A stretch of 64,000 bases of DNA from Spiribacter curvatus (lineage in GTDB: Bacteria > Pseudomonadota > Gammaproteobacteria > Nitrococcales > Nitrococcaceae), in contig NC_022664.1 of NCBI RefSeq assembly GCF_000485905.1, forward strand, positions 868,001 to 932,000, written 5' to 3'. A model generated the notes under the pieces. It was not told the DNA's origin. It was given only the letters and a program-made list of their open reading frames with translations, and did no database searches. Below are positions 1 through 64,000 of this stretch, one piece after another. A program made the translations under genes and the position numbers. Position 1 is the stretch's first letter, and each line of letters opens with the position of its first letter.

Positions 1-462
1 TCGGACTGGCTGCCGGAAAGCCCAGACACAGACCCCGCCGATGTGATGGCGGCCATGATGCAGATTCACAGCACGACGCCGTATCGCATCAACCTTGCCT
101 GCAGGCACTTACTTGAAAACAGCGACGCCGTGACGGATATCGTGCACATGACTGACTACGTCGTTGAGAAAGGCAGCGCGAAGCACATCGCCTACGCCGC
201 CAGTAAAGCCGCTCTGGAGAACCTGACGCGGTCTTTCGCACGGCTTCTCTCACCCGGGGTAAAGGTGAATAGTGTCGCGCCCTCGTTGATCATGTTCAAT
301 GAGGGTGACAGCGAGGCATATCGGGAAAAAACGCTGAAGAAATCCCTGCTGGGCATTGCACCGGGCGAAGTTGCTGCGGTGGAGACGCTGCAGTTCCTGC
401 TCGATAACCCGTATATCACTGGCCGCAGTATCGGACTGGATGGCGGGCGGCATCTGGTCTGA
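1..462 (+). CDS. folM: dihydromonapterin reductase FolM, 3' part (short-chain dehydrogenase)
   Basis: The reading frame is open from base 1, so the N-terminal half with the NADP-binding glycine motif lies outside the window. What remains covers the catalytic half of an SDR. It shows MMQIH-TPY, DIVHMTDYVVEKGS, the active-site YAASK, and a C-terminus ending TGRS-GLDGGRHLV. These match my memory of E. coli FolM almost block by block, including FTDYVVERGSDKHIAYAASK. FolM reduces dihydromonapterin and dihydrofolate to the tetrahydro forms with NADPH in the cytosol. SDRs are easily confused, but the DYVVE-GS-KHIAYAASK and LDGGRHL blocks are specific to this group. The gene is followed 110 bases later by a tRNA on the same strand; that gap shows nothing convincing. 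Confidence 0.85.
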   Translation, partial: SDWLPESPDTDPADVMAAMMQIHSTTPYRINLACRHLLENSDAVTDIVHMTDYVVEKGSAKHIAYAASKAALENLTRSFARLLSPGVKVNSVAPSLIMFNEGDSEAYREKTLKKSLLGIAPGEVAAVETLQFLLDNPYITGRSIGLDGGRHLV

Positions 463-572
463 TCCGGCACCTTGTGCTGGGATGACGAGACGCTTGGGAG
501 GTCGATACGCTAGAGTGAAGCAGTGAGGCGATCACTGCAGCAGGCGGTATGGCCTGTCGCGAAAACTGCATA

Positions 573-659
573 GCGGGAGTGGCGAAAAGGTAAACGCAGT
601 AGACTTAAAATCTACCGCCATTGAATGGCTTGCGGGTTCGAGTCCCGCCTCCCGTACCA
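573..659 (+). tRNA. tRNA-Leu, anticodon UAA
   Basis: The 87-base sequence folds as a class II tRNA. The acceptor stem is 573-579 (GCGGGAG) with 649-655 (CTCCCGT, one G-U pair). The anticodon stem is 599-603 (GTAGA) with 611-615 (TCTAC) around the loop CTTAAAA, giving anticodon TAA. There is a long variable arm at about 617-630. The T arm is GCGGG/CCCGC around TTCGAGT, and a CCA end is encoded at 657-659. The long variable arm and TAA anticodon fix it as leucine. It directly precedes the lower-GC polyol gene block, and tRNA genes are common island insertion sites, but no integrase or repeated tRNA end is visible. Bases 660-886 hold no gene I can support. Confidence 0.95.
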
Positions 660-886
660 TTTCATTTGATTCATCGCTGCCGGCTTTTCCAGGTACCGCT
701 GTCCCGACACAAGCTGGTATAGGCTGCTTTTATGTCGGCCGGGTACGAGCTACACACAGACACCCACGCCGTTCAAGCGTTGTACCGGCACCGATAGAGC
801 TTACCCGCTTGCACGTCACCTACCGCGCAGGATTTCGTTCTCTGCCGAATAGCTGGTGTCGCCTGATTCTTATCGGCTAACGTTGT

Positions 887-1741
887 TTATTCCGAAGGAT
901 GGGTTCGAGCGATGTGAAGATCGACGCCTGCGTCGCGTAACGTCGCCAAATCTCTACCACTCACTCCATCATCGACAATAATGACGTCGAATTCGGTTAC
1001 ATCTGCGAGACGGTAAAGGGCGCGTTGCTCAAACTTCGCGTGGTCTACCAGCAGGATGCGCCGTTGCGCGGCTTCAAACATCGCCCGCTTGGTCTCCACC
1101 ATCTCCGGCGATTGGTGATACAAATGCCCGCGGATGATGGCAGAGGTGGATAAGAGATAGGTATCGGCCATGAATTTTCCTATCTGATCTCGCGTAACCG
1201 GACCGATGAAGGCATTACACCAATGCTGGAAACGCCCACCGAGGCCGATAAGTTCGAGATCGCGAACCTCGTGCAGCGTGTTCATTAGGGTGAGCGAATT
1301 AGTGATAACGGTCAGCGGCGTCCTTTCGCAGAGCATCGGTGCCATCTGTAGGACGGTAGTGCTGTCGTCCATCAGGAGAGCCTGCCCGGACTCGATGAAG
1401 TCCATGGCGCGCTCGGCAAGCGCATGTTTTTCATCTCTCTGGCGCCCGGCACGGTAGACATCGCTCGCTTCTATCAGGGAAGTCGGTGCCGCCGAGACCA
1501 CGCCTCGATACTTGCGTAAGAGATCACGGGCGACCAGTTCATCGATATCACGATGGGCGGTCATCAGGCTGATGCCGAACCGTTCAGTGATGTCCTCAAT
1601 GCGTATCGACCCCTCGGTCATCACCGCTTCGGTTATTGCCTGTCGACGCTCGAGCTGCTTTGCGCGGCGACTGTCACTCGGCGTCTTTTCCCTTAAAAGT
1701 GCATCGAGCGCATCATTGGACTGCGAACCGACCAAGGTCAT
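887..1741 (-). CDS. DeoR-family transcriptional regulator of the polyol locus
   Basis: A 284-residue protein with a DeoR-type N-terminal helix-turn-helix at about residues 45-80 (IRIEDITERFGIS-MTAHRDIDEL). It is followed by the DeoR C-terminal sensor domain, which binds phosphorylated sugars (D-STTVLQMAPML, ITNSL, IGLGGRF, FIGP). The last part carries VDHAKFEQRALYRLADV and the typical DVIIVDDGVS. It is the last gene of a minus-strand operon that starts with the DUF2291 protein and ABC transporter, 61 bases after the broken glpD-like gene. It therefore probably senses a phosphorylated polyol from this locus and represses the operon. A spacer of about ten bases after GAGGGG supports the ATG at 1741. 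The ligand cannot be read from the sequence; the glycerol regulator GlpR is the nearest well-known relative type. Confidence 0.85.
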   Translation of the reverse strand: MTLVGSQSNDALDALLREKTPSDSRRAKQLERRQAITEAVMTEGSIRIEDITERFGISLMTAHRDIDELVARDLLRKYRGVVSAAPTSLIEASDVYRAGRQRDEKHALAERAMDFIESGQALLMDDSTTVLQMAPMLCERTPLTVITNSLTLMNTLHEVRDLELIGLGGRFQHWCNAFIGPVTRDQIGKFMADTYLLSTSAIIRGHLYHQSPEMVETKRAMFEAAQRRILLVDHAKFEQRALYRLADVTEFDVIIVDDGVSGRDLATLRDAGVDLHIARTHPSE

Positions 1742-1802
1742 GCGTTGGGTCCCCTCTGTCTGCCTTTCGGCAGGATAGCCGGTGCGGGTGGCTGTTGCAC
1801 GG

Positions 1803-3485
1803 TCAGCGTAGGCTCGTCACGCCATGACTGTCGGCGAGTCGGTGGAGTAATTGCCCACGCTCGGCGTGCTTTCGTTGCGCATCCCAACCAAGCGCTGCTC
1901 CAGTTGTTTCAGCCACTTGATTCAAGCCTTCCAGTGTCAGGCGCCCGGAAATTGCAAGCAGTGTGCGGCGAAGGACCAGATCCTCGAGATGTATCACGCT
2001 CTCGTTCTGCGCCAGCCACTCGATCTCCGCCTCAGTGTAATCGGGGGCACCGTGGATGACCGAGGTATCCTGCTGGCCCTCGTGGACTGCGATGTCCGCG
2101 GCTCGTGTGCCGTATCGCCCCAGGAGCATCTCTACACGGGAACGCTGAAGCCCGCTGCTGCTTTCAATGTCATCGACCCACTTTTCACGCGCCGTGAGGC
2201 TGACCGGGAAGCCTCTACCGCCCCCTATGGGAAGGGTTTCGGTCGAATTCGCTCGAGGTCGTTCGAGGGCAATCAGTATTTGATCACTGACCTCCGCTGC
2301 AAAGGCCCGGAATGTCGTCCATTTGCCCCCGACGAGAGAGAGCACCGGGAATGGACGTTCCTGCGTTGCGGGCAGCACTGGAGTCGAGTGATCACGACTA
2401 ATCAGCCCGGGCATCTCCGAATGATTGTTGGGTAGCGGTCTGATGCCGCTGTATCGATAGATGATCTGCTCGTGAGAGAAGGATAGGCCAGGGAGCAGCT
2501 GTCAGAGACTGTCTAAAAAGTATGCCACCTCATCCGCCTCACAGCTGACACTATCCGGGTCATTGGCCGGAATGTCTGAGGAGCCGACTAGAACGCGGCC
2601 TTCATACGGGAATACAAGACAGATTCGGCCATCATCGGCCTCGAAATAGATCATTCTGCCATCAAGCTGGCGAACGAGTTCGTCGTGATCGAGAAGAATA
2701 TGCGAGCCCTTGGTGCCACCGATGAAAGTGGTCTTTTCACCGAGGTGCCCGTTCACAGTGTCTATCCACGGACCAGCGGCATTGACGACATAGCGGGTTG
2801 TCGCATTGAGGGTGCTTCCATCCGGTCGTTTGAAGGTTAAATACTTACCCTCTCGTGGCTGTAACGGTGTCCAGCTGCAAGCCATCGAATCAGGATTGGC
2901 GGCCACCCCATCCTCGATCAGCTCCAGGACCAGGCGCTCTGGTGCAGTGATGGTTGCATCATAGTAAAGCCCGGCGGCGGTAATTCGCTCTGTGAGCGCT
3001 GGAACCATCTGCCGTGCGGCTGTATGACGCAGCATCTTATGACGCGGCATCATCCGATCGCGCGAACCGTAGAAGTCATAAAGCGCTAAACCGATTTTCA
3101 CCAGTAGTGCGCCTCGACTGCGTGGTGCGCTGGTTGACCCGAAAAGCGTGCGCAGTGCGGCCCAACTGCCTCGCAGCCACGAGAAAGCCGGCAGCATCGA
3201 CGGCAGTGGCTTGACGAGGTGCGGCGCATTCTGCAGCAAACGATTACGTTCATGAGTGGATTCAGCGACGAGACGTAGTTCCGCAGTCTCAAGGTATTTC
3301 AGTCCACCATGGATCAAGCGCGAGGGAGCGGCTGATGTGCCGGCGCCGAAATCGCTCTTGTCGACAATGAGGCAGCGCACGCCCTGCTCGCATAGATCGC
3401 GGAATAGGCCGGCTCCATTAATGCCTCCGCCAATGATGATCACGTCGAAATATTCGTCCTGCATAGGGCACTGGCTCCTGTTCAT
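1803..3485 (-). pseudogene. GlpD-like FAD-dependent polyol-phosphate dehydrogenase, interrupted by in-frame TGA
   Basis: The frame encodes a 560-codon relative of glycerol-3-phosphate dehydrogenase, but codon 328 (2504-2502) is TGA. Upstream is the FAD-binding motif IIIGGGINGAG (residues 16-26) and FGAGTSAAPSRLIHGGLKYLE. Downstream, in the same frame with no missing or extra base, come IIYRYSGIRPLP, ISRDHS and SLVGGKWTTFRAFA, plus the family's C-terminal domain. Against the intact paralogue at 11.1-12.6 kb the two halves align on either side of exactly one residue. The ATG at 3485 overlaps the stop of the upstream kinase by four bases, so the two are translationally coupled. A single C-to-T change of CGA would explain the stop. 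It is called a pseudogene, but readthrough of TGA-C is possible. The original substrate was probably a polyol phosphate made by the adjacent kinase. Confidence 0.85.
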
Positions 3486-5008
3486 AACTGCTTCGATGGC
3501 TCGAGCGCGGAGAGGGCCTCCCAATCTGATCTGAGATGGTGGGCAATCTGTTGGTGGAGTTTGTAGCGCTCGTCACGAACGGCCCTCGCCTGCGGATCCG
3601 GCCAAAACTTGGTGCGCATGCCGCTCATTACTCGAGGATCGGCCGCGACGTCCTTGAAGAGGCCGACCGCCGCACCCGCGCAGAGTGCAGCTCCCCAGGC
3701 GGCTGCTTCTTCAGTGTCGGTTACCGTGACTGGCAATCCGAGGACATCCGAGAAAAGTTGCGCAATAAGCGGATTGCGGGAAATACCACCGGTCAGATAA
3801 ATCTCGGTGGCGGGAAATGCCTCGCGCAGGGCATCAACGTGGACGCGGTGATTGAAAGCAATTCCCTCGAGGATAGCCGCCAGCATATCTCCGCGTTGAT
3901 GCCATCCCCGCAATCCGAGGAATCCCGCCGAGGCAATGGCACCGTCCGGCGAGCCATAGAGGTAAGGGTGGTAAAAGGGCGATGCAGGCCTCGCCAGACC
4001 AGCAGCAATCTCTGGTGAGAGCTGCTCATGTATGGAAAGACCACTGGCCGCCGCGGCATCGCGATCACTCGCGCAGAGCGTATCGATAAACCAATCATAA
4101 TTGGTGGCCGATGCCGGTGAGATTGCCATGTTGTTCCACTGTCCGGGACGGACCGCGCCGCGGCAAAACCAGCGGGAGTCAATCACTGGTGTATTCGAAA
4201 CGACTTCATTGATCGAGTACGTCCCTGCGACGATACCGAGAATATCAGGTGCATGAGCGCCAATGCCCAGCGCTGACGCCGTGACATCATGGAGTCCGGC
4301 CGCTACGGGGGTGCCCGCAAGAAGCCCGGTTGCTGCCGCTGCGGCTGCGGTCACCTGACCGCTGATTGCCACGGGCTCATACATCGGCGGCAATGCCCGT
4401 TGTAGCGCACCCAGGCCAAATAGCTCCAGAAGCTCAGAGCTGTAGGACTGCGTGGATACATCGGTGAAAGCTGTGCTCGCCTCGGTTCGATCCATACCCA
4501 ACTCGCCAGTCAGGCACAGTCTGAGCCAATCCTTGCAACCGAGCACGTGTCCGATGCGGGTATAGCGTTCTGGGTGGTGATCACGAATCCAGGCAAGCAG
4601 GGTGGACGGAGCGGCGACATGTGGTTGCTGCCCGGAGATTTTGAGCGCGGGTTCCATTACTCCAGTGTTTTGCCACTCGCGCAGGAGCAGACGCGCCCGG
4701 CTATCCAGTGACAGAATGCCTGGCCCGAGCGGTGATGCGGTGCGATCAACCAAATAGAGCCCATCGCCGTGGGCGGTGGGGGCTACGGCGGCAATATCCG
4801 CGGCGCCGCGACCGGATTGCCTGATCGCTTCACGGATCGCGCGAGCGGTGGCGCGCCAGAGTTCGTCCATATCGCGCTCAACATGATGTGCGCGCGGAAG
4901 CGATTGGGGGACGCGCTCACGGCTTACCGCCAGTGACCGGCCGCATTCATCGAAGATAACGGCTTTGGTGACGGTGAGTCCGCTGTCGATACCCAGCAAA
5001 GAAGGCAT
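3482..5008 (-). CDS. FGGY-family carbohydrate (polyol or pentulose) kinase
   Basis: A 508-residue ATP-dependent sugar kinase. The N-terminal phosphate-binding loop is LLGIDSGLTVTKAV (residues 4-17). TAHGDGLYLVD and LGCKDWLRLCLTGE follow in the first FGGY domain, with the likely catalytic Asp240 in GLHDVTASALG. The C-terminal domain has the ADP-binding YLTGGISRNPLIAQLFSDVLG. I chose ATG 5008 rather than the upstream ATG at 5062. It has AAGGGAG seven bases ahead and puts the ATP motif where the family has it. The gene lies between the ABC-type binding protein gene and a coupled GlpD-like gene, which suggests kinase then dehydrogenase on a transported polyol. It is clearly diverged from the EryA-like kinase at 9.6 kb. 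L-xylulose/ribitol/arabitol-type substrates are all possible. Confidence 0.85.
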   Translation of the reverse strand: MPSLLGIDSGLTVTKAVIFDECGRSLAVSRERVPQSLPRAHHVERDMDELWRATARAIREAIRQSGRGAADIAAVAPTAHGDGLYLVDRTASPLGPGILSLDSRARLLLREWQNTGVMEPALKISGQQPHVAAPSTLLAWIRDHHPERYTRIGHVLGCKDWLRLCLTGELGMDRTEASTAFTDVSTQSYSSELLELFGLGALQRALPPMYEPVAISGQVTAAAAAATGLLAGTPVAAGLHDVTASALGIGAHAPDILGIVAGTYSINEVVSNTPVIDSRWFCRGAVRPGQWNNMAISPASATNYDWFIDTLCASDRDAAAASGLSIHEQLSPEIAAGLARPASPFYHPYLYGSPDGAIASAGFLGLRGWHQRGDMLAAILEGIAFNHRVHVDALREAFPATEIYLTGGISRNPLIAQLFSDVLGLPVTVTDTEEAAAWGAALCAGAAVGLFKDVAADPRVMSGMRTKFWPDPQARAVRDERYKLHQQIAHHLRSDWEALSALEPSKQL

Positions 5009-5088
5009 TCGTTGCTCCCTTGGGTCAGGAGGGGCGAAGGAGGGGAGCGGAGCATCGGTCATCAGGCACCGATACTCCGGGGTTTCGA

Positions 5089-6036
5089 TCAGTTGGAGAG
5101 AACGAACGGTGCCGTGTACTGGTCGACGTTCTCGGCAGTGATCAGGATGCAGTCAAAGAGTTGCTTCTCATCCTCGACCATGGGCTCGCCAGTGCGGATG
5201 TAGTGATCCGCCTGGCGCACAGCCTCTTCGGCGAACACCGCCACAGGCTGTAAGACGGTATAAGCCATCTCCCCCGCTTTGATGGCCTCGACTGCGTCTG
5301 GCGAACCATCAAAGCCGCCAATCATGACTTCATCGAGCATGTCGCGCTCTTTGAGTACGGCAATAGCGCCGAGCGCCATTTCGTCGTTGCCCGAGATCAC
5401 CGCATCAATGTCGGGGTTCGACTGCAACATGGCCGCCATCTTGTTGTATCCCTCGGTCCGGTCCCAGTTGGCCACTTCCATTGCCAGACGATCGATTTCC
5501 GGGTATTGGCTGATCACAGTCTCATACCCGTTCGAGCGCGTAGCGGCGTTGTTGTCGGCCGGGTTCCCGAACAGCTCCACGTAGTCCCCGGAGCCACCCA
5601 GTCGGTCTACCCACTCCATGGCCCCAACAGCGGCGCCTTGAGCATTGTTGGAAACCAGCTGAGCGATAGCCAGGCCTGACTCATTGATCTCGGCGTTGAC
5701 CAGAAAGACGGGTATGTCCGCATCCACCGCTTTGCGCACAGCTCCGACCGAGCCATCAGCATTGGCTGGATCCAGAATGATCGCAACGGACTCGTTCGTG
5801 ATCGCTGTATCGATGAGACGACTTTCCGCGTTGGCGTCGCCGTTGTGTGCCGCTACGTTCGCCTCGTAGCCAAGCTCTTCGGCCGTGGCTCGAGCCACTT
5901 CACCTTCGGTGTACCAGTAAGGGTTGGATGGATCGGTAACAATGATTGAAATCAGCCCTTCGGCGGATGCGGTCCCCGCAAAGAGCATGGAGCCGGCCAG
6001 CAAGGCGTGACCGATATGCTTGAGTGGATTGAACAT
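5089..6036 (-). CDS. eryG: sugar ABC transporter periplasmic binding protein (RbsB/XylF type)
   Basis: A 315-residue exported solute-binding protein. A signal peptide covers residues 1-25 (positive start, hydrophobic ALLAGSMLFAG, cleavage after ASA). The mature part begins LISIIVTDPSNPYWYTE, the usual ribose-binding-protein opening, and has the hinge and ligand motifs VAAHNGDANAESRLIDTAI, VISGNDEMALGAI and IGGFDGSPDA. ATG 6036 was chosen over an upstream in-frame start because AAGGAG lies about ten bases before it and the signal peptide begins there. Unusually for such operons, the binding protein follows rather than precedes the ATPase and permease. A stem-loop sits in the 108-base gap before it. 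Position beside eryA and the catabolic genes suggests erythritol or a related tetritol as ligand; the symbol is by analogy with the rhizobial eryEFG transporter. Confidence 0.85.
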   Translation of the reverse strand: MFNPLKHIGHALLAGSMLFAGTASAEGLISIIVTDPSNPYWYTEGEVARATAEELGYEANVAAHNGDANAESRLIDTAITNESVAIILDPANADGSVGAVRKAVDADIPVFLVNAEINESGLAIAQLVSNNAQGAAVGAMEWVDRLGGSGDYVELFGNPADNNAATRSNGYETVISQYPEIDRLAMEVANWDRTEGYNKMAAMLQSNPDIDAVISGNDEMALGAIAVLKERDMLDEVMIGGFDGSPDAVEAIKAGEMAYTVLQPVAVFAEEAVRQADHYIRTGEPMVEDEKQLFDCILITAENVDQYTAPFVLSN

Positions 6037-6065
6037 TTTGATGAGTCTCCTTTTTATACTAATTT

Positions 6066-6086
6066 CCGGCCGTTTAATCCGGCCGG
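6066..6086 (-). promoter_or_regulatory. intercistronic stem-loop ahead of the binding-protein gene
   Basis: A perfect 7-bp inverted repeat (CCGGCCG / CGGCCGG) around a 7-base loop lies between the permease stop and the binding-protein start. No T-run follows it on the minus strand. It is more like an mRNA-stabilising or partial attenuating hairpin that would let the binding protein mRNA accumulate than a full terminator. The function is inferred from position only. Confidence 0.45.
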
Positions 6087-6144
6087 CTCTCCTCCGCTGC
6101 GGGGTCACCCCCTCTCTTTCGCGGTGAAGTTGGTCGGGCGTCCG

Positions 6145-7176
6145 CTAGGTCTTCCTGCTTCCGCCGTATTCAAGTGAGTTAAGCAGAACGGCAAGGACAA
6201 TGACGGCCCCGGTAAAAACCTGTTGCCAATACTCAGATACGCCAATAATGACTAGACCATCGGCGAGAAAGCCAATGACAAAAGCTCCGAGCAAGGTGCC
6301 ACGAACTGTGCCGCGTCCACCCGCCAGTGCTGCACCGCCAATGACGACGCCGGCAATGGCCGTCAACTCATAGGTGAAACCGGCGGTTGGCCCCGCTGAG
6401 GTGAGCTGCGAGCTCAGGACAATACCGGCGATGGCTGCGCACATGCCGGAAAACACGTAGACACTGATGGTTACCCGTCGTGTCGGCACGCCCGAGAGCT
6501 CAGCAGCGCGGTAATTACCACCCGTTGCATACAGCCAGCGGCCGAAAGCGGTACGCGACAGTAGTGTGGCGGCGAGTAGGCTGACCAGGATCAGGATAAT
6601 GACGCCAACCGGCATACCGGCAATGCGATTGAAGCCGAGCCAGTCGAATCCAGTGTTTCCCAGCGCTGCACTACCGCTGAGATCGTTGAAAGTCAGGCCA
6701 TTCGTCATCAACAGCGCGATCCCACGCGCGACGTACAGCATGCCGAGCGTGGCAACAAAAGCCGGTACTTTAAACACCGCGACCAGTACCCCGTTAACCG
6801 CGCCGATGAACGCACCGAATCCTACGGTCAGTACGGCTACCGCCCAGACTGGGGGATAGAGAATAACGCCCGCCGATTCGATTTCGACGCCCTGCATCAG
6901 GAAGCCCGCGAAGACGCCCGATACCGCGAGCACTGAACCGACCGATAGATCGATGCCACCGGTGAGGATGACCATCAGCATGCCGATGCTAAGGAGCCCA
7001 AAAATCGCGACATGTGAAGACATTGTCAGTAGGTTGCTGATCGTGAGGTAGTGAGGAGAGAGCAGCGAGAACACAGCGATAATGGCGATCAGCGCAAAAA
7101 ACGCTCGCCCCTCCAGAAGGATCCTTCCGGGGTTGAAGCGCTGCCAGTTTGGGGACTGGAAAGTGGTTTGACTCAT
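6145..7176 (-). CDS. eryF: sugar ABC transporter permease (RbsC type)
   Basis: A 343-residue inner-membrane permease of the ribose/xylose class with about ten hydrophobic segments. It begins with FFALIAIIAVFSLLSPHYLT. The class signature is present: ILTGGIDLSVGSVLAVSGV early on, and the cytoplasmic ATPase-contact loop (about residues 205-235) RTAFGRWLYATGGNYRAAELSGV. It ends IGGAALAGGRGTVRGTLLGAFVIG, also typical. Several in-frame starts exist upstream inside the ATPase gene. I chose ATG 7176 because GGAGAAAG lies about ten bases before it, although ATG 7194 cannot be excluded. The gene starts just after the ATPase stop, so it is co-transcribed. With the ATPase and the binding protein it forms one importer, presumably for erythritol or a close polyol. 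Confidence 0.9.
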   Translation of the reverse strand: MSQTTFQSPNWQRFNPGRILLEGRAFFALIAIIAVFSLLSPHYLTISNLLTMSSHVAIFGLLSIGMLMVILTGGIDLSVGSVLAVSGVFAGFLMQGVEIESAGVILYPPVWAVAVLTVGFGAFIGAVNGVLVAVFKVPAFVATLGMLYVARGIALLMTNGLTFNDLSGSAALGNTGFDWLGFNRIAGMPVGVIILILVSLLAATLLSRTAFGRWLYATGGNYRAAELSGVPTRRVTISVYVFSGMCAAIAGIVLSSQLTSAGPTAGFTYELTAIAGVVIGGAALAGGRGTVRGTLLGAFVIGFLADGLVIIGVSEYWQQVFTGAVIVLAVLLNSLEYGGSRKT

Positions 7177-7199
7177 GATGGATGCTTTCTCCATGGCGT

Positions 7200-8723
7200 T
7201 CACGCGATCACCGCCTCGCCAGAGGCGGCCATGATCTCTTCCTTGGTGGCGTCGTTGCTGAATTCGGCGACGATACGGCCGCGATGCATGACAATGATGC
7301 GGTGTGCGATGGCGATACACTCCTCCACTTCCGAGGTGGAGTAGATCACTGCCAGTCCTTTCTCTGCGTGGTCGGCGAGCAACCGGAACACCTCACCCTT
7401 CGCGCCAACGTCGACGCCACGACTGGGTTCGTCCAGTACCATCACCGACGGTGAGGTAGCGAGCATCTTGCCGATAACCACTTTTTGCTGGTTTCCACCC
7501 GATAGTGATGAAACCGGCGCATCAGGCCCGTCAGTCTTGACTGTTACCTCCCGGATAGCGCGGTTGACAATCTCACGCTCCCGTCGGTCGGAGACCAGAA
7601 GTCCGCGACAGAAGTCGAGAATCGAGGCCAGCGATAGATTCCTGCCGACACTCATTGCTTGCACCAAGCCATCCCGTTGCCGATCTTCCGGTACCAATAC
7701 CAGACCATTTCTAATCCGTTCGGGGATGCCTAAATCGCTAATGTCATGACCACGCAGGAGGATCTCCCCGCTTTCCGCCGGGATTCGGCCGGCGAGGCAT
7801 TCAAGCAGCTCAGTCCGTCCGGCTCCCATCAGCCCATAAATACAGGTTATTTCGCCAGGGCGTACGCTCAGGTTTAGATCAGTCACCGCTTTGCCGCCGG
7901 CCGCCACCATGCGGATGCTCAGATCACGGATCTCAAGCGCTGGCGCGCAATCTTGATCAAACTCAGGTGGTGTACCGAGATCGAAATGACGACCCACCAT
8001 TTTCTGTACGACCCATGCCAGATTGATCTCGTCGCGTGGGGCGCTTGCAACCATGCTGCCGTCACGAAGGACAACCGCCTCATCAGTGACCTGGAGCGCC
8101 TCTTCGAGGTGGTGCGAGATGTAGACAATGGAAACCCCGCGCGTCTTGAGCTCGTTGATAACACCGAACAGCACGGTCACTTCCGCGGCTGATAATGCCG
8201 ATGTTGGCTCGTCCATTATCAAGATGCGGGAGTTAACGGACAGGGCACGCGCAATCTCGACAATTTGCTGTTGGCCGAGCCTCAGTGAGTCGACCGGCAC
8301 CAGTGGGTCGATCGCCTCCTCAAGATCATCCATGATCGCCTGCGTCTGCCGAGTCTCTTCGGCATAGTCCACACCTTTAGCACTATGGATTTCCCGGCCG
8401 AGAAAAATGTTATCGCGGACGTTCAGATTCGTTGCGAGGCTGAGCTCTTGGTGGATGATTGAGACGCCATATGCCGCCGCTTCCGACGTCGAGTTGAATT
8501 CCACCGGATTACCGTCCAGCAGGATCTGGCCTGAACTGGGCTGGAGAACGCCCGAGAGGATCTTCATCAATGTGGATTTGCCAGCTCCGTTTTCGCCGAA
8601 CAGGGTAGTGACCTGTCCCGCGCGTACATCGAAGTTGACACCTTTCAGTGCGTGAACGCCGCCGAAAGACTTGGCGATATTTCGGGCAGCGAGGATGACG
8701 TCACCCGTTTCGGTTCCCGCCAT
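7200..8723 (-). CDS. eryE: sugar ABC transporter ATP-binding protein (two fused ATPase domains, RbsA type)
   Basis: A 507-residue tandem ATPase. Domain 1 has Walker A GENGAGKST at residues 43-51, signature LRLGQQQIVEIARAL and Walker B ILIMDEPTSAL. Domain 2 has a degenerate P-loop (GLMGAGRTELLE), a full LSGGNQQKVVIGKML signature and VMVLDEPSRGVDVGAK. This asymmetry is normal for carbohydrate uptake transporters of the CUT2 group. ATG 8723 is preferred over GTG 8729 because GGAGG sits ten bases upstream of the ATG and only four from the GTG. The GTG version would overlap the DUF2291 gene by four bases. The gene is the second in a minus-strand operon and supplies energy to the permease that follows. 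Confidence 0.93.
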   Translation of the reverse strand: MAGTETGDVILAARNIAKSFGGVHALKGVNFDVRAGQVTTLFGENGAGKSTLMKILSGVLQPSSGQILLDGNPVEFNSTSEAAAYGVSIIHQELSLATNLNVRDNIFLGREIHSAKGVDYAEETRQTQAIMDDLEEAIDPLVPVDSLRLGQQQIVEIARALSVNSRILIMDEPTSALSAAEVTVLFGVINELKTRGVSIVYISHHLEEALQVTDEAVVLRDGSMVASAPRDEINLAWVVQKMVGRHFDLGTPPEFDQDCAPALEIRDLSIRMVAAGGKAVTDLNLSVRPGEITCIYGLMGAGRTELLECLAGRIPAESGEILLRGHDISDLGIPERIRNGLVLVPEDRQRDGLVQAMSVGRNLSLASILDFCRGLLVSDRREREIVNRAIREVTVKTDGPDAPVSSLSGGNQQKVVIGKMLATSPSVMVLDEPSRGVDVGAKGEVFRLLADHAEKGLAVIYSTSEVEECIAIAHRIIVMHRGRIVAEFSNDATKEEIMAASGEAVIA

Positions 8724-8725
8724 GT

Positions 8726-9382
8726 TCACTGGACCTCCAGCGCTACCGGCGTCACAAACCAGTTATCGGGGTTGATCAGTTTGAAAACACCGGTCACCTC
8801 GACTCGCTGACCGGGGAGGGCGTCACGCGCCAGCCCATCGAGCACCTCCGCTTTCATAGCATCGTTAATGCCTGAGGCGGCATCCTGGTACTCGATTTGA
8901 TTGGTGAACTCACCGAAACTGATAGTACCGGTTGCGTCCCGCAAATCTGTACCGTTAACGGCAGGACCCAATTGCACGCGGACGGTCCGATCTTCCTGCA
9001 AGTTTGTGATCGAAACAGTGAAGACGCCGGATCTCCCCTCGTCGACTGTCCCGACGAAATTTACTGGGATAATTGCCCCAACGCCTGCATCGACGCCGTA
9101 TTTGTCGCTTGCCGCGCTGCGGTCAGCTTGGATGGCTTCGCTCAGCGTGGCTGCCTCAACCGCGTTTTCGATCACAAATTCACGGATCCGCGGAAATTCG
9201 CGGGCACCGTACGCTGCTGGATTGAAGGCCATCTCGCGTTGATCCGCCTCGGAACCGCTCTGCACAACGGTTGTATCGACCGCGATGGCGGCGCCCAGGA
9301 TTGCGACACCGATGCCTGCATAGAGTCGTGAGCGCCAAGGCCTGCGCCGGACTATAGGTGTGTCGACGGTAGTAGCCGCCAT
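8726..9382 (-). CDS. DUF2291-family membrane-anchored periplasmic protein
   Basis: A 218-residue protein that looks like DUF2291. It has a short cytoplasmic start with a basic stretch (RRRPWRSR), one hydrophobic segment at about residues 19-36 (LYAGIGVAILGAAIAV), then a soluble domain with NPAAYG, FVGTVDEGRSGVFTVSI, VQLGPAVNGTDLRDATG and ISFGEFTNQIEYQD. I recall this family as a recurring, uncharacterised partner of ribose-type sugar ABC transporters. A strong Shine-Dalgarno, AGGAGGAGAGG, precedes ATG 9382. It is the promoter-proximal gene of the transport operon and sits in the same transcript as the ATPase. A periplasmic accessory role in uptake is inferred from context; no enzymatic motif is visible. 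Confidence 0.75.
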   Translation of the reverse strand: MAATTVDTPIVRRRPWRSRLYAGIGVAILGAAIAVDTTVVQSGSEADQREMAFNPAAYGAREFPRIREFVIENAVEAATLSEAIQADRSAASDKYGVDAGVGAIIPVNFVGTVDEGRSGVFTVSITNLQEDRTVRVQLGPAVNGTDLRDATGTISFGEFTNQIEYQDAASGINDAMKAEVLDGLARDALPGQRVEVTGVFKLINPDNWFVTPVALEVQ

Positions 9383-9440
9383 GCTCCTCTCCTCCTGTCA
9401 TCGTCTCGGCCTTTAATGGCTCTATGCGATATTTGTGGGT

Positions 9441-9456
9441 TAAACGTGTTATTTAT
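9441..9456. promoter_or_regulatory. candidate operator in the ery divergent promoter region
   Basis: GTGTTATTTATCACAC is an almost perfect 16-bp palindrome: the arms GTGTTAT and ATCACAC differ from symmetry at one base pair. It lies in the 171-base gap between the DUF2291/transporter operon and eryA. The core GTGTTAT recurs in GTGTTATAAACAC between the transketolase and eryH genes. A minus-strand TTGACA at about 9461-9466 lies beside it. The most likely binder is EryD or the DeoR protein of this locus; binding is not shown. Confidence 0.5.
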
Positions 9457-9515
9457 CACACAAGATGTCAAGCGGTTGATGGCCGTGCGCTCTCGAGGGT
9501 CAACGCTCCATCCAG

Positions 9516-9546
9516 TTGACACGGCGAGCACGTGATGAAATAAATT
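9516..9546 (+). promoter_or_regulatory. possible eryA promoter giving a nearly leaderless transcript
   Basis: A perfect TTGACA -35 box is at 9516-9521. The best -10 is TAAATT at 9541-9546, with a long 19-base spacer. Transcription would then start within a few bases of ATG 9554. No Shine-Dalgarno sequence precedes that ATG, which fits a leaderless message. The -10 match is only four of six, so this is tentative. Confidence 0.4.
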
Positions 9547-9553
9547 ACACGCA

Positions 9554-11119
9554 ATGGAAGAACATTCAAACAAAGATCTGATCGTTGGCATCGATGCCGG
9601 GACATCAGTCATTAAGGCAGTAGCATTCACGGTCGGTGGGTATCAGATTGGCGCGGCGGCCCGAACCAATCGATATGTCACTGGTGAGGACGGGCGCGTT
9701 GAGCAGTCGATGACCCAGACCTGGGCGGACACGGCGAGCGCACTTCAAGTGCTTGCAGAGAACGTGAAAGGACTGGCATCTCGCACCGCAGCGATTGGGG
9801 TAACCGGCCAAGGCGATGGGACTTGGCTGGTTGACCGCCAAGGCGATCCAGTCGGGAATGCCTGGCTATGGCTTGACTCACGTGCTGCGTTGCTGACCGA
9901 GCGCCTGTCTCATGCCGAGACTGACCCAGATCGATTCGCGGCGACAGGCACTGGGCTGAATACGTGTCAACAGGGCGCACAGATGGCCTACATGGATCAG
10001 CATGACCCTGCGTTACTGGATCGCGCGCGCACGGCGCTCCATTGTAAGGATTGGCTCTACTATCAGCTCACCGGCGTATTGGCCACTGATCCATCTGAGG
10101 CGAGCTTTACCTTCGGCAATTTTCGTACGCGTGACTACGACAGTACGGTCATTAACGCCTTGGGACTGACTCATCGCCGCTCTTTGCTACCGCCAATACT
10201 CGAAGGAACAGCAGCTGGCCATCCACTGAGCCGAGAAGCGGCTAATGCCACAGGCATGCGCGCGGGAACGCCAGTCAGCCTTGGCTATGTAGATATGGTC
10301 ATGAGCGCGCTAGGAGCGGGGCTTCACACAGGTGAGGCTGGGACCGCCTGTTCCGCGATAGGGTCCACTGGCGTACATCTACAAAGCCGCACGACCGATC
10401 AGGTTGTTCTGAATCGCGAACGTACCGGGTATTCGATCTGTTTGCCTGTCGCCGGACAGGTTGCCCAGGTTCAGACGAATATGGCGGCGACGCTCAACAT
10501 CGACTGGATGCTCGACGTAATGGCCGGGTTGCTCGAGGAATTTGGTCAGTCGCCGACGCGATGCGACTTGATGACTCACCTTGATGTCTGGTTACAGCAA
10601 ACGACACCCGCTGAAATCCTCTACCACCCCTACATCTCTGAAGCGGGCGAGCGCGGTCCATTTTTAAACGCCCGAGCCCGCGCCGGTTTTATTGGTCTGT
10701 CTGCGCGACACGGATTCAAAGACATGCTCCGTGGGGTTGTGGACGGGATAGCGCTGGCCGCCGCGGATTGCTATGCGGTCATGGGCGGTACGCCAAGAGA
10801 GCTGCGTCTGAGCGGTGGGGCGGTGCGCTCCCCGATGTTGCGGGCCTCGCTCGCTGCAGCGGTTGGGGCGCCAGTGCGGGTTTGCAGCCGGGATGAGGCG
10901 GGCGCCGCGGGCTGCGCGATGATGGCCGCTGTCTCCATCGGTGCCTATCCCGATATGGACGCCTGCGTCGCTGATTGGGTGGTGCCGCTGTTAGGCGAAG
11001 CGGAGCCGCCGGATTCGTCGATCATGGAGCGTTATCAAATATTACTGTCAGCCTACCGGGAAGCGCGAGAAGCGATGCCTCCGGTCTGGGCGCGGCTCGC
11101 CAATAACAAAGGAGCTTAA
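9554..11119 (+). CDS. eryA: erythritol kinase EryA (FGGY family)
   Basis: A 521-residue FGGY kinase. The ATP loop is IVGIDAGTSVIKAVAF at residues 10-25. GVTGQGDGTWLVD and LHCKDWLYYQLTG lie in the first domain. The probable catalytic base is Asp247 in GYVDMVMSALG. The second domain has LRLSGGAVRSPMLRASLAAAVGAPV. In the erythritol pathway this enzyme phosphorylates erythritol to L-erythritol 4-phosphate in the cytosol. FGGY kinases vary in substrate, so the call rests mainly on context. EryB-, EryC- and EryD-like genes follow in the same order as in the Brucella ery operon, and EryH- and EryI-like genes follow in the same locus. The start has no Shine-Dalgarno. The stop is one base from the eryB GTG. 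Confidence 0.82.
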   Translation: MEEHSNKDLIVGIDAGTSVIKAVAFTVGGYQIGAAARTNRYVTGEDGRVEQSMTQTWADTASALQVLAENVKGLASRTAAIGVTGQGDGTWLVDRQGDPVGNAWLWLDSRAALLTERLSHAETDPDRFAATGTGLNTCQQGAQMAYMDQHDPALLDRARTALHCKDWLYYQLTGVLATDPSEASFTFGNFRTRDYDSTVINALGLTHRRSLLPPILEGTAAGHPLSREAANATGMRAGTPVSLGYVDMVMSALGAGLHTGEAGTACSAIGSTGVHLQSRTTDQVVLNRERTGYSICLPVAGQVAQVQTNMAATLNIDWMLDVMAGLLEEFGQSPTRCDLMTHLDVWLQQTTPAEILYHPYISEAGERGPFLNARARAGFIGLSARHGFKDMLRGVVDGIALAAADCYAVMGGTPRELRLSGGAVRSPMLRASLAAAVGAPVRVCSRDEAGAAGCAMMAAVSIGAYPDMDACVADWVVPLLGEAEPPDSSIMERYQILLSAYREAREAMPPVWARLANNKGA

Positions 11120-11120
11120 T

Positions 11121-12632
11121 GTGACTGATCTACCGACAGTGGATCTCTTCGTGATTGGTGGTGGCATCAATGGCGCCGGCATGGCGCGTGATGCCGCAGG
11201 GCGGGGGCTGAGCGTTGTGTTATGCGAGAAGGATGATCTCGCCGAGGGCACCTCATCCCGCTCAGGTAAACTTGTTCATGGTGGATTGCGCTATCTCGAG
11301 TATTACGAATTCCGACTGGTGCGAGAGGCGCTCATTGAGCGAGAGGTGCTCATGAATTCTGCCCCGCATATTATCTGGCCACTGCGGTTTGTGCTGCCTC
11401 ACTCACCTGAGGATCGTCCAGCCTGGTTGGTACGGCTTGGGCTTTTTCTCTACGACCATCTCGGCGGCCGTAAGCGGTTGCCGGGCACCCGCACGCTCGA
11501 TCTGCGTCGCAGTCCTGAGGGAGCGGCAATTCAAGATCAATATAAACGAGGTTTTGAATACTCGGACTGCTGGGTGGACGATGCGAGATTGGTCGTGTTG
11601 AACGCCCTGGATGCGGCAGAGCACGGCGCGACAGTGCTCACTCGAAGCCCCTGCACGGGCGCCTGGCGTGAAGACAATTACTGGCGGGTGGAGACCACCG
11701 ACCGACTCACTGGCGAGAAAAGTGCATACCGCGCCCGCATGCTGGTTAATACGGCCGGTCCCTGGGTGACGGACATTATTACGCGTGTCGCCCATGCGCG
11801 ATCTACTCGTAACGTCCGACTTGTCAAAGGGTCCCACATCATCGTTCCGAAGTTCTGGGAGGGTGCCAATGCCTACCTGGTCCAGAATCACGACAAGCGT
11901 GTCATCTTCATCAATCCCTACGAGGGGGATAAGGCGCTTATAGGGACGACCGATATCCCGTGGGAGGGTCGGGCAGAGGACGTAGTGGCCGAGGAGGCGG
12001 AGATCGAGTACCTCATCGCAGCCGTGAACCGCTACTTTAAAGAGCAGCTGCAGCGTGGTGATGTCCTGGAGACATTTTCAGGGGTTCGCGCACTGTTTGA
12101 TGATGGCCAGGGTAATCCCTCAGCCGTGACCCGGGACTACGTCTTCGATCTTGATGAAACCGGTGACGCCCCGTTATTGAATGTTTTTGGTGGCAAGATC
12201 ACCACGTTTCGTGAGCTCGCCGAGCGAGGTCTTAAACAGATCCGCCACTATTTCCCGAACATGCGCGATGCATGGACGGACAGCGCGCCGCTGCCAGGTG
12301 GGGATCTGCCCGACGCCGACTATGAAGCCTTTATGCAATCGCTGAAGAGCGACTATCCGTGGATGCCAGTTGAGTTGCGTCAGCATTATGGACGTCTCTA
12401 TGGCACGCGAGCAGCTGCGATTATCCGCGATGCGCACTCACTTGACGGGCTTGGGGAGCATTTTGGTGGAACGTTATATGCAGCTGAGGCGCGTTATTTG
12501 ATTGATAAGGAGTGGGCGCGAACACCGGAAGATGTGCTTTGGCGGCGTACCAAGCATGGGCTTCATCTTAGCGAGGCACAGCGGGATGTATTCGCGGACT
12601 GGTTCCGAAAGGGCCACTACCAGGCTGCTTGA
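11121..12632 (+). CDS. eryB: erythritol-4-phosphate dehydrogenase EryB (GlpD-like flavoprotein)
   Basis: A 503-residue FAD-dependent dehydrogenase of the GlpD/GlpO class. Residues 8-20 hold the dinucleotide motif DLFVIGGGINGAG. EGTSSRSGKLVHGGLRYLE, the family's substrate/FAD loop, follows. Later come VNTAGPWV, RLVKGSHIIVP, IGTTDIPW, FSGVRALF and NVFGGKITTFRELAERG, and the C-terminal helical domain is complete. EryB oxidises L-erythritol 4-phosphate to L-3-tetrulose 4-phosphate at the membrane, passing electrons to quinone. A plain glycerol-3-phosphate dehydrogenase is the alternative, but tight spacing to eryA (one base) and eryC (one base) argues for EryB. GTG 11121 is the start, with AAAGGAG eight bases ahead. 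It is the intact paralogue of the broken dehydrogenase at 1.8-3.5 kb. Confidence 0.82.
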   Translation: MTDLPTVDLFVIGGGINGAGMARDAAGRGLSVVLCEKDDLAEGTSSRSGKLVHGGLRYLEYYEFRLVREALIEREVLMNSAPHIIWPLRFVLPHSPEDRPAWLVRLGLFLYDHLGGRKRLPGTRTLDLRRSPEGAAIQDQYKRGFEYSDCWVDDARLVVLNALDAAEHGATVLTRSPCTGAWREDNYWRVETTDRLTGEKSAYRARMLVNTAGPWVTDIITRVAHARSTRNVRLVKGSHIIVPKFWEGANAYLVQNHDKRVIFINPYEGDKALIGTTDIPWEGRAEDVVAEEAEIEYLIAAVNRYFKEQLQRGDVLETFSGVRALFDDGQGNPSAVTRDYVFDLDETGDAPLLNVFGGKITTFRELAERGLKQIRHYFPNMRDAWTDSAPLPGGDLPDADYEAFMQSLKSDYPWMPVELRQHYGRLYGTRAAAIIRDAHSLDGLGEHFGGTLYAAEARYLIDKEWARTPEDVLWRRTKHGLHLSEAQRDVFADWFRKGHYQAA

Positions 12633-12633
12633 T

Positions 12634-13566
12634 ATGCCCCTTTCCCTATCACTCAACACCAACCCGCTTGTGAATCGGTTTGCCGAACCGGATGATCTGA
12701 TCAGCACGGTGGCATCCCACATCCGTATCCGTGATCTTCAGCTTACCCACGAGTTCATCAACCCTTGCTGGCCAGACGAAACGATCCGACGCCTGACCCG
12801 AGCCATGCAACGATCGCTTGCTCGAACCGGTGTACGAGTGACATCCGGAATGACCGGTCCTTATGGTCGACTCAACCATTTCGGTCATCCTGATCGGGAT
12901 GTTCGCGCCTATTATGTGCGGTGGTTCAAGCGCTTTGCTGACATCATCGCAGAACTTGGCGGGCGGTCGATGGGCACGCAGTTCGCGATTTTCACTTATC
13001 GAGACTTTGATGATCCGCATCGCCGCGAGGCACTGATCAATATCGCTCTGGACTGTTGGGAGGAGGTCGCTGTGCATGCCCGCGCTGCCGGGCTCGATTT
13101 CCTATTCTGGGAGCCGATGAGCATCGGCCGGGAATTTGGTGAAACGATTGAAAGATCCATGGCGTTGCAGCGACGCATCGACGGCGAAGCACTCGCGCTG
13201 CCGCTGTGGATGATGGGAGATATCGATCATGGTGACATCACCAGCGATAACCCCGATGACTATGATCCCTATGCATGGGCGAGGGCGCTCCCGCCGGTTT
13301 CTCCCATCATCCATATTAAGCAGAGTCTCATGGATAAGGGCGGGCATCGACCCTTTACGAGTGAGCATAACCGGTATGGACGGATTCAACCCGAGCCGTT
13401 GCTGGCGGCACTTGCTGGCGGCGGCGCCGAAGACAACGAGATCTGTCTTGAGCTGGGGTTCAAGGAACGTGAGCCGGACGATCGGCGGGTTATCGAACAC
13501 ATAGCGGAAAGCGTCGCCTTTTGGGCCCCGCATATCGAGACCGGGATTAACGATCTCGTCGGATAA
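12634..13566 (+). CDS. eryC: L-3-tetrulose-4-phosphate racemase EryC (xylose isomerase-like TIM barrel)
   Basis: A 310-residue member of the xylose isomerase-like superfamily. Metal/acid residues are spread over the barrel strands: TREF-type LTHEFINP early on, GGRSMGTQFAIF, GLDFLFWEPMSIGREFGET, LWMMGDIDHGDI, IHIKQSL and ICLELGFKEREPDDR. In Brucella, EryC was first called a dehydrogenase but was shown biochemically to interconvert L- and D-3-tetrulose 4-phosphate (Barbier and colleagues, by my memory). The length and position directly after eryB and before eryD match. I chose ATG 12634, one base after the eryB stop, over an upstream start overlapping eryB by about 130 bases. No oxidoreductase cofactor motif is present, consistent with isomerisation. 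Confidence 0.82.
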   Translation: MPLSLSLNTNPLVNRFAEPDDLISTVASHIRIRDLQLTHEFINPCWPDETIRRLTRAMQRSLARTGVRVTSGMTGPYGRLNHFGHPDRDVRAYYVRWFKRFADIIAELGGRSMGTQFAIFTYRDFDDPHRREALINIALDCWEEVAVHARAAGLDFLFWEPMSIGREFGETIERSMALQRRIDGEALALPLWMMGDIDHGDITSDNPDDYDPYAWARALPPVSPIIHIKQSLMDKGGHRPFTSEHNRYGRIQPEPLLAALAGGGAEDNEICLELGFKEREPDDRRVIEHIAESVAFWAPHIETGINDLVG

Positions 13567-13579
13567 GGGAGAGATACGT

Positions 13580-14551
13580 TTGAGGCGAAACGTCAACGGA
13601 TATGGAGCAGATGATCATAGCCTAGCGCTGCGAGCAGCGTGGCTTCACTACGTAGGCGGCCTCACTCAGGCGGCTGTCGCGCGCAAACTAAAGCTCACCT
13701 CCGTCAAGACACACCGTCTGATTGCCCGGGCTGTTGCTGACGGAGCGGTTAAGTTCAGCATTGATGGCGACATCGTTGAGTGTCTGGAGCTGGAGGCCGC
13801 ACTCGCAAAGCGCTATGGATTGTCCGTTTGTGAGGTAACACCCGACCTCGCCGAGTCTGGGCTACCACTGCGCGCCCTCGGCCTTGCGGGTGCCAGTTAT
13901 CTGGCCCGTCTGATTGACCGGTCCGCGGGGCACATGATCGGTCTGGGTCATGGGCGAACATTGGCCGCAGTCGTTAACGAGTTGGCGCAACGCACCGCCT
14001 CTAACGTGCGTTTCGTCTCGCTGCTTGGTGGCCTTACCCGTCATTACGCGGCCAATCCCCATGATGTCATGCACCGGATCGCCCAGCGCACAGATGCGCC
14101 CGCACACGTCATGCCGGTGCCTTTCTGCGCGAACAGTCCGGATGATCGGTCGGTGCTCCTTTCCCAGCACGGAGTGAGTGAGGTGTTCGCAATGGCACAA
14201 ACCGCACCGATCAAGCTTGTCGGCATTGGAACGGTCGATGACGACGCGCAGCTCCTCCGTGCGGGGATGATTGAGGACGCGGACCTGGCCGAGATCATCG
14301 ATGCCGGCGCCGTTGGCGAGCTTCTTGGGCATTTTTTCGATGTGCACGGTGGCCGGATTGCCACCGCGCTTGATGGTCGGACGCTGGCCGTTTCACTGGC
14401 GGAATGCGGGGATGACCAGCTTGTGGCAATCGCGGGCGGCATCGACAAGACAGAGAGCATTGCTGCGGTGCTCCAGAGCGGTTCTCTCACCGGGCTGATC
14501 ATCGACGAGAGCACGGCGCGGGAGGTCCTGCAACGTGGCGATGCCCGGTAA
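13580..14551 (+). CDS. eryD: SorC/DeoR-type sugar-binding transcriptional regulator EryD
   Basis: A 323-residue regulator of the SorC family. The N-terminus holds a short helix-turn-helix at about residues 17-50 (WLHYVGGLTQAAVARKL-LTSVKTHRLIARA). The rest is the SorC effector domain, recognisable by LLGGLTRHYAANPHDVMHRIAQ, PVPFCANS, IGTVDDDAQLLRAGMI, GAVGELLGHFFDVHG and a final IAGGIDKTESIAAVLQSG. EryD represses the ery operon in Brucella and is released by erythritol. The same role is inferred here because the gene is the fourth in the same order. The start is TTG 13580 with GGGAGAG about ten bases ahead. The gene ends nine bases from the convergent transaldolase gene. Candidate binding sites are the palindromes near 9.45 and 17.3 kb. 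Confidence 0.82.
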   Translation: MRRNVNGYGADDHSLALRAAWLHYVGGLTQAAVARKLKLTSVKTHRLIARAVADGAVKFSIDGDIVECLELEAALAKRYGLSVCEVTPDLAESGLPLRALGLAGASYLARLIDRSAGHMIGLGHGRTLAAVVNELAQRTASNVRFVSLLGGLTRHYAANPHDVMHRIAQRTDAPAHVMPVPFCANSPDDRSVLLSQHGVSEVFAMAQTAPIKLVGIGTVDDDAQLLRAGMIEDADLAEIIDAGAVGELLGHFFDVHGGRIATALDGRTLAVSLAECGDDQLVAIAGGIDKTESIAAVLQSGSLTGLIIDESTAREVLQRGDAR

Positions 14552-14560
14552 CCGGATCAT

Positions 14561-15214
14561 TCAAATTATCGTCTGGCCTGTTGCCTCCCAGTCACTGACG
14601 AACTGATCGATACCCTTATTGGTGAGGACGTGACTCGCCAGCCCGCGAATGATCGCAGGTGGGATTGTCGCCACATCGGCGCCGGCCAGGGCCGCCTCTT
14701 TCACATGATTGCCGCTGCGGATCGATGCCGCGAGGATCTCTGTATCAAACCCATAATTATCATAGATCGCCCGGATATCGCGGATAAGCGCCATACTGTC
14801 GAGATTGATATCGTCAAGCCGACCCAGGAAAGGTGAAATGTAGCTGGCTCCCGCCTTTGCTGCCAGAAGGGCCTGATTCGCCGAAAAACATAAGGTGACG
14901 TTGGTTTGGATGCCACGGGAGCGCATCTGTCGGCAGGCCTTGAGTCCGTTGAGCGTGAGTGGCAATTTCACCACAACGTTATCGGCGATATCAGCAAGGA
15001 TCCGTCCTTCTTTCATCATGCCTTCGTAATCCAGAGCGGCTACTTCCGCGGACACGGGGCCGTTTACGATTTCACAGATTTCGGCGACTACTTCCTTGAA
15101 GTCACGTCCTGACTTGGCAATGAGTGATGGATTGGTCGTCACACCATTGAGTAGTCCGTAATCGTTGAGCTCGCTAATATCCTCGGCGATTGCGGTATCA
15201 ACAAAGAATTTCAT
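14561..15214 (-). CDS. tal: TalC-type small transaldolase
   Basis: A 217-residue member of the fructose-6-phosphate aldolase/small transaldolase group. The Schiff-base lysine is Lys83 in VVKLPLT. Other blocks are [39 protein letters not shown], and [26 protein letters not shown]. The residue that separates the two activities (Tyr131 in E. coli FSA, Phe in transaldolases) is Phe129 here, in SPFLGRLDD, so true transaldolase activity is favoured. That fits the locus: transaldolase can use erythrose 4-phosphate as an acceptor, forming sedoheptulose 7-phosphate from fructose 6-phosphate. It is followed on the same strand, upstream, by transketolase with 17 bases between them, so the pair is one operon read toward eryD. 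Confidence 0.88.
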
Positions 15215-15231
15215 GGTCGGTGCTCCTTGGG

Positions 15232-17220
15232 TTATTGAAGGTCAAGTCGATGCTCGGCGCGCTTGACGATGGCATTGGCCGTAATGCCGAAGTGCTCATA
15301 GAGAGCTGGGCCGGGACCCGATGCGCCAAAACCGTCCATGCCAATCACGTCAGCTTCTGAGTCGACGTAACGTGTCCAGCCAAACTTCCCAGCTGCTTCG
15401 ATGGCAATGCGGGGTGCTTCACCCAGCACCTTGGCGCGATAATCGGCCGGTTGTATTTCAAACTGCTCCCAACAGGGCATCGAGACCACATTCACATTAA
15501 TGCCGTACTCTCGGTGCAGGACCTTGGCGGCCTCAACGGCAATCGCCACTTCAGTCCCTGTGCCCAGCAGTGTCAGGGCTTCGACATCGCCGAGCCTGAA
15601 AATGACGTAGGCTCCTCGCGCAGTCATATTCTCTCCACGATCGGTTACTCGTAGTTGTGGTGTTCCCTGTCTGGAGAGGGCGAGTAGTGAGGGTGCGTCA
15701 CGGCTGCGTAGGGCGAGCTCCCAGCACTCCAGCGTCTCTATGGCGTCGGCCGGGCGATAGACATGCAGACCGGGTATCGCGCGCAATGCAGCCAGATGCT
15801 CGATCGGCTGATGAGTGGGACCGTCCTCGCCGAGACCAATCGAATCATGGGTCATCACGAAGATCGTCCCAATTCGCATGAGCGCGGCGAGTCGGATGGC
15901 ATTGCGGGCATAATCCGAGAAAACGAGAAAGGTGCCCCCGAAGGGGATGATCCCGCCATGGTTGTTCATGCCATTCATTGCGGCCGCCATGGCGAACTCA
16001 CGAACACCATAGCCGATGTATCGACCAGGTGATGCGCGTGAGAAAAGCGGCTCAAGAGCCGGTACTCGCGTGAGGTTGGAACCGGTCAGATCAGCCGATC
16101 CGCCCACGAGCTCGGGCACGCAGTCAGCAATCACTTCCAGAGCCATCTGGCTCGCCCTGCGGGTCGCCACCTTCTTCGGATCTGCAAACAGTGCTGAGCG
16201 TGCTGTTGCCACGACCTCGCTAAGCCCCTCCGGAAGCTGCCGACGCATGCGCCGCATGAACGCGTCCCGACGCGATCTCGGCAATGCGTCAATTCTCGCC
16301 TCCCAGTCTTTCCGTGCAGTCACTCCGCGCCGACCGATCTCATGCCATTCCTGTGCGGCTGAGGGCGGAATCACAAATGGTGGCTCGGTCCATCCGAGGG
16401 CTTCGCGAGCGGCCTCCGCCTCCACTGTGCCAAGTGGTGCGCCGTGTGATGCCGCGGTTCCGGACTTCGTTGGTGCCCCATAACCAATGGTTGTTCTCAT
16501 TGCGATCAATGACGGTTTTTCGCTCTCCTCTCGTGCTGCGGTGATGGCAGCGTCGAGCGCTGTTGCATCGTGCCCGTCGCAGCGCTGGACGTGCCAGTGA
16601 CAGGCTGCGAACCGCCCAGGGATATCCTCCGAGAATGAAATGCTGGTGTCGCCGTCAATAGTGATGCCGTTATCGTCATAGAGAACGATGAGTCGCCCAA
16701 GGCCAAGGTGTCCTGCCAGTGAAATGGCCTCCTGGCCAACGCCCTCCTGCAAGCAGCCATCGCCCGCCAGGACATAAGTGTGATGGTTCATCGCATTGGC
16801 GCTGAACTCCCCGCGCAGCATTCGCTCAGCCATTGCCATTCCAACGGCCGCCGCGAGGCCCTGACCAAGCGGCCCCGTGGTCGTTTCAATGCCGGGTAGG
16901 TGGCCGTATTCAGGATGGCCCGCGGTCGGGGAGCCGATTTGCCGGAACTGGCGTAGATACGCCATCGAAACGTCTTCAATACCCGTCAGGTGGAGCAGCG
17001 CATAGAGGAGCATCGAGGCATGGCCATTGGATACGACCAGCCGATCACGATCCGGCCAGTCGGGCGTCGATGCATCAAATCGTAGGTGGTGCCGCGCCAG
17101 AACGGTGATGGCGTCAGCCATGCCCATCGGCGCCCCGGGATGACCGGACTGAGCCTCCTCTACGGCGTCTACCGCCAGCGCACGAATGCAGTTGGCAAGG
17201 GTTGCGTGGTCGCTGGCCAT
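15232..17220 (-). CDS. tkt: transketolase
   Basis: A 662-residue thiamine-diphosphate transketolase. N-terminal blocks are [52 protein letters not shown] and the ThDP-binding [15 protein letters not shown]. The pyrimidine domain has [13 protein letters not shown] and [29 protein letters not shown], including the expected histidines. The C-terminal domain ends in [13 protein letters not shown] and [16 protein letters not shown]. It transfers two-carbon units between ketoses and aldoses in the pentose phosphate pathway. Being inside the ery locus, beside a transaldolase, it probably handles the erythrose 4-phosphate made from erythritol. ATG 17220 is preferred over an upstream ATG because it matches the family start ([14 protein letters not shown]) and has GGGGATT ahead. 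It is divergent from eryH with 97 bases between. Confidence 0.94.
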
Positions 17221-17277
17221 AGCGGCTAATCCCCAAATGTCACAGTTGAGCCGATAATCTAACAACAAAATATGTTA

Positions 17278-17314
17278 TAAAATAGTATATTCGTGTTATA
17301 AACACCATAACAAG
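17278..17314. promoter_or_regulatory. candidate operator between tkt and eryH
   Basis: The 97-base divergent gap is very AT-rich against its surroundings. It contains two copies of GTTATAAA. The second lies in GTGTTATAAACAC, an inverted repeat with arms GTGTT/AACAC around ATA. The shared GTGTTAT core links this site to the palindrome upstream of eryA. A common regulator, EryD or the locus DeoR protein, is the simplest explanation. Neither divergent start codon has a strong -35/-10 pair that I can fix with confidence. Confidence 0.45.
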
Positions 17315-17317
17315 CCG

Positions 17318-18103
17318 ATGAGTACATCTGTGATGAGTGATCAAACGCTCTGGATCGGTACCAGCTGGAAGATGAACAAAAGCCGTTTGGAGTCGGTTGC
17401 CTGGGCGCGACGACTCGCCGCCGCGAGGCTTCCAGGAGGCCTGCAGCCATTCGTGATTCCGCCTTACACCAGCATTGCGCCCGTTCATGAAGTGCTGCGC
17501 GATACGTCTGTGATGGTTGGTGCGCAAAACATGCACTGGGCCGATGCAGGTGCTTGGACTGGAGAGATATCACCCCTGATGGTTCGAGACGTCGGCGCGA
17601 TGCTTGTTGAGCTCGGACACTCTGAGCGTCGGATCCACTTTGGCGAGACCAATGAACAAGTGGGGCTTAAGGTTGAAGCCGCTGTCCGTCATGGACTCAT
17701 TCCGTTGGTCTGCATCGGAGAGAGTCACGAACAGAAGATTGCCGGTCGGGCGGATGAGCACCTCGAAACTCAGGTACGCACCGCGCTGAGCCGAATCGGC
17801 GAGTGCGACGGCAGCCCATCACTGCTTTTGGCCTACGAGCCTGTATGGTCAATTGGCGAGCAAGGTGTGCCCGCGACAACGGGCTATGCCGAGGACCGGC
17901 AAGCGCATATAGCGGACGTTGCCAATTCAGTTCTCGGCCGCTCTGTGCCATGCCTGTACGGAGGATCGGTCGACTCGGCCAATTGTCGCGACTATCTCTA
18001 CAAACCCCATATAGATGGTCTTTTTATCGGTCGGTCAGCATGGTCAGTCGAGGGTTATCTCGAAATCCTTGGCTTATGTGCCGAGGCCGCCAATCGTGTA
18101 TAG
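17318..18103 (+). CDS. eryH: D-3-tetrulose-4-phosphate isomerase EryH (TpiA2, triosephosphate isomerase-like)
   Basis: A 261-residue triosephosphate isomerase homologue. The catalytic histidine and glutamate are kept: His101 in ELGHSERR and Glu174 in LLAYEPVWSIG. The lysine Lys18 is kept in GTSWKMN. The neighbouring asparagine of classical TpiA (N-W-K) is serine (S16-W17-K18), and I recall the same TSWKMN in Brucella TpiA2. The phosphate-gripping CLYGGSVDSANC and DGLFIGRSAW are present. In Brucella this paralogue isomerises D-3-tetrulose 4-phosphate to D-erythrulose-derived aldose phosphate on the way to erythrose 4-phosphate. It is not expected to replace the housekeeping TpiA. rpiB-like eryI follows 21 bases later. 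ATG 17318 has no clear Shine-Dalgarno; ATG 17333 is an alternative. Confidence 0.85.
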   Translation: MSTSVMSDQTLWIGTSWKMNKSRLESVAWARRLAAARLPGGLQPFVIPPYTSIAPVHEVLRDTSVMVGAQNMHWADAGAWTGEISPLMVRDVGAMLVELGHSERRIHFGETNEQVGLKVEAAVRHGLIPLVCIGESHEQKIAGRADEHLETQVRTALSRIGECDGSPSLLLAYEPVWSIGEQGVPATTGYAEDRQAHIADVANSVLGRSVPCLYGGSVDSANCRDYLYKPHIDGLFIGRSAWSVEGYLEILGLCAEAANRV

Positions 18104-18124
18104 CGCATCGACGAGGAGGAGAGA

Positions 18125-18586
18125 ATGAAAATTGCAGTAGCTGGTGACAGCGCAGGAGAAGGACTCGCCGCTGTTGTGGCGGAGCATCTCTCGCAGCACC
18201 ATGAAGTGGCTGATATATCACATACACCCGACGGGCCTGATCGTTATTACGCTTTGCTCGCTGATCGTGTCGCGAAGGTGCTACTCGATGGTACATACGA
18301 TCGGGCGATCCTAATGTGCGGAACGGGGATAGGTGTTGCCATGTCGGCGAACAAGGTTCCGGGTATTCGGGCCGCTCAATGTCACGATACCTATTCCGCA
18401 GAGCGCGCTGCTCTATCCAATAACGCACAGGTCATCACAATGGGTGCGCGGGTGGTTGGGACAGAACTCGCGAAGGCTATTGTTGATGCCTTTCTGGCCT
18501 GCCGCTTCGATCCGCAGGGCCGGTCAGCCGGAAACGTTGCAGCGATCGATCGCGTCGATGCGAAGTACCATGTCGTATCGCTATAG
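18125..18586 (+). CDS. eryI: RpiB-family sugar-phosphate isomerase EryI
   Basis: A 153-residue RpiB/LacAB-family isomerase. It shows the N-terminal [13 protein letters not shown], the catalytic cysteine Cys65 in [14 protein letters not shown], and [32 protein letters not shown], all diagnostic. In Brucella the equivalent enzyme catalyses the last isomerisation, giving D-erythrose 4-phosphate. Elsewhere the family interconverts ribose and ribulose 5-phosphate. GAGGAGGAG seven bases before ATG 18125 is the strongest ribosome site in the locus. It follows eryH by 21 bases and ends the erythritol block. The downstream gap, 18587-18724, contains a GC-rich hairpin at 18625-18639 (CCACCC-GCG-GGGTGG) without a T-run, perhaps a weak terminator. 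Confidence 0.87.
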
Positions 18587-18724
18587 GGAATCGCGAATGT
18601 TGGAAAGCTCAGCTTACGGCCCCGCCACCCGCGGGGTGGGGGTAGCCTCTGACCGTTAATCCCATTATCCTCATCGAGGAAGGTTGACCAACCGGCATTG
18701 TCAATGGGTGACGTGGTGGGATTT

Positions 18725-19891
18725 ATGAGGGCATTAAATACAGCGGCGAGAGTGCTCGCACTTGCGCCGCTTTTGACTGCATGTGCGACATTCGCCGGTG
18801 GGAATCCGGACGATATCGCTGATCCGCAAGGGTCTTCAGAACAGGCATCGGAGGCCACGGCAGGTGGCTCCGGATCGGCCCCCGAGAACGACGCCGGGTT
18901 TCGTGAACGCAGTGAACCAATCCCTGCAGAATCGGCGGCGCCGGCTGAATCGGGAGCAGGGCAGGTGAGCGACTCCGAGGCTGATGGCCCGCTTCAGAAT
19001 GTGCCGCTGGTCATTGATCTGTCCGATCTGCGTGACGACGACGGGCTGGGCAACCCCTCGATCCAGTGGCAGGAATTTGACGACAGTCGAGGGCGTTGGA
19101 CGAAGATAGACGGGGCCACGTCGCAGGGATTCACCCCCAGGCAGCGCCATGTCGGTAACCAGCTGCGCGTCAGCATTGAGTATATCGACGGTCGGGGGAA
19201 TCTCGAATCGATTGTCACAGTCCCGACCCCGCCTGTGCGCAACGTCAATGATGCGCCGATCGGCGAGCTTCAGTTGATCGGTACGCAAGCCGAGTACGAA
19301 ACGCTCAAGGCAGATATCAGCGAGATCCGGGACGAGGATGGCATCGGAACCATTCGGTATTACTGGGAGATCTCTTCTGACGGGCGAACCTGGCAGCGCT
19401 ATCGGGAAGACGAATGGCGGGGCGATACGGTGGTCCTTTCTCAGGACGAGGTGGGGCGCTACATCCGCGCCGGCATTCGTTATAACGATGGATTCGGAGC
19501 CAACGAACAGGTCACGAGTGCCGCGACCGACCCGATACGTAACGTGAACGATCCAGTCCGGGGCGATCTGACATTACGCGGTGATACCCTCGTGGGTCAG
19601 ACGCTGCAGGCGGAGACCGATGCGATCAGCGATCGTGACGGGATCGCGAAGATCACCGTGATCTGGGAATCATCGAATGACGGGCGCACCTGGCGTCGGG
19701 CAGCCGAATCCGCGGACCGGCAGCTGACACTCGGTAACCGATTGGTTGACCGGCAGATCCGTGCGCGCGCCATTGTGGTCGATCAGTTCGGCAACGAAGG
19801 GACCGTTGTCTCCGGGAACGTTGGTCCTGTGGAGAGTATTAATGCCGCGCCGTCCGGCACCATCGAGATACTCTCTGTTGACGAGGACTAG
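18725..19891 (+). CDS. lipoprotein with about three tandem beta-type (cadherin/Ig-like) repeats
   Basis: A 388-residue protein of unknown function. Residues 1-20 are a lipoprotein signal ending in LLTAC (Cys20 lipidated), which decides the start at ATG 18725 over TTG 18698 and ATG 18704. Residues 21-85 are low-complexity, acidic and Ala/Gly/Glu rich. From about 90 there are repeats of roughly 97-100 residues. Each has D-DGLG or DEDGIG, W-SSDGRTW, VG-IRA-I-Y-D-FG, and ends with a (R)NVNDAP-like junction at about 171, 271 and 368. Such units are common in giant RTX/VCBS surface adhesins, where they bind calcium. The protein stops just after the beginning of a fourth unit, so it may be a shortened adhesin. 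Outer-membrane location is inferred. Confidence 0.6.
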   Translation: MRALNTAARVLALAPLLTACATFAGGNPDDIADPQGSSEQASEATAGGSGSAPENDAGFRERSEPIPAESAAPAESGAGQVSDSEADGPLQNVPLVIDLSDLRDDDGLGNPSIQWQEFDDSRGRWTKIDGATSQGFTPRQRHVGNQLRVSIEYIDGRGNLESIVTVPTPPVRNVNDAPIGELQLIGTQAEYETLKADISEIRDEDGIGTIRYYWEISSDGRTWQRYREDEWRGDTVVLSQDEVGRYIRAGIRYNDGFGANEQVTSAATDPIRNVNDPVRGDLTLRGDTLVGQTLQAETDAISDRDGIAKITVIWESSNDGRTWRRAAESADRQLTLGNRLVDRQIRARAIVVDQFGNEGTVVSGNVGPVESINAAPSGTIEILSVDED

Positions 19892-19917
19892 GCTGCCGGG
19901 AAATCCGCCAGTTGTAA

Positions 19918-19946
19918 TGGTGCGAGGCCCGATGGGCCCTGCACCA
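19918..19946. terminator. convergent terminator-like hairpin between the lipoprotein gene and prpE
   Basis: A 13-bp stem with one mismatch and one G-U pair (TGGTGC-GGCCC against GGGCC-GCACCA) closes on the three-base loop GAT. It lies in the 76-base gap between two converging genes, so it could stop transcription from both sides. There is only a short T-rich stretch after it on the + strand. Confidence 0.5.
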
Positions 19947-19967
19947 TCCGTTTCCGGTGCTTTCAAT

Positions 19968-21878
19968 CTACCGCGCGTATCGACTCACCCTGACCGTCTC
20001 TAACGCCTCTCGGATCTCCTCGAGGCTGGACGGGTCCTCGATCGTGGCAGGTACAGCCACATCACGCTCCTGACTGAGCTGACGGATCGATTTGCGCAGG
20101 ATCTTGCCGGAGCGGGTCTTGGGAAGTTTATCGACCACCGCGACCGCCTGGAGGTTGGCGATTGCCCCGATCTGCGTTCGAATGACGTCCATGACCGCGT
20201 TCTCGAGCACCGCCGGGTCGATGGTCTGCCCTTCCTTGAGTACGACAAACCCCATGGGCACCTCGCCCTTGAGTTCATCGGCAATGCCAATCACGGCACA
20301 TTCTGCGACCGCCGGATGATGGCCGATCAGCTCCTCCATTTCACCGGTGGACAGGCGATGGCCAGCGACGTTGATGACGTCATCCATACGGCCCATCACG
20401 AAAAGGTAGCCATCTTCGTCGATATAGCCTCCATCTGATGTGTCGTAATAGCCCGGGAAGGCGTTGAGATAAGAGTACCGGAATCGATCATCGTCCTCCC
20501 AGAGCGTCGGCAGGCAGCCGGGAGGCAGGGGGAGTCTCAAAGCGATGTTGCCCTGGGTACCGGCAGGCTGTGGGGAGCCATCGCTGTCGAGGATCGCAAT
20601 TTGGTAGCCCGGTACAGGCAGCGCCGCGGAACCGCTTTTCTCGCGATGCGGTTCAATGCCCATGGGATTAGCGGCGATGGCCCAACCCGTTTCGGTCTGC
20701 CACCAATGATCGATGACCGGCAGGCCGGTAATCGCCTTGATCCATCCATAAGTGGGCGGATCGAGCCGCTCACCGGCCAGGTAGACGGCCTTCAGGCATG
20801 ATAGGTCGTAACCCGCCATCATGGCGGCATCGGGATCTTCCTTGCGGACTGCCCGGAAAGCCGTCGGAGCGGTGAAGAAGGTTTTTACCCGATGCTCGGC
20901 GATCACTCGCCAGAAAGCCCCGGCGTCTGGCGTGCGCACGGGTTTGCCCTCATAGACCACAGTGGTGCAGCCATGGATGAGCGGCGCGTAGACGATATAG
21001 GAGTGGCCCACTACCCAGCCAACATCGGAGGCCGTCCAGAAAACATCTCCGGGATCGAGGTTGTACACCGCATCCATGCTGAAGTTGAGGGCGACGGCAT
21101 AACCGCCGGTATCGCGGACAACGCCCTTGGGTTTTCCGGTGGTGCCCGATGTGTAGAGGATGTAGAGCGGATGGGTGGCGTCCACCGCGACTGGATCGAC
21201 GGGTGAGGCGTCGGCCATCACGCGATGCCAGTCGAAATCACGCGTTGTCGCGTTATTCACCTGCATCGCCGCCTCGCACTCGGGTCGCTGTAGCACCACT
21301 GTGGCGGCGGGTGGACAGTCGCAGGCCTGCAGTGCCTCATCGACCAGCGGTTTGTAGGGCAGGATCCGCGAGACCTCAATCCCGCAGCTCGCGGTTATCA
21401 GCGCCCTGGGCCTGGCATCGTCAATACGCACGGCGAGCTCATGGGGCTGGAAACCACCGAAGACCACCGAGTGGATGGCCCCGAGGCGTGCGCAGGCGAG
21501 CATGGCGACCAATGTCTCGGGGACCATCGGCATGTAGATCACGACGCGATCACCGCATTCCACGCCCAGCGCGCGCAGCCCGCCAGCGAACCGCGCGACC
21601 TCGTCACGGAGTTCGCGGTAAGTGATATGGCGCTGCCGGCCGGTGACCGGCGAGTCGTGGATGACCGCGGTCTGTTCGCCGCGGCCATGGTCGATATGAT
21701 GATCGAGGGCCAGGTGGGCCATGTTGAGCTGACCGCCGGCGAACCACCGGTCAAAGCCCTGATCATCGCGACTGAGAATGGTCTCGGGCGCCTTGAACCA
21801 GTCCAGCCTGGCGGCCTCCTGGCGCCAGAACCCCTCTGGATCGCTGATGGAACGCTCGTAGATATCCTGATAGTGCAT
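19968..21878 (-). CDS. prpE: propionyl-CoA synthetase PrpE
   Basis: A 636-residue acyl-CoA synthetase of the acetyl-CoA synthetase family. The AMP-binding core is LYILYTSGTTGKPKGVVRDTGGY; the VRD-GG variant after PKG is what I know from PrpE rather than Acs. Further blocks are FWTASDVGWVVGHSYIVYAPL, WWQTETGWAI and the acetylatable lysine in PKTRSGKILRK near the C-terminus. The N-terminus (YERSISDPEGFWRQEAARLDW) also fits PrpE. It activates propionate to propionyl-CoA with ATP. GGAGGAGAG precedes ATG 21878. It is the last gene of prpBCDE, 33 bases after prpD. Acs is the main alternative, but the operon settles it. Confidence 0.93.
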   Translation of the reverse strand: MHYQDIYERSISDPEGFWRQEAARLDWFKAPETILSRDDQGFDRWFAGGQLNMAHLALDHHIDHGRGEQTAVIHDSPVTGRQRHITYRELRDEVARFAGGLRALGVECGDRVVIYMPMVPETLVAMLACARLGAIHSVVFGGFQPHELAVRIDDARPRALITASCGIEVSRILPYKPLVDEALQACDCPPAATVVLQRPECEAAMQVNNATTRDFDWHRVMADASPVDPVAVDATHPLYILYTSGTTGKPKGVVRDTGGYAVALNFSMDAVYNLDPGDVFWTASDVGWVVGHSYIVYAPLIHGCTTVVYEGKPVRTPDAGAFWRVIAEHRVKTFFTAPTAFRAVRKEDPDAAMMAGYDLSCLKAVYLAGERLDPPTYGWIKAITGLPVIDHWWQTETGWAIAANPMGIEPHREKSGSAALPVPGYQIAILDSDGSPQPAGTQGNIALRLPLPPGCLPTLWEDDDRFRYSYLNAFPGYYDTSDGGYIDEDGYLFVMGRMDDVINVAGHRLSTGEMEELIGHHPAVAECAVIGIADELKGEVPMGFVVLKEGQTIDPAVLENAVMDVIRTQIGAIANLQAVAVVDKLPKTRSGKILRKSIRQLSQERDVAVPATIEDPSSLEEIREALETVRVSRYAR

Positions 21879-21910
21879 GGGTTCTCTCCTCCAGCATTTT
21901 TTTGTTCCGA

Positions 21911-23338
21911 TCAGATCACATAGAGGTCGACGTACTCATTGACCGGCATTGCCTCGAGTCTCGCCTGCTCGAGTGAGACATCAAGGATGGCGCGCTGCTG
22001 CCGTGGCGGGAAGCGACGCGCGAGGTTGGTCCGGAATTTGTCCTCCAACAGCGGGATGCCTTCTTCGCGCCGGCGCTTGTGGCCGATCGGGTACTCCACG
22101 ATTTCCTCGTCGAGCACCGTGCCGTCGTTGAGTTCGATGGTCAGCGCGTTGGGAATGGAGCGTTTCTGCGGGTCGTGATAGTCGGCGGTGAACGCCGGAT
22201 CCTCGACACAGACAATCTTCTCGCGCAGGGCATCGATGCGCGGATCGGCGGCGGCACTGTCTTCGTAGTCCCGCGCCGTGAGACGCCCGAAGATCAGCGG
22301 CACGGCGACCATATACTGTACGCAGTGATCCCGGTCGGCGGGATTGTTGAGCGGACCCTGTTTGTCGATGATGCGGATGCAGGCCTCATGGGTGCGGATG
22401 TTGATGTGCCTGATGTCGTCCGATGACCGACCGGCCTCGGCGAGCCGACGGTGCAGCGTCACCGCCGCTTCCACCGCTGTCTGGGAATGGAATTCCGCCG
22501 GGTAGCTGATCTTGAACAGGACGTTCTCCATCACATAGCTGCCATAGGGCCGCTGGAAGCTGAACGCCTCGCCATTGAAGAGCACATCGTAGAAGCCCCA
22601 GGTTGGCGCGGTCAGGACGGTTGGATACCCCATCTCACCGGTCTTCGCCATCAGCGCCAGCCGTACACCCCGGGCGGTGGCGTCGCCGGCCGCCCAGGAC
22701 TTACGACTGCCGGCATTGGGATAGTGACGGTAGGTGCGCAATGACTGGCCATCCACCCAGGCGAGCGATACCGCATTGATGATCTCGTCGCGGGACAGAC
22801 CGAGCATCTCGGCAACCACTGCGGTGGTCGCGACTTTCACCAGCACCACATGATCCAGCCCGACCCGATTGAACGAGTTATCCAATGCGATCACACCCTG
22901 AATCTCGTGGGCCTTCACCATGCCGATCAATACCTCGCGCATGGTCAGGGGCGAGCGGCCTTCGGCAACGGCCGTTCGTGACAGCCAGTCTGCCGCGGCG
23001 AGGATGCCGCCGAGGTTGTCGGAGGGATGGCCCCATTCCGCGGCAAGCCAGGTGTCGTTGAAATCGAGCCAACGGATCATAGCGCCGATGTTGAAGGCGC
23101 CCTGAACCGGATCAAGCTGGAACTGCGTGCCCGGCACCTTGGTGCCGTTGGGCACGGTCGTGCCCTGGATCACCGGACCGAGCAGCTTCGTGCAGGCCGG
23201 ATACTCCAGTGCCTCAAGGCCACACCCCAGCGTGTCGATCAGGCAATTGCGGGCGGTTTCGAGCGCAATGGCGCGATCAATGGGATAGTCCCGGACATAG
23301 TCGACGATGTCGATCAGGACCTGGTCGGTATTGCTCAT
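21911..23338 (-). CDS. prpD: 2-methylcitrate dehydratase PrpD
   Basis: A 475-residue MmgE/PrpD-family dehydratase. The N-terminal blocks are [31 protein letters not shown], with [28 protein letters not shown] after them. The centre has [33 protein letters not shown], and the C-terminal part has [18 protein letters not shown]. These are characteristic of PrpD rather than the iron-sulfur AcnD. The enzyme dehydrates 2-methylcitrate to 2-methyl-cis-aconitate, which an aconitase must rehydrate; no aconitase gene is in this window. AAGAGGAGC precedes ATG 23338. An upstream start would overlap prpC, so ATG 23338 is preferred. Confidence 0.94.
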
Positions 23339-23363
23339 GAGCGGTGCTCCTCTTGCTCGTTGA

Positions 23364-24515
23364 TCAGTCGCGCTCATGGAGCGGCACGAATGTCAGGTTG
23401 TCGGGGCCGATGTAGTTGGCGCTGGGGCGGATGATCTTGTTGTCCTGGCGCTGCTCGATGATATGCGCGGCCCAGCCGGAGGTCCTCGAGATCACGAACA
23501 GGGGCGTGAAAAGAGCGGTTGGGATGTCCATCGCGTTGAATGCGACGGCCGAGAACCAGTCGAGGTTAGGGAACATCTTCTTCGAATCCCACATGACCGA
23601 CTCGATCCGCTCGGCAATCTGGAACATGCGGGTATTGCCATTATTGTCGGCGAGCTCACGGGCGACCCGCTTGATCACCTCGTTGCGCGGATCACTGATG
23701 GTATAGACCGGATGACCGAAGCCGATGACGACCTCTTTGTTCCCGATCCGCTCGCGGATATCGGTTTCCGCCTCATCGGCGCCACCGTAGCGCTGCTGGA
23801 TCGCGAAGGCGGCTTCATTGGCGCCGCCGTGCTTGGGGCCGCGCAGGGCACCGATAGCCCCGGTCACTGCCGAGTACATGTCCGATCCGGTGCCGGCAAT
23901 GACCCGCGCGCTGAAGGTAGAGGCGTTGAACTCATGCTCGGCATAGAGCGTGAGCGCGGTGTGCATGGCGCGTTCCCAGTCTTTTGATGGCGCCTCTCCG
24001 TGGAGTAGATGCAGGAAGTGCGCGCCAATGGACTCATCCCCAGTCTCGACCTCGATCCGCCGGCCGTTGTGGCTGAAGTGATACCAGTACAGGAGCATCG
24101 AGCCGAGCGAGGCCAGCAGTCGATCCGCGATGCCGCGGGCACCGGCCTCGTTGTGGTCATCTTTCTCGGGCAGTGTGCAGCCGAGCAGTGAGACGCCGGT
24201 TCGCATGACATCCATCGGATGGGCTGACGCGGGTAGCTGCTCGAGTGCTTTTTTGACGGGATCGGGCAGACCACGCAGGCGCTTGAGTTCGGCCTTATAG
24301 CGGCGCAGTTCATTGGTAGTCGGCAGCCGACCGTGGACCAGCAGGTGTGCGGTCTCCTCGAAATCGCACCCCTCGGCCAGATCGAGAATGTCATAGCCGC
24401 GGTAGTGCAGATCATTGCCGGTGAGGCCAACGGTGCACAGTGCTGTGTTACCAGCGGTGACGCCAGACAGGGCGACCGACTTCTTGGGCCTGGGTGTTGG
24501 GGTCTGTTCACTCAT
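23364..24515 (-). CDS. prpC: 2-methylcitrate synthase PrpC
   Basis: A 383-residue citrate synthase-family enzyme of the short PrpC type. [21 protein letters not shown] opens the protein, the PrpC-specific start. The catalytic His/His/Asp blocks are visible as [38 protein letters not shown], and [49 protein letters not shown] closes the fold. It condenses propionyl-CoA with oxaloacetate to 2-methylcitrate. ATG 24515 overlaps the prpB stop by four bases (ATGA), showing translational coupling. Order and neighbours exclude the housekeeping citrate synthase. Confidence 0.95.
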
Positions 24516-25405
24516 TTTGGGGTCTCCGTGCTGAACAGTTCATCGAGCTTGTCTTCATAGGCGTGATAGTCGAGAAAATCATAGAGCTCGGCGCGCGTCT
24601 GCATTTGATCGACGACGCTGGCCTGGCTGCCCTCGGCCCGTACGGTTCGGTAGACGCTCAGGGCGGCGGCATTCATCGCCCGGAATGCCGAGAGCGGATA
24701 GAGCACCATGCCAACACCGGCGCTGCCCAGTGATTCGCGATCGAATAGGGGCGTGGCGCCGAACTCGGTGATATTGGCGAGCACGGGGACCTCCACCGCC
24801 TGTGTGAAAGCGCGATACATCTCAAGCTCGGTGATGGCTTCCGGGAACAGCATATCGGCGCCGGCCTCGATGTAAGCGCCAGCGCGATCGACAGCGGCCT
24901 GCAGCCCCTCCACCGCGAGTGCATCGGTTCTTGCCATGATCACGAACTCGGGATCGGTCCGTGCGTCGACAGCGGCCTTGATTCGGTCAACCATCTCCTG
25001 TTTGGAGACAATTGCCTTACCCGGTCGGTGACCGCAGCGCTTGGTCTGGACCTGATCCTCGATATGACAGGCGGCGGCCCTGGCCTTGGTCAGTGAGCGC
25101 ACCGTACGGGCAATGTTGAAGGCGCCACCAAATCCGGTATCAGCATCGACCAGAACCGGTGTATCGACGGCATCGGTGATCCGATTGACGTCGGTCACGA
25201 CGTCATCAAGCGTGGTGATGCCCAGATCCGGCAGGCCCATTGAACCGGCGGCGACGCCTCCGCCGGAGACATAGAGCGCGTTATAGCCGACCTCGGTGGC
25301 CATCACGGCATGATAGGCATTGATCGCGCCCATTACCTGCAGGGGTTGTTCGGCCTCGATGGCCGCCCGGAATCGCTTCCCGGGGGAATCGGGTGGGGTG
25401 TGCAT
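24512..25405 (-). CDS. prpB: 2-methylisocitrate lyase PrpB
   Basis: A 297-residue isocitrate lyase/PEP mutase-superfamily enzyme. Magnesium-binding and catalytic motifs are VDADTGFGG and [17 protein letters not shown], the PrpB form of the K-K-C-G-H loop. [14 protein letters not shown] and [12 protein letters not shown] also match. It splits 2-methylisocitrate to pyruvate and succinate, the last step of the cycle. CGAGGAGAG lies before ATG 25405. It is the first gene of prpBCDE and is preceded by a consensus sigma-54 promoter 40 bases upstream. Confidence 0.95.
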
Positions 25406-25445
25406 GGCGTCTCTCCTCGTTAACCACGGTGTCTACCCCGTTGAC

Positions 25446-25461
25446 TGCAAGCGACGTGCCA
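25446..25461 (-). promoter_or_regulatory. sigma-54 promoter of prpBCDE
   Basis: On the minus strand the sequence is TGGCACG-TCGC-TTGCA. This is a perfect match to the -24/-12 consensus TGGCACG-N4-TTGC(A/T). It lies 41 bases before the prpB start and faces away from prpR, a sigma-54 activator gene. RpoN-dependent control of propionate genes is established in enterics. Confidence 0.88.
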
Positions 25462-25549
25462 GTCGCCCGAAAATGATCGCATGAAGGGCGTAAGGCGCTG
25501 ATATGAAACGGAGCGCTCGATTTTCCTCGACACTCGCATCAGCGCCGGC

Positions 25550-25598
25550 TGTTTCATGTACGTTTGGTGTGGCTTACATTGAAACACTACTTGAAACA
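25550..25598. promoter_or_regulatory. probable PrpR enhancer sites
   Basis: TGTTTCATGTA at 25550-25560 and TACATTGAAACA at 25575-25586 form an inverted repeat. A further TTGAAACA is at 25591-25598. They lie about 90-140 bases upstream of the sigma-54 promoter, the normal distance for an activator of this class. They also lie just before the prpR start, so they could serve autoregulation. The binding protein is inferred. Confidence 0.6.
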
Positions 25599-25625
25599 CG
25601 TCGGGCCAACGCTCAGGGAGGCGGG

Positions 25626-27554
25626 ATGCCGGATCCGTCAAGCAGAGGTCAGCAGCGGCCGATTATCCTCGCGGTTGGCTTCAGCCGGCTTAAAGAGGTC
25701 TTCCGGGCCATTGTCCCGAGCTATGCCGCTGATGCCGATGTTCACATCGTCGATCGGGGCTTTGATGATGCGCTAGCCGCGATCCGCGACTATGAACGGG
25801 CGCAGGGCGTGGATGCCGTGGTCGCTGCCGGTTCCAACGGTGCGTTCCTGCGACGCCATCTCGCACTTCCCGTCATTCTTGTGACGCTGACCGGTTTCGA
25901 CGTTTTGAAAGCGCTGGCGACCGCTCGGCGGCAGTCCCGGCGGATCGGGATCATTACCCATGGCACCACGCATCCGGAGCTGCTTGAGTTCCAGCAGCAT
26001 TTTGGTCTGGAAGTGGAGCATTTCGCCTATGAGAGCGCGGCGGATGCGCAGCGCCGGGTGAGTGATCTCGCCGCCCGCGGCGTCCGGGCGATCATCGGTC
26101 CAGGGCTGGTTACCGATCTGGCGGAACAGGCGGGAGTGACCGGAGTATTCCTCTACTCCCGCGGCTCCGTCGAGCAGGCGCTCGACAGTGCGATCGAGAT
26201 CAGTCGGATCGGTCGTATCGAGGCGGCGCGGCGGGAGCGGCTCGATACAATCCTCCAGCAACTCGATGAAGGCGTGGTCGCGGTGGATATGGAAGAGCGG
26301 GTGCAGTCGTTCAATCCGGCCATGGAACGCCTGCTCGGCATCGCTGCGGACCGCGTCGAGGGCCGGCGGCTGAGTCAGATCGCCACTCAGCTGGGTCTGC
26401 GCGATACGCTTGCCAGTGGCGCCACGGAGCTGGGCGGTGTGCAGCGGATTGGCAGCCGCACGCTGGTGACCAATCGCATCCCGATCCGAGAGCAGGGTGT
26501 TCAGACCGGTGCGGTCATGACCCTGCAGGATTCGGCCACTATCCAGCGCGTGGATCGCAGTCTGCGCTCGACCAACAAACCCCGTCAGTTTGCCGCGCGC
26601 TATGAGCTCGATCAGATCATCGGCGGATCGCGTCCCATCCGTGATGCCCGCGCGCTTGCCGCGAAGTACGCGGCGACGGACACCACGGTCCTGATCCTTG
26701 GCGAGAGCGGGACCGGCAAGGAGCTGCTCGCGCAGGGCATCCATAACGCCAGCAACCGCCGCGGGCATGCCTTTGTGGCGCTGAACTGCGGGGCATTTCC
26801 CGAGTCGCTGCTCGAGAGCGAGCTGTTCGGCTTCGAGGAGGGCGCATTCACGGGATCACGCCGGGGCGGCAAACCGGGGCTCTTCGAATCGGCGCATACC
26901 GGCACGATCTTCCTCGACGAGATCGGAGAGATGTCGCTGACCCTGCAGACCCGGTTACTGCGCGTGCTCCAGGAGCACGAGGTGATCCGCCTGGGCGCGA
27001 CTCAGCCGACGCCGGTGGACGTGCGGGTGATCGCCGCCACGCACCGCGATCTTGCCGCCGCCGTTGGTGATGGAACATTCCGGCAGGATCTCTACTACCG
27101 GATCAATATTCTGCGCCTGGAGGTGCCGCCGCTGCGTGCCCGCATCGAGGACATCCATGATCTCGCGGACACCGTTCTGGCGAGGGCGCTCGAGCGTCAG
27201 GGGGCAGGCCACTGCGCCGGGGCGATCCGTGAACAGATCATGCCCGGTTTTCTTGCCTACCACTGGCCCGGCAACATCCGCGAGCTGGAGAATGTCATTG
27301 AACGGCTGGCGATCTTTGCCGGCGAGTTCGAACGGGGGGCGATGGACGGCGACCGCCTGCATCGACTCGTCCCGGAGCTTTTCGAGAAAGGGGCCGATCA
27401 GGCGTCATATACAACCGACCCACCAGATCAGACCGCCGAGATGGCCCGTATCCGACGGGTGCTCGATCAGTGCGGCGGCAACCAGACCGCCGCCAGCCGA
27501 CGGCTGGGGATCAGCCGAAGCACGCTGTCGCGTCGGCTGTCCCGGCGATCATGA
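25626..27554 (+). CDS. prpR: sigma-54-dependent propionate catabolism activator PrpR
   Basis: A 642-residue regulator. Residues 10-190 are a PrpR N-terminal sensor ([21 protein letters not shown], then [25 protein letters not shown] and RIGIITHG), which responds to 2-methylcitrate in enterics. A PAS-like domain follows at about 205-310 ([23 protein letters not shown]). The AAA+ domain has Walker [11 protein letters not shown], the sigma-54 contact loop GAFTGS at about residue 405 (usual form GAFTGA), Walker [13 protein letters not shown] and the arginine-finger region. The C-terminus is a Fis-type helix-turn-helix ([19 protein letters not shown]). ATG 25626 has AGGGAGG six bases ahead; a longer frame upstream would run across the dyad sites. 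It is divergent from prpBCDE and overlaps the end of fabB by six bases. Confidence 0.92.
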
Positions 27555-28778
27555 GTCGTGACGACGGAAGGCGAGCGTGGCGTTGGTGCCACCGAATCCG
27601 AAGCTGTTGCTGACCACCAGGTCGAGCGCTGGCTCGGCCCGTGTCTCAGTGACGATCGGATAGTCGCCGGCGGCCGGATCGAGGTGATCGACATTGAGCG
27701 TGCCGGCGATGAATCTCTCCTGCATCATCAGCAGTGAGTAAATCGCCTCCTGCACGCCAGCCGCTCCGAGGGAGTGACCGGTCATGGACTTGGTGGAACT
27801 CACGGGGGGACGGGCCTCACCGAAGACCGACTCGAGCGCCCGTAGCTCAGTGATGTCACCGGCCGGGGTGCTGGTGCCGTGGGCATTCACGTAGTCCACC
27901 GGATGGTCGGCATCAACGCCGGCCATCTCCAGCGTCTGTGTAAGACAACGCTGCGCTCCCTCACCGGAGGGCGCCACCATGTCATAGCCATCGGAAGTGG
28001 CGGCATAACCGACGAGTTCGGCGAGGATGGTCGCGCCGCGAGCCTCGGCGTGCTCGAGTGACTCAAGCACCATCATGCCGCCACCGCCGGCGATGATGAA
28101 TCCGTCACGATCCTGGTCGAACGGTCTCGAGGCCCGCTCCGGGGTCTGGTTATAGCCGGTGGAAAGCGCCCCCATGGCATCAAAGAGCATGGTCAGGCTC
28201 CAGTGCTCTTCCTCGCCACCACCGGCGAACATGACATCCTGCTTACCGAGCTGGATCTGCTCCATGGCGGCGCCAATGCAGTGCGCACTGGTCGCGCAGG
28301 CTGAGGAGATGCTGTAGTTGATGCCCTTGATCGCGAAGGGGGTGGCAAGGCAGGCCGAGACCGTGCTGCCCATGACCTTCGGCACCGCGAAGGCGCCGAT
28401 CCTGCGTACGCCGCGCTCTCGCAGGATGTCTGCGGAGCGCACCACGTTTTCAGTCGATGCGCCGCCAGAGCCTGCGATCAAGCCCGTTCGTGGATCGGAG
28501 ACCACCGCCGGCGGCAGTTCCGCCTGATCGATCGCCTGTTGCATCGCTACGTAGGCATAGGCCGCGGCATCCCCCATGAAACGACGGGCGCGCCGGGGGA
28601 CCGCCGCCTCGAGATCGATGTCCGGCCGACCCGAGATCTGGCTGCGCAGGCCACGCTCGGCATACTCGTCGTTGAAGCGGATACCCGAGCGCCCGTTGCG
28701 CAGGGCGTCGGTGACTGAGGCCGTATCGTTGCCGAGGCAGGAAACGATGCCCATGCCAGTGACTACCACTCGCCGCAC
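27549..28778 (-). CDS. fabB: beta-ketoacyl-ACP synthase I FabB
   Basis: A 409-residue condensing enzyme. The start [17 protein letters not shown], the nucleophile cysteine in [14 protein letters not shown], the two histidines in [11 protein letters not shown] and [12 protein letters not shown], and [13 protein letters not shown] at the end are complete. It extends acyl chains, including the unsaturated branch introduced by FabA, whose gene is 12 bases upstream on the same strand. The fabA-fabB pair is typical of gammaproteobacteria that make unsaturated fatty acids anaerobically. FabF at 50.6-51.9 kb is the separate synthase II. The [19 protein letters not shown] stretch fits FabB. Confidence 0.95.
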
Positions 28779-28790
28779 GTGTCGACTCCC

Positions 28791-29309
28791 TTAGAGATTG
28801 CTCTGTGGATTCTGAAACAGACCGACCCGCAGGTCCATGGCCCGATAGATTTCGTTGCCATCCACGGTGACGAACCCATCGGCGATCCCCATGTTGAGCC
28901 GCCGACGGATCACGCGCTTGACGTCGAGCCGGTAGTGGACGAGGGCATTATCCGGCAGGATCTGGCCGGTGAATTTCACCTCGCCGCACCCCAGCGCGCG
29001 TCCCTTTCCTTCGCCGCCGGTCCAGCCCAGGTAGAAACCCAGCAGCTGCCAGAGTGCATCCAGTCCCAGGCAGCCAGGCATGACCGGGTCCCCGGGGAAA
29101 TGGCAGCCAAAGAACCATAGATCGGGTTGAACGGCGAGTTCGGCCTCAACGCGACCCTTTTCATGCTCACCGGTGTGATCGTCGATATGGGTGATCGCAT
29201 CGAACATGAGCATATTCGGCACGGGCAACTGGGGATTGCCCGGCCCGAAAAGCTCGCCATGGCCGCAGGCGATGAGTTCGTCATAGGTGTAACTGGATTG
29301 CTGATTCAT
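28791..29309 (-). CDS. fabA: 3-hydroxydecanoyl-ACP dehydratase/isomerase FabA
   Basis: A 172-residue protein, exactly the usual FabA length when begun at ATG 29309. The active-site His70 lies in [14 protein letters not shown] and Asp84 in [24 protein letters not shown] and [21 protein letters not shown] are also family blocks. The enzyme dehydrates 3-hydroxyacyl-ACP and isomerises trans-2- to cis-3-decenoyl-ACP, opening the unsaturated route that FabB extends. An in-frame start at 29369 would add 20 residues absent from the family. The Shine-Dalgarno is weak. The 90 bases to dxs upstream contain no recognisable promoter. Confidence 0.95.
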
Positions 29310-29399
29310 GAATATCCGCAGGCCAGCGCTTCGGTGACATGGCCCTGGCATGTCGAAGCGCGGCGGCATTGAGGGAAGGGCTTGTTCGACCGAGCGACA

Positions 29400-31289
29400 C
29401 TACTCACTGGTGACCGGACTCGCAACCGTTCGTCCCAGCCATTCATTGATCCGCCGACGGACACCATCGGTGTCGAGCCCAACCAGCTCGAGCTGTTCGT
29501 CACGCTCACCGTGATCGACAAAACGATCGGCGAGTCCAATCTGCAGGATCGCCGGCTGTTGATGCTGCGCCGCTAGTGTCTCGACAACCGCGGAACCGGC
29601 ACCGCCCGCGATCATATTCTCCTCGAGGGTGATGATCGTGTCGTGAGCCTGTGCCATCTCAGAAATGCAATCCTCGTCAATGGGTTTGACAAAGCGCATG
29701 TTGACTACCGTGGCGTCAATCTCATCGCCGATCGTCTCCGCCGCCGCCAGCATCGTCCCGAAGGCGAGAAGGGCAACACCCTGGCCACGGCGGCGGATCT
29801 CGGCCCGGCCGACCGGCAGGGTCTCGAGCGATGTGTCGGGCACGACACCCGGACCCCGGCCACGCGGATATCGCACCGAGGCCGGTCCATCCACCGCCAG
29901 CGCCGTCGACAGCATCTGCCGGCATTCGCGCTCGTCTGCCGGCGCCATGACGGTCAGGTTGGGCAGGCAGCGCATGTAGCTGAAATCGAACATGCCATGG
30001 TGTGTCGCGCCATCGGCACCCACCAGACCCGCGCGGTCGAGGGCAAACACCACAGGCAGGTTCTGCAGGGCGATATCATGGATGAGTTGATCGTAGCCGC
30101 GCTGCAGGAAGGTCGAGTAAATCGCCAGGACTGGCTTTTCGCCCTCGCAGGCGAGTCCGCCGGCCAGGGTCACCGCATGTTGTTCGGCAATGGCGGTGTC
30201 GAGGTAGCGATCCGGAAAGCGTTCCGCGAACGCCACCAGCCCGGATCCCTCACGCATGGCCGGCGTGATCCCCCAGAGCCTGGGCTCGCGCTCGGCCATA
30301 TCGCAGAGCCACTGACTGAAGACATCGGTGTAGGTGAGTGGCGCCGTGCCGCTGGCCGCCTTGATCCCCGCGGCCGGGTCGAATGCCTTCACGCCATGAT
30401 AGGCGATTGGATTGGCTTCGGCCTTGGCATAACCCTTTCCTTTACGGGTCACGCAGTGAAGGATGCGCGGCCCGTCCATTTCACGCAGGCGCTCGAGCAC
30501 AGTGACCAGCTCGTCGACATCGTGGCCATCCACGGGGCCAAAGTACTGAAAGCCCAGCTCTTCGAAGAAGGTGCCCGGGACGAGCATGCCCTTGACGTGC
30601 TCCTCGGCGAGTTTGGCGAACTCGCGCATGGGGCCGGGCATGTATTCGAGCATCTGCTTGGCCTCGGCGCGGACATTGCCGTAGACGCCACCGGCGAGCA
30701 GTCGGGCGAACGTCTTGTTGAGCGCCCCGACGTTTTCCGAGATGGACATCTCGTTGTCGTTGAGCACCACCAGTAGATCCGGGCGCACATCACCGGCGTG
30801 ATTGAGGGCCTCGAACGCCTCGCCCGCCGTTAATCCGCCATCGCCGATCACCGCACAGGTCCTGCGGCCTTCGTTGCGGTTGCGGCTGGCGAGCGCCATC
30901 CCGAGGGCGGCACTGATCGAGGTGCTCGAGTGGCCGACACCGAACGTGTCGTAGGGGCTTTCGTCACGGACCGGAAAGCCTGCCGGTCCGTCGATCTTAC
31001 GGACACGGCTGATCTCCTGGCGCCGGCCGGTGAGGATCTTGTGCGGATAGCACTGATGACCGACATCCCAGACCAGCCGGTCGAATGGCGTTTCAAGCAC
31101 GTAGTGCAGCGCGACGGTGAGCTCCACCGAGCCCAGTCCCGCCGCCAGATGACCGCCCGAGCGCGCCACACTGTTGAGCAGAAAATCGCGGAGCTGTTCG
31201 GTCAGTCGGGGCAGCTGACTCTGCGGCAGCTCACGCAGGTGGGCCGGCTCGTCGATGCCCTCCAGAAGCGGGTAGGCACTCATGTCCAT
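29400..31289 (-). CDS. dxs: 1-deoxy-D-xylulose-5-phosphate synthase Dxs
   Basis: A 629-residue thiamine-diphosphate enzyme, normal length for Dxs. It has [54 protein letters not shown], the ThDP motif [28 protein letters not shown]-equivalent [17 protein letters not shown], and [15 protein letters not shown]. It makes 1-deoxyxylulose 5-phosphate from pyruvate and glyceraldehyde 3-phosphate, the first step of the non-mevalonate isoprenoid pathway. ATG 31289 has GGAGGAG seven bases ahead. A second ATG at 31283 overlaps the ycgN stop (ATGA), so coupling with ycgN is likely either way. Confidence 0.96.
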
Positions 31290-31735
31290 GACGTCTCCTC
31301 CACGTAATCCTCGAGCGCCTCATCGGGCCCGAGTGTCCTTTCGTTGACCAGCTGACCCCGCACCGAGATCCCCGCTTGATGGACGGTGTCTGGATCTCCC
31401 GAGACGAGCGGATGCCACCACTCGAGGGATGTTCCCTCATAGAGGCGGCGATACGCACAGCTGTGCGGAAGCCAGTGGTACTGGGCGACCTTCTCGACCG
31501 TCAGCTGGATGCAGTCGGGGACGCTCGCATGCCGATTGTTGTAATCGCTGCACTGACAGGACTCGGTATCCAGCAGCTGGCAGCCGATGCGGGTCGGGAA
31601 AACCTCGCCGCTGTCGGCGTCCTCAAGTTTGTGGCGGCAGCACTGGCCGCAGCCGTCGCAGAGTGCTTCCCACTCCGGCCAGGAGAGGTCGGCGAGGCGC
31701 TTGCGCTGCCAAAACGGACGATCATCAAACATCAT
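31280..31735 (-). CDS. ycgN: YcgN/UPF0260-family cysteine-cluster protein
   Basis: A 151-residue cytosolic protein of the YcgN (UPF0260) family. It has the metal-binding-looking cluster [13 protein letters not shown], a second cysteine set in [15 protein letters not shown], and PDCIQLT, then [14 protein letters not shown] and WHPLVSGDP. All of these line up with what I remember of E. coli YcgN. The function is not established; the CxxCxxCC-like arrangement suggests iron-sulfur or zinc binding. Two adjacent ATGs (31735 and 31732) follow AGGGAT. A much longer upstream frame runs antisense through the prfC start and is not real. It is divergent from prfC and overlaps dxs. Confidence 0.85.
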
Positions 31736-31774
31736 ATCCCTATCATACCGCCCATTCACCGTACTCACATCCTG

Positions 31775-31780
31775 TATAAT
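31775..31780 (+). promoter_or_regulatory. -10 element upstream of prfC
   Basis: A perfect TATAAT is found 34 bases before the prfC ATG, inside the short divergent gap to ycgN. The matching -35 region (around 31753) is poor. The -10 hexamer alone is well supported by position. Confidence 0.5.
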
Positions 31781-31813
31781 CGAGCGCTTTTGCAGCCTTT
31801 CAGTCGTAATCGC

Positions 31814-33400
<1,587 letters not shown>

Positions 33401-33465
33401 GCCCTTGAAAAAGCGGCCGCCGCGTCGCCATGTCTGCCTTACGACTCGCAGACTGGAGACCTGGA

Positions 33466-34815
33466 ATGATTCGATCGATACTCGCTTTCTGCCTGTTGGC
33501 GCTGCCGCTCGCCGCTCCCGCGCAGATCGTTGATGAAAACGGCGATGTACCGACGCTCGCACCACTCGTCCAGCGTGTCTCGCCGGCGGTGGTCAACATC
33601 GCGACCTCGGGTACCGTCGAAACGGAATCAAATCCATTGCTCAACGACCCGTTTTTCCGGCGCTTTTTCGATGTGCCCGACGAGCCGCGCCAGCGTGAGG
33701 TGCAGTCGCTGGGCTCCGGAGTCGTTGTCGATGCCGAGGCGGGCTATGTCCTGACCAACCATCATGTCATTGCCCAGGCCGATGAGATCACCGTCGCCTT
33801 CAATGACGGTCGTGAAATATCCGCTGAGATCGTCGGCTCCGACCCGGAGACCGATATTGCGGTGCTACAGGTCGATTCCGATACGCTCACGGCACTGCCG
33901 CTGGCCGACTCCGACGAATTGCGCGTCGGTGACTACACCATGGCGATCGGTAATCCCTTCGGGCTCGATCATACCGTGACCACCGGCGTTGTCAGCGGCC
34001 TCGACCGCACACTTCCGGGTAACAATGGCGCCCGCCTGCAGAGCTTTATCCAGACCGATGCCTCAATCAACCCGGGTAACTCCGGCGGTGCCCTGGTCAA
34101 TCTCAATGGCGAACTGGTGGGTATCAATACCGCGATCCTCTCGCGCAGTGGCGGCAACATCGGGATCGGATTTGCGGTGCCCATGAATATGGCCCGCCAG
34201 GTCATGGACCAGATCATCGAATATGGCGAGGTGCAGCGGGGCGTTCTGGGCGTGCGCGTGCAGGATCTGACCGCAGAGATAGCCGAGGCCTTCGATATCG
34301 AGCGCAATGATGGCGCATTGATCGCGCAGGTCACACCGAATTCGCCCGCGGCGGAGGCTGGACTCGAGGCCGGCGACATCGTCACTGCCGTCAATGGCAC
34401 CGCTATTGCCGATGCCAGTGCCATGGCCAACGCCATCGGCCTGCTCAAGATCGGTGACGAGGTGGATATCACGTTTGTCCGCAACGGTGAGTCGCAGACC
34501 GCCACGGCGACGGTTGCCGATCCAGCGGTGGGTCAGGTGGATGCCGATGCGCTGCATCCGGCGCTCGCGGGCGCCACTTTCAGCGAGCTTGATGAGCGCT
34601 CCCCGCTTTTTGGCAAAGTCGAAGGCGTGCTTGTGACTGATGTGTCACAGGGCAGCCGGGCCGCTGAGTATCTTCAGTCGGGCGATGTCATCACTTCCGT
34701 GAACCGCCAGACCGTCGAGTCGATGGAGGATTTCCGTGCCCGCACGGAAGACACCGAGCGGCTGCTGCTCAACATCCGTCGCGATAATGGCGCATTCTTT
34801 GTGCTGGTTCGCTGA
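33466..34815 (+). CDS. degQ: DegQ/DegP-type periplasmic serine protease-chaperone
   Basis: A 449-residue HtrA-family protease. A signal peptide covers residues 1-19 (MIRSILAFCLLALPLAAPA). The catalytic triad is His100 in LTNHHVI, Asp130 in ETDIAVLQ and Ser207 in NPGNSGGAL. Two PDZ domains follow, from about residues 262 (GVLGVRVQDLT) and 368. The short regulatory LA loop between residues 55 and 80 resembles DegQ more than DegP. It degrades and refolds damaged envelope proteins. ATG 33466 is chosen because the signal peptide begins there. prfC ends 65 bases upstream on the same strand. Confidence 0.93.
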   Translation: MIRSILAFCLLALPLAAPAQIVDENGDVPTLAPLVQRVSPAVVNIATSGTVETESNPLLNDPFFRRFFDVPDEPRQREVQSLGSGVVVDAEAGYVLTNHHVIAQADEITVAFNDGREISAEIVGSDPETDIAVLQVDSDTLTALPLADSDELRVGDYTMAIGNPFGLDHTVTTGVVSGLDRTLPGNNGARLQSFIQTDASINPGNSGGALVNLNGELVGINTAILSRSGGNIGIGFAVPMNMARQVMDQIIEYGEVQRGVLGVRVQDLTAEIAEAFDIERNDGALIAQVTPNSPAAEAGLEAGDIVTAVNGTAIADASAMANAIGLLKIGDEVDITFVRNGESQTATATVADPAVGQVDADALHPALAGATFSELDERSPLFGKVEGVLVTDVSQGSRAAEYLQSGDVITSVNRQTVESMEDFRARTEDTERLLLNIRRDNGAFFVLVR

Positions 34816-34817
34816 GC

Positions 34818-34853
34818 GGATCGCCCGACCGGTACTGGCCGGTCGGGCGATCC
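34818..34853. terminator. strong bidirectional hairpin between degQ and the aldolase gene
   Basis: A perfect 15-bp inverted repeat (GGATCGCCCGACCGG and its complement) encloses the loop TACTGG. It begins three bases after the degQ stop and ends four bases before the convergent aldolase stop. No T-run follows on either strand, so termination or mRNA 3' protection are both possible. Confidence 0.7.
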
Positions 34854-34856
34854 ATC

Positions 34857-35876
34857 CTAGGCCGTTTCCATCGACGGGTCGTAGCGACCCGCCCGGGCCA
34901 GCGAGTTCATCCTCGCCCGGTGTATGAACGCCTGCTGCGCGGCCTGCTTGTTCGCGTTGTCACCGGACCAGGCGGCCTGCACCGGATTCTGCAGCGCCCG
35001 ACTGAATGAGAAACTGAGTACCCATGGCTTGGCGCCCTCAGCCTGATTGATCGCATTGAGGTTGGCGGTCGCCTCCTCACTGGTCTGGCCACCGGAGAGG
35101 AAATTGATGCTCGGCACCGCTGCCGGCACCGTCCGGCGAAGAACGCCCAGTGTCGCCTCCGCGCAGACCGCTGCGCTGGGCCGGGCATGGCGCTTGCCGG
35201 GCAACACCATGTTGGGTTTGAGGACGATGTATTCGAGCGCTACGTTATGCCGGCGCAGGGCGTCGAAAAGGGCGACCTGTGCGGCTTCGGTCACTGCTGC
35301 ACAGCGCTCGAGGTCATGATCGCCGTCCATCAGTACCTCAGGTTCGACGATGGGGACCATGCCCCGCGACTGGGCGATGGCGGCGTAGCGCGCGAGTACC
35401 TCGGCATTGGCGTCAAGGGCCTGGCGGCTTGGCAGCGTTTCGGTGACGGCATAGAGGTTACGCCACTTGGTGAATAACGCTCCCTGCTCGAGATAACCAT
35501 CGAGCCGGTCGCCGAGGTTGTCGAGACCCTGGGTGACCTTCTCACCGCTGCTGCCGGCGAGCTCAACGGTGCCCTTGTCGACCTTGATACCCGGCACGAT
35601 ATCTTGTGCCTCACAGGCCGCCGGGATCGCCATCCCGTCATCGGTGCGCTGGCCGAGGGTCTCTTCGAAGAAGATGACACCGCCGATGGACTCGCCGATC
35701 CCCGGCGTTGTCGCCAGGAGACCGCGATAGAAGCGTCGGGTCTCCTCGGTGGACTCGATGCCGAAGTCGGACAGTCGCTTGGTGATGGTGGGATAGCTTT
35801 CATCGGCGGCAAGAATGCCGCGGCCGGGGCGGGTCAGACGTTCAATGGTCTGTTGCATCTGTCCGATTCGGTCCAT
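34857..35876 (-). CDS. class I fructose-bisphosphate aldolase
   Basis: A 339-residue aldolase of the animal/plant-like class I family, which uses a Schiff base and no metal. It has RGILAADESYPTITKRL, GVIFFEETLGQ, GIKVDKGTVELAGSSGEKVTQGLD, the substrate loop FTKWRNLYAV, IVEPEVLMDGDHDLERC, the Schiff-base lysine in EYIVLKPNMVLPG, and FLSGGQTSEEATANLNAIN. It cleaves fructose 1,6-bisphosphate reversibly to triose phosphates. Its C-terminus is shorter than the vertebrate enzyme and lacks an obvious terminal tyrosine. The class II enzyme is more usual in enterics. It shares no operon with other sugar genes; the gene upstream is a membrane protein 22 bases away. Confidence 0.93.
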   Translation of the reverse strand: MDRIGQMQQTIERLTRPGRGILAADESYPTITKRLSDFGIESTEETRRFYRGLLATTPGIGESIGGVIFFEETLGQRTDDGMAIPAACEAQDIVPGIKVDKGTVELAGSSGEKVTQGLDNLGDRLDGYLEQGALFTKWRNLYAVTETLPSRQALDANAEVLARYAAIAQSRGMVPIVEPEVLMDGDHDLERCAAVTEAAQVALFDALRRHNVALEYIVLKPNMVLPGKRHARPSAAVCAEATLGVLRRTVPAAVPSINFLSGGQTSEEATANLNAINQAEGAKPWVLSFSFSRALQNPVQAAWSGDNANKQAAQQAFIHRARMNSLARAGRYDPSMETA

Positions 35877-35898
35877 GGTCTCAATCCTCCTTCGCTGG

Positions 35899-36633
35899 TC
35901 ATTTATTTAAGGGGTCATGATCGTTATCCATGTTCGCATAACGCCGCATCCAGCGACGCATGATCGCGAACATGAGCAGTGTAAACGCGCCGATTCCCGC
36001 GAGCACGATCAATCCAGTGATGTCGGGATCGAGCAGCAGGCGCTTGGTCTGGTTACCGACTGCGGCGATCGCCGCGATGCCCGGGACGGTGCCGATCAGT
36101 GTCCCGTTCACATACGGCCAGAAGCCGATGGAAGACGCGCCGGCGATCAGGCTCACCGCGTGGAAATGCGCAACCGGCAGCACCCGCAGGGCGATGACGA
36201 TCATGGTGCCGTGCCGACCCGCCTGGGCATTCAGGCGTTTGAGTGTCCGCCCGCCGAGACGGTGCATTGGCTCCGCGCCAAGCAGGTGGCCGAGTAGATA
36301 ACTGAAAAGGGCTGCGGCCAGTGTGCCGGCGCTGGCCAGTCCGAACCCGCCCAGCGGCCCATAGATGAGTATGGTCGCCACCACCATCACGGTGAGGGGA
36401 ACGAACGCGATACCCGCGCCGATATAGAGCAGGATGATGGCCGGTACCGCCCAGGGTTCGGCACGCAGACGGGCGCCGAGGACCAGCAGCCGGTCAAGCT
36501 CGGTATAGGCGTTGAGGTTATAGAGCTCCCAGAGCGTGCCCATACCGATAATGAGCGTGACCGCGACCAGCGCCCGCCAGAGCAGTGGCCAGCGCCGACG
36601 GATCGCCGCCCGCCACTCAGACTCTGTCGGCAT
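35899..36633 (-). CDS. TVP38/TMEM64 (VTT-domain) inner-membrane protein
   Basis: A 244-residue integral membrane protein. The order of segments is a first helix (LVAVTLIIGMGTLWELY), IILLYIGAGIAFVPLTVMVVATILIYGPLGGFGLASAGTLA, a linker with LGG-TLKRLNAQAGRHG, then VIALRVLPVAHFHAVSLIAGASSIGFWPYVNGTLIGTVPG and a last helix near the C-terminus. The FVPLTVMVV and VIALRVLPVAHF re-entrant loops mark the DedA/TVP38 VTT fold, associated with lipid scrambling or ion-coupled transport in better known members. The precise function is unknown. ATG 36633 overlaps the end of the DUF3422 gene by 17 bases, and the TTG at 36687 is less likely. Confidence 0.8.
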   Translation of the reverse strand: MPTESEWRAAIRRRWPLLWRALVAVTLIIGMGTLWELYNLNAYTELDRLLVLGARLRAEPWAVPAIILLYIGAGIAFVPLTVMVVATILIYGPLGGFGLASAGTLAAALFSYLLGHLLGAEPMHRLGGRTLKRLNAQAGRHGTMIVIALRVLPVAHFHAVSLIAGASSIGFWPYVNGTLIGTVPGIAAIAAVGNQTKRLLLDPDITGLIVLAGIGAFTLLMFAIMRRWMRRYANMDNDHDPLNK

Positions 36634-37921
36634 CGTCGCGTAGGATGCGGCCTCGGACCCGACGGATGCCGATGGCAACGCTGGCAATGACCACGGGGAT
36701 ACTCAATGCGGTGGCGATATCGCCGTTGGGAACGATCCCGCCGCGATCGAGACCATCGAAGGCGTAGGCGATCAGCGAGACGGTGTAGTAACTCAGGATG
36801 ACCACTGAGAGGCCCTCGACCGTCTCCTGCAGTCGCAACTGCAGCCGAGCGCGGCGGTTCATGGAATCGAGGAGATCCCCATTCTGTGCCTCCAGCGCCA
36901 CGTCCACCCGGGTACGCAGCAGGTTCGCGCCGCGACTGACGCGCTTGGAGATGCGCTCCAGTCGATCGCCGATGTAGACACAGGTATCGAGGGCCGGCGC
37001 CAGGCGCCGCTCCATGAACTCATCAAGCGTGCTGACGCCCTCAATGCGTTGCTCACGGAGCACACGTAGCCGTCGCCTCACCAGTGTTCCGTAGGCCTCG
37101 GTGGCACTGAAACGGAAATTGGTGCGCGCCATCAGTCGCTCGACGCGGGCCGATAGATCCGACAATGAAGTCAGCAGCTCGCGCTCATCCGATAGATCCG
37201 AGACGGTTGAGAGCTCATCCATGAGTGTCCCGAGCTGCGTTTCCATCTCGGTGATATCACTGGAGAGCTGGCGGGCCAGCGGGAATCCGAGCAGGGCCAT
37301 GAACCGGTAGGTCTCGAGCTCGAGCAGACGCTGGACCAGTCGCCCGGCCTGCATGGCATTGAGGCTCTTATCGACCACCAGAAAACGCAGGAATCCATCG
37401 CTGTCGGCCATAAAGTCGGTCCATACCGAGGCCGCACCGCCACTGCAGTCACTGCCGGCAAGGCTATCCGGCTGGAAGTACTGACCGAGCGAGTCGATAT
37501 CGGTATCAACGCTCGCCGCGTCCGCCAGTGTCACATGCATGGCGGCGAGCAGTTCGCCGGGCAGGCCGGGCAGCCACTGGCTGGGCAGACTGCTGATCGC
37601 CGGGTCGTCGAACGGAGCCGGCTCAGCACCATCAACAAAAACCGTGTAAGTGGAGAATTCGGTATGACGCTCCCAGCGTAGCCGGAAACCCCGTGCCTCG
37701 AGCGTGAAGTGACCGGCCTCGGCGTCAGGCGGGTCAATCTGCAGGCGCTCACAGAGCGAGGCCATGTGCGCGACCTCGGCGCTGCGCCCGCTGGTGCCGG
37801 TATGCATGACCAGATGCGAGACGCGTAGCGGTGTCGAGAGGCTCTCAAAGGGGCGCGCATGCGCCTCCCTGAGCAGTGTTTCCCGGAGCGTGTGGGTGGT
37901 GATGCCGGTTTTACTGACCAT
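36617..37921 (-). CDS. DUF3422-family protein, membrane-anchored at the C-terminus
   Basis: A 434-residue protein matching DUF3422. The start has REAHARPFESLSTPLRVSHLVMH, and residues of the middle give VDKSLNAMQAGRLVQRLLELETYRFMALLGFPLARQL. Two helical, coiled-coil-like stretches follow. Near the C-terminus are two hydrophobic segments, VEGLSVVILSYYTVSLIAYAFDGL and ALSIPVVIASVAIGI. The family is uncharacterised and fits a membrane-tethered helical protein. Translation is taken from ATG 37921 because homologues begin just before the HARPF motif; the frame extends 51 residues further, partly antisense to the rhomboid gene. It precedes and overlaps the TVP38 gene. Confidence 0.82.
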   Translation of the reverse strand: MVSKTGITTHTLRETLLREAHARPFESLSTPLRVSHLVMHTGTSGRSAEVAHMASLCERLQIDPPDAEAGHFTLEARGFRLRWERHTEFSTYTVFVDGAEPAPFDDPAISSLPSQWLPGLPGELLAAMHVTLADAASVDTDIDSLGQYFQPDSLAGSDCSGGAASVWTDFMADSDGFLRFLVVDKSLNAMQAGRLVQRLLELETYRFMALLGFPLARQLSSDITEMETQLGTLMDELSTVSDLSDERELLTSLSDLSARVERLMARTNFRFSATEAYGTLVRRRLRVLREQRIEGVSTLDEFMERRLAPALDTCVYIGDRLERISKRVSRGANLLRTRVDVALEAQNGDLLDSMNRRARLQLRLQETVEGLSVVILSYYTVSLIAYAFDGLDRGGIVPNGDIATALSIPVVIASVAIGIRRVRGRILRDDADRV

Positions 37922-38018
37922 GGGGATGGCGGCCTTTTTCGCAGGTGGGCGCACGCTAGCGCCGAGCGGATTCGCAAGCAAGTAGCGTCGGCCCCGACGC
38001 GCGACGTATCCTTGCCGC

Positions 38019-38681
38019 ATGGGACCAATAAACTTAGATGATAACCCGGTTGTGCTCACGATGCTCGTGGCCAACGGGCTTGGGTTCGTCGCCTATCTGC
38101 TGATCGGTCCGGCGATGATTGCAGGATTCGGGCTCTGGCCCCTCGGCACGGCAGCGCTCAGCGCCCAGTATGGCGGCGGTATCCCGGGCTTTTCAGTCTG
38201 GCAGCTACTGACCTATGGGTTTCTGCACGGCGGCATGCTGCATCTGTTCGTGAACATGTTCGCGCTCTGGATGTTCGGGACATCGCTGGAGCGTTTCTGG
38301 GGGTCCCGCCCATTTTTGACGTTCTATCTGGTGTGTCTGGTCGGAGCGGGGGTGATCCAGCTGTTCGTGGCCACCATGGCGGCGGATAGTGGCAGCGTCT
38401 ATCCGACGATCGGCGCGTCCGGCGCTGTGTTCGGGATCCTGCTGGGGTTCGCGATGATGTTTCCCGATCAGCGCCTGATGCTGTTATTCCCGCCGATCCC
38501 CATCAAGGCCAAGTACTTCGTGATCTTCTACGGTGCATTCGAACTCTATGCCGGGTTCACCGGATCGATGTCGGGTGTTGCGCACTTTGCCCACCTCGGC
38601 GGAATGGCTTTCGGCTTTCTGATCATCACCTACTGGCGCGGGCGTCTGCCGATCAAGCCACAGCGTCGGTTGATGCGCTGA
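38019..38681 (+). CDS. rhomboid-family intramembrane serine protease
   Basis: A 220-residue membrane protein with six hydrophobic segments. The oxyanion/loop motif FLHGGMLHLFVNMFALWMFG lies in the second helix. The catalytic serine is in the GASGAVFGILLGF motif, and the partner histidine in VAHFAHLGGMAFGFL. These are the three rhomboid hallmarks. It cleaves membrane proteins within the bilayer; substrates are unknown. Its C-terminal tail is short and basic. It is divergent from the DUF3422 gene with only 97 bases between the starts and is followed by an AT-rich gap with DnaA boxes. Confidence 0.93.
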   Translation: MGPINLDDNPVVLTMLVANGLGFVAYLLIGPAMIAGFGLWPLGTAALSAQYGGGIPGFSVWQLLTYGFLHGGMLHLFVNMFALWMFGTSLERFWGSRPFLTFYLVCLVGAGVIQLFVATMAADSGSVYPTIGASGAVFGILLGFAMMFPDQRLMLLFPPIPIKAKYFVIFYGAFELYAGFTGSMSGVAHFAHLGGMAFGFLIITYWRGRLPIKPQRRLMR

Positions 38682-38684
38682 AGG

Positions 38685-38719
38685 TTGTCCACAAAAGCTG
38701 TGGATAAGACTGTGGATGG
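38685..38719. other. cluster of three DnaA boxes next to an AT-rich stretch
   Basis: TTGTCCACA at 38685-38693, TGTGGATAA at 38699-38707 (perfect box in inverted orientation) and TGTGGATGG at 38711-38719 are packed within 35 bases. A looser TGTGCATAA is at 38911-38919. Between them, about 38760-38850 is strikingly AT-rich for this genome. The gap 38682-38944 contains no gene I can support. A DnaA-titration or DnaA-regulated promoter site is possible; an origin is less likely because none of dnaA, dnaN, mnmG or rpmH is nearby. Confidence 0.6.
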
Positions 38720-38944
38720 TTTCTCGATAAGTGGAGTGAACCCCTTATCTGATGCGGTGTCTGGACAAATTGTTCGATTATTCACCATCATAAGTCTTTC
38801 CATGAAAAACAATTACTTAAACAGTTTATCTGTTAATTATTATCGTCACATTCGCGCAAACCCCCGAGTTCCGCTGGACGGGTATTGGCCCTATGACGCT
38901 GCCCCGAAACTGTGCATAACCCAACCGAACGAGGACGAGACATA

Positions 38945-39901
38945 ATGCAAACGACGTTTCTCGACCGTGACACACTGGATCAGGGCGATCTCGATATGGA
39001 CGCGCTGTCCACGGTCTGCGGACGGTGGCACAGCTTCGGGCGGACGCCCCCAGAGTCGCTCGCTGACCGGATCGGTCACTCGGACGTGGTGATCACCAAT
39101 AAATGCGTGATCGGAGCCAAAATCCTTGATGCCTGCCCACAGCTGGCGTTGATCAACGTCGTGGCAACCGGTGTGAACAACATCGATATCGATGCCGCCC
39201 GCGAGCGCGGGATAACGGTCACCAACTGTCAGGGTTATGGCACTGAGGCGGTCAGCCAGCATGCGATCGCATTGATGCTCGCGCTCTGCACACGTCTGAT
39301 CGACTACCATCAGGCCGTTCAGGCCGGGCGATGGGCACAGTCACCGGACTTCTGCCTGCTGGACTATCCGATCCGGGAGCTCGCCGCGCAGACCCTGGTG
39401 GTGGTTGGATATGGTGATCTGGGGCGTGCAGTGGTCGACAAGGCACAGGCAATGGGGATGCAGGTCCTGGTTGCCGAGCGGCCCGGTATCGAGACACCAA
39501 GGGCAGGGCGGGTGACCTTCGCTGAAGGTATCGAGCGTGCGGATATCCTGACACTGCACTGCCCGCTGACCGAGTCGACGCAGGCGATGATTGGACCGGA
39601 TGTTCTGCAGCGCATGAAGTCAACCGCGTTTCTGATCAATACCGCTCGCGGAGGACTGATTGACGAGCCCGCGCTGGCACAGGCCCTGCGAACGGGCGAA
39701 ATCGGTGGCGCGGGGCTGGACGGCCTGTCGGTGGAGCCGCCGGTGGCCGGCAATCCGTTGCTCGCGCCGGGGATACCCAACCTGATCGTGACACCGCACA
39801 GCGCCTGGGGCAGCCGCCCGGCACGCCAACGCATCATTGAGCAGACGGTGGAGAATATCAGCGCGTGGCAGCGCGGTACGCCCACGCGCTGTGTGACATA
39901 G
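38945..39901 (+). CDS. D-2-hydroxyacid dehydrogenase (glycerate dehydrogenase/hydroxypyruvate reductase type)
   Basis: A 318-residue NAD(P)-dependent dehydrogenase. The Rossmann motif is VVVGYGDLGRAV at about residues 149-160. The active-site arginine is in NTARGGLIDEPAL, glutamate in GLDGLSVEPP and histidine in VTPHSAWGS. The N-terminal catalytic part has VVITNKCVIG and NVVATGVNNIDIDAARERGITVTN, which resembles HprA/glycerate dehydrogenase. Hydroxypyruvate or glyoxylate are the likely substrates, but this family is broad. ATG 38945 follows GAGGACGAG. An SDR gene follows 16 bases downstream on the same strand. Confidence 0.85.
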   Translation: MQTTFLDRDTLDQGDLDMDALSTVCGRWHSFGRTPPESLADRIGHSDVVITNKCVIGAKILDACPQLALINVVATGVNNIDIDAARERGITVTNCQGYGTEAVSQHAIALMLALCTRLIDYHQAVQAGRWAQSPDFCLLDYPIRELAAQTLVVVGYGDLGRAVVDKAQAMGMQVLVAERPGIETPRAGRVTFAEGIERADILTLHCPLTESTQAMIGPDVLQRMKSTAFLINTARGGLIDEPALAQALRTGEIGGAGLDGLSVEPPVAGNPLLAPGIPNLIVTPHSAWGSRPARQRIIEQTVENISAWQRGTPTRCVT

Positions 39902-39917
39902 ATAGGGGAGAGCGGCC

Positions 39918-40661
39918 ATGACCGAGCCAATCATCGTCATTACCGGCGCTGGGAGTGGTATTGGGCAGGCGCTCGCGTCGCGCTATGCCGATCGGGGCTG
40001 CAACGTGCTGGCGATTGGACGACGTGCCGCACCGCTGGAGGCACTGGCATCGGCGCAGCCATCCATTCGCCACTGTGCGGCGGATGTAAGCACTGCGGGG
40101 GGTCAGGCCGCCATCCGATCGGCGATCGGCGGGTCGACCATCCGGGCGCTGGTCCATAATGCGGGTGTGCTGGAGCCGGTCGGGCCGTTACTGGAGCAGT
40201 CGAGTGACGCCATCCGCCAGCACCTTGCGATCAATCTGGAGGCACCGATAGCCCTGAGTGGCATGCTTCAGCCAATGATGGCCTCTGACGCACGGATCCT
40301 GCATATCTCCTCGGGGGCCGCGCATCGTGCCTTGCCTGGCTGGGGGGCTTATTGCATCAGTAAGGCCGCCCTGCACATGGCTTATGCGGTTCTCCATCAG
40401 GAGCTGAACGGTTCGTCGATCAGTGTCGGGAGCCTGCGGCCCGGCGTTGTCGATACGCCGATGCAGTCGCTGATCCGGTCACAGTCGGTTGAAGATTTCC
40501 CGGCGGTGGAGAATTTCCGCGCGCTGAAGGAAAACGATGCACTGACATCACCCGACCGGGTAGCGCGATTCATTGAGGCGGTTCTGAGCCTGCCAGCGGA
40601 GCGCTACAGCGCGGGGGAATGGGATATCCGTGAGCATTGGGAGACTGTTATTGGCGGATGA
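39918..40661 (+). CDS. short-chain dehydrogenase/reductase (SDR)
   Basis: A 247-residue classical SDR. The cofactor loop is VITGAGSGIGQALA (TGxxxGxG) and IGRR after strand two suggests NADP preference. HNAGVLEPVG is the NNAG-equivalent, ISSGAAHRALPGWGAY-CISK holds the Ser-Tyr-Lys catalytic set, and LRPGVVDTPM follows. The overall pattern is like sepiapterin/carbonyl reductase-type SDRs (YciK or fungal type), but the substrate cannot be read. It is probably co-transcribed with the upstream hydroxyacid dehydrogenase (16-base gap). GGGGAGAG lies ahead of ATG 39918. The downstream gap 40662-40802 holds a 14-bp AT palindrome. Confidence 0.85.
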   Translation: MTEPIIVITGAGSGIGQALASRYADRGCNVLAIGRRAAPLEALASAQPSIRHCAADVSTAGGQAAIRSAIGGSTIRALVHNAGVLEPVGPLLEQSSDAIRQHLAINLEAPIALSGMLQPMMASDARILHISSGAAHRALPGWGAYCISKAALHMAYAVLHQELNGSSISVGSLRPGVVDTPMQSLIRSQSVEDFPAVENFRALKENDALTSPDRVARFIEAVLSLPAERYSAGEWDIREHWETVIGG

Positions 40662-40713
40662 TGCGTGGGACGTCCTGAGGCAGACACCCACCCACTGCCA
40701 TCCTTTATTTAAC

Positions 40714-40727
40714 ATAATATATATTAT
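40714..40727. repeat. perfect 14-bp AT palindrome in the SDR-DUF2868 gap
   Basis: ATAATATATATTAT is self-complementary and stands in an otherwise GC-rich region, 76 bases before the DUF2868 start. It could be a -10 region (TATATT/TATTAT on both strands) or an operator. The sequence alone does not decide. Confidence 0.5.
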
Positions 40728-40802
40728 ACGCATCAATATGGACGCCAGGAAAAGCCCGCAACCGCTTCTGGCCGATCGCCGACCTTGGTAACCTGTCGGG
40801 CT

Positions 40803-42245
40803 ATGGCGCTATCCATCCGCGACTGGCTGCTCACTGAAGCCGTCCGTCTGCACGAACAACAACATGGTCGTAGTCATGACGATGACACGGCGAACGCCAT
40901 CGCGCGTTCAACGAACGGCTCGCTGAGCGATCAGCTGGCGGCGCGTGCGCTCGCGCTACCAGAAGCCGCTGCAGCGGCGACAGACCTCAAACGCCTCCGA
41001 CAGGCCTTTGAGCTGATCGTTGCGCTGGTCCTGACGGGGGCCGCGCTCGCCGGTTGGTTCGCGGCGCGCACCGCGCTCGAAATGCGTGACGTTGATGCGC
41101 TGGTCGTCCTGACTGCGCTGTTGGGGTTGCCGAGCCTGGCGCTGATCGGCTGGCTGATCGTTATGGTGCTCCGTCCCGGGCCGCGCGCCGATGGCCTGCT
41201 GGGCGGCCGGCTGCTGCGGGGTTTTCTTGAGGTGCTTGCACCGCGCTTCCTGCGCAGCGAGCTGGCGCCTGATCTGGCCCGCGCGTGTGTCTACCTGATG
41301 CGCACCGCCGCAGGACAGTCACGGATCGCGACCCTCATCCATGGTGGCTGGCTGGCCTATACGACCGCAGCTGTGACCGCGATGGCGGTCTACTTCAGCG
41401 TGGTCGAGTACACGTTGAGCTGGGGTACGACGATCCTTGATGCCGAGGTCATCGTCGCGCTTGTCAGCGCCCTGGCCACTTTTCCCGCGGCGCTGGGACT
41501 CATGCCCGACGTCCAGTCCGAGTGGGTGCTGGCGGCTCGGGATGGCACCGCGACGGCGCCGCATCGGGCAGCCTGGGCCGCGCTTCTGATGAGCGCGGTG
41601 GCCGTCTATGGGGCACTGCCGCGGCTCGTGCTGGTACTGACTTACGCCCTGCTCGGGCGTTTTCAGGGGCAACGACTCGCCCTCGACGTTGGTCTGCCTG
41701 GCTATCTGCGCCTCCGCGAACTCGTCCATCCGGCCTCGGCACCGGCGAATCAGTCTGAGGCGCCCATGGCCACCCTCCCCCGCGCGCCGCGTCAGGCGAC
41801 TGAAACCGCTGCGGGGCCGGTCCTGGTCATCGGCGCGGAGCGCACCACCGATGATCTGCTTGCCGCAATCCCCGATCTCAGCGCGCCTGTGGTCGGGGCG
41901 GTTGATACGCGCGCCGCGCGCCGGCAGCTGATCGCCGCGCTGCAGGCGCAGGCCGCGCCACCGACCGGCCTGCTCGCGACCTGTTCACTCCTGCGCACGC
42001 CGGACACCGGCACTGCGCATATCCTGGGCGACGTGGCGGAAACAGCAGCGGCCCCGCTTATTCTGGTGCTGCACGATGCCACAGAGCTCGCGGCGCGGGG
42101 CGGTGACCCGCAGGCGCGTATCGCCGACTGGGATCGGCTGGCGGATTCGATCGGCGCCGATTACGTCGTTTTTGATCATCAACAACCGGATCCAGCGGCG
42201 ATCGCGTCGATTCGCCAATGGACCGACGAGGCGGAGACAACATGA
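40803..42245 (+). CDS. DUF2868-family inner-membrane protein
   Basis: A 480-residue membrane protein of the DUF2868 family. It starts IRDWLLTEAVRLHEQQH, then ARALALPEAA and two hydrophobic helices at about residues 62-125 (ELIVALVLTGAALAGWFAA; VLTALLGLPSLALIGWLIVMVL). More follow around 180-290 (AAVTAMAVYFSVVEYTLSWGT and AALLMSAVAVYGALPRLVLVLTYALL). The C-terminal 150 residues are soluble, Ala-rich and end at ATGA, overlapping the next gene by four bases. In other proteobacteria this family is found directly before a DUF3482-containing GTPase, as here. The function is unknown; a membrane partner for the GTPase is a reasonable inference. Confidence 0.82.
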   Translation: MALSIRDWLLTEAVRLHEQQHGRSHDDDTANAIARSTNGSLSDQLAARALALPEAAAAATDLKRLRQAFELIVALVLTGAALAGWFAARTALEMRDVDALVVLTALLGLPSLALIGWLIVMVLRPGPRADGLLGGRLLRGFLEVLAPRFLRSELAPDLARACVYLMRTAAGQSRIATLIHGGWLAYTTAAVTAMAVYFSVVEYTLSWGTTILDAEVIVALVSALATFPAALGLMPDVQSEWVLAARDGTATAPHRAAWAALLMSAVAVYGALPRLVLVLTYALLGRFQGQRLALDVGLPGYLRLRELVHPASAPANQSEAPMATLPRAPRQATETAAGPVLVIGAERTTDDLLAAIPDLSAPVVGAVDTRAARRQLIAALQAQAAPPTGLLATCSLLRTPDTGTAHILGDVAETAAAPLILVLHDATELAARGGDPQARIADWDRLADSIGADYVVFDHQQPDPAAIASIRQWTDEAETT

Positions 42246-43618
42246 CCGACGCACCCATCCTGGATGTCGGTATTGTCGGGCATACCAACGCCGGCAAGAC
42301 GTCACTGGTTCGAACCCTCACCCGTAACCGCACCTTTGGCGAGGTTGAGGATCGCGGTGGGACGACACGCCGTGTCTCCGCGGCGACCCTCGACGATGGC
42401 GATGCAACCTGCCTGAGGCTCTGGGATTCCCCCGGGCTGGAGAATGCGCCGACGCTGCTGGAGCATCTCGATGAGACCAGCACACAACGCCATGACGGCC
42501 TGGCCGCGCTGCGCCGGCTGCTTGATGATGCGCGTATCACCTGACAGTTCCCGGAAGAAACCCGCGTGCTCGAGCTCGCCCTTGGCTGCGATGTGCTGCT
42601 CTATGTCATCGACGTGCGCGAGCCGGTACTGGAGAAATACAAGGATGAACTGGCAGTGCTCGCGAGCAGTGCACGGCCGATTATCGCGGTTCTCAACTTC
42701 GTTGCGGCCGATGACAGTCGCGAGTCGGAATGGCGTGATGCCCTCGCCCGCGTCACCCTGCACACGGTCGTCGCCTTTGATGCCCGTGTACGGAGCTTTG
42801 AGACTGAGCTCCAGCTCTACAAGAAGATCGCCAGCCAACTTAATGATTTCGAACCAGCGATTGAGGCATGGATCAGGTATCGGCGCGGTGAAGAGCGGCA
42901 GTGTCGCGAGGCGGCGCGTTCGACCATCGCTACCCTGCTGGTGGACGCCGCCGCTGCGCAGCGAAGCCTGAAAAAAACCGATCGAAACGGTCCTGATCCG
43001 TCACTCGAGGCGCTTCGCGAGGCGATCCGAGAGCGAGAGCAGGTATGCAGCGAGACATTGCTGGCCCTCTACGCCTTTGCCGACGAGGACTATGAAGACG
43101 ATGACTGGCCATTGGCGAGCGGCTACTGGCCAGCGGACGTGTTCAGCGCCGATGCACTCAAACACTATGGCCGGCAGGCCGCCGGTTATGCCGGCGCGGG
43201 AGTGGGTGCCGGCGCTGCGTTTGATGTCGCCACGGGCGGCCTGTCACTCGGGACGGGCGCCCTACTCGGTCTGCTGGTGGGTACGGGGACAGGTGCAGCG
43301 CGCGCCCTGATACCGCCGCTGTGGAAACGAACCTATGGGCAGCAGCCGGTCTGTGTCAGTGACGAGACGCTGGAGCGCCTGACAGCGCGTCAGCTGCATC
43401 TCATCAATGCCCTCAATCATCGCGGTCATGCCACCACAGAAACGCTGGAGGGCGAGCAGGCGGCACTGTTTGAGAACACCGAGCGGGTTGAACTGCTGCG
43501 CAAGGCCCGTCAGCATCCGGAATGGTCATCGCTCAATCCCGAGTTCCGGGACAATGCCAAGCGCAATGAGGTGATCGAACAGGTCTCCAGGACCCTGCCC
43601 GATTTCTACATCGACTGA
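42242..43618 (+). pseudogene. GTPase with DUF3482 domain, interrupted by in-frame TGA
   Basis: The frame of 458 codons encodes an Era-like small GTPase domain followed by DUF3482. G1 is GHTNAGKT at residues 13-20. G2/G3 are seen in RGGTTRRVS and WDSPGLE (residues 61-67). Codon 101 (42542-42544) is TGA, between LLDDARIT and QFPEETRVLELALGCDVLLYVIDVREPVL. The latter block is a normal family continuation with IAVLNFVAAD as G4-like. No frameshift is needed. The C-terminal part has glycine-rich membrane-touching sequence (GYAGAGVGAGAAFDVATGGLSLGTGALLGLLVGTG). The likely original partner is the overlapping DUF2868 protein. It is called a pseudogene; TGA readthrough or a sequencing error are the alternatives. 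The 3' end overlaps the convergent CC-motif gene by 13 bases. Confidence 0.8.
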
Positions 43619-43929
43619 TTCGACATTGATCCCTCGACCGGATCGTCCGCCTCCACGAACAGTCGCCGCCAGCCCAGAAAGCCCTCTACCCGGATGGTCA
43701 GGACCTGGCCCGCATCGCTGAGCATGGGATCGATGTGAATGACGACCGCATCGACCGTTAATGTCTCCCAGTCTGCGGCGTCCCGCGACGCCCCCGGCGC
43801 AGCCTCGGGCAGCCGCGCCATTCCGCCGCAGCAGCCGTGACGGGGGGCGGCGCGAAGCGTCACCACACTCCCCCGGTCGCGGATCCAGCGACGCGCCGCC
43901 GGGTCGATGGTCAGCGACAGGTCAGCCAT
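43606..43929 (-). CDS. small CC-motif protein next to arsenite exporter
   Basis: A 107-residue protein with SVVTLRAAPRHGCCGGMARLPEA at about residues 20-42, then IHIDPMLSD and LTIRVEGFLGWRRLFVEAD. The CCGG motif and the closing GFLG-RRL blocks resemble what I know as the CC/Se-motif family, in which some members carry selenocysteine instead of the second cysteine. Here both are cysteine (TGT-TGC-type codons, not TGA). It lies three bases downstream of the ACR3 arsenite exporter gene on the same strand, so it is part of an arsenic operon. A thiol role toward As or Se is inferred, not shown. Confidence 0.65.
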   Translation of the reverse strand: MADLSLTIDPAARRWIRDRGSVVTLRAAPRHGCCGGMARLPEAAPGASRDAADWETLTVDAVVIHIDPMLSDAGQVLTIRVEGFLGWRRLFVEADDPVEGSMSNQSM

Positions 43930-43932
43930 CGA

Positions 43933-45039
43933 TCAGGCCGTTGCCGGGCGCTCGGCGACCGCCGCGAATCGGGAGCGGGTGCGATTGGCGATCTTGACGA
44001 GTGCCAGCATCAGCGGCACCTCAACCAGTACACCGACCACCGTCGCCAGCGCGGCGCCCGAGTGGACGCCGAACAGCCCGATCGCGGCGGCAACGGCCAG
44101 CTCGAAGAAATTGCTTGCGCCGATCATCGCTCCCGGCGCGGCGATCGAATGCGGTACGCCCCAGCGCTGCGCCCAGCCGTAGGCGATGGCGAATATCAGT
44201 ACCGTCTGCACGATCAGCGGGATCGCGATCAGCACGATATGCAGCGGATTGTTCAGGATGACCTCGCCCTGGAAGGCAAACAGCAGTATCAGCGTGAGGA
44301 TCAGGCCAATCGGCGTGATTGGGCCGATCCGGCGCATTAACCGCTCGTCAAACCAGCTCCGGCCCCGACGCCTGATGACCGCGACCCGAGTGAGATACCC
44401 AGCGCCCAGCGGAATGACGATATACATGAACACCGACAGGAGCATTGTCGCCCAGGGCACCGAGATGCTCGAGAGCCCCAGCAGCAACATAACGATGGGT
44501 GCGAACGCGAAGAGCATGATCAAGTCGTTCAGCGACACCTGTACCAGCGTATAGGCCGGGTCGCCACGGGTCAGGTAGCTCCAGACGAACACCATCGCCG
44601 TGCAGGGCGCGGCGCCCAGCAGGATCGCGCCGGCGAGATACTCCCTGGCCAGATCAGGCGCGATCAACGGCTTGAACAGTACGATGAGAAACAGCCAGGC
44701 GATTCCGAACATGGTGAACGGCTTGATCAGCCAGTTGACTGTTGTCGTGATGATCAGGCCTTTGGGCTGGCGGCGCACACCGAGGATTGATGAGAAATCG
44801 ATCTGCACCATCATCGGAAAGATCATCGCCCAGATCAGTATCGCGACCGGTATCGAGACCTGCGCATACTCGAACTGCGACAGAGTGGCCGGAACGCCCG
44901 GCGCAAACTGCCCGAGCGCCACGCCGGCAGCGATCGCCAGCGCGACCCACACTGACAGATAGCGCTCAAAAAAGCCCATGCCCTCGCGGATATCAGGCCC
45001 CTCATTGCGCTGCTGGACCGTGGACGGATCAGCACTCAT
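43933..45039 (-). CDS. ACR3-family arsenite efflux permease
   Basis: A 368-residue inner-membrane carrier with ten hydrophobic segments. The ACR3 hallmark cysteine is in ILLGAAPCTAMVFVWSYLTRGDPAYTLVQVSLND. Other blocks are IPVAILIWAMIFPMMVQIDFSS and GAMIGASNFFELAVAAAIGLFG. ACR3 exports arsenite with proton exchange and confers arsenic tolerance. It is distinct from ArsB. No arsR or arsC is in the window, but the sequence upstream of its ATG has an ArsR-like dyad. The small CC-motif protein follows by three bases. Confidence 0.93.
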   Translation of the reverse strand: MSADPSTVQQRNEGPDIREGMGFFERYLSVWVALAIAAGVALGQFAPGVPATLSQFEYAQVSIPVAILIWAMIFPMMVQIDFSSILGVRRQPKGLIITTTVNWLIKPFTMFGIAWLFLIVLFKPLIAPDLAREYLAGAILLGAAPCTAMVFVWSYLTRGDPAYTLVQVSLNDLIMLFAFAPIVMLLLGLSSISVPWATMLLSVFMYIVIPLGAGYLTRVAVIRRRGRSWFDERLMRRIGPITPIGLILTLILLFAFQGEVILNNPLHIVLIAIPLIVQTVLIFAIAYGWAQRWGVPHSIAAPGAMIGASNFFELAVAAAIGLFGVHSGAALATVVGVLVEVPLMLALVKIANRTRSRFAAVAERPATA

Positions 45040-45057
45040 AAAAGCTCCGCTAACGTG

Positions 45058-45079
45058 TATATGTCGATATGCGTATATA
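45058..45079. promoter_or_regulatory. AT-rich dyad upstream of the ACR3 gene
   Basis: TATATG at 45058-45063 and TATATA at 45074-45079 flank TCGATATGCG, an imperfect inverted repeat just 19 bases before the ACR3 start. Its ATA/TAT arms resemble sites of ArsR/SmtB-type repressors. No such repressor gene is in the window. Confidence 0.4.
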
Positions 45080-45197
45080 GGAATGAAAGTTTACGGCGGA
45101 ACGCCGATACGCTGCAAATCCGGCTCACCGATCAATGTGGGTGGCCAACACGCCGTGACCCCGCGATAATGCGGCTCCACGCAGCCTGAAGATACCC

Positions 45198-46400
45198 ATG
45201 GCCACAAACGACGATGCCTCGCTGATCCGGACGGTTACGGTTGGTCCGACGACTTTCACTCTGCTCGGTACGGCGCATGTCTCGCCACAGAGCGTCGCCG
45301 ATGTGCGTCGTGAGGTGGATGAGGGTGCCTATGATGCGATTGCAGTCGAACTGTGTGACAGCCGATACCAGAATCTGATGGATCCGCAGGCGGTCGAGCG
45401 GCTCGATCTGTTCGAGATCCTGCGCAGTGGCAAGGCCGGGATGATCAGCGCGAGCCTGGCCCTTGGAGCGTATCAGCAACGCCTCGCCGATCAGTTCGAT
45501 ATTCGGCCCGGCGCCGAACTGGAGGCGGCGGTTCACGGAGGGCGGCGCAGGCTGCTGCCGGTCTGGCTGGTCGATCGCGACATCGGCATCACCCTCAAGC
45601 GGGTCTATCGGAACGTGCCGTGGTGGCAGCGGCCCACGCTGTTGATGGGGCTGCTGGGGAGTCTGTTGTCACGTGACAGAGTGAGCGGCGAGGATATCGA
45701 ACGCCTCAAGCAGGGCGACATGCTGGAGTCGACCTTCAGTGAATTCGCCGCCGGTTCGGCACGGCTCTTCGAGCCACTCATCAGTGAACGCGACCGCTAC
45801 ATGGCCGCCCGTCTGCTGGCGAGTGCCAACGACGCCGCAACACCGCCGCGGTCGGTCCTGGTCGTTGTGGGAGCGGGTCATCTGAGTGGTCTGAAGCAGG
45901 CGCTCGAGTCCGGCTTCGAAGACCCGGGCGCGGAATCCGCCCGACTGGAGGAACTCCCGTCGCGGTCACGTTGGCCGAAGCTTATTCCCTGGGCGGTGGT
46001 TGCGATCATACTGACCGGATTCGCCATTGGATTCAGCCGCAGTAGCGAGCTTGGCTGGCAGCTGGTCACCGACTGGGTACTGATCAATGGAAGCCTCTGC
46101 GCGCTGGGCGCCGCCCTCGCCCGCGGCCACCCCTTCACAGTGATCGGCTCGTTCCTTGCCGCACCACTCACCTCTCTCAACCCGACCATCGGCGCCGGGT
46201 TCGTCGCGGCCGCCATCGAATTGATGAGCCGTCGGCCCCGGGTAGAGGACTTCCGAGGCCTGCGCGACGCCGTGGCCGACTGGCGCGGCTGGTGGCGCAA
46301 TCGGGTCGCACGGACCCTTCTGGTGTTTCTATTCGCGACCCTCGGCTCCGCGGCCGGGACCTACCTCGCCGGCTTCCGGATCATCGGTCAGCTCGTTTAA
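45198..46400 (+). CDS. TraB-family protein
   Basis: A 400-residue protein of the TraB/PrgY family. It has the N-terminal LLGTAHVSPQSVADVRREVD, IAVELCDSRYQNL, the central ERDRYMAARLL and LVVVGAGHLSGLK, all family-defining; conserved Gly-His and Glu residues suggest a metal-binding TIKI-like catalytic core. The last 150 residues contain hydrophobic segments (LIPWAVVAIILTGFAIGF, FTVIGSFLAAPLTSLNPTIGAGFVAA and TLLVFLFATLGSAAGTYLAG), so it is anchored in the membrane. Plasmid TraB relatives act in pheromone shutdown; the chromosomal role is unknown. It ends overlapping the convergent tatD gene by 20 bases. Confidence 0.85.
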   Translation: MATNDDASLIRTVTVGPTTFTLLGTAHVSPQSVADVRREVDEGAYDAIAVELCDSRYQNLMDPQAVERLDLFEILRSGKAGMISASLALGAYQQRLADQFDIRPGAELEAAVHGGRRRLLPVWLVDRDIGITLKRVYRNVPWWQRPTLLMGLLGSLLSRDRVSGEDIERLKQGDMLESTFSEFAAGSARLFEPLISERDRYMAARLLASANDAATPPRSVLVVVGAGHLSGLKQALESGFEDPGAESARLEELPSRSRWPKLIPWAVVAIILTGFAIGFSRSSELGWQLVTDWVLINGSLCALGAALARGHPFTVIGSFLAAPLTSLNPTIGAGFVAAAIELMSRRPRVEDFRGLRDAVADWRGWWRNRVARTLLVFLFATLGSAAGTYLAGFRIIGQLV

Positions 46401-47148
46401 AGCAGGCGAAGAAGTTCTCGGTGGTCTGTTCAGCCACTGCCTCAGCGCTGAGGTCCTGCAGGTCTGCAAGGCAATCGATCACCTCCAGGACCCAGCCGGG
46501 GCGGTTTTCCTGCCCGCGGTGGGGTACCGGCGCCAGATAGGGACTGTCGGTCTCGACCAAAAGCCGATCCATGGGCAGTCCGCGAACCGTCTCCCGCAGC
46601 GCTTCCGCGCGGCGGAAGGTCAGTATTCCTGACAGTGACAGGTAAAACCCCAGATCGAGCATACCGCGGGCGATGGTGGCGTCCTCGACAAAGCAATGAA
46701 TGACCCCGCCGACCGCCTCGGCCCGCGTCTCTTGAAGGATTGCCAGCGTGTCGTCGGGCGCCATACGGCTGTGAACGATGATCGGCCGCTGTGACTGCCG
46801 GGCTGCCTCGATATGGCGTCGGAACCGATCCTGCTGCCAGCGATAGTCTCCGGGTCCAGCGCCATAGTCGAGCCCGGTCTCACCGATCGCCACAACGCGT
46901 GGATGGTCGGCCATGGCGGCCAGCGTGTCGGCATCCGGATCCTCGCCCTCGCCACAGGGATGGACGCCCACCGAGGTGAAGACGTTGTCATAGCGTTCGC
47001 TGAAGGCGATCAGCCGTTCGCGCTCCTCCACACCCACAGCGACGTTCAAGAACGCATCGACACCGGCGGCACGCGCCTCGATGAGGGCATCATCGGCGCT
47101 GTCGGGTCGCTCAAGAAGATGGAAATGGCAGTGAGAGTCAACAATCAT
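46381..47148 (-). CDS. tatD: TatD-family metal-dependent deoxyribonuclease (YcfH type)
   Basis: A 255-residue TIM-barrel hydrolase. Metal ligands are visible in IVDSHCHFHLL, VAIGETGLDYG, PIIVHSRM, VIHCFVE and LLVETDSPYLAPVPHRGQEN, in the family order. Bacterial relatives cleave DNA 3' ends. It is the last gene of the fatty-acid/replication operon and overlaps the holB stop by four bases (ATGA). YcfH occupies the same place after holB in E. coli, which supports this rather than the true TatD paralogue. Confidence 0.93.
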   Translation of the reverse strand: MIVDSHCHFHLLERPDSADDALIEARAAGVDAFLNVAVGVEERERLIAFSERYDNVFTSVGVHPCGEGEDPDADTLAAMADHPRVVAIGETGLDYGAGPGDYRWQQDRFRRHIEAARQSQRPIIVHSRMAPDDTLAILQETRAEAVGGVIHCFVEDATIARGMLDLGFYLSLSGILTFRRAEALRETVRGLPMDRLLVETDSPYLAPVPHRGQENRPGWVLEVIDCLADLQDLSAEAVAEQTTENFFACFKRADR

Positions 47149-48125
47149 GGACGGCTCCAGATCAGGAACAGGGCTTCGATGGAGAGTTCACGGCTAAGGG
47201 GCTGTTCAGCGGCGTCGCGCAGTGCCAACAGATCGGTCTGAATACGGCTCAGCCGCTCAACGGTGAGTTGGGTCTGCAACCGCTCGTATCCGGGATAGCC
47301 GCTCAGCCGACGGCGGGCATCGATACTGCCCCGCATCAGCTGGATGGCGAGGCGCTGCATGAGTCGCGTAGTCTCGAGTGCACCCACCGGCCGCCATTCC
47401 ATTGCCACCTCAACCGGACTCCGACGCTGTCCGATGATCGCCGCCAGATCATCGGCGAGTGCATCGAAGCGTCCCACACCCGAATCATTGGCCAGATCCC
47501 GCGCGGTCAACGGGCTGCCACCGGCAAACTCAAGCAATGCCTCGGGCGCTGTAACCCCCTGCATCCGGAGCCAGGCCACCGCCTCGGACTGCGGCGGGAC
47601 TCCCAGGCGGTAATGCTGGCATCGGCTGCGGATGGTGGCACTGAGGCGGCCCGGCTGATGGCTGACCAGAATCAGAATCATACCCTCAGGCGGTTCCTCG
47701 AGCGTTTTCAGGAGCGCGTTGGCGGTATGCCGGTTCATGGCCTCGGCAGGGCTGAGAACCGCGATTCGAAGGCTGTCATGCTGGCTCGTGCGGTGACTGA
47801 ACTCGGTCAGTTCACGGGCTGATTCGATCTTGAGAATGCCGCTGCCACCAGCGGCCGGCTCGATCATCTGCAGATCCGGATGGCTACCGGCCAGACGCAG
47901 CCGACAATCCCGACAGACGCCACACGCCGCTCCCTCAGCCGGTTGCTGACACAGCAGCCGGGCGACCATCGCGCGAGCCAGCACCGTCTTACCGATCCCG
48001 GCTGGCCCGCCGAGCAGCAGCGCATGGGGAATGCGCCCGGCCTCGGCACTGGACTGAAAGCGCGCCCAGGCCAACGCCTGCCAGGGCAATGGCGTCGCGT
48101 CGATCGGTGTCTGGGTCTCAGTCAT
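47145..48125 (-). CDS. holB: DNA polymerase III delta-prime subunit HolB
   Basis: A 326-residue clamp-loader subunit. The P-loop-like GGPAGIGKTVLARAM starts at about residue 38. A zinc module follows with four cysteines (CGVCRDCRLRL and an upstream one at LLCQQPAEGAAC). Then come HPDLQMIEP and MNRHTANALLKTLEEPPEGMILILVSHQPGRLSATIRSRCQ, the SRC motif of the family. It works in the DNA polymerase III holoenzyme to load the sliding clamp. ATG 48125 overlaps the end of tmk by eight bases. A longer frame upstream would be antisense-free but lies within tmk, so it is rejected. Confidence 0.93.
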   Translation of the reverse strand: MTETQTPIDATPLPWQALAWARFQSSAEAGRIPHALLLGGPAGIGKTVLARAMVARLLCQQPAEGAACGVCRDCRLRLAGSHPDLQMIEPAAGGSGILKIESARELTEFSHRTSQHDSLRIAVLSPAEAMNRHTANALLKTLEEPPEGMILILVSHQPGRLSATIRSRCQHYRLGVPPQSEAVAWLRMQGVTAPEALLEFAGGSPLTARDLANDSGVGRFDALADDLAAIIGQRRSPVEVAMEWRPVGALETTRLMQRLAIQLMRGSIDARRRLSGYPGYERLQTQLTVERLSRIQTDLLALRDAAEQPLSRELSIEALFLIWSRP

Positions 48126-48744
48126 TGAATCGCGCCGCGAGTATCGCCGTGATTGCGCGCTGCACGCGATCCAGCGGTTGGGCCGCATCCACTCGACAGA
48201 CCCGCTCGGGCTCAGCGCGGGCTATCTGCGCATAAGCCGATCGGACCCATTCAAAAAAGCGCTGCTGCTCCGATTCGAACCGATCCGGCGTACTGCGCCC
48301 GGCGGCACGGGCCAGTCCGAGCTCGACCGGCAGATCAAGCCACAGCGTCAGCCCCGGTGTCAGATCCCCGAGCAGCCAGTCGGCAAGCTCGCGCACACGC
48401 TCCACCCCGAGCCCTCGCCCGCCTCCCTGGTAGGCGAGACTTGCATCCGTGAATCGATCACAGATCACCCAACGGCCCGCCTGCAGCGCCGGTCGGATAA
48501 CGGTCTCGAAGTGCTCCGCCCGAGCCGCGAACATCAGCAGCACCTCAGCCTCCGCTGTCATGCCCCGCTCACGATGGCCAAGAAGGACACGGCGCAGTTC
48601 CTCGCCCAGCCCAGTACCGCCGGGCTCCCGCGTGATCAGCGGCTCGTCGCCGCGCGCGGCGATCCAGTCCCGCAGTGTTGTCAGCGCTGATGTCTTGCCG
48701 GCGCCCTCGGTGCCCTCAATGGTGATGAAACGCCGCGTATCCAT
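48118..48744 (-). CDS. tmk: thymidylate kinase
   Basis: A 208-residue P-loop nucleotide kinase. It begins FITIEGTEGAGKTSALTTL (P-loop at about residues 12-19), then LITREPGGTGLGEELR, the catalytic DR of VICDRFTDASLAYQGGGRGL, and LTLWLDLPVELGLARAAGR. It phosphorylates dTMP to dTDP. It lies between mltG (three-base gap) and holB (overlap) as in E. coli. Confidence 0.96.
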   Translation of the reverse strand: MDTRRFITIEGTEGAGKTSALTTLRDWIAARGDEPLITREPGGTGLGEELRRVLLGHRERGMTAEAEVLLMFAARAEHFETVIRPALQAGRWVICDRFTDASLAYQGGGRGLGVERVRELADWLLGDLTPGLTLWLDLPVELGLARAAGRSTPDRFESEQQRFFEWVRSAYAQIARAEPERVCRVDAAQPLDRVQRAITAILAARFND

Positions 48745-48747
48745 GCA

Positions 48748-49767
48748 CTACTCCCCTTCTCCGAGCTGGTAGCGGCGCACGGCACGATTATGGGCCTCGA
48801 GTGTCGTCGAGAAGACATGGCTGCCATCGCCTCGACTGACGAAGTAGAGGCTATCGCCGGCGGCCGGATCCACAGCGGCCTCGATGGCGGCACGACCGGG
48901 GAGTGCGATGGGGGTGGGGGGCAGGCCATGACGGGTATAGGTGTTGTAAGGCGTGTCGTCGCGCAGATGACGGCTTAACAAATCCCCATCAAAGCGCTCG
49001 CCGAGTCCGTAGATCACCGTCGGATCGGTCTGCAGCCGCATGCCACGTTTCAGTCGCCGGACAAAAACGCCCGCGATGCGGCGGCGCTCGCCCGCCTGCC
49101 CGGTCTCTTTCTCAATAATCGAGGCAAGCGTCAGTGCCTCATCCGCATCCGCGAGTGGCAGGTCATCGGCGCGTTCCGCCCAGATTGATGCCAGCGTCGA
49201 CTCAAGATTGCGGTTGGCCCGCCGTAATAAAGTGACATCGCTCGTGCCGCGCGGGAATCGGTAGGTCTCCGGAAGAAAGCGACCCTCGGCGGCATCATTG
49301 GGTCGGCCGATCGCCGCCATCACGCTCGCATGATCAGCATCCGCCGGCAGCGTATGGTCGATCGCCGGATGCCGACGGATTGCGCCAAGCAGCTCATCGA
49401 CCCGCCACCCCTCGATGATCGTGAGTCGATAGCGCATGACATCGCCATTCACCATGCGCTGGATCAATCCCGCGGCGGTGAGGCCGGCCGTGATGGCGTA
49501 TTCGCCCGCCTGTATCCGTGCCGCGACGCCCTGCCAGCGGGCATAGACCTGCAGCGCGAGCGGATGATCAATGAGGCCGCGATCGGCCAGCATTGAGGTG
49601 ACCGTTGCAAAGCTCGCACCCGACGGGACCGTGATGGGCGGGCGATCGGTTTCGCTGAGTGGGGTCTGCTCAATCTGCCGGATGCCCTGGCCGATCCCGA
49701 TCGCGACCACGACGAGCAGTATGGCGGACAGCACCGCCCCGACGAAGAGGACACGGCGCACCGTCAT
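48748..49767 (-). CDS. mltG: endolytic murein transglycosylase MltG
   Basis: A 339-residue protein with one N-terminal membrane helix (VLFVGAVLSAILLVVVAIGIG) and a periplasmic YceG domain. The catalytic glutamate is in LTLASIIEKETGQAGERRRIAGVFVRRLK, followed by GMRLQTDPTVIYGLG, YNTYTRHGLPPTPIALPGRAAIEAA and YFVSRGDGSHVFS-T-EHN. It cuts nascent glycan strands and sets their length. It overlaps the pabC stop by four bases. Confidence 0.95.
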   Translation of the reverse strand: MTVRRVLFVGAVLSAILLVVVAIGIGQGIRQIEQTPLSETDRPPITVPSGASFATVTSMLADRGLIDHPLALQVYARWQGVAARIQAGEYAITAGLTAAGLIQRMVNGDVMRYRLTIIEGWRVDELLGAIRRHPAIDHTLPADADHASVMAAIGRPNDAAEGRFLPETYRFPRGTSDVTLLRRANRNLESTLASIWAERADDLPLADADEALTLASIIEKETGQAGERRRIAGVFVRRLKRGMRLQTDPTVIYGLGERFDGDLLSRHLRDDTPYNTYTRHGLPPTPIALPGRAAIEAAVDPAAGDSLYFVSRGDGSHVFSTTLEAHNRAVRRYQLGEGE

Positions 49768-50618
49768 GGTTCCGTTACCGTCGGCATCAGTGCGGCCTGC
49801 GAACGCGTGATCTCACTCTGGAGCTGATCGGCCCAGGGCGAGTGCGGCATCGAACGCTCGGCAATGGTACGGACCGGCCACAGGCCGATCAGGCTGTTGG
49901 TGAGCATCACGCCGCGAGCGGTAAGCAGATCGTCGCGCCGCATGGCCGCTCGCTCGACCGTTGCGCCCAGGGCCGCAGCCCGGTCGAGGAGCCATGTCTG
50001 CATGACGCCATCAACGCCACCGTCATGCGTTGCGGGCACGCTGAGACGATCCCCCTGATCAACGATCAGGTTGCTCGCGGTGGCTTCGATAACGCGTCCA
50101 TCCGTGGTCTCCATCAGGCCCTCGGCAATGTCGGGTGTCTGCCATTCCTGCCGCGCCATGACCTGCTCGAGCCGATTGAGATGCTTGATCCCCGCCAGTG
50201 CGGGCTGAATCGCCAGACGCATCCTGCAGAAACGCACTGCAACCCCCGGGGACCACCATTCAGTGGGATGCGTGGGGGCGTCCAGACAGCGGACGATACG
50301 CGTCGGTCGGGGGGATGGCGGCGGGGCATAGCCTCTCCCGCCCATTCCCCGCGTCACGCTGATACGCAGGACACCAAAGCGTGGCAATGCCAGCAGGCTG
50401 AGGTCGTCGAGCCATTCGTGGCGGGCTGGTGCCTCAAAGCCCAATCGCTCGCATCCGACAGTCAGCCTTTGTAAATGACCATCCCACAACCGCGGTTGGT
50501 GCTCAACCACGGCGATTGTCTCGAAGACCCCGTCGCCATAACTCAGGCCGCGATCCGCCGCATCAATCGAGTGTGCCGGTGCGCCGTTGACCAGAGTGGA
50601 GCCGGTGTCGGCGGTCAC
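49764..50618 (-). CDS. pabC: aminodeoxychorismate lyase PabC
   Basis: A 284-residue class IV PLP enzyme. The N-terminal [13 protein letters not shown] and the PLP-lysine block [19 protein letters not shown] are visible, then the family's [17 protein letters not shown] and [19 protein letters not shown]. It turns 4-amino-4-deoxychorismate into p-aminobenzoate and pyruvate for folate. It starts four bases inside the end of fabF and ends on the mltG start, so the chain is fully coupled. Confidence 0.93.
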
Positions 50619-51859
50619 GCGTCCAGGGCGCGGAAGATCACTGTGCCGTTGGTCCCGCCAAAGCCGAAGGAGTTCGACAGGGCCGCCCGGATCGGCTGTT
50701 CGCGGGCGATGTTGGGCACCAGATCCATATCCAGATCATCATCCGGCGCGTCGAGGTTGATGGTTGGCGGCAGGATGCCATCGCGCATCGCCAATAGGGT
50801 GAATACCGCCTCCACACCACCTGCGGCGCCGAGCAGGTGCCCGGTCATCGACTTCGTGGAACTGATCGGCAGTTGCTTCGCGTGTTCTCCGAAGGTGCCC
50901 TGAACGGCACGGATCTCGGCCCGATCGCCGGCCTGAGTGGATGTGCCATGGGCATTGACGTAATCGATCTGCTGCGGCGTCATGCCGGCATCCTCGAGCG
51001 CCCGGTTCATGCACCGCTCTGCCCCCTCGCCGGTCTCTGCCGGCAGGGTCATGTGGTGGGCGTCACCACTCATGCCAAAGCCAGCGATCTCCGCATAGAT
51101 GGGTGCTCCCCGTTGCCGCGCCTGCTCGTATTCCTCGAGGATCAGCACGGCAGCACCGTCACCGAGAACGAACCCATCGCGGCCCTGATCCCAGGGGCGG
51201 CTGGCCGCCTGCGGGTCGTCATTGCGGGTGGACAGGGCCCGCGCCGCTGCGAACCCCCCGAGACCCGTCGGCGTTGTGGAGAACTCGGCGCCACCCGCGA
51301 TCATTGCGTCAGCATCACCGTAGGCGATCATCCGCGCGCTCTGACCGATGTTATGCGTGGCACTGGTGCAGGCCGTTACCGTCGCAACGTTGGGGCCCTT
51401 CGCACCCAGCAGGATCGAGAGATTGCCGGACACCATGTTGATGATGGCACTGGGGATGAAGAACGGCGAGATCCGCCGCGGCCCGGATTCGAGGAAAGTT
51501 TTGTGCCCCTCCTCGATGGAGTGGATACCACCGATCCCCGAGCCTACGGAGACACCGACCCGGTCGGCATTCTCCGAATCGATTGTGAGGCCGGAATCCC
51601 GCAGCGCATCCACCGCTGCAGCGATCCCGTAATGGATGAAGGGGTCCATTTTGCGGGCTTCCTTGCGACTCAGATAGTCGGTCACCTCAAAGCCCCGGAC
51701 CTCGCCGCCGAAACGGACGGCGAACGGTTCGGTATCAAAGCGCTCGATCGGCCCGATGCCGCTGCGCCCTTCCCGAATGCTCTGCCAGGCTTCATCGACG
51801 GTGTTACCCACCGGTGAAACGATGCCCAGCCCGGTGACTACGACCCTGCGTCCTATCAC
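50615..51859 (-). CDS. fabF: beta-ketoacyl-ACP synthase II FabF
   Basis: A 414-residue condensing enzyme started at GTG 51859 (family length about 413). [18 protein letters not shown] begins the protein. The nucleophile is the cysteine in [15 protein letters not shown], and histidines are in [11 protein letters not shown] and [26 protein letters not shown] closes it. It elongates acyl-ACP, including palmitoleoyl-ACP. The GTG has AGGGGG seven bases ahead. Earlier in-frame codons run toward the acpP gene and are not needed. It follows acpP by 17 bases. Confidence 0.95.
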
Positions 51860-51876
51860 CCGCGAACCCCCTGCGA

Positions 51877-52116
51877 TTACTCTTCGAGATGCCGGTTGAT
51901 GTAGTCGAACGCGTGCCGGACCGTCGTGATCTTCTCGGCTTCCTCGTCCGGGATCTCGCACTCGAACTCTTCCTCGAGCGCCATTACCAGCTCGACCGTA
52001 TCCAGCGAATCGGCGCCCAGGTCGTCGACGAAGGAGGCCTCAGCGGTCACCTCGTCTTCCTTGACGCCGAGCTGCTCGACCACGATCTTCTTGACTCTTT
52101 CCTCGATGCTACTCAT
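51877..52116 (-). CDS. acpP: acyl carrier protein
   Basis: A 79-residue acidic protein. Ser37 in the [18 protein letters not shown] motif carries the phosphopantetheine arm. The rest ([32 protein letters not shown]) is standard AcpP. It shuttles growing acyl chains between the Fab enzymes encoded around it. It follows fabG by 91 bases and precedes fabF. Confidence 0.98.
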
Positions 52117-52207
52117 CTCGCTCCTACCTCTCGGATTGCAATTGTGGGGCTATGGCCCGAACCGGGGCGTATTCTATGGAATACGGTGACAATGCGCCAG
52201 CGACCGG

Positions 52208-52957
52208 CTATGGCATTAACAGCCCGCCGTTGACGTTAAGGGTTTCGCCGGTGATATAGCCACCCGCGGGTGATGCCAGGAAACAGGCGGCGGCGGCGAT
52301 GTCCGCCGGCTGGCCCAGGCGCTGCAACGGCGTCTGGGCGGTGAGTGCCGCGCGTTGATCATCATCAAGCGCATCGGTCATATCGGTCTCGATAAAGCCG
52401 GGTGCGATGGCGTTCACGGTAATGTTGCGCGTTCCCACCTCGCGCGCCAGTGATCGGGTCAACCCCAGCAATCCGGCCTTGGCGGCGGCGTAGTTGGCCT
52501 GGCCTGCATTCCCCATGAGTCCCACCACCGAGCCGATGTTAATGATCCGACCACGGCGCGCCTTCATCATGCCGCGGAGGACCGCACGGGAGACGCGGAA
52601 AACGGCGTTGAGGTTGGTCTCGATCACGCTGTCCCAGTCCTCGTCGCTCATCCGCATGGCGAGATTATCCCGGGTGATGCCGGCATTGTTGACGAGAATC
52701 CCGGGCGTGCCCTCGCGCGCCGCGATCTCGCTGACGCAGGCCGTGATGCGCTCGCGATTCCCGACGTCAAGCGTGATACCGCGCCCGCTGAGGCCCAGCG
52801 ATTCGAGATGGGCGCTGATTCGCTCCGCGCCGACATCCCGCGTTGCGGTACCGATCACTGTCGCGCCGCTGCGTGCTAGCTGCTCGGCAATGGCCGCGCC
52901 TATTCCACGACTGGCGCCGGTCACCAATGCGACCTCACCATCGAGCTGCAGATTCAT
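52208..52957 (-). CDS. fabG: 3-oxoacyl-ACP reductase FabG
   Basis: A 249-residue SDR. The NADPH loop is LVTGASRGIGAAIA, NNAGITRDNLAMRM is characteristic of FabG, and the catalytic Ser-Tyr-Lys is in IINIGSVVGLMGNAGQANYAAAKAGL. VNAIAPGFIETDMTDAL and GGYITGETLNVNGGLLM end it. It reduces 3-oxoacyl-ACP in each elongation cycle. It overlaps fabD by four bases. Confidence 0.97.
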   Translation of the reverse strand: MNLQLDGEVALVTGASRGIGAAIAEQLARSGATVIGTATRDVGAERISAHLESLGLSGRGITLDVGNRERITACVSEIAAREGTPGILVNNAGITRDNLAMRMSDEDWDSVIETNLNAVFRVSRAVLRGMMKARRGRIINIGSVVGLMGNAGQANYAAAKAGLLGLTRSLAREVGTRNITVNAIAPGFIETDMTDALDDDQRAALTAQTPLQRLGQPADIAAAACFLASPAGGYITGETLNVNGGLLMP

Positions 52958-53901
52958 GTCACCTCCAGTGTGTTCAGTGCCTTGGCCAGCGAGTCCGGGT
53001 CGTGGATCGCCTGTACCCCCATCCCCCGGTCAATGCGCCGGTTGAGTCCCGCCAGCACCTTGCCGGGACCGCATTCGACCACTTGCTCAATGCCGCGCTC
53101 ACCAAGGCGCTGGATGCACTCGGTCCATCGGACGGGCGAGCGCAGTTGCTCCACGAGTCGCTCACGGATCGCCTCCGGCGTCGTGGTCAGGCTCAGATCC
53201 ACATTGTGCATCACCGGGATCGTCGGGGCCTGCAGTGTGACACCACTGAGGCGATCAGCCAGCCGGTCGGCGGCTGGCGCCATCAGCGAGCAGTGTGCAG
53301 GCACGCTCATCGGTAACATGACCGCCCGCTTGGCGCCGGCATCACGGGCGGCCTCGAGGGTGCGTTCAACGGCCTGGCGATGACCGGCAATGACCGTCTG
53401 CCCCGGGGCGTTATAGTTGACCGGCTCGACCACACCGTCCGTGACCTCGGCACAGAGGGCCGCGAGTGTCGTCTCCTCCAGCCCGATCACCGCGGCGATG
53501 GCGCCCTCGCCCTCCGGAACCGCCGCCTGCATGAAGCGCCCCCGGTCGCGAACCAGTTCCACCGCCGTCGGGAAGTCGAGTGCGCCGGCGGCGACCAGCG
53601 CCGTGTACTCACCCAGGCTGTGGCCGGCCATCAGCGCCGGCAAGGCCCCACCACCCTCACGCCAGGCCCGCCAGACAGCGATGCCAGCGGTGAGCATCAG
53701 CGGCTGGGTATGGTCGGTTCGATTCAGCATCGACGTCGGCCCCTCACTGGCAAGGGCCCAAAGGTCCTCGCCCATCGCGGTAGACGCCTCGATGAAGGTT
53801 TTCTGCACCACCGCATGGCGATCGGCGAGCTCGGCGAGCATCCCCAGTGACTGAGAGCCTTGACCGGGGAATACGAATGCAAGGTCGTTACGCGTTGGCA
53901 T
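52954..53901 (-). CDS. fabD: malonyl-CoA-ACP transacylase FabD
   Basis: A 315-residue transacylase. FVFPGQGSQSLGML opens the protein, Ser95 in AGHSLGEYTALVAAG is the acyl carrier, and the histidine partner is in PVSVPAHC-type LPMSVPAHCSLM. NVDLS and VVECGPGKVLAGLNRRI follow. It loads malonyl groups onto AcpP. Twelve bases separate it from fabH upstream. Confidence 0.97.
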   Translation of the reverse strand: MPTRNDLAFVFPGQGSQSLGMLAELADRHAVVQKTFIEASTAMGEDLWALASEGPTSMLNRTDHTQPLMLTAGIAVWRAWREGGGALPALMAGHSLGEYTALVAAGALDFPTAVELVRDRGRFMQAAVPEGEGAIAAVIGLEETTLAALCAEVTDGVVEPVNYNAPGQTVIAGHRQAVERTLEAARDAGAKRAVMLPMSVPAHCSLMAPAADRLADRLSGVTLQAPTIPVMHNVDLSLTTTPEAIRERLVEQLRSPVRWTECIQRLGERGIEQVVECGPGKVLAGLNRRIDRGMGVQAIHDPDSLAKALNTLEVT

Positions 53902-53913
53902 ATTGGATTCCGT

Positions 53914-54885
53914 TCAGTAGCGAATCAGTGCCGAACCCCAGGTGAATCCTGCACCAAAGGCCTCGAGCAGCAGCAATTCATCGCGCTGGATGCGGCCATC
54001 GCGCACCGCTGTGTCCAGCGCCAGTGGGATAGAGGCGGCGGAGGTATTGCCGTGATCAGCCACCGTGCTCACCATTCGCGATGGCGGCAACCCGAGCTTG
54101 CGCGCGGTTGCGGTCATGATGCGGATATTGGCTTGATGGGGAACCAGCCAGTCCACATCGCCCCGCTCGAGCCCATTGGCGCTCAGCGTTTCGTCGACCA
54201 GTGCACCGAGCGTGCGCACGGCGACCCGGAAAACCTCGTTACCACGCATGCTCACCTTGCCATGGCTGCCCTCGAGCCGTTCATAGCCTTGTGATACGCC
54301 CCAGGGGACATTGAGCAGCGGGGTCTGACGGCCATCCGCGTGCAGGTGAGTGGAGAGTATCCCCGGTTTTTCGCTGGCCTCGAGCACGACGGCGCCGGCG
54401 CCATCACCGAACAGAACGCAGGTGCTGCGATCCTCCCAGTCGAGGATTCGCGAGAATACCTCAGCACCAATGACAAGGGCGCGCTGCGCACCGTTGGTCC
54501 GGATGAACCGGTCGGCCACATCAAGCCCATAGACGAATCCGGAACAGGCCGCCCCGATATCGAAGGCGATTGCGCCGGGTGCGATACCCAGCCGCTCGAC
54601 GAGCCGACAGGCCGTGCTCGGAAAGATGTGATCGGGGGTAGACGTCGCCACCACCACCAGATCGATATCATCGGCAGTGAGCGCGGCGTGAGTCAGGGCA
54701 CGCCGGGCCGCTGCCTCGGCAAGATCCGAGCAGATCTGATCGGGCGCGGCGATATGACGCTGGGCAATGCCAGTGCGCTCAAGGATCCAGCGGTCGGTGG
54801 TATCCACCATTGTCTCGAGTTCGGCGTTGGTCACCACCCGATCCGGCAGGTAGCTCCCAGTGCCGCGAATGCGCGATCGGGTCAT
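53914..54885 (-). CDS. fabH: beta-ketoacyl-ACP synthase III FabH
   Basis: A 323-residue initiating synthase. The active cysteine is Cys114 in [17 protein letters not shown]. The histidine and asparagine partners are in [10 protein letters not shown] and [29 protein letters not shown] and [14 protein letters not shown] are typical N-terminal blocks. It condenses acetyl-CoA with malonyl-ACP. It overlaps plsX by four bases. Confidence 0.97.
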
Positions 54886-55910
54886 TGCTGAGGCTCCGCC
54901 TGGAAGATCTCACCGAGCCGGGCATCGATACGACTGGGAATCGCCTCAACAGCCTCGACAAAGCCCGTCTCGATCGCCTGCTCAAATGCCCATGCATCGG
55001 CGCTGCCATGGCTTTTGACCACGACACCGCGCAGCCCCAGCAGGCTGGCGCCGTTGTACTGACGATGGTCGAGACGGCGACGCAAGGCCCGGAGGACCGG
55101 CATTGCGACGAGCCCCGCCAACCGCGTCAACAGGTTGCGGCGGAACTCATCGCGCAGATACTGGGAAATCATCGCCGCCACCCCTTCACTGCTTTTGAGT
55201 GCGACATTGCCGGTGAAGCCATCACAGACAACCAGATCGGCCACGTTACGGAACATCCGATCACCCTCCACATAGCCGACATACTGGAGGTCGCTTTCCT
55301 GCAGCAGTTGGGCGGCATGCTTGACCTGATCGTTACCCTTGATCTCTTCCTCACCGAGGTTGAGCAGGCCGATTCGTGGGTGATGACTGTCACCCGCTGC
55401 TTCCACCAGCACCGAGCCCATCACCGCGAACTGGAACAGATGCTCGGCGGTACAGTCGACGTTGGCGCCCAGATCCAGCATCCGGAAGCGGCCGCCGCGA
55501 CAGGGAATGGTCGTACAGATCGCTGGGCGATCAATGCCCGGCAGTGTCTTCAGCCGATAGCGTGCTGTAGCCATCAGCGCACCGGTATTGCCCGCGCTCA
55601 CGCAGGCATCCGCCTCGCCCGAGCGGACCAGATCAATCGCAACACGCATGGATGAGTCCCGCTTGAAGCGAAGCGCCTGGGAGGGCGACTCATCCATGTC
55701 GACCACCTGGGTTGCGGAACGAATACGCAGGCGTGCGCGAATCGGGGGATCAAGCGATTCGATCTGGCGCTCGAGGCGAGCACCGTCGCCGACCAGGATA
55801 ATCGTCAGCGACGGGTGCCGGCCGAGTGCCGCGGCAGCGGCCGGGACGGTCACTGACGGTCCGTAGTCACCCCCCATTGCATCGATGGCCAGCGTGCAGG
55901 ATTGAGTCAT
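54882..55910 (-). CDS. plsX: phosphate acyltransferase PlsX
   Basis: A 342-residue enzyme beginning [19 protein letters not shown], the PlsX signature. [51 protein letters not shown] and [21 protein letters not shown] follow. It makes acyl phosphate from acyl-ACP for phospholipid synthesis. It lies 48 bases after rpmF, as in E. coli. Confidence 0.97.
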
Positions 55911-55958
55911 TCGCGCCGCTGTGCCCCGCTCAAACGCATTGACCCACCGCCCAAGGGA

Positions 55959-56138
55959 CTAGTCGTCCTTGCCGGTGGTCACCTTGCGGCCACGGTAATA
56001 GCCATCCGCAGAGATATGATGGCGGCGATGGGTCTCACCGGTGGTTGGCTCGACACTCAGGCTCGGGTTTTTGAGTGCATCGTGGCTCCGGCGCATGCCG
56101 CGACGTGACGGTGACTTCTTCGATTTCTGTACAGCCAT
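55959..56138 (-). CDS. rpmF: 50S ribosomal protein L32
   Basis: A 59-residue basic protein: [21 protein letters not shown], then [24 protein letters not shown], a standard L32 without the zinc cysteines. ATG 56138 has AGGAC seven bases ahead. The frame extends far upstream, but that part is the other reading frame of yceD. Order yceD-rpmF-plsX is as in E. coli. Confidence 0.96.
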
Positions 56139-56166
56139 TGTATTGTCCTGCGTTTTGCTGAATCGG

Positions 56167-56694
56167 TCAGTGTGTCTCACCCGAATCGTCACGCTTGAGC
56201 GATTCGAGCGCCTGGAACGGGTTCTCGCGTACCGGGGCCGGTTCATCCGCCGGCCCGAAGTGCCGCTGTCCGCCGTCACAGTTCGTGTCGTCGTGCATCG
56301 GAATGAGCGGCAATGCGAGGATGATCTCATCTTCAAGCATCGCAACGACATCCAATTGCCCTTTCGGGGCGACCACCACGGGCGCTTCGGCGCCGTAGGC
56401 GTCCGCCTGTTCGATTCGATCCACAACGATCAGATCGAAATGGCCATGGACCGGTATTGATACCGGCGCCAGACAACGTTCGCAGTCAATGGTCACAACC
56501 GCCTGGCACTCGCCCTGCAGCCTCGGTCGTTGATCGCCGACCGACAGCGTCAGCGAGCCGGTCACTTCGTCCGCGCTGCCGCCGAGATCGCGGATCCGCG
56601 GAAGCGGTTGCCCGACGAGCGCGCCCGCCCAGGAATGCTCGCCCGGCGCGAGTCGTTCCATGCCAATTGATGCCGGCAACTCATCGTTGTGCAT
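56167..56694 (-). CDS. yceD: YceD/DUF177 protein (23S rRNA accumulation)
   Basis: A 175-residue DUF177 protein. It has the CERCL metal-like pair ([13 protein letters not shown]), then [25 protein letters not shown], and [14 protein letters not shown], close to E. coli YceD. YceD is needed for normal 23S rRNA levels. The N-terminus ([11 protein letters not shown]) lines up with the E. coli start. ATG 56694 lies only about three bases after the predicted transcription start and has no Shine-Dalgarno, so the message may be leaderless. Confidence 0.92.
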
Positions 56695-56703
56695 AACCGC
56701 CGG

Positions 56704-56732
56704 ATCTTAGGCGAGCGCTCCAGTGCTGTCAA
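56704..56732 (-). promoter_or_regulatory. sigma-70 promoter of the yceD-rpmF-plsX-fab operon
   Basis: On the minus strand a perfect TTGACA (56732-56727) is followed by exactly 17 bases and TAAGAT (56709-56704). Transcription would begin near 56697, just before the yceD ATG at 56694. The position upstream of an otherwise gap-free operon supports it. Confidence 0.72.
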
Positions 56733-56817
56733 AAAGTCCATCCAGCCCCGTCGTGATTGCGTCAGGCGGCGCGGTCGCTGACCATATCTAATCACCGATG
56801 TGGCACAAGGATCCGCA

Positions 56818-57396
56818 ATGACTTCAATCATACTCGCTTCCAGCTCACCCTACCGGGCAGAACTGCTGCGCCGTCTGCAGATCGACTTCAAGCCGGTTGC
56901 GCCCGCAATCGATGAGCGCCGGCAGGCTGACGAAGCCGCCGAGGCGTACGTCCGACGACTGGCCTGCGGCAAGGCGGATGCGGTCGCCGGCGATCACCCG
57001 GAGGCCATCATCATTGGCTCGGATCAATGCAGTGAGTGCCAGGGCGAGATTCTCGGCAAACCCGGTAGCGCTGAGCGCGCCATTGAGCAGCTCCTCAATG
57101 CCTCCGGCCAGCGCGTCACCCTTTTCACCGCCGTCGCGGTGCATGATCCCGCCAGCGGGCATACCGCCGTTGAAACCGTCGCCACTCATGTGCAGTTCCG
57201 ACGTCTCGGGCGCAGTGCCATCGAACGCTACGTGAACACCGACCAGCCCCTCGACTGCGCCGGTGCGTTTCGGGCCGAGGGCCTGGGCATCAGTCTGTTC
57301 GAATCGATACAGACCGACGATCCGAACGCCCTGATTGGCCTGCCGTTGATCGCGCTCAATCGGTTGCTGGGTCGGATCGGTGTGATCCGTCCCTGA
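56818..57396 (+). CDS. yceF: Maf-family nucleotide pyrophosphatase (YceF type)
   Basis: A 192-residue Maf protein. It starts IILASSSPYRAELLRRL, with DERRQADEAAEAYVRRLACGKA, the catalytic IIIGSDQCSECQGEILGKPG and GAFRAEGLGISLFESIQTDDPNALIGLPLIAL. The SDQ form and the place beside yceD suit YceF, which hydrolyses 7-methyl-GTP. ATG 56818 with AAGGAT ahead is preferred over an upstream frame start. It is divergent from yceD. Confidence 0.92.
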   Translation: MTSIILASSSPYRAELLRRLQIDFKPVAPAIDERRQADEAAEAYVRRLACGKADAVAGDHPEAIIIGSDQCSECQGEILGKPGSAERAIEQLLNASGQRVTLFTAVAVHDPASGHTAVETVATHVQFRRLGRSAIERYVNTDQPLDCAGAFRAEGLGISLFESIQTDDPNALIGLPLIALNRLLGRIGVIRP

Positions 57397-58341
57397 TCAG
57401 CGCATCATCATCGGATCCTGCAGTCGTAGCCAGGTGGTGGCTGCGGCACTGCCGATCCGCTCCAGCGCCTGGTCGAAGAGCCGACGCCGCGGCGTGTAGT
57501 CGACGCGCTTCGACGCGCCGATAACCGTCCTTGCAACGCTCTCTGGGCTGCCATGCGCGTCCGCAAGGCCTAGATCGATGCCTTCGCCGCCAGTCCAGGC
57601 GCGCCCTGAGAACAGACTATCCGGGTTACCCGTGAGCCGATCACCCCGGCCATCACGGACCGCCTGAATGAACTGTTGGTGGATGTCATCGAGCATCCGC
57701 TGCATGGCCGCCACCTGGTCGCCATCCGGCGGCATGAACGGATCAAGGCCGGACTTTTGCTCCCCCGCTGTATAGACCCGTCGATCGATGCCCAGCCGCT
57801 CGATGGCATCAGAGAATCCGAACCCGCGGTTGATGACGCCGATTGATCCGACGATCGACGCGCCGTTGACGTGGATATCGTCCGCCGCGGCGGCGATATA
57901 ATAGGCCCCTGATGCCATGACATCGCCGGCCACCGCATGCACTGGTTTATCCGGATGAGCTGCACTGAGTCGATCAATGGCCTGGTAGATCCGACTCGAG
58001 GCGACGGGTGACCCGCCGGGGCTATTGATCTGGAGCATGACGCCCTGTGCGTTGTCTGCCTCGAACGCGCGCTCCAGCCCTTCAATGATCCGCGCGGCAT
58101 TGGCAGGACGACCCGCCATGATCGGCCCGTTCACCTGTACCACGGCAGTGTGTGCGCCAGGCTCGCTGCCCTGTCCGATCGGCAGCGCGCTTCTCAGCGA
58201 TGAGAATACCGCGACAGCGATCAGCGCCAGCAAAAGGAGGCGCAGAAAGATAGTCCAGCGCCGGGACCGGCGGCGCTCGCGAATGCCTTCGAGGGCGACC
58301 TCACGTAATGTCTCGCGGGCCCAGGAATCATCATCACTCAT
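57397..58341 (-). CDS. sppA: signal peptide peptidase SppA (short form)
   Basis: A 314-residue S49 peptidase with one N-terminal membrane helix (IFLRLLLLALIAVAVFSSL, about residues 28-46). The serine is in VMASGAYYIAAAADDI and the lysine in GEQKSGLDPFMPPDG; LQINSPGGSPVASSRIYQAI and IVGSIGVINRG also belong to the family. It digests cleaved signal peptides in the membrane. It begins 36 bases after rluC on the same strand and ends next to the maf stop. Confidence 0.94.
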   Translation of the reverse strand: MSDDDSWARETLREVALEGIRERRRSRRWTIFLRLLLLALIAVAVFSSLRSALPIGQGSEPGAHTAVVQVNGPIMAGRPANAARIIEGLERAFEADNAQGVMLQINSPGGSPVASSRIYQAIDRLSAAHPDKPVHAVAGDVMASGAYYIAAAADDIHVNGASIVGSIGVINRGFGFSDAIERLGIDRRVYTAGEQKSGLDPFMPPDGDQVAAMQRMLDDIHQQFIQAVRDGRGDRLTGNPDSLFSGRAWTGGEGIDLGLADAHGSPESVARTVIGASKRVDYTPRRRLFDQALERIGSAAATTWLRLQDPMMMR

Positions 58342-58377
58342 TATTTCACTCCCAGTATCAGGTGGCCTAACGGCTGG

Positions 58378-59310
58378 TTATCGCTCGTGGAGGACCGTCA
58401 GCACGCTCTGTAATTCAGCGGGCAGCGGTGCGCTCGCCTCGACCCGTCCATGCCCGGGCAGGTCGAAAGCCAGGTGCTCGGCATGCAGAAAAAGGCGCTT
58501 GAGCCCCCTTGATCGCAATGCCTGATCCGCCTGCCCGTCGCCATAGCGACGATCCATTGCCACCGGGTGACCGATGGACGCGGCATGTGCTCGGATCTGA
58601 TGGGTCCGACCGGTATGAAGCGTTGCCCGGACCAGGCTCCACCCTTCGTAGGACGTCAGCAGAGTGAAATCGGTTCGCGCCGATTGGCCCTGGGGATGGA
58701 CCCGCATGACCCGCTCACCGCCTTTGCCGGCTTCAGCCCGCAGCCGCGCGTCCACCCGCTGACGACCCGGCGCCACGGCCCCACCCATCAGAGCGAGGTA
58801 GTGCTTGTCGACCGCATTGTCGCGGAATGCTGCATGCAGGGCACGGAGGGTCGAGCGACGTTTGGCAAGGACCAGGCAGCCACTGGTGTCGCGGTCCAGG
58901 CGGTGGGCGAGATCAAGGAACGCTGCCCGGGGACGCATGATCCGCAGCGCCTCAATAACGCCATAGGCGATGCCCGAGCCACCATGGACCGCCATCCCGG
59001 AGGGCTTATCAAGGATCAGAAGGCGATCGTCCTCGTAGAGGACCGCGGATTCGAGGCGCTGGATGATCTGCGCCGATGGCGCCATCGTCTCACCGCCAGC
59101 CGCCTGTCTCACTGGCGGAATCCGCACCCGATCACCCTCAGCGAGCCGGTAGGTGGGACGTATCCGACCGCCATTCACACGCACCTCGCCCCGGCGCAAC
59201 AGCCGATAGACGCGGGTTCTCGGCACGCCCTTGAGCTGGCGGAGGAGGAAGTTGTCGACGCGTTGCCCCGCGATTTCCGCCGCTACCGTATGGATGGTCG
59301 GTCCCGCCAA
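58378..59310 (-). CDS. rluC: 23S rRNA pseudouridine synthase RluC
   Basis: A 310-residue pseudouridine synthase. An S4-like RNA-binding part (GQRVDNFLLRQLKGVPRTRVYRLLRRGEVRVNG) precedes the catalytic domain with the aspartate in AHRLDRDTSGCLVLAK, then VDKHYLALMGG, LHTGRTHQIRAHAASIGHPVAMD and KRLFLHAEHLAFDLP. RluC modifies U955, U2504 and U2580 in E. coli. It is divergent from rne as in E. coli. Confidence 0.95.
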   Translation of the reverse strand: MAGPTIHTVAAEIAGQRVDNFLLRQLKGVPRTRVYRLLRRGEVRVNGGRIRPTYRLAEGDRVRIPPVRQAAGGETMAPSAQIIQRLESAVLYEDDRLLILDKPSGMAVHGGSGIAYGVIEALRIMRPRAAFLDLAHRLDRDTSGCLVLAKRRSTLRALHAAFRDNAVDKHYLALMGGAVAPGRQRVDARLRAEAGKGGERVMRVHPQGQSARTDFTLLTSYEGWSLVRATLHTGRTHQIRAHAASIGHPVAMDRRYGDGQADQALRSRGLKRLFLHAEHLAFDLPGHGRVEASAPLPAELQSVLTVLHER

Positions 59311-59680
59311 TGGGGTGCACTCCGTTGTTCAACAGGCTGCAAGATTGCCACAGATCCCGGGCGTTTTTGGACGCCTTGGCGGCGGATTGCTATAGTGTTA
59401 CAGCTTCGGCGGGTGAGAGAGGCGCGAAATGGTGCGCTCCCCGCGAGGTGGAAAAGAATGCTGAGTGGGCGGCGGTCGCAGGCTGACGTCCGACGGAATA
59501 TACCAATCAACCTAACAACGCGCCTCACCGGGCGCCCGCAAATGGACACCCCCTTGATGGGTCTATTAATCCCGCGTATCAGCTGTCTGCCGTTGACGCT
59601 CGCCAGTTTCCTCTGGCGCTGCGCCGGCCAGCCTGGCGCGTGTGCGGACGCCACGGATGGGCGCCGGAGACAGATACGGC
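59311..59680 (+). promoter_or_regulatory. rne leader region with promoter (370 bases between rluC and rne)
   Basis: No gene is convincing here. TGGACG (59368-59373), a 17-base spacer and TATAGT (59391-59396) make a fair sigma-70 promoter. The transcript would have a leader of about 280 bases before ATG 59681. E. coli rne has a long 5' leader that RNase E itself cuts to set its own level, and the same arrangement is plausible here. GC-rich short repeats that could pair occur (e.g. around 59470-59560), but I did not fold them. Confidence 0.55.
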
Positions 59681-62404
59681 ATGAAAAGAATGCTCGTCAA
59701 TGCAACCCAGCCCGAAGAGCTGCGGGTTGCACTGGTCGATGGCCAGTCCCTCTACGACCTCGACATCGAGACACCGGCACGGGAGCGTAAGAAAGCCAAT
59801 ATCTACAAGGGGCGGATCACCCGGGTCGAGCCGAGTCTCGAAGCGGCGTTCGTTCAGTATGGCGCCGAGCGGCACGGCTTTCTGCCGTTCAAGGAGATCG
59901 CCCGCGAATACTTTGATGGCGATGGGGATATCGACCCCGACAATGCCTCGATTGCGGATGTCATCACCGAGGGGCGTGAAGTCGTCGTCCAGGTCGAAAA
60001 GGAAGAGCGCGGGACCAAGGGCGCGGCACTGACCACATTCGTCAGCCTTGCCGGCCGCTATCTTGTGCTCATGCCCAACAACCCGCGGGCTGGCGGTGTT
60101 TCACGGCGGATTGAGGGTAATGAGCGCAATGAGATCCGTGATGCGCTGAAAACCCTCGAGGTGCCGGACGGCATGGGGTTGATTGTTCGCACAGCCGGGG
60201 TCGGACGTAACGCCGAAGAACTGCAGTGGGACCTCGATTACCTGCGCAATCTCTGGTCAGCGGTGCAGAAGGCGGCGGAGACCAAATCGGCCCCCTTTCT
60301 GATCTATCAGGAGAGCAACGTCATCATCCGCGCCCTCCGGGATTATCTGCGCGCGGACATCGGCGAAATTCTCATTGATGACCGCGAGGTCTACGAGCGG
60401 GCGCGGGAGTTCGTCGAGCAGGTTATGCCCCACAACCTGCAGAAGCTCAAGTTCTACGACGACAAGGTCCCGCTGTTCAATCGCTACCAGATTGAGAGCC
60501 AGATCGAGTCGGCCTTCCAGCGGGAGGTCCGGCTGCCCAGCGGCGGCGTGATCGTGATCGACCACACCGAGGCGCTGGTCTCCATCGACATCAACTCGGC
60601 CCGAGCGACCAAAGGCGCCGACATCGAAGAGACGGCCCTCAAAACCAACGTCGAAGCCGCCGACGAGATCGCCCGCCAACTGCGGCTGCGTGACCTCGGC
60701 GGGCTGATCGTGATCGACTTCATCGACATGGGGCCCAATCGGAATCAGCGCGAGGTGGAAAACCGCGTGCGCGATGCCGTGAAGCAGGATCGCGCACGCG
60801 TCCAGCTGGGTCGCATCTCACGCTTTGGCCTGCTGGAGATGTCCCGCCAGCGTCTACGCTCCTCACTGGGCGAATCGGCGCTCGAGGTCTGCAGCCGGTG
60901 CAGCGGTCAGGGCACCGTGCGCAGTGTCGAATCACTCGCCCTGTCAGTGCTCCGGATCATCGAAGAAGAGGCGATGAAGGATAAGACGGGCAAGGTGGTC
61001 GCACAGCTGCCTGTGGACGTCGCAACGTTCCTGCTCAATGAGAAACGCGGCATCCTCGAAACCATCGAGACGCGTAACGGCATCGGAGTGATCCTGATCC
61101 CCAATCGCAGCCTGGAGACGCCGCATTACGAGCTCCAGCGGGTGCGCAGCGATGAGGAGACGGAACCCGCCAACAGTTATCAGATGGGGACAGAGGAAGC
61201 CGCCCCGAGTCGCGCCGAGGAACTACTGACGGCGGAACGACCACAGGCCGAACGGCCAGCCGTTAGTGGCGTGAGTGCCGGCCGCCCCGCCCCAGCCCCC
61301 AGTCAGCCGCCGGTATCAGCAACGACGCCCGCGCCGACGCCTGAAGCGGAGACACCGGCCGAGACGGATCGGGGTGTGCCCCGGGCTCCCGGGCTGATTG
61401 GCTGGCTCAAGCGCCTGGTCAGCGGCGATGACGATGCAACACGCGACTCGCCAATGCATTCGTCGACGACCCGGACGGCGTCGGACGCGGGTACCGGCAC
61501 GGCCGATCATGACTCGACCGAGGCCTCCTCGACGCGATCGCGCAGTGGTAACGGCCGCCGCCGGCGCAGCGGGAATGGCAACGCCGGCCAGGCCAATCGC
61601 CGTGGCGGACAGCGCCGCAACCGCGCCGCCAATGCCGACGAGAGCGAGGCTGGGCCCGATGCGGCGCCGAGTAATGAATCGGCCGACCCTATCGGTGAGA
61701 GCGAGCAGAAGAAGAGCAAGCCCAAGTCGGCGGGGAAGAAAAAGGATTCCGACGCGGAGAGCAAGCCCAAGGCGAAGCGTAGCGGCGGTTCGAAGTCGTC
61801 AGACAAAGACAAAGACAAAGACAAAGACAAGGATAAGGACAAGGACAAAGAGAAGAACAAGGGGAAGACACAAGCCAGGGAGCAGGCAGCCCCAGAGCCA
61901 AAGCCTGCTGATGAGACCAGCCCGACGGCTAGCGGTGCGACTGCCGGGGTCGTCGAGTCTGCCGATGATCGGGACGAGGCAAACGGCGAGAGCGCCGGTA
62001 ATGGCAACCGCAGCCGACGGGGTCGTCGGGGCGGTCGTCGTCGGCGGCGCGGCGGTAGCAGCGGTAACGGCAGTGACGACAATGGCGCAGAGCAGGCACT
62101 GGATTCGGAGTCCGCGTCCGCCGATCCGGCGCCGGCGGACGTCAGGCAGCCGTCCGAGCCGGAGCCAGAGTCGAAGCCGGAGCCGGAGCCAAAGTCGGAG
62201 CCAAAGTCGGAGCCGCAGTCAGGGTCAGCGGACGAGCTGGCGCAGGATAAGCCCAAGCGGCGTCGCTCCCGGTCAGGCAGCGGCCGTCCCCGCAAGGCAG
62301 AGACAACCGCCGAGACACCGGCGAGTGCCGGGCCGGCAGCGCCGGCGGGAGATCCGCGCCGCTGGTCGGGTCGCCCGCGTCTGCCCTCAGAGACGGGCGA
62401 TTAG
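59681..62404 (+). CDS. rne: ribonuclease E
   Basis: A 907-residue endoribonuclease. The S1 domain (about residues 35-120) has [19 protein letters not shown] and [10 protein letters not shown]. Catalytic Asp303 (in SIDINSARA) and Asp346 (in VIDFIDMG) fall at exactly the E. coli positions, as do the zinc-link cysteines Cys404 and Cys407 ([12 protein letters not shown]). From about residue 520 the sequence becomes a disordered tail rich in Pro, Glu, Ser, Arg and Lys. It has an Arg-rich RNA-binding-like patch ([14 protein letters not shown]) and a Lys-Asp tandem repeat, and would scaffold the degradosome. It processes rRNA, tRNA and mRNA. ATG 59681 follows GGAGA. The stop overlaps the convergent phosphatase gene by four bases. 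Confidence 0.96.
61802..61855 (+). repeat. hexanucleotide tandem repeat encoding (Asp-Lys)n in RNase E
   Basis: Nine consecutive six-base units of the form GAY-AAR (first four GACAAA, then GACAAG, GATAAG, GACAAG, GACAAA, GAGAAG) encode alternating acid-lysine residues. Units are almost identical, so slippage could change the number between strains without breaking the frame. Confidence 0.85.
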
Positions 62405-62880
62405 TCGTCGGCCGAGGCTCTCAGGTGATCCATCAGGCCATTCGCCGCGTTGTCGATGAGCTCGTAGACGCGGCGAAAGCCTGAATCACCGCCGAAATAG
62501 GGATCCGGCACCCAGTCGACCTGCTGCGCCGATTCCGCGTAGCTCAGCATCGGCCGGATCTTCGCCCGTTGGGCACTGGGTGCCTCAGCCCGCAGCCACT
62601 CATAATTGCCCTCGTCCATCGCCAGGACGACATCGAAGAACTCGAAATCGAAGCCATCCACCTGCCGGGCGCGCAGATCGCTGATGTCGATACCCTGCTC
62701 TGCCATCAGCGCCTGTGCGCGTCGATCCGGTGCCTTTCCGAGGTGATAGCTGTGGGTACCGGCGGAATCGGTGGCGATCTGACCGGTCAGACCCTCAACA
62801 CGCAGTCGCTCCCGGACAATCCCCTCGGCGATCGGTGAGCGACAGATATTGCCCATACATACAAACAGTACCCGCGACAT
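62401..62880 (-). CDS. low-molecular-weight protein-tyrosine phosphatase
   Basis: A 159-residue phosphatase. The P-loop is [17 protein letters not shown], with the nucleophilic cysteine and arginine (C-x5-R-S), and the general acid is the aspartate in WVPDPYFGG, followed by [14 protein letters not shown]. It could act on tyrosine phosphates of envelope kinases (Wzb-like) or on small molecules. It ends on the rne stop (convergent) and starts four bases after kdsB. Confidence 0.92.
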
Positions 62881-62883
62881 TGA

Positions 62884-63648
62884 TTACTCTCCAGTTGTCG
62901 GTTTGGGACCGATGGCGGCTTCCGCCATCGCAAGGTCGGCAGCGGTATCAATACCCGGACCGGGGCGCTCCCTGGCATCGGCTACCTGAATGTGGATACC
63001 GGCCTGGAGCACACGCAACTGCTCGAGCTGTTCGATCCCTTCCAGTGGGCTGGGCGGCAGGGCCGGATAATCGCGCAGAAACCCCGCCCGATAGGCATAA
63101 ATCCCCAGATGCCGCCGCGCGACCGCGTAGAGCGCTTCAGCATCTCCATGACGATCCCAGGGAATGGCGGCGCGACTGAAGTACAGCGCCCGCCCGTTAT
63201 GGTCGGCCACCAGCTTGACCGCATGCGGATCATGCATCTCATCACTGTCCACGACCGCGGTCGCGAGCGTTGCCATGGCCGCTACTGGTGTCGATGCCAG
63301 TGTCGTGGCCACCTGGGCCAGCAGCACAGGGGGCATGAGGGGTTCGTCACCCTGAAGATTGACGACGATGGTGTCAGCGGCGAATCCACGCTGCCCCACT
63401 ACCTCGGCGATGCGCTCGGTACCACTCGTATGATCTGCAGCCGTCATGCAGCAGTCAGCGCCGAGAGCGGTGACCCGCTCGGCGATCGCATCATCATCGG
63501 TTGCCACGATGACCCGCTCAGCACCGCTTTCGATCGCCCGCCGCCAGACATGCTCAATCACTGGCCGCCCGCCCAGGGGCAGCAGCGGCTTACCCGGCAG
63601 CCGGACGGATGCGGAGCGTGCTGGGATCACTACGGTGAAGTCGGTCAT
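62884..63648 (-). CDS. kdsB: 3-deoxy-manno-octulosonate cytidylyltransferase KdsB
   Basis: A 254-residue nucleotidyltransferase. It shows FTVVIPARSASVRLPGKPLLPLGGRPVIEHVWRRA, VIVATDDDAIA, HTSGTERIAEV, VNLQGDEPLMP and YFSRAAIPWDR. It makes CMP-Kdo for lipopolysaccharide, so the organism has an outer membrane with Kdo. The ATG overlaps the lpxK stop by four bases. Confidence 0.97.
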   Translation of the reverse strand: MTDFTVVIPARSASVRLPGKPLLPLGGRPVIEHVWRRAIESGAERVIVATDDDAIAERVTALGADCCMTAADHTSGTERIAEVVGQRGFAADTIVVNLQGDEPLMPPVLLAQVATTLASTPVAAMATLATAVVDSDEMHDPHAVKLVADHNGRALYFSRAAIPWDRHGDAEALYAVARRHLGIYAYRAGFLRDYPALPPSPLEGIEQLEQLRVLQAGIHIQVADARERPGPGIDTAADLAMAEAAIGPKPTTGE

Positions 63649-64000
63649 GGCATCCTCTGTCGATCATTGAATCGCTGTTGCGCCCGGTCCAGAAGCCGCA
63701 CGAGAAAGGCTGCGGATGCATCGTCCGGTCGAGCGGCAACCGGAAGATACCAGCTGGCTGGCGGCGCGATCGCCCGGCATTTAACGGCATCTTTTTCGGT
63801 CATGATCAGCGCTGCATCATCGGCCAACCGCAGATCAGAAGCCCGGTATCGGTGATGATCGTCGAATGCGTGCGCGACGACGTCGAATCCCATCGCCCGC
63901 AGGGTGTCGAAAAAGCGCGCCGGATGGCCGATTCCCGCTACGCCATGCACGCGATCGCCGCTGACCGGCGGCGCTGCGTGAGTGGGGCCGATGGGTTCGA
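63645..64000 (-). CDS. lpxK: tetraacyldisaccharide 4'-kinase LpxK, C-terminal part
   Basis: The frame is open from the window edge; upstream codons (EPIGPTHAAPPVSGDRV) continue smoothly into VHGVAGIGHPARFFDTLRAMGFDVV, AHAFDDHHRY and AALIMTEKDAVKCR, the standard LpxK C-terminus. LpxK phosphorylates the lipid A precursor at the 4' position. The N-terminal part with the P-loop lies outside the window. It is coupled to kdsB by ATGA. Confidence 0.9.
   Translation of the reverse strand, partial: EPIGPTHAAPPVSGDRVHGVAGIGHPARFFDTLRAMGFDVVAHAFDDHHRYRASDLRLADDAALIMTEKDAVKCRAIAPPASWYLPVAARPDDASAAFLVRLLDRAQQRFNDRQRMP

Follow-up and report, generated by a model that had tools for sequence, protein, structure and literature searches.

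A tkt-talC operon inside the predicted erythritol locus of Spiribacter curvatus, with a transaldolase of the genus's own type

The window, the whole stretch of DNA analysed here (64,000 nucleotides; G000:C1:868001-932000), was taken from the single-contig genome of Spiribacter curvatus (1,926,631 bases; G000). It contained a two-gene operon on the minus strand: tkt (15232..17220), the first gene, encoding a transketolase of 662 aa, and talC (14561..15214), encoding a small (FSA/TalC-type) transaldolase of 217 aa. The tkt ATG was at 17220, with the longest frame reaching a TTG at 17268, and the 17 bp between the two genes contained AAGGAG. The ery genes on either side were on the plus strand. 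Divergent from tkt, across a promoter region at 17221..17317, were eryH (17318..18103; a TIM-type isomerase assigned by family models and synteny) and eryI (18125..18586; a D-erythrulose-4-phosphate isomerase of the RpiB family that passed the NCBIfam model of that name, NF051858, with 248.3 bits at a cut-off of 240). Convergent with talC, with the two stops 9 bp apart, was eryD (13580..14551), encoding a sugar-binding transcriptional regulator. Further along lay eryA (9554..11119; FGGY kinase), eryB (11121..12632; GlpD-like dehydrogenase) and eryC (12502..13566; AP_endonuc_2-fold isomerase), the true start of which is uncertain and was taken as 12637 in the scripts.

Altogether, the gene order of the island was: a DeoR-type regulator, a GlpD-like gene (two frames), a second FGGY kinase, an ABC transporter, eryABCD, talC and tkt (minus strand), and eryHI. 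The ABC transporter operon (DUF2291 lipoprotein, ATPase, permease and binding protein) with the second kinase occupied 3482..9382, and the DeoR/GlpR-family regulator at the far end occupied 887..1741, both on the minus strand. As eryABCD clustered with homologues of eryH and eryI, the window cluster is, on its gene content, a predicted erythritol catabolic locus. Positions 901-18570 were collinear with the ery island of a congener (G018) at 72.6% DNA identity. The initial annotation had placed a talC-tkt operon within the ery block, convergent to eryD and divergent from eryH, and was correct as to position, strand, identity and layout. The GC content of the window was 0.56-0.60 over the first 19.5 kb and 0.61-0.65 between 19.5 and 30 kb.

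The genus set consisted of the window genome and 13 further genomes (n = 14), five of the 13 being less than 90% complete. At a threshold of E <= 1e-60, eryA was present in three of the 14: G000, G011 and G018. Two full Tkts were found in these same three genomes, one in ten genomes, and none in G015 (74% complete); the association of a second tkt with eryA across the genus gave a Fisher value of 0.0027 with kinship ignored. The other full Tkt of the window genome (350435-352414 of G000) was 52% identical to that of the window and adjoined gap, pgk and pyk. TalC was found in all 14 genomes, with two copies solely in G000, where the other copy (1212743-1213390 of G000) was 79% identical. Transaldolases were searched for in the genus with the TalC protein as query and with the TalA/B model TIGR00874; this model gave no match over its cut-off in the 14 genomes, and its weaker matches were the TalC genes. 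In G011 and G018 these searches thus found no transaldolase gene besides the ery-locus talC.

According to the initial annotation, tkt and talC were dedicated to the ery locus, a reading that called for further tkt and tal genes elsewhere in the genome; a second tkt and a second talC were found. The description stood for tkt, an extra copy that tracks eryA (all three ery-bearing genomes, none of the 11 others). It did not stand for talC, because this was the sole transaldolase gene found in both other ery-bearing congeners and was of the type and at the site typical of the genus. The two genes were therefore not accessory as a pair, with a separate other copy present in every ery-bearing genome for tkt (3/3) and in one of the three for talC. 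In the window genome, talC may simply be redundant.

The window Tkt scored 780.1 bits against TIGR00232 (tktlase_bact; cut-off 682.25) and contained a GDG..N motif at 153. It was 63-71% identical to the Tkts of alphaproteobacterial ery loci; this tie to ery loci is a matter of degree, since Tkts from non-ery plasmid clusters reached 61-66%. In the Tkt tree, which was built without L163 (334 aa) and L012, and in which some rows were partial and one outgroup branch was very long, the three genus ery Tkts formed one clade (97/100) beside the alphaproteobacterial ery Tkts, the order of which was mostly not resolved. Judged by sequence, the relatives of the ery island are alphaproteobacterial.

In a tree of 43 TalCs (the TalC trees were built without G015), nine alphaproteobacterial ery-locus TalCs and five others formed one clade (14 rows, 100/100), and the three genus ery TalCs fell outside it. 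The ery TalC of G011 paired with the TalC of ery-less G020 (100/99) and that of G018 with the TalC of ery-less G009 (99/80). The ery TalC of G000 was in no starred group and was most like that of G016 (86%); the native copy of G000 was placed with G021 (100/98). A single genus TalC clade was neither supported nor rejected by AU tests (p 0.168, 0.234, 0.319), the deep order not being resolved. The other TalCs of 15 genomes reached via ery loci (15 of the 16 named loci, with L147 left out) were 61-68% identical to the window TalC. Identities of 77-78% to several alphaproteobacterial ery TalCs (73% to one) had suggested that the ery talC was an alphaproteobacterial import like the ery genes; this was ruled out by the wider tree, in which the genus ery TalCs were placed with other TalCs of the genus and outside the alphaproteobacterial clade. 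From tree placement and identities together, Tkt probably came along with the ery island, and TalC is of the genus's own type.

The native site of talC was compared across the genus. At seven ery-less sites (G009, G010, G014, G019, G020, G021 and the native site of G000) talC adjoined a HIT-domain gene, with a spacing of 0-19 bp at six of the seven; the exception was G020, where a 252-aa gene lay between. On the other flank, an EamA transporter was directly next in G000, G020 and G021 and one gene further in G009 and G010; it was not seen beside talC in G014 and G019. Other neighbours were found in G012, G013, G015 and G017, and the G016 contig ended too soon.

In G011 the ery island was at the native talC site, in the order: HIT side, eryI-eryH, tkt, talC, eryD to the DeoR gene, EamA side. 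Compared with the ery-less site of G020 (3300 bp), G011 matched positions 1-897 and 1105-1620 on the HIT side. Next came island DNA carrying eryI, eryH and tkt, where 25 bp of G020 sequence were missing, and then positions 1646-2326 (talC and about 24 bp upstream), which matched over 681 bp at 93% DNA identity. Beyond talC, island DNA (eryD to the DeoR gene) was present and 26 bp of the G020 site were missing, followed by positions 2353-3298 (EamA side, 87%). The talC edges of G018 were identical (G020 1646-2326, 83%), with HIT on one side and, on the other, an EamA-type gene behind several further genes. Recombination round talC is a further possible source of the edges shared by G011 and G018. 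In G000 nothing interrupted the native site between talC and EamA, the island being elsewhere, beside a prp-like cluster; a search beside the window island for remnants of the HIT site found none. Integration of a circular island via one crossover in talC was rejected, as it would put talC at both ends and talC lies inside.

Because HIT and talC are tightly spaced at six ery-less sites, insertion of the island on both sides of the native talC is the more likely history. TalC would have joined the island where island DNA flanks the native gene on both sides, and the locus would be a readable case of operon building at nucleotide resolution, with a native gene between two halves of a catabolic island. 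Alternatively, the genus ancestor may already have had the island at the talC site, with most species later losing it but keeping talC; nothing would then have been captured. Such a history would agree with the identical talC edges in G011 and G018 and with the ery proteins of these two genomes (EryA 80%, Tkt 82%, EryD 84%), which differ little more than the flanking 725-aa KatG-like protein (87%); the pairing of their talCs with those of ery-less G020 and G009 also fits an older island lost there. The losses, however, would need to restore the 0-19 bp HIT-talC spacing at six of the seven ery-less sites, and TalC is present in 14 of 14 genomes versus three of 14 for eryA. On balance, an ancestral island seems rather unlikely.

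Between G000 and G011, island proteins were 62-88% identical (EryA 73, EryB 83, Tkt 73, EryH 62, binding protein 88) and core proteins 83-93% (HIT 83, EamA 89, KatG-like 91, native Tkt 93). This suggests that G000 may have got its island, talC included, from another lineage; G000 would have two talCs because the island arrived with its talC at another place.

The tkt-talC operon is likely to be the outlet of the erythritol pathway, composed of a Tkt that arrived with the island and an embedded TalC of native type. In the predicted flux, EryABCHI would supply erythrose 4-phosphate (E4P), TalC would convert E4P and F6P to S7P and G3P, and Tkt would convert S7P and G3P to R5P and Xu5P, and Xu5P and E4P to F6P and G3P; the cell's own Rpi and Rpe would complete the sum 3 E4P -> F6P + 2 G3P. 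Stoichiometric analysis with E4P as sole input and one or two products gave no steady state for Tkt alone or Tal alone. Tkt and Tal together gave 2 E4P -> R5P + G3P, and the addition of Rpi and Rpe also allowed the sum above; for the bisphosphatase route, which requires Tkt, Tpi, Rpi and Rpe, F6P alone was a possible end product. Single matches were found for rpe (G000:365635) and rpiA (G000:1831527), both outside the island. The locus had been described initially as a self-contained tetritol-to-central-metabolism module, which is not the case because Tkt and Tal leave R5P and both rpe and rpiA lie elsewhere.

Unlike the island talC, the tal gene of Brucella, BAB1_1813, is presumably located away from the ery operon. 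The accessible text of PMC11005471, which gives BAB1_1813 as tal and cites Barbier 2014 for the pathway, describes a scheme like that of the window, with E4P entering pentose phosphate reactions via Tal and Tkt or via Fba and Fbp-Bbp. According to the same text, tal and fba single mutants of Brucella suis 513 each grow on erythritol and the fba tal double mutant does not; growth requires Tal or the Fba/Fbp-Bbp route. In E. coli with an ery cluster, the available part of PMC10190533 reports that tal and tkt genes were raised on erythritol and that tal/tkt overexpression led to a nearly three-fold higher final OD. Given the Brucella genetics and the E. coli result, such a pair within an ery locus should relieve a known limitation, and by analogy it may do so in the window. 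The operon would be a genomic counterpart to two results: that Brucella needs a transaldolase or an aldolase/bisphosphatase route for erythritol, and that engineered cells grow better on erythritol when given extra Tal and Tkt.

Other ery loci were collected by an EryA-alignment scan of genome contigs, in which the best 80 of 569 relatives were taken; 60 of these 80 held eryD and eryH. L012, a duplicate of L105, was left out of the counts, and the plasmid loci L100-L104, found via tkt or eryA, were outside the 60-locus counts and inside the 67-locus counts (promoters, clustering). Within 4.5 kb of an ery gene, these 60 loci contained tkt in 14 cases, talC in seven, fba in 11, fbp in 18, and at least one of these in 24. 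Each of the 14 tkt loci also had talC, fba or fbp, compared with 10 of the 46 loci without tkt. The Fisher value for this association (1.1e-7) is not independent evidence, because a test on independent pairs, which had no power, gave a median p of 0.5 over five pairs on starred branches. When the 67 loci were clustered by EryA, a partner was present in 18 of 18 tkt clusters at 95% identity and in 11 of 11 at 80% identity.

Among the same 60 loci, talC and fba never co-occurred, and talC co-occurred with fbp once, in Donghicola, where no fba was seen in 14 kb. The count of loci that lack an outlet gene is a maximum, because each locus extends only 10 kb from eryA; of the 36 with no such gene within 4.5 kb, 14 had an fba match further off. 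Plasmid loci with tkt, fbp and fba were found in Roseinatronobacter, Paracoccus, Thalassospira and Roseibium, and a Marinovum algicola plasmid had talC alone in an ery locus with eryA-D named by the depositors. In 369 genomes drawn from the class, EryA (E <= 1e-110) was found in two, one of them the window's own. The ery locus of a gammaproteobacterium of another family (G375) had neither tkt nor talC in 16 kb, which was counted against the outlet reading.

The loci most like that of the window were those of Aestuarium zhoushanense, Marivivens sp. JLT3646 and Donghicola tyrosinivorans: eryI-eryH diverged from tkt-talC, which was convergent with eryD and followed by eryCBA and the ABC operon. 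Unlike the window, all three had eryR between eryH and tkt and a TalC of another clade; in addition, an alcohol dehydrogenase gene adjoined eryD in Aestuarium and Marivivens, and fbp was present in Donghicola. The tkt-fbp-fba ery loci (Roseinatronobacter sp. S2 and others) had tkt in the same slot and orientation with the partner genes behind, but would lead E4P to S7P via sedoheptulose bisphosphate instead of through a transaldolase. Rhizobium johnstonii 3841 shared eryABCD, eryRHI, the DUF2291 ABC transporter, the second kinase and the GlpD-like gene with the window; unlike the window, no tkt or talC was seen in 34 kb, and fba was at the far end. The contrast drawn initially with the classical ery locus therefore holds for some loci (R. 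johnstonii 3841 and G375, with no tkt or talC in the 34 kb and 16 kb covered) and fails for many alphaproteobacterial loci, including one of Brucella tritici, with tkt, talC or fba/fbp by the ery genes. The tkt-talC arrangement is not unique to the window, and the pattern across the 60 loci, with tkt always accompanied by talC, fba or fbp and talC never together with fba, fits the Brucella genetics.

A second explanation is that tkt-talC is a generic sugar-catabolism cassette that was carried along and has no special role in erythritol use. In its favour, the same TalC clade is found alongside tkt in another sugar cluster of Sinorhizobium meliloti Rm41, and in Maritalea and Ruegeria it occurs with no tkt; 36 of the 60 scanned ery loci had no such gene within 4.5 kb. 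Against it, other hosts have the genes at the same position between eryD and eryR/eryH and in the same orientation, tkt was always accompanied by a partner (14 of 14 loci), and E4P must exit via Tkt with Tal or the SBP route. This explanation is accordingly considered unlikely.

With an erythritol outlet as the preferred reading, a broader generalisation is plausible but tentative: ery loci would have an interchangeable E4P outlet (talC, or fba and fbp, with or without tkt) by eryRHI, filled from at least two TalC lineages, and Spiribacter would have used the cell's own transaldolase gene, in two species the only one. If true, a central pentose-phosphate step would be encoded within a catabolic operon, which might also drive it, in a genus of small genomes. 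The accessible text of Geddes et al. 2013 (PMC3599248), a survey of 19 ery loci, contains the words transaldolase and transketolase zero times and mentions fba near rpiB. No paper describing tkt or talC in ery loci was among the matches listed, by title and start of abstract, in a search that most subscription journals lay outside, and no paper on Spiribacter with a transaldolase was found in the literature searched.

The assignment of the window TalC as a predicted transaldolase is well supported by family models, residues and relatives. TalC scored 284.3 bits against TIGR00875 (fsa_talC_mipB; cut-off 245.95), and fell below the cut-offs of two further FSA models: NF009296 (PRK12653; 141.6 versus 306 bits) and NF009299 (PRK12656; 124.5 versus 214 bits). 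Aligned to E. coli FsaA, K83 was opposite K85 as the Schiff-base lysine and F129 was opposite Y131; F129 was invariant across ten aligned TalCs, including the other G000 copy. The nearest solved relatives (best PDB matches), 1vpx and 3r8r, are both named transaldolase. In E. coli TalB, the available text of PMC3962226 reports that the single Phe-to-Tyr change F178Y confers F6P aldolase activity, with F6P-forming activity up 70-fold. The view of the initial annotation that Phe129 favours transaldolase over F6P aldolase was thus borne out. That TalC works instead as a fructose-6-phosphate aldolase (F6P -> DHA + G3P), as the NCBI name of the TIGR00875 family and the fsa or F6P aldolase annotation of its relatives would have it, is very improbable given Phe129 and the TalB result, the two missed cut-offs, the names of the closest structures, and the finding that in 13 of the 14 genus genomes one TalC was the sole transaldolase-type gene found.

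The promoter region between tkt and eryH contained the candidate shared operator proposed in the initial annotation, located as two TGTTATAAA direct repeats 21 bp apart (17273..17302, plus strand). The arrangement TGTTATAAA-N12-TGTTATAAA occurred once in the window, at this position, with no match in 100 shuffles, and TGTTATAA was present twice, 21 bp apart, in the tkt/eryH region of all three genus ery loci. With up to four mismatches, the repeat pair was found in 27 of 67 eryR or eryH promoter regions versus 1.15 expected from shuffles, where the consensus was the window's own sequence, the shuffles kept single-base composition only, and many Rhizobium rows were close kin. The excess over expectation makes the pair look like the operator of the eryRHI promoter, and tkt-talC is probably co-regulated with eryHI. 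Since tkt-talC and eryHI would be transcribed outward from a shared promoter region bearing a DeoR-type operator, the outlet and the last isomerases are proposed to be made together on induction. In the window scan the operator pair was found at tkt/eryH only and not at eryA. The eryA/ABC promoter region had a weak palindrome-like stretch (9447..9460, plus strand), the form of which was exact (TGTGATATATCACA) only in G018 and degenerate in the two other genus loci; the scan of the window gave two matches at up to three mismatches versus 1.07 expected, not above chance. In Ochrobactrum, the available part of PMC10190533 locates the EryD operator at eryA and reports no site for either EryD or EryR in the eryD-eryR interval; the latter counts against an operator reading here. 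No eryR was found beside eryH in the genus loci, a point that weighs against the outlet reading, as does the low similarity of the nearest EryR relative. When G000, G011 and G018 were searched with the EryR of Aestuarium, this relative was in each case the DeoR-type gene at the island's far end (38%), which is a candidate regulator of the tkt/eryH promoter.

In the 43-sequence TalC tree, the TalC associated with the ery genes of Tropicibacter (L162, near 19100) and the TalC of G082, a gammaproteobacterium outside the genus (L217:54-704), formed a pair (branch supports 97/92). This pairing is a hint that talC may have been exchanged across classes. The same tree placed the TalC of a Sinorhizobium meliloti Rm41 pRM41A sugar cluster in the clade of alphaproteobacterial ery TalCs. 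This non-ery cluster contained consecutive tpiA-tkt-fsa genes (L208:11002-14654), along with a kinase, an SDR, an ABC transporter and a split transketolase. In Brucella tritici (L181:17200-21200), matches to fba (75%), an fbp-like gene (49%) and tkt (63%) were found behind eryI; thus, possible outlet genes for erythrose 4-phosphate adjoin the ery genes in this host as well.

Within the genus, the ery-less genome G020 carried a gene of 252 aa (L062:8232-8990) between the HIT-domain gene and talC. The copy of this gene in ery-bearing G011 was 167 aa long, lacked the first 71 residues (L013:5212-5715), and stood immediately ahead of the island. A Pfam search with this gene gave no match.

The second GlpD-like gene of the window's island (1803-3524, minus strand) was broken into two frames of 203 and 340 aa. 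Its counterparts were single frames of 561 aa in G018, the other ery-bearing congener (L012:4410-6095), and 559 aa in G011 (L187:1800-3479).

Immediately 3' of eryI was a frame of 397 aa (18698-19891, plus strand). Pfam and NCBIfam searches returned no match to this frame, and no counterpart was found in the congener stretches compared. By inspection, its start resembles that of a lipoprotein, and it appears to contain repeated blocks. A methylcitrate-like cluster (19968-27554) adjoined the island, comprising genes for an acyl-CoA synthetase, MmgE/PrpD, citrate synthase, a PEP mutase/isocitrate lyase-type protein, and a PrpR-type sigma-54 activator.
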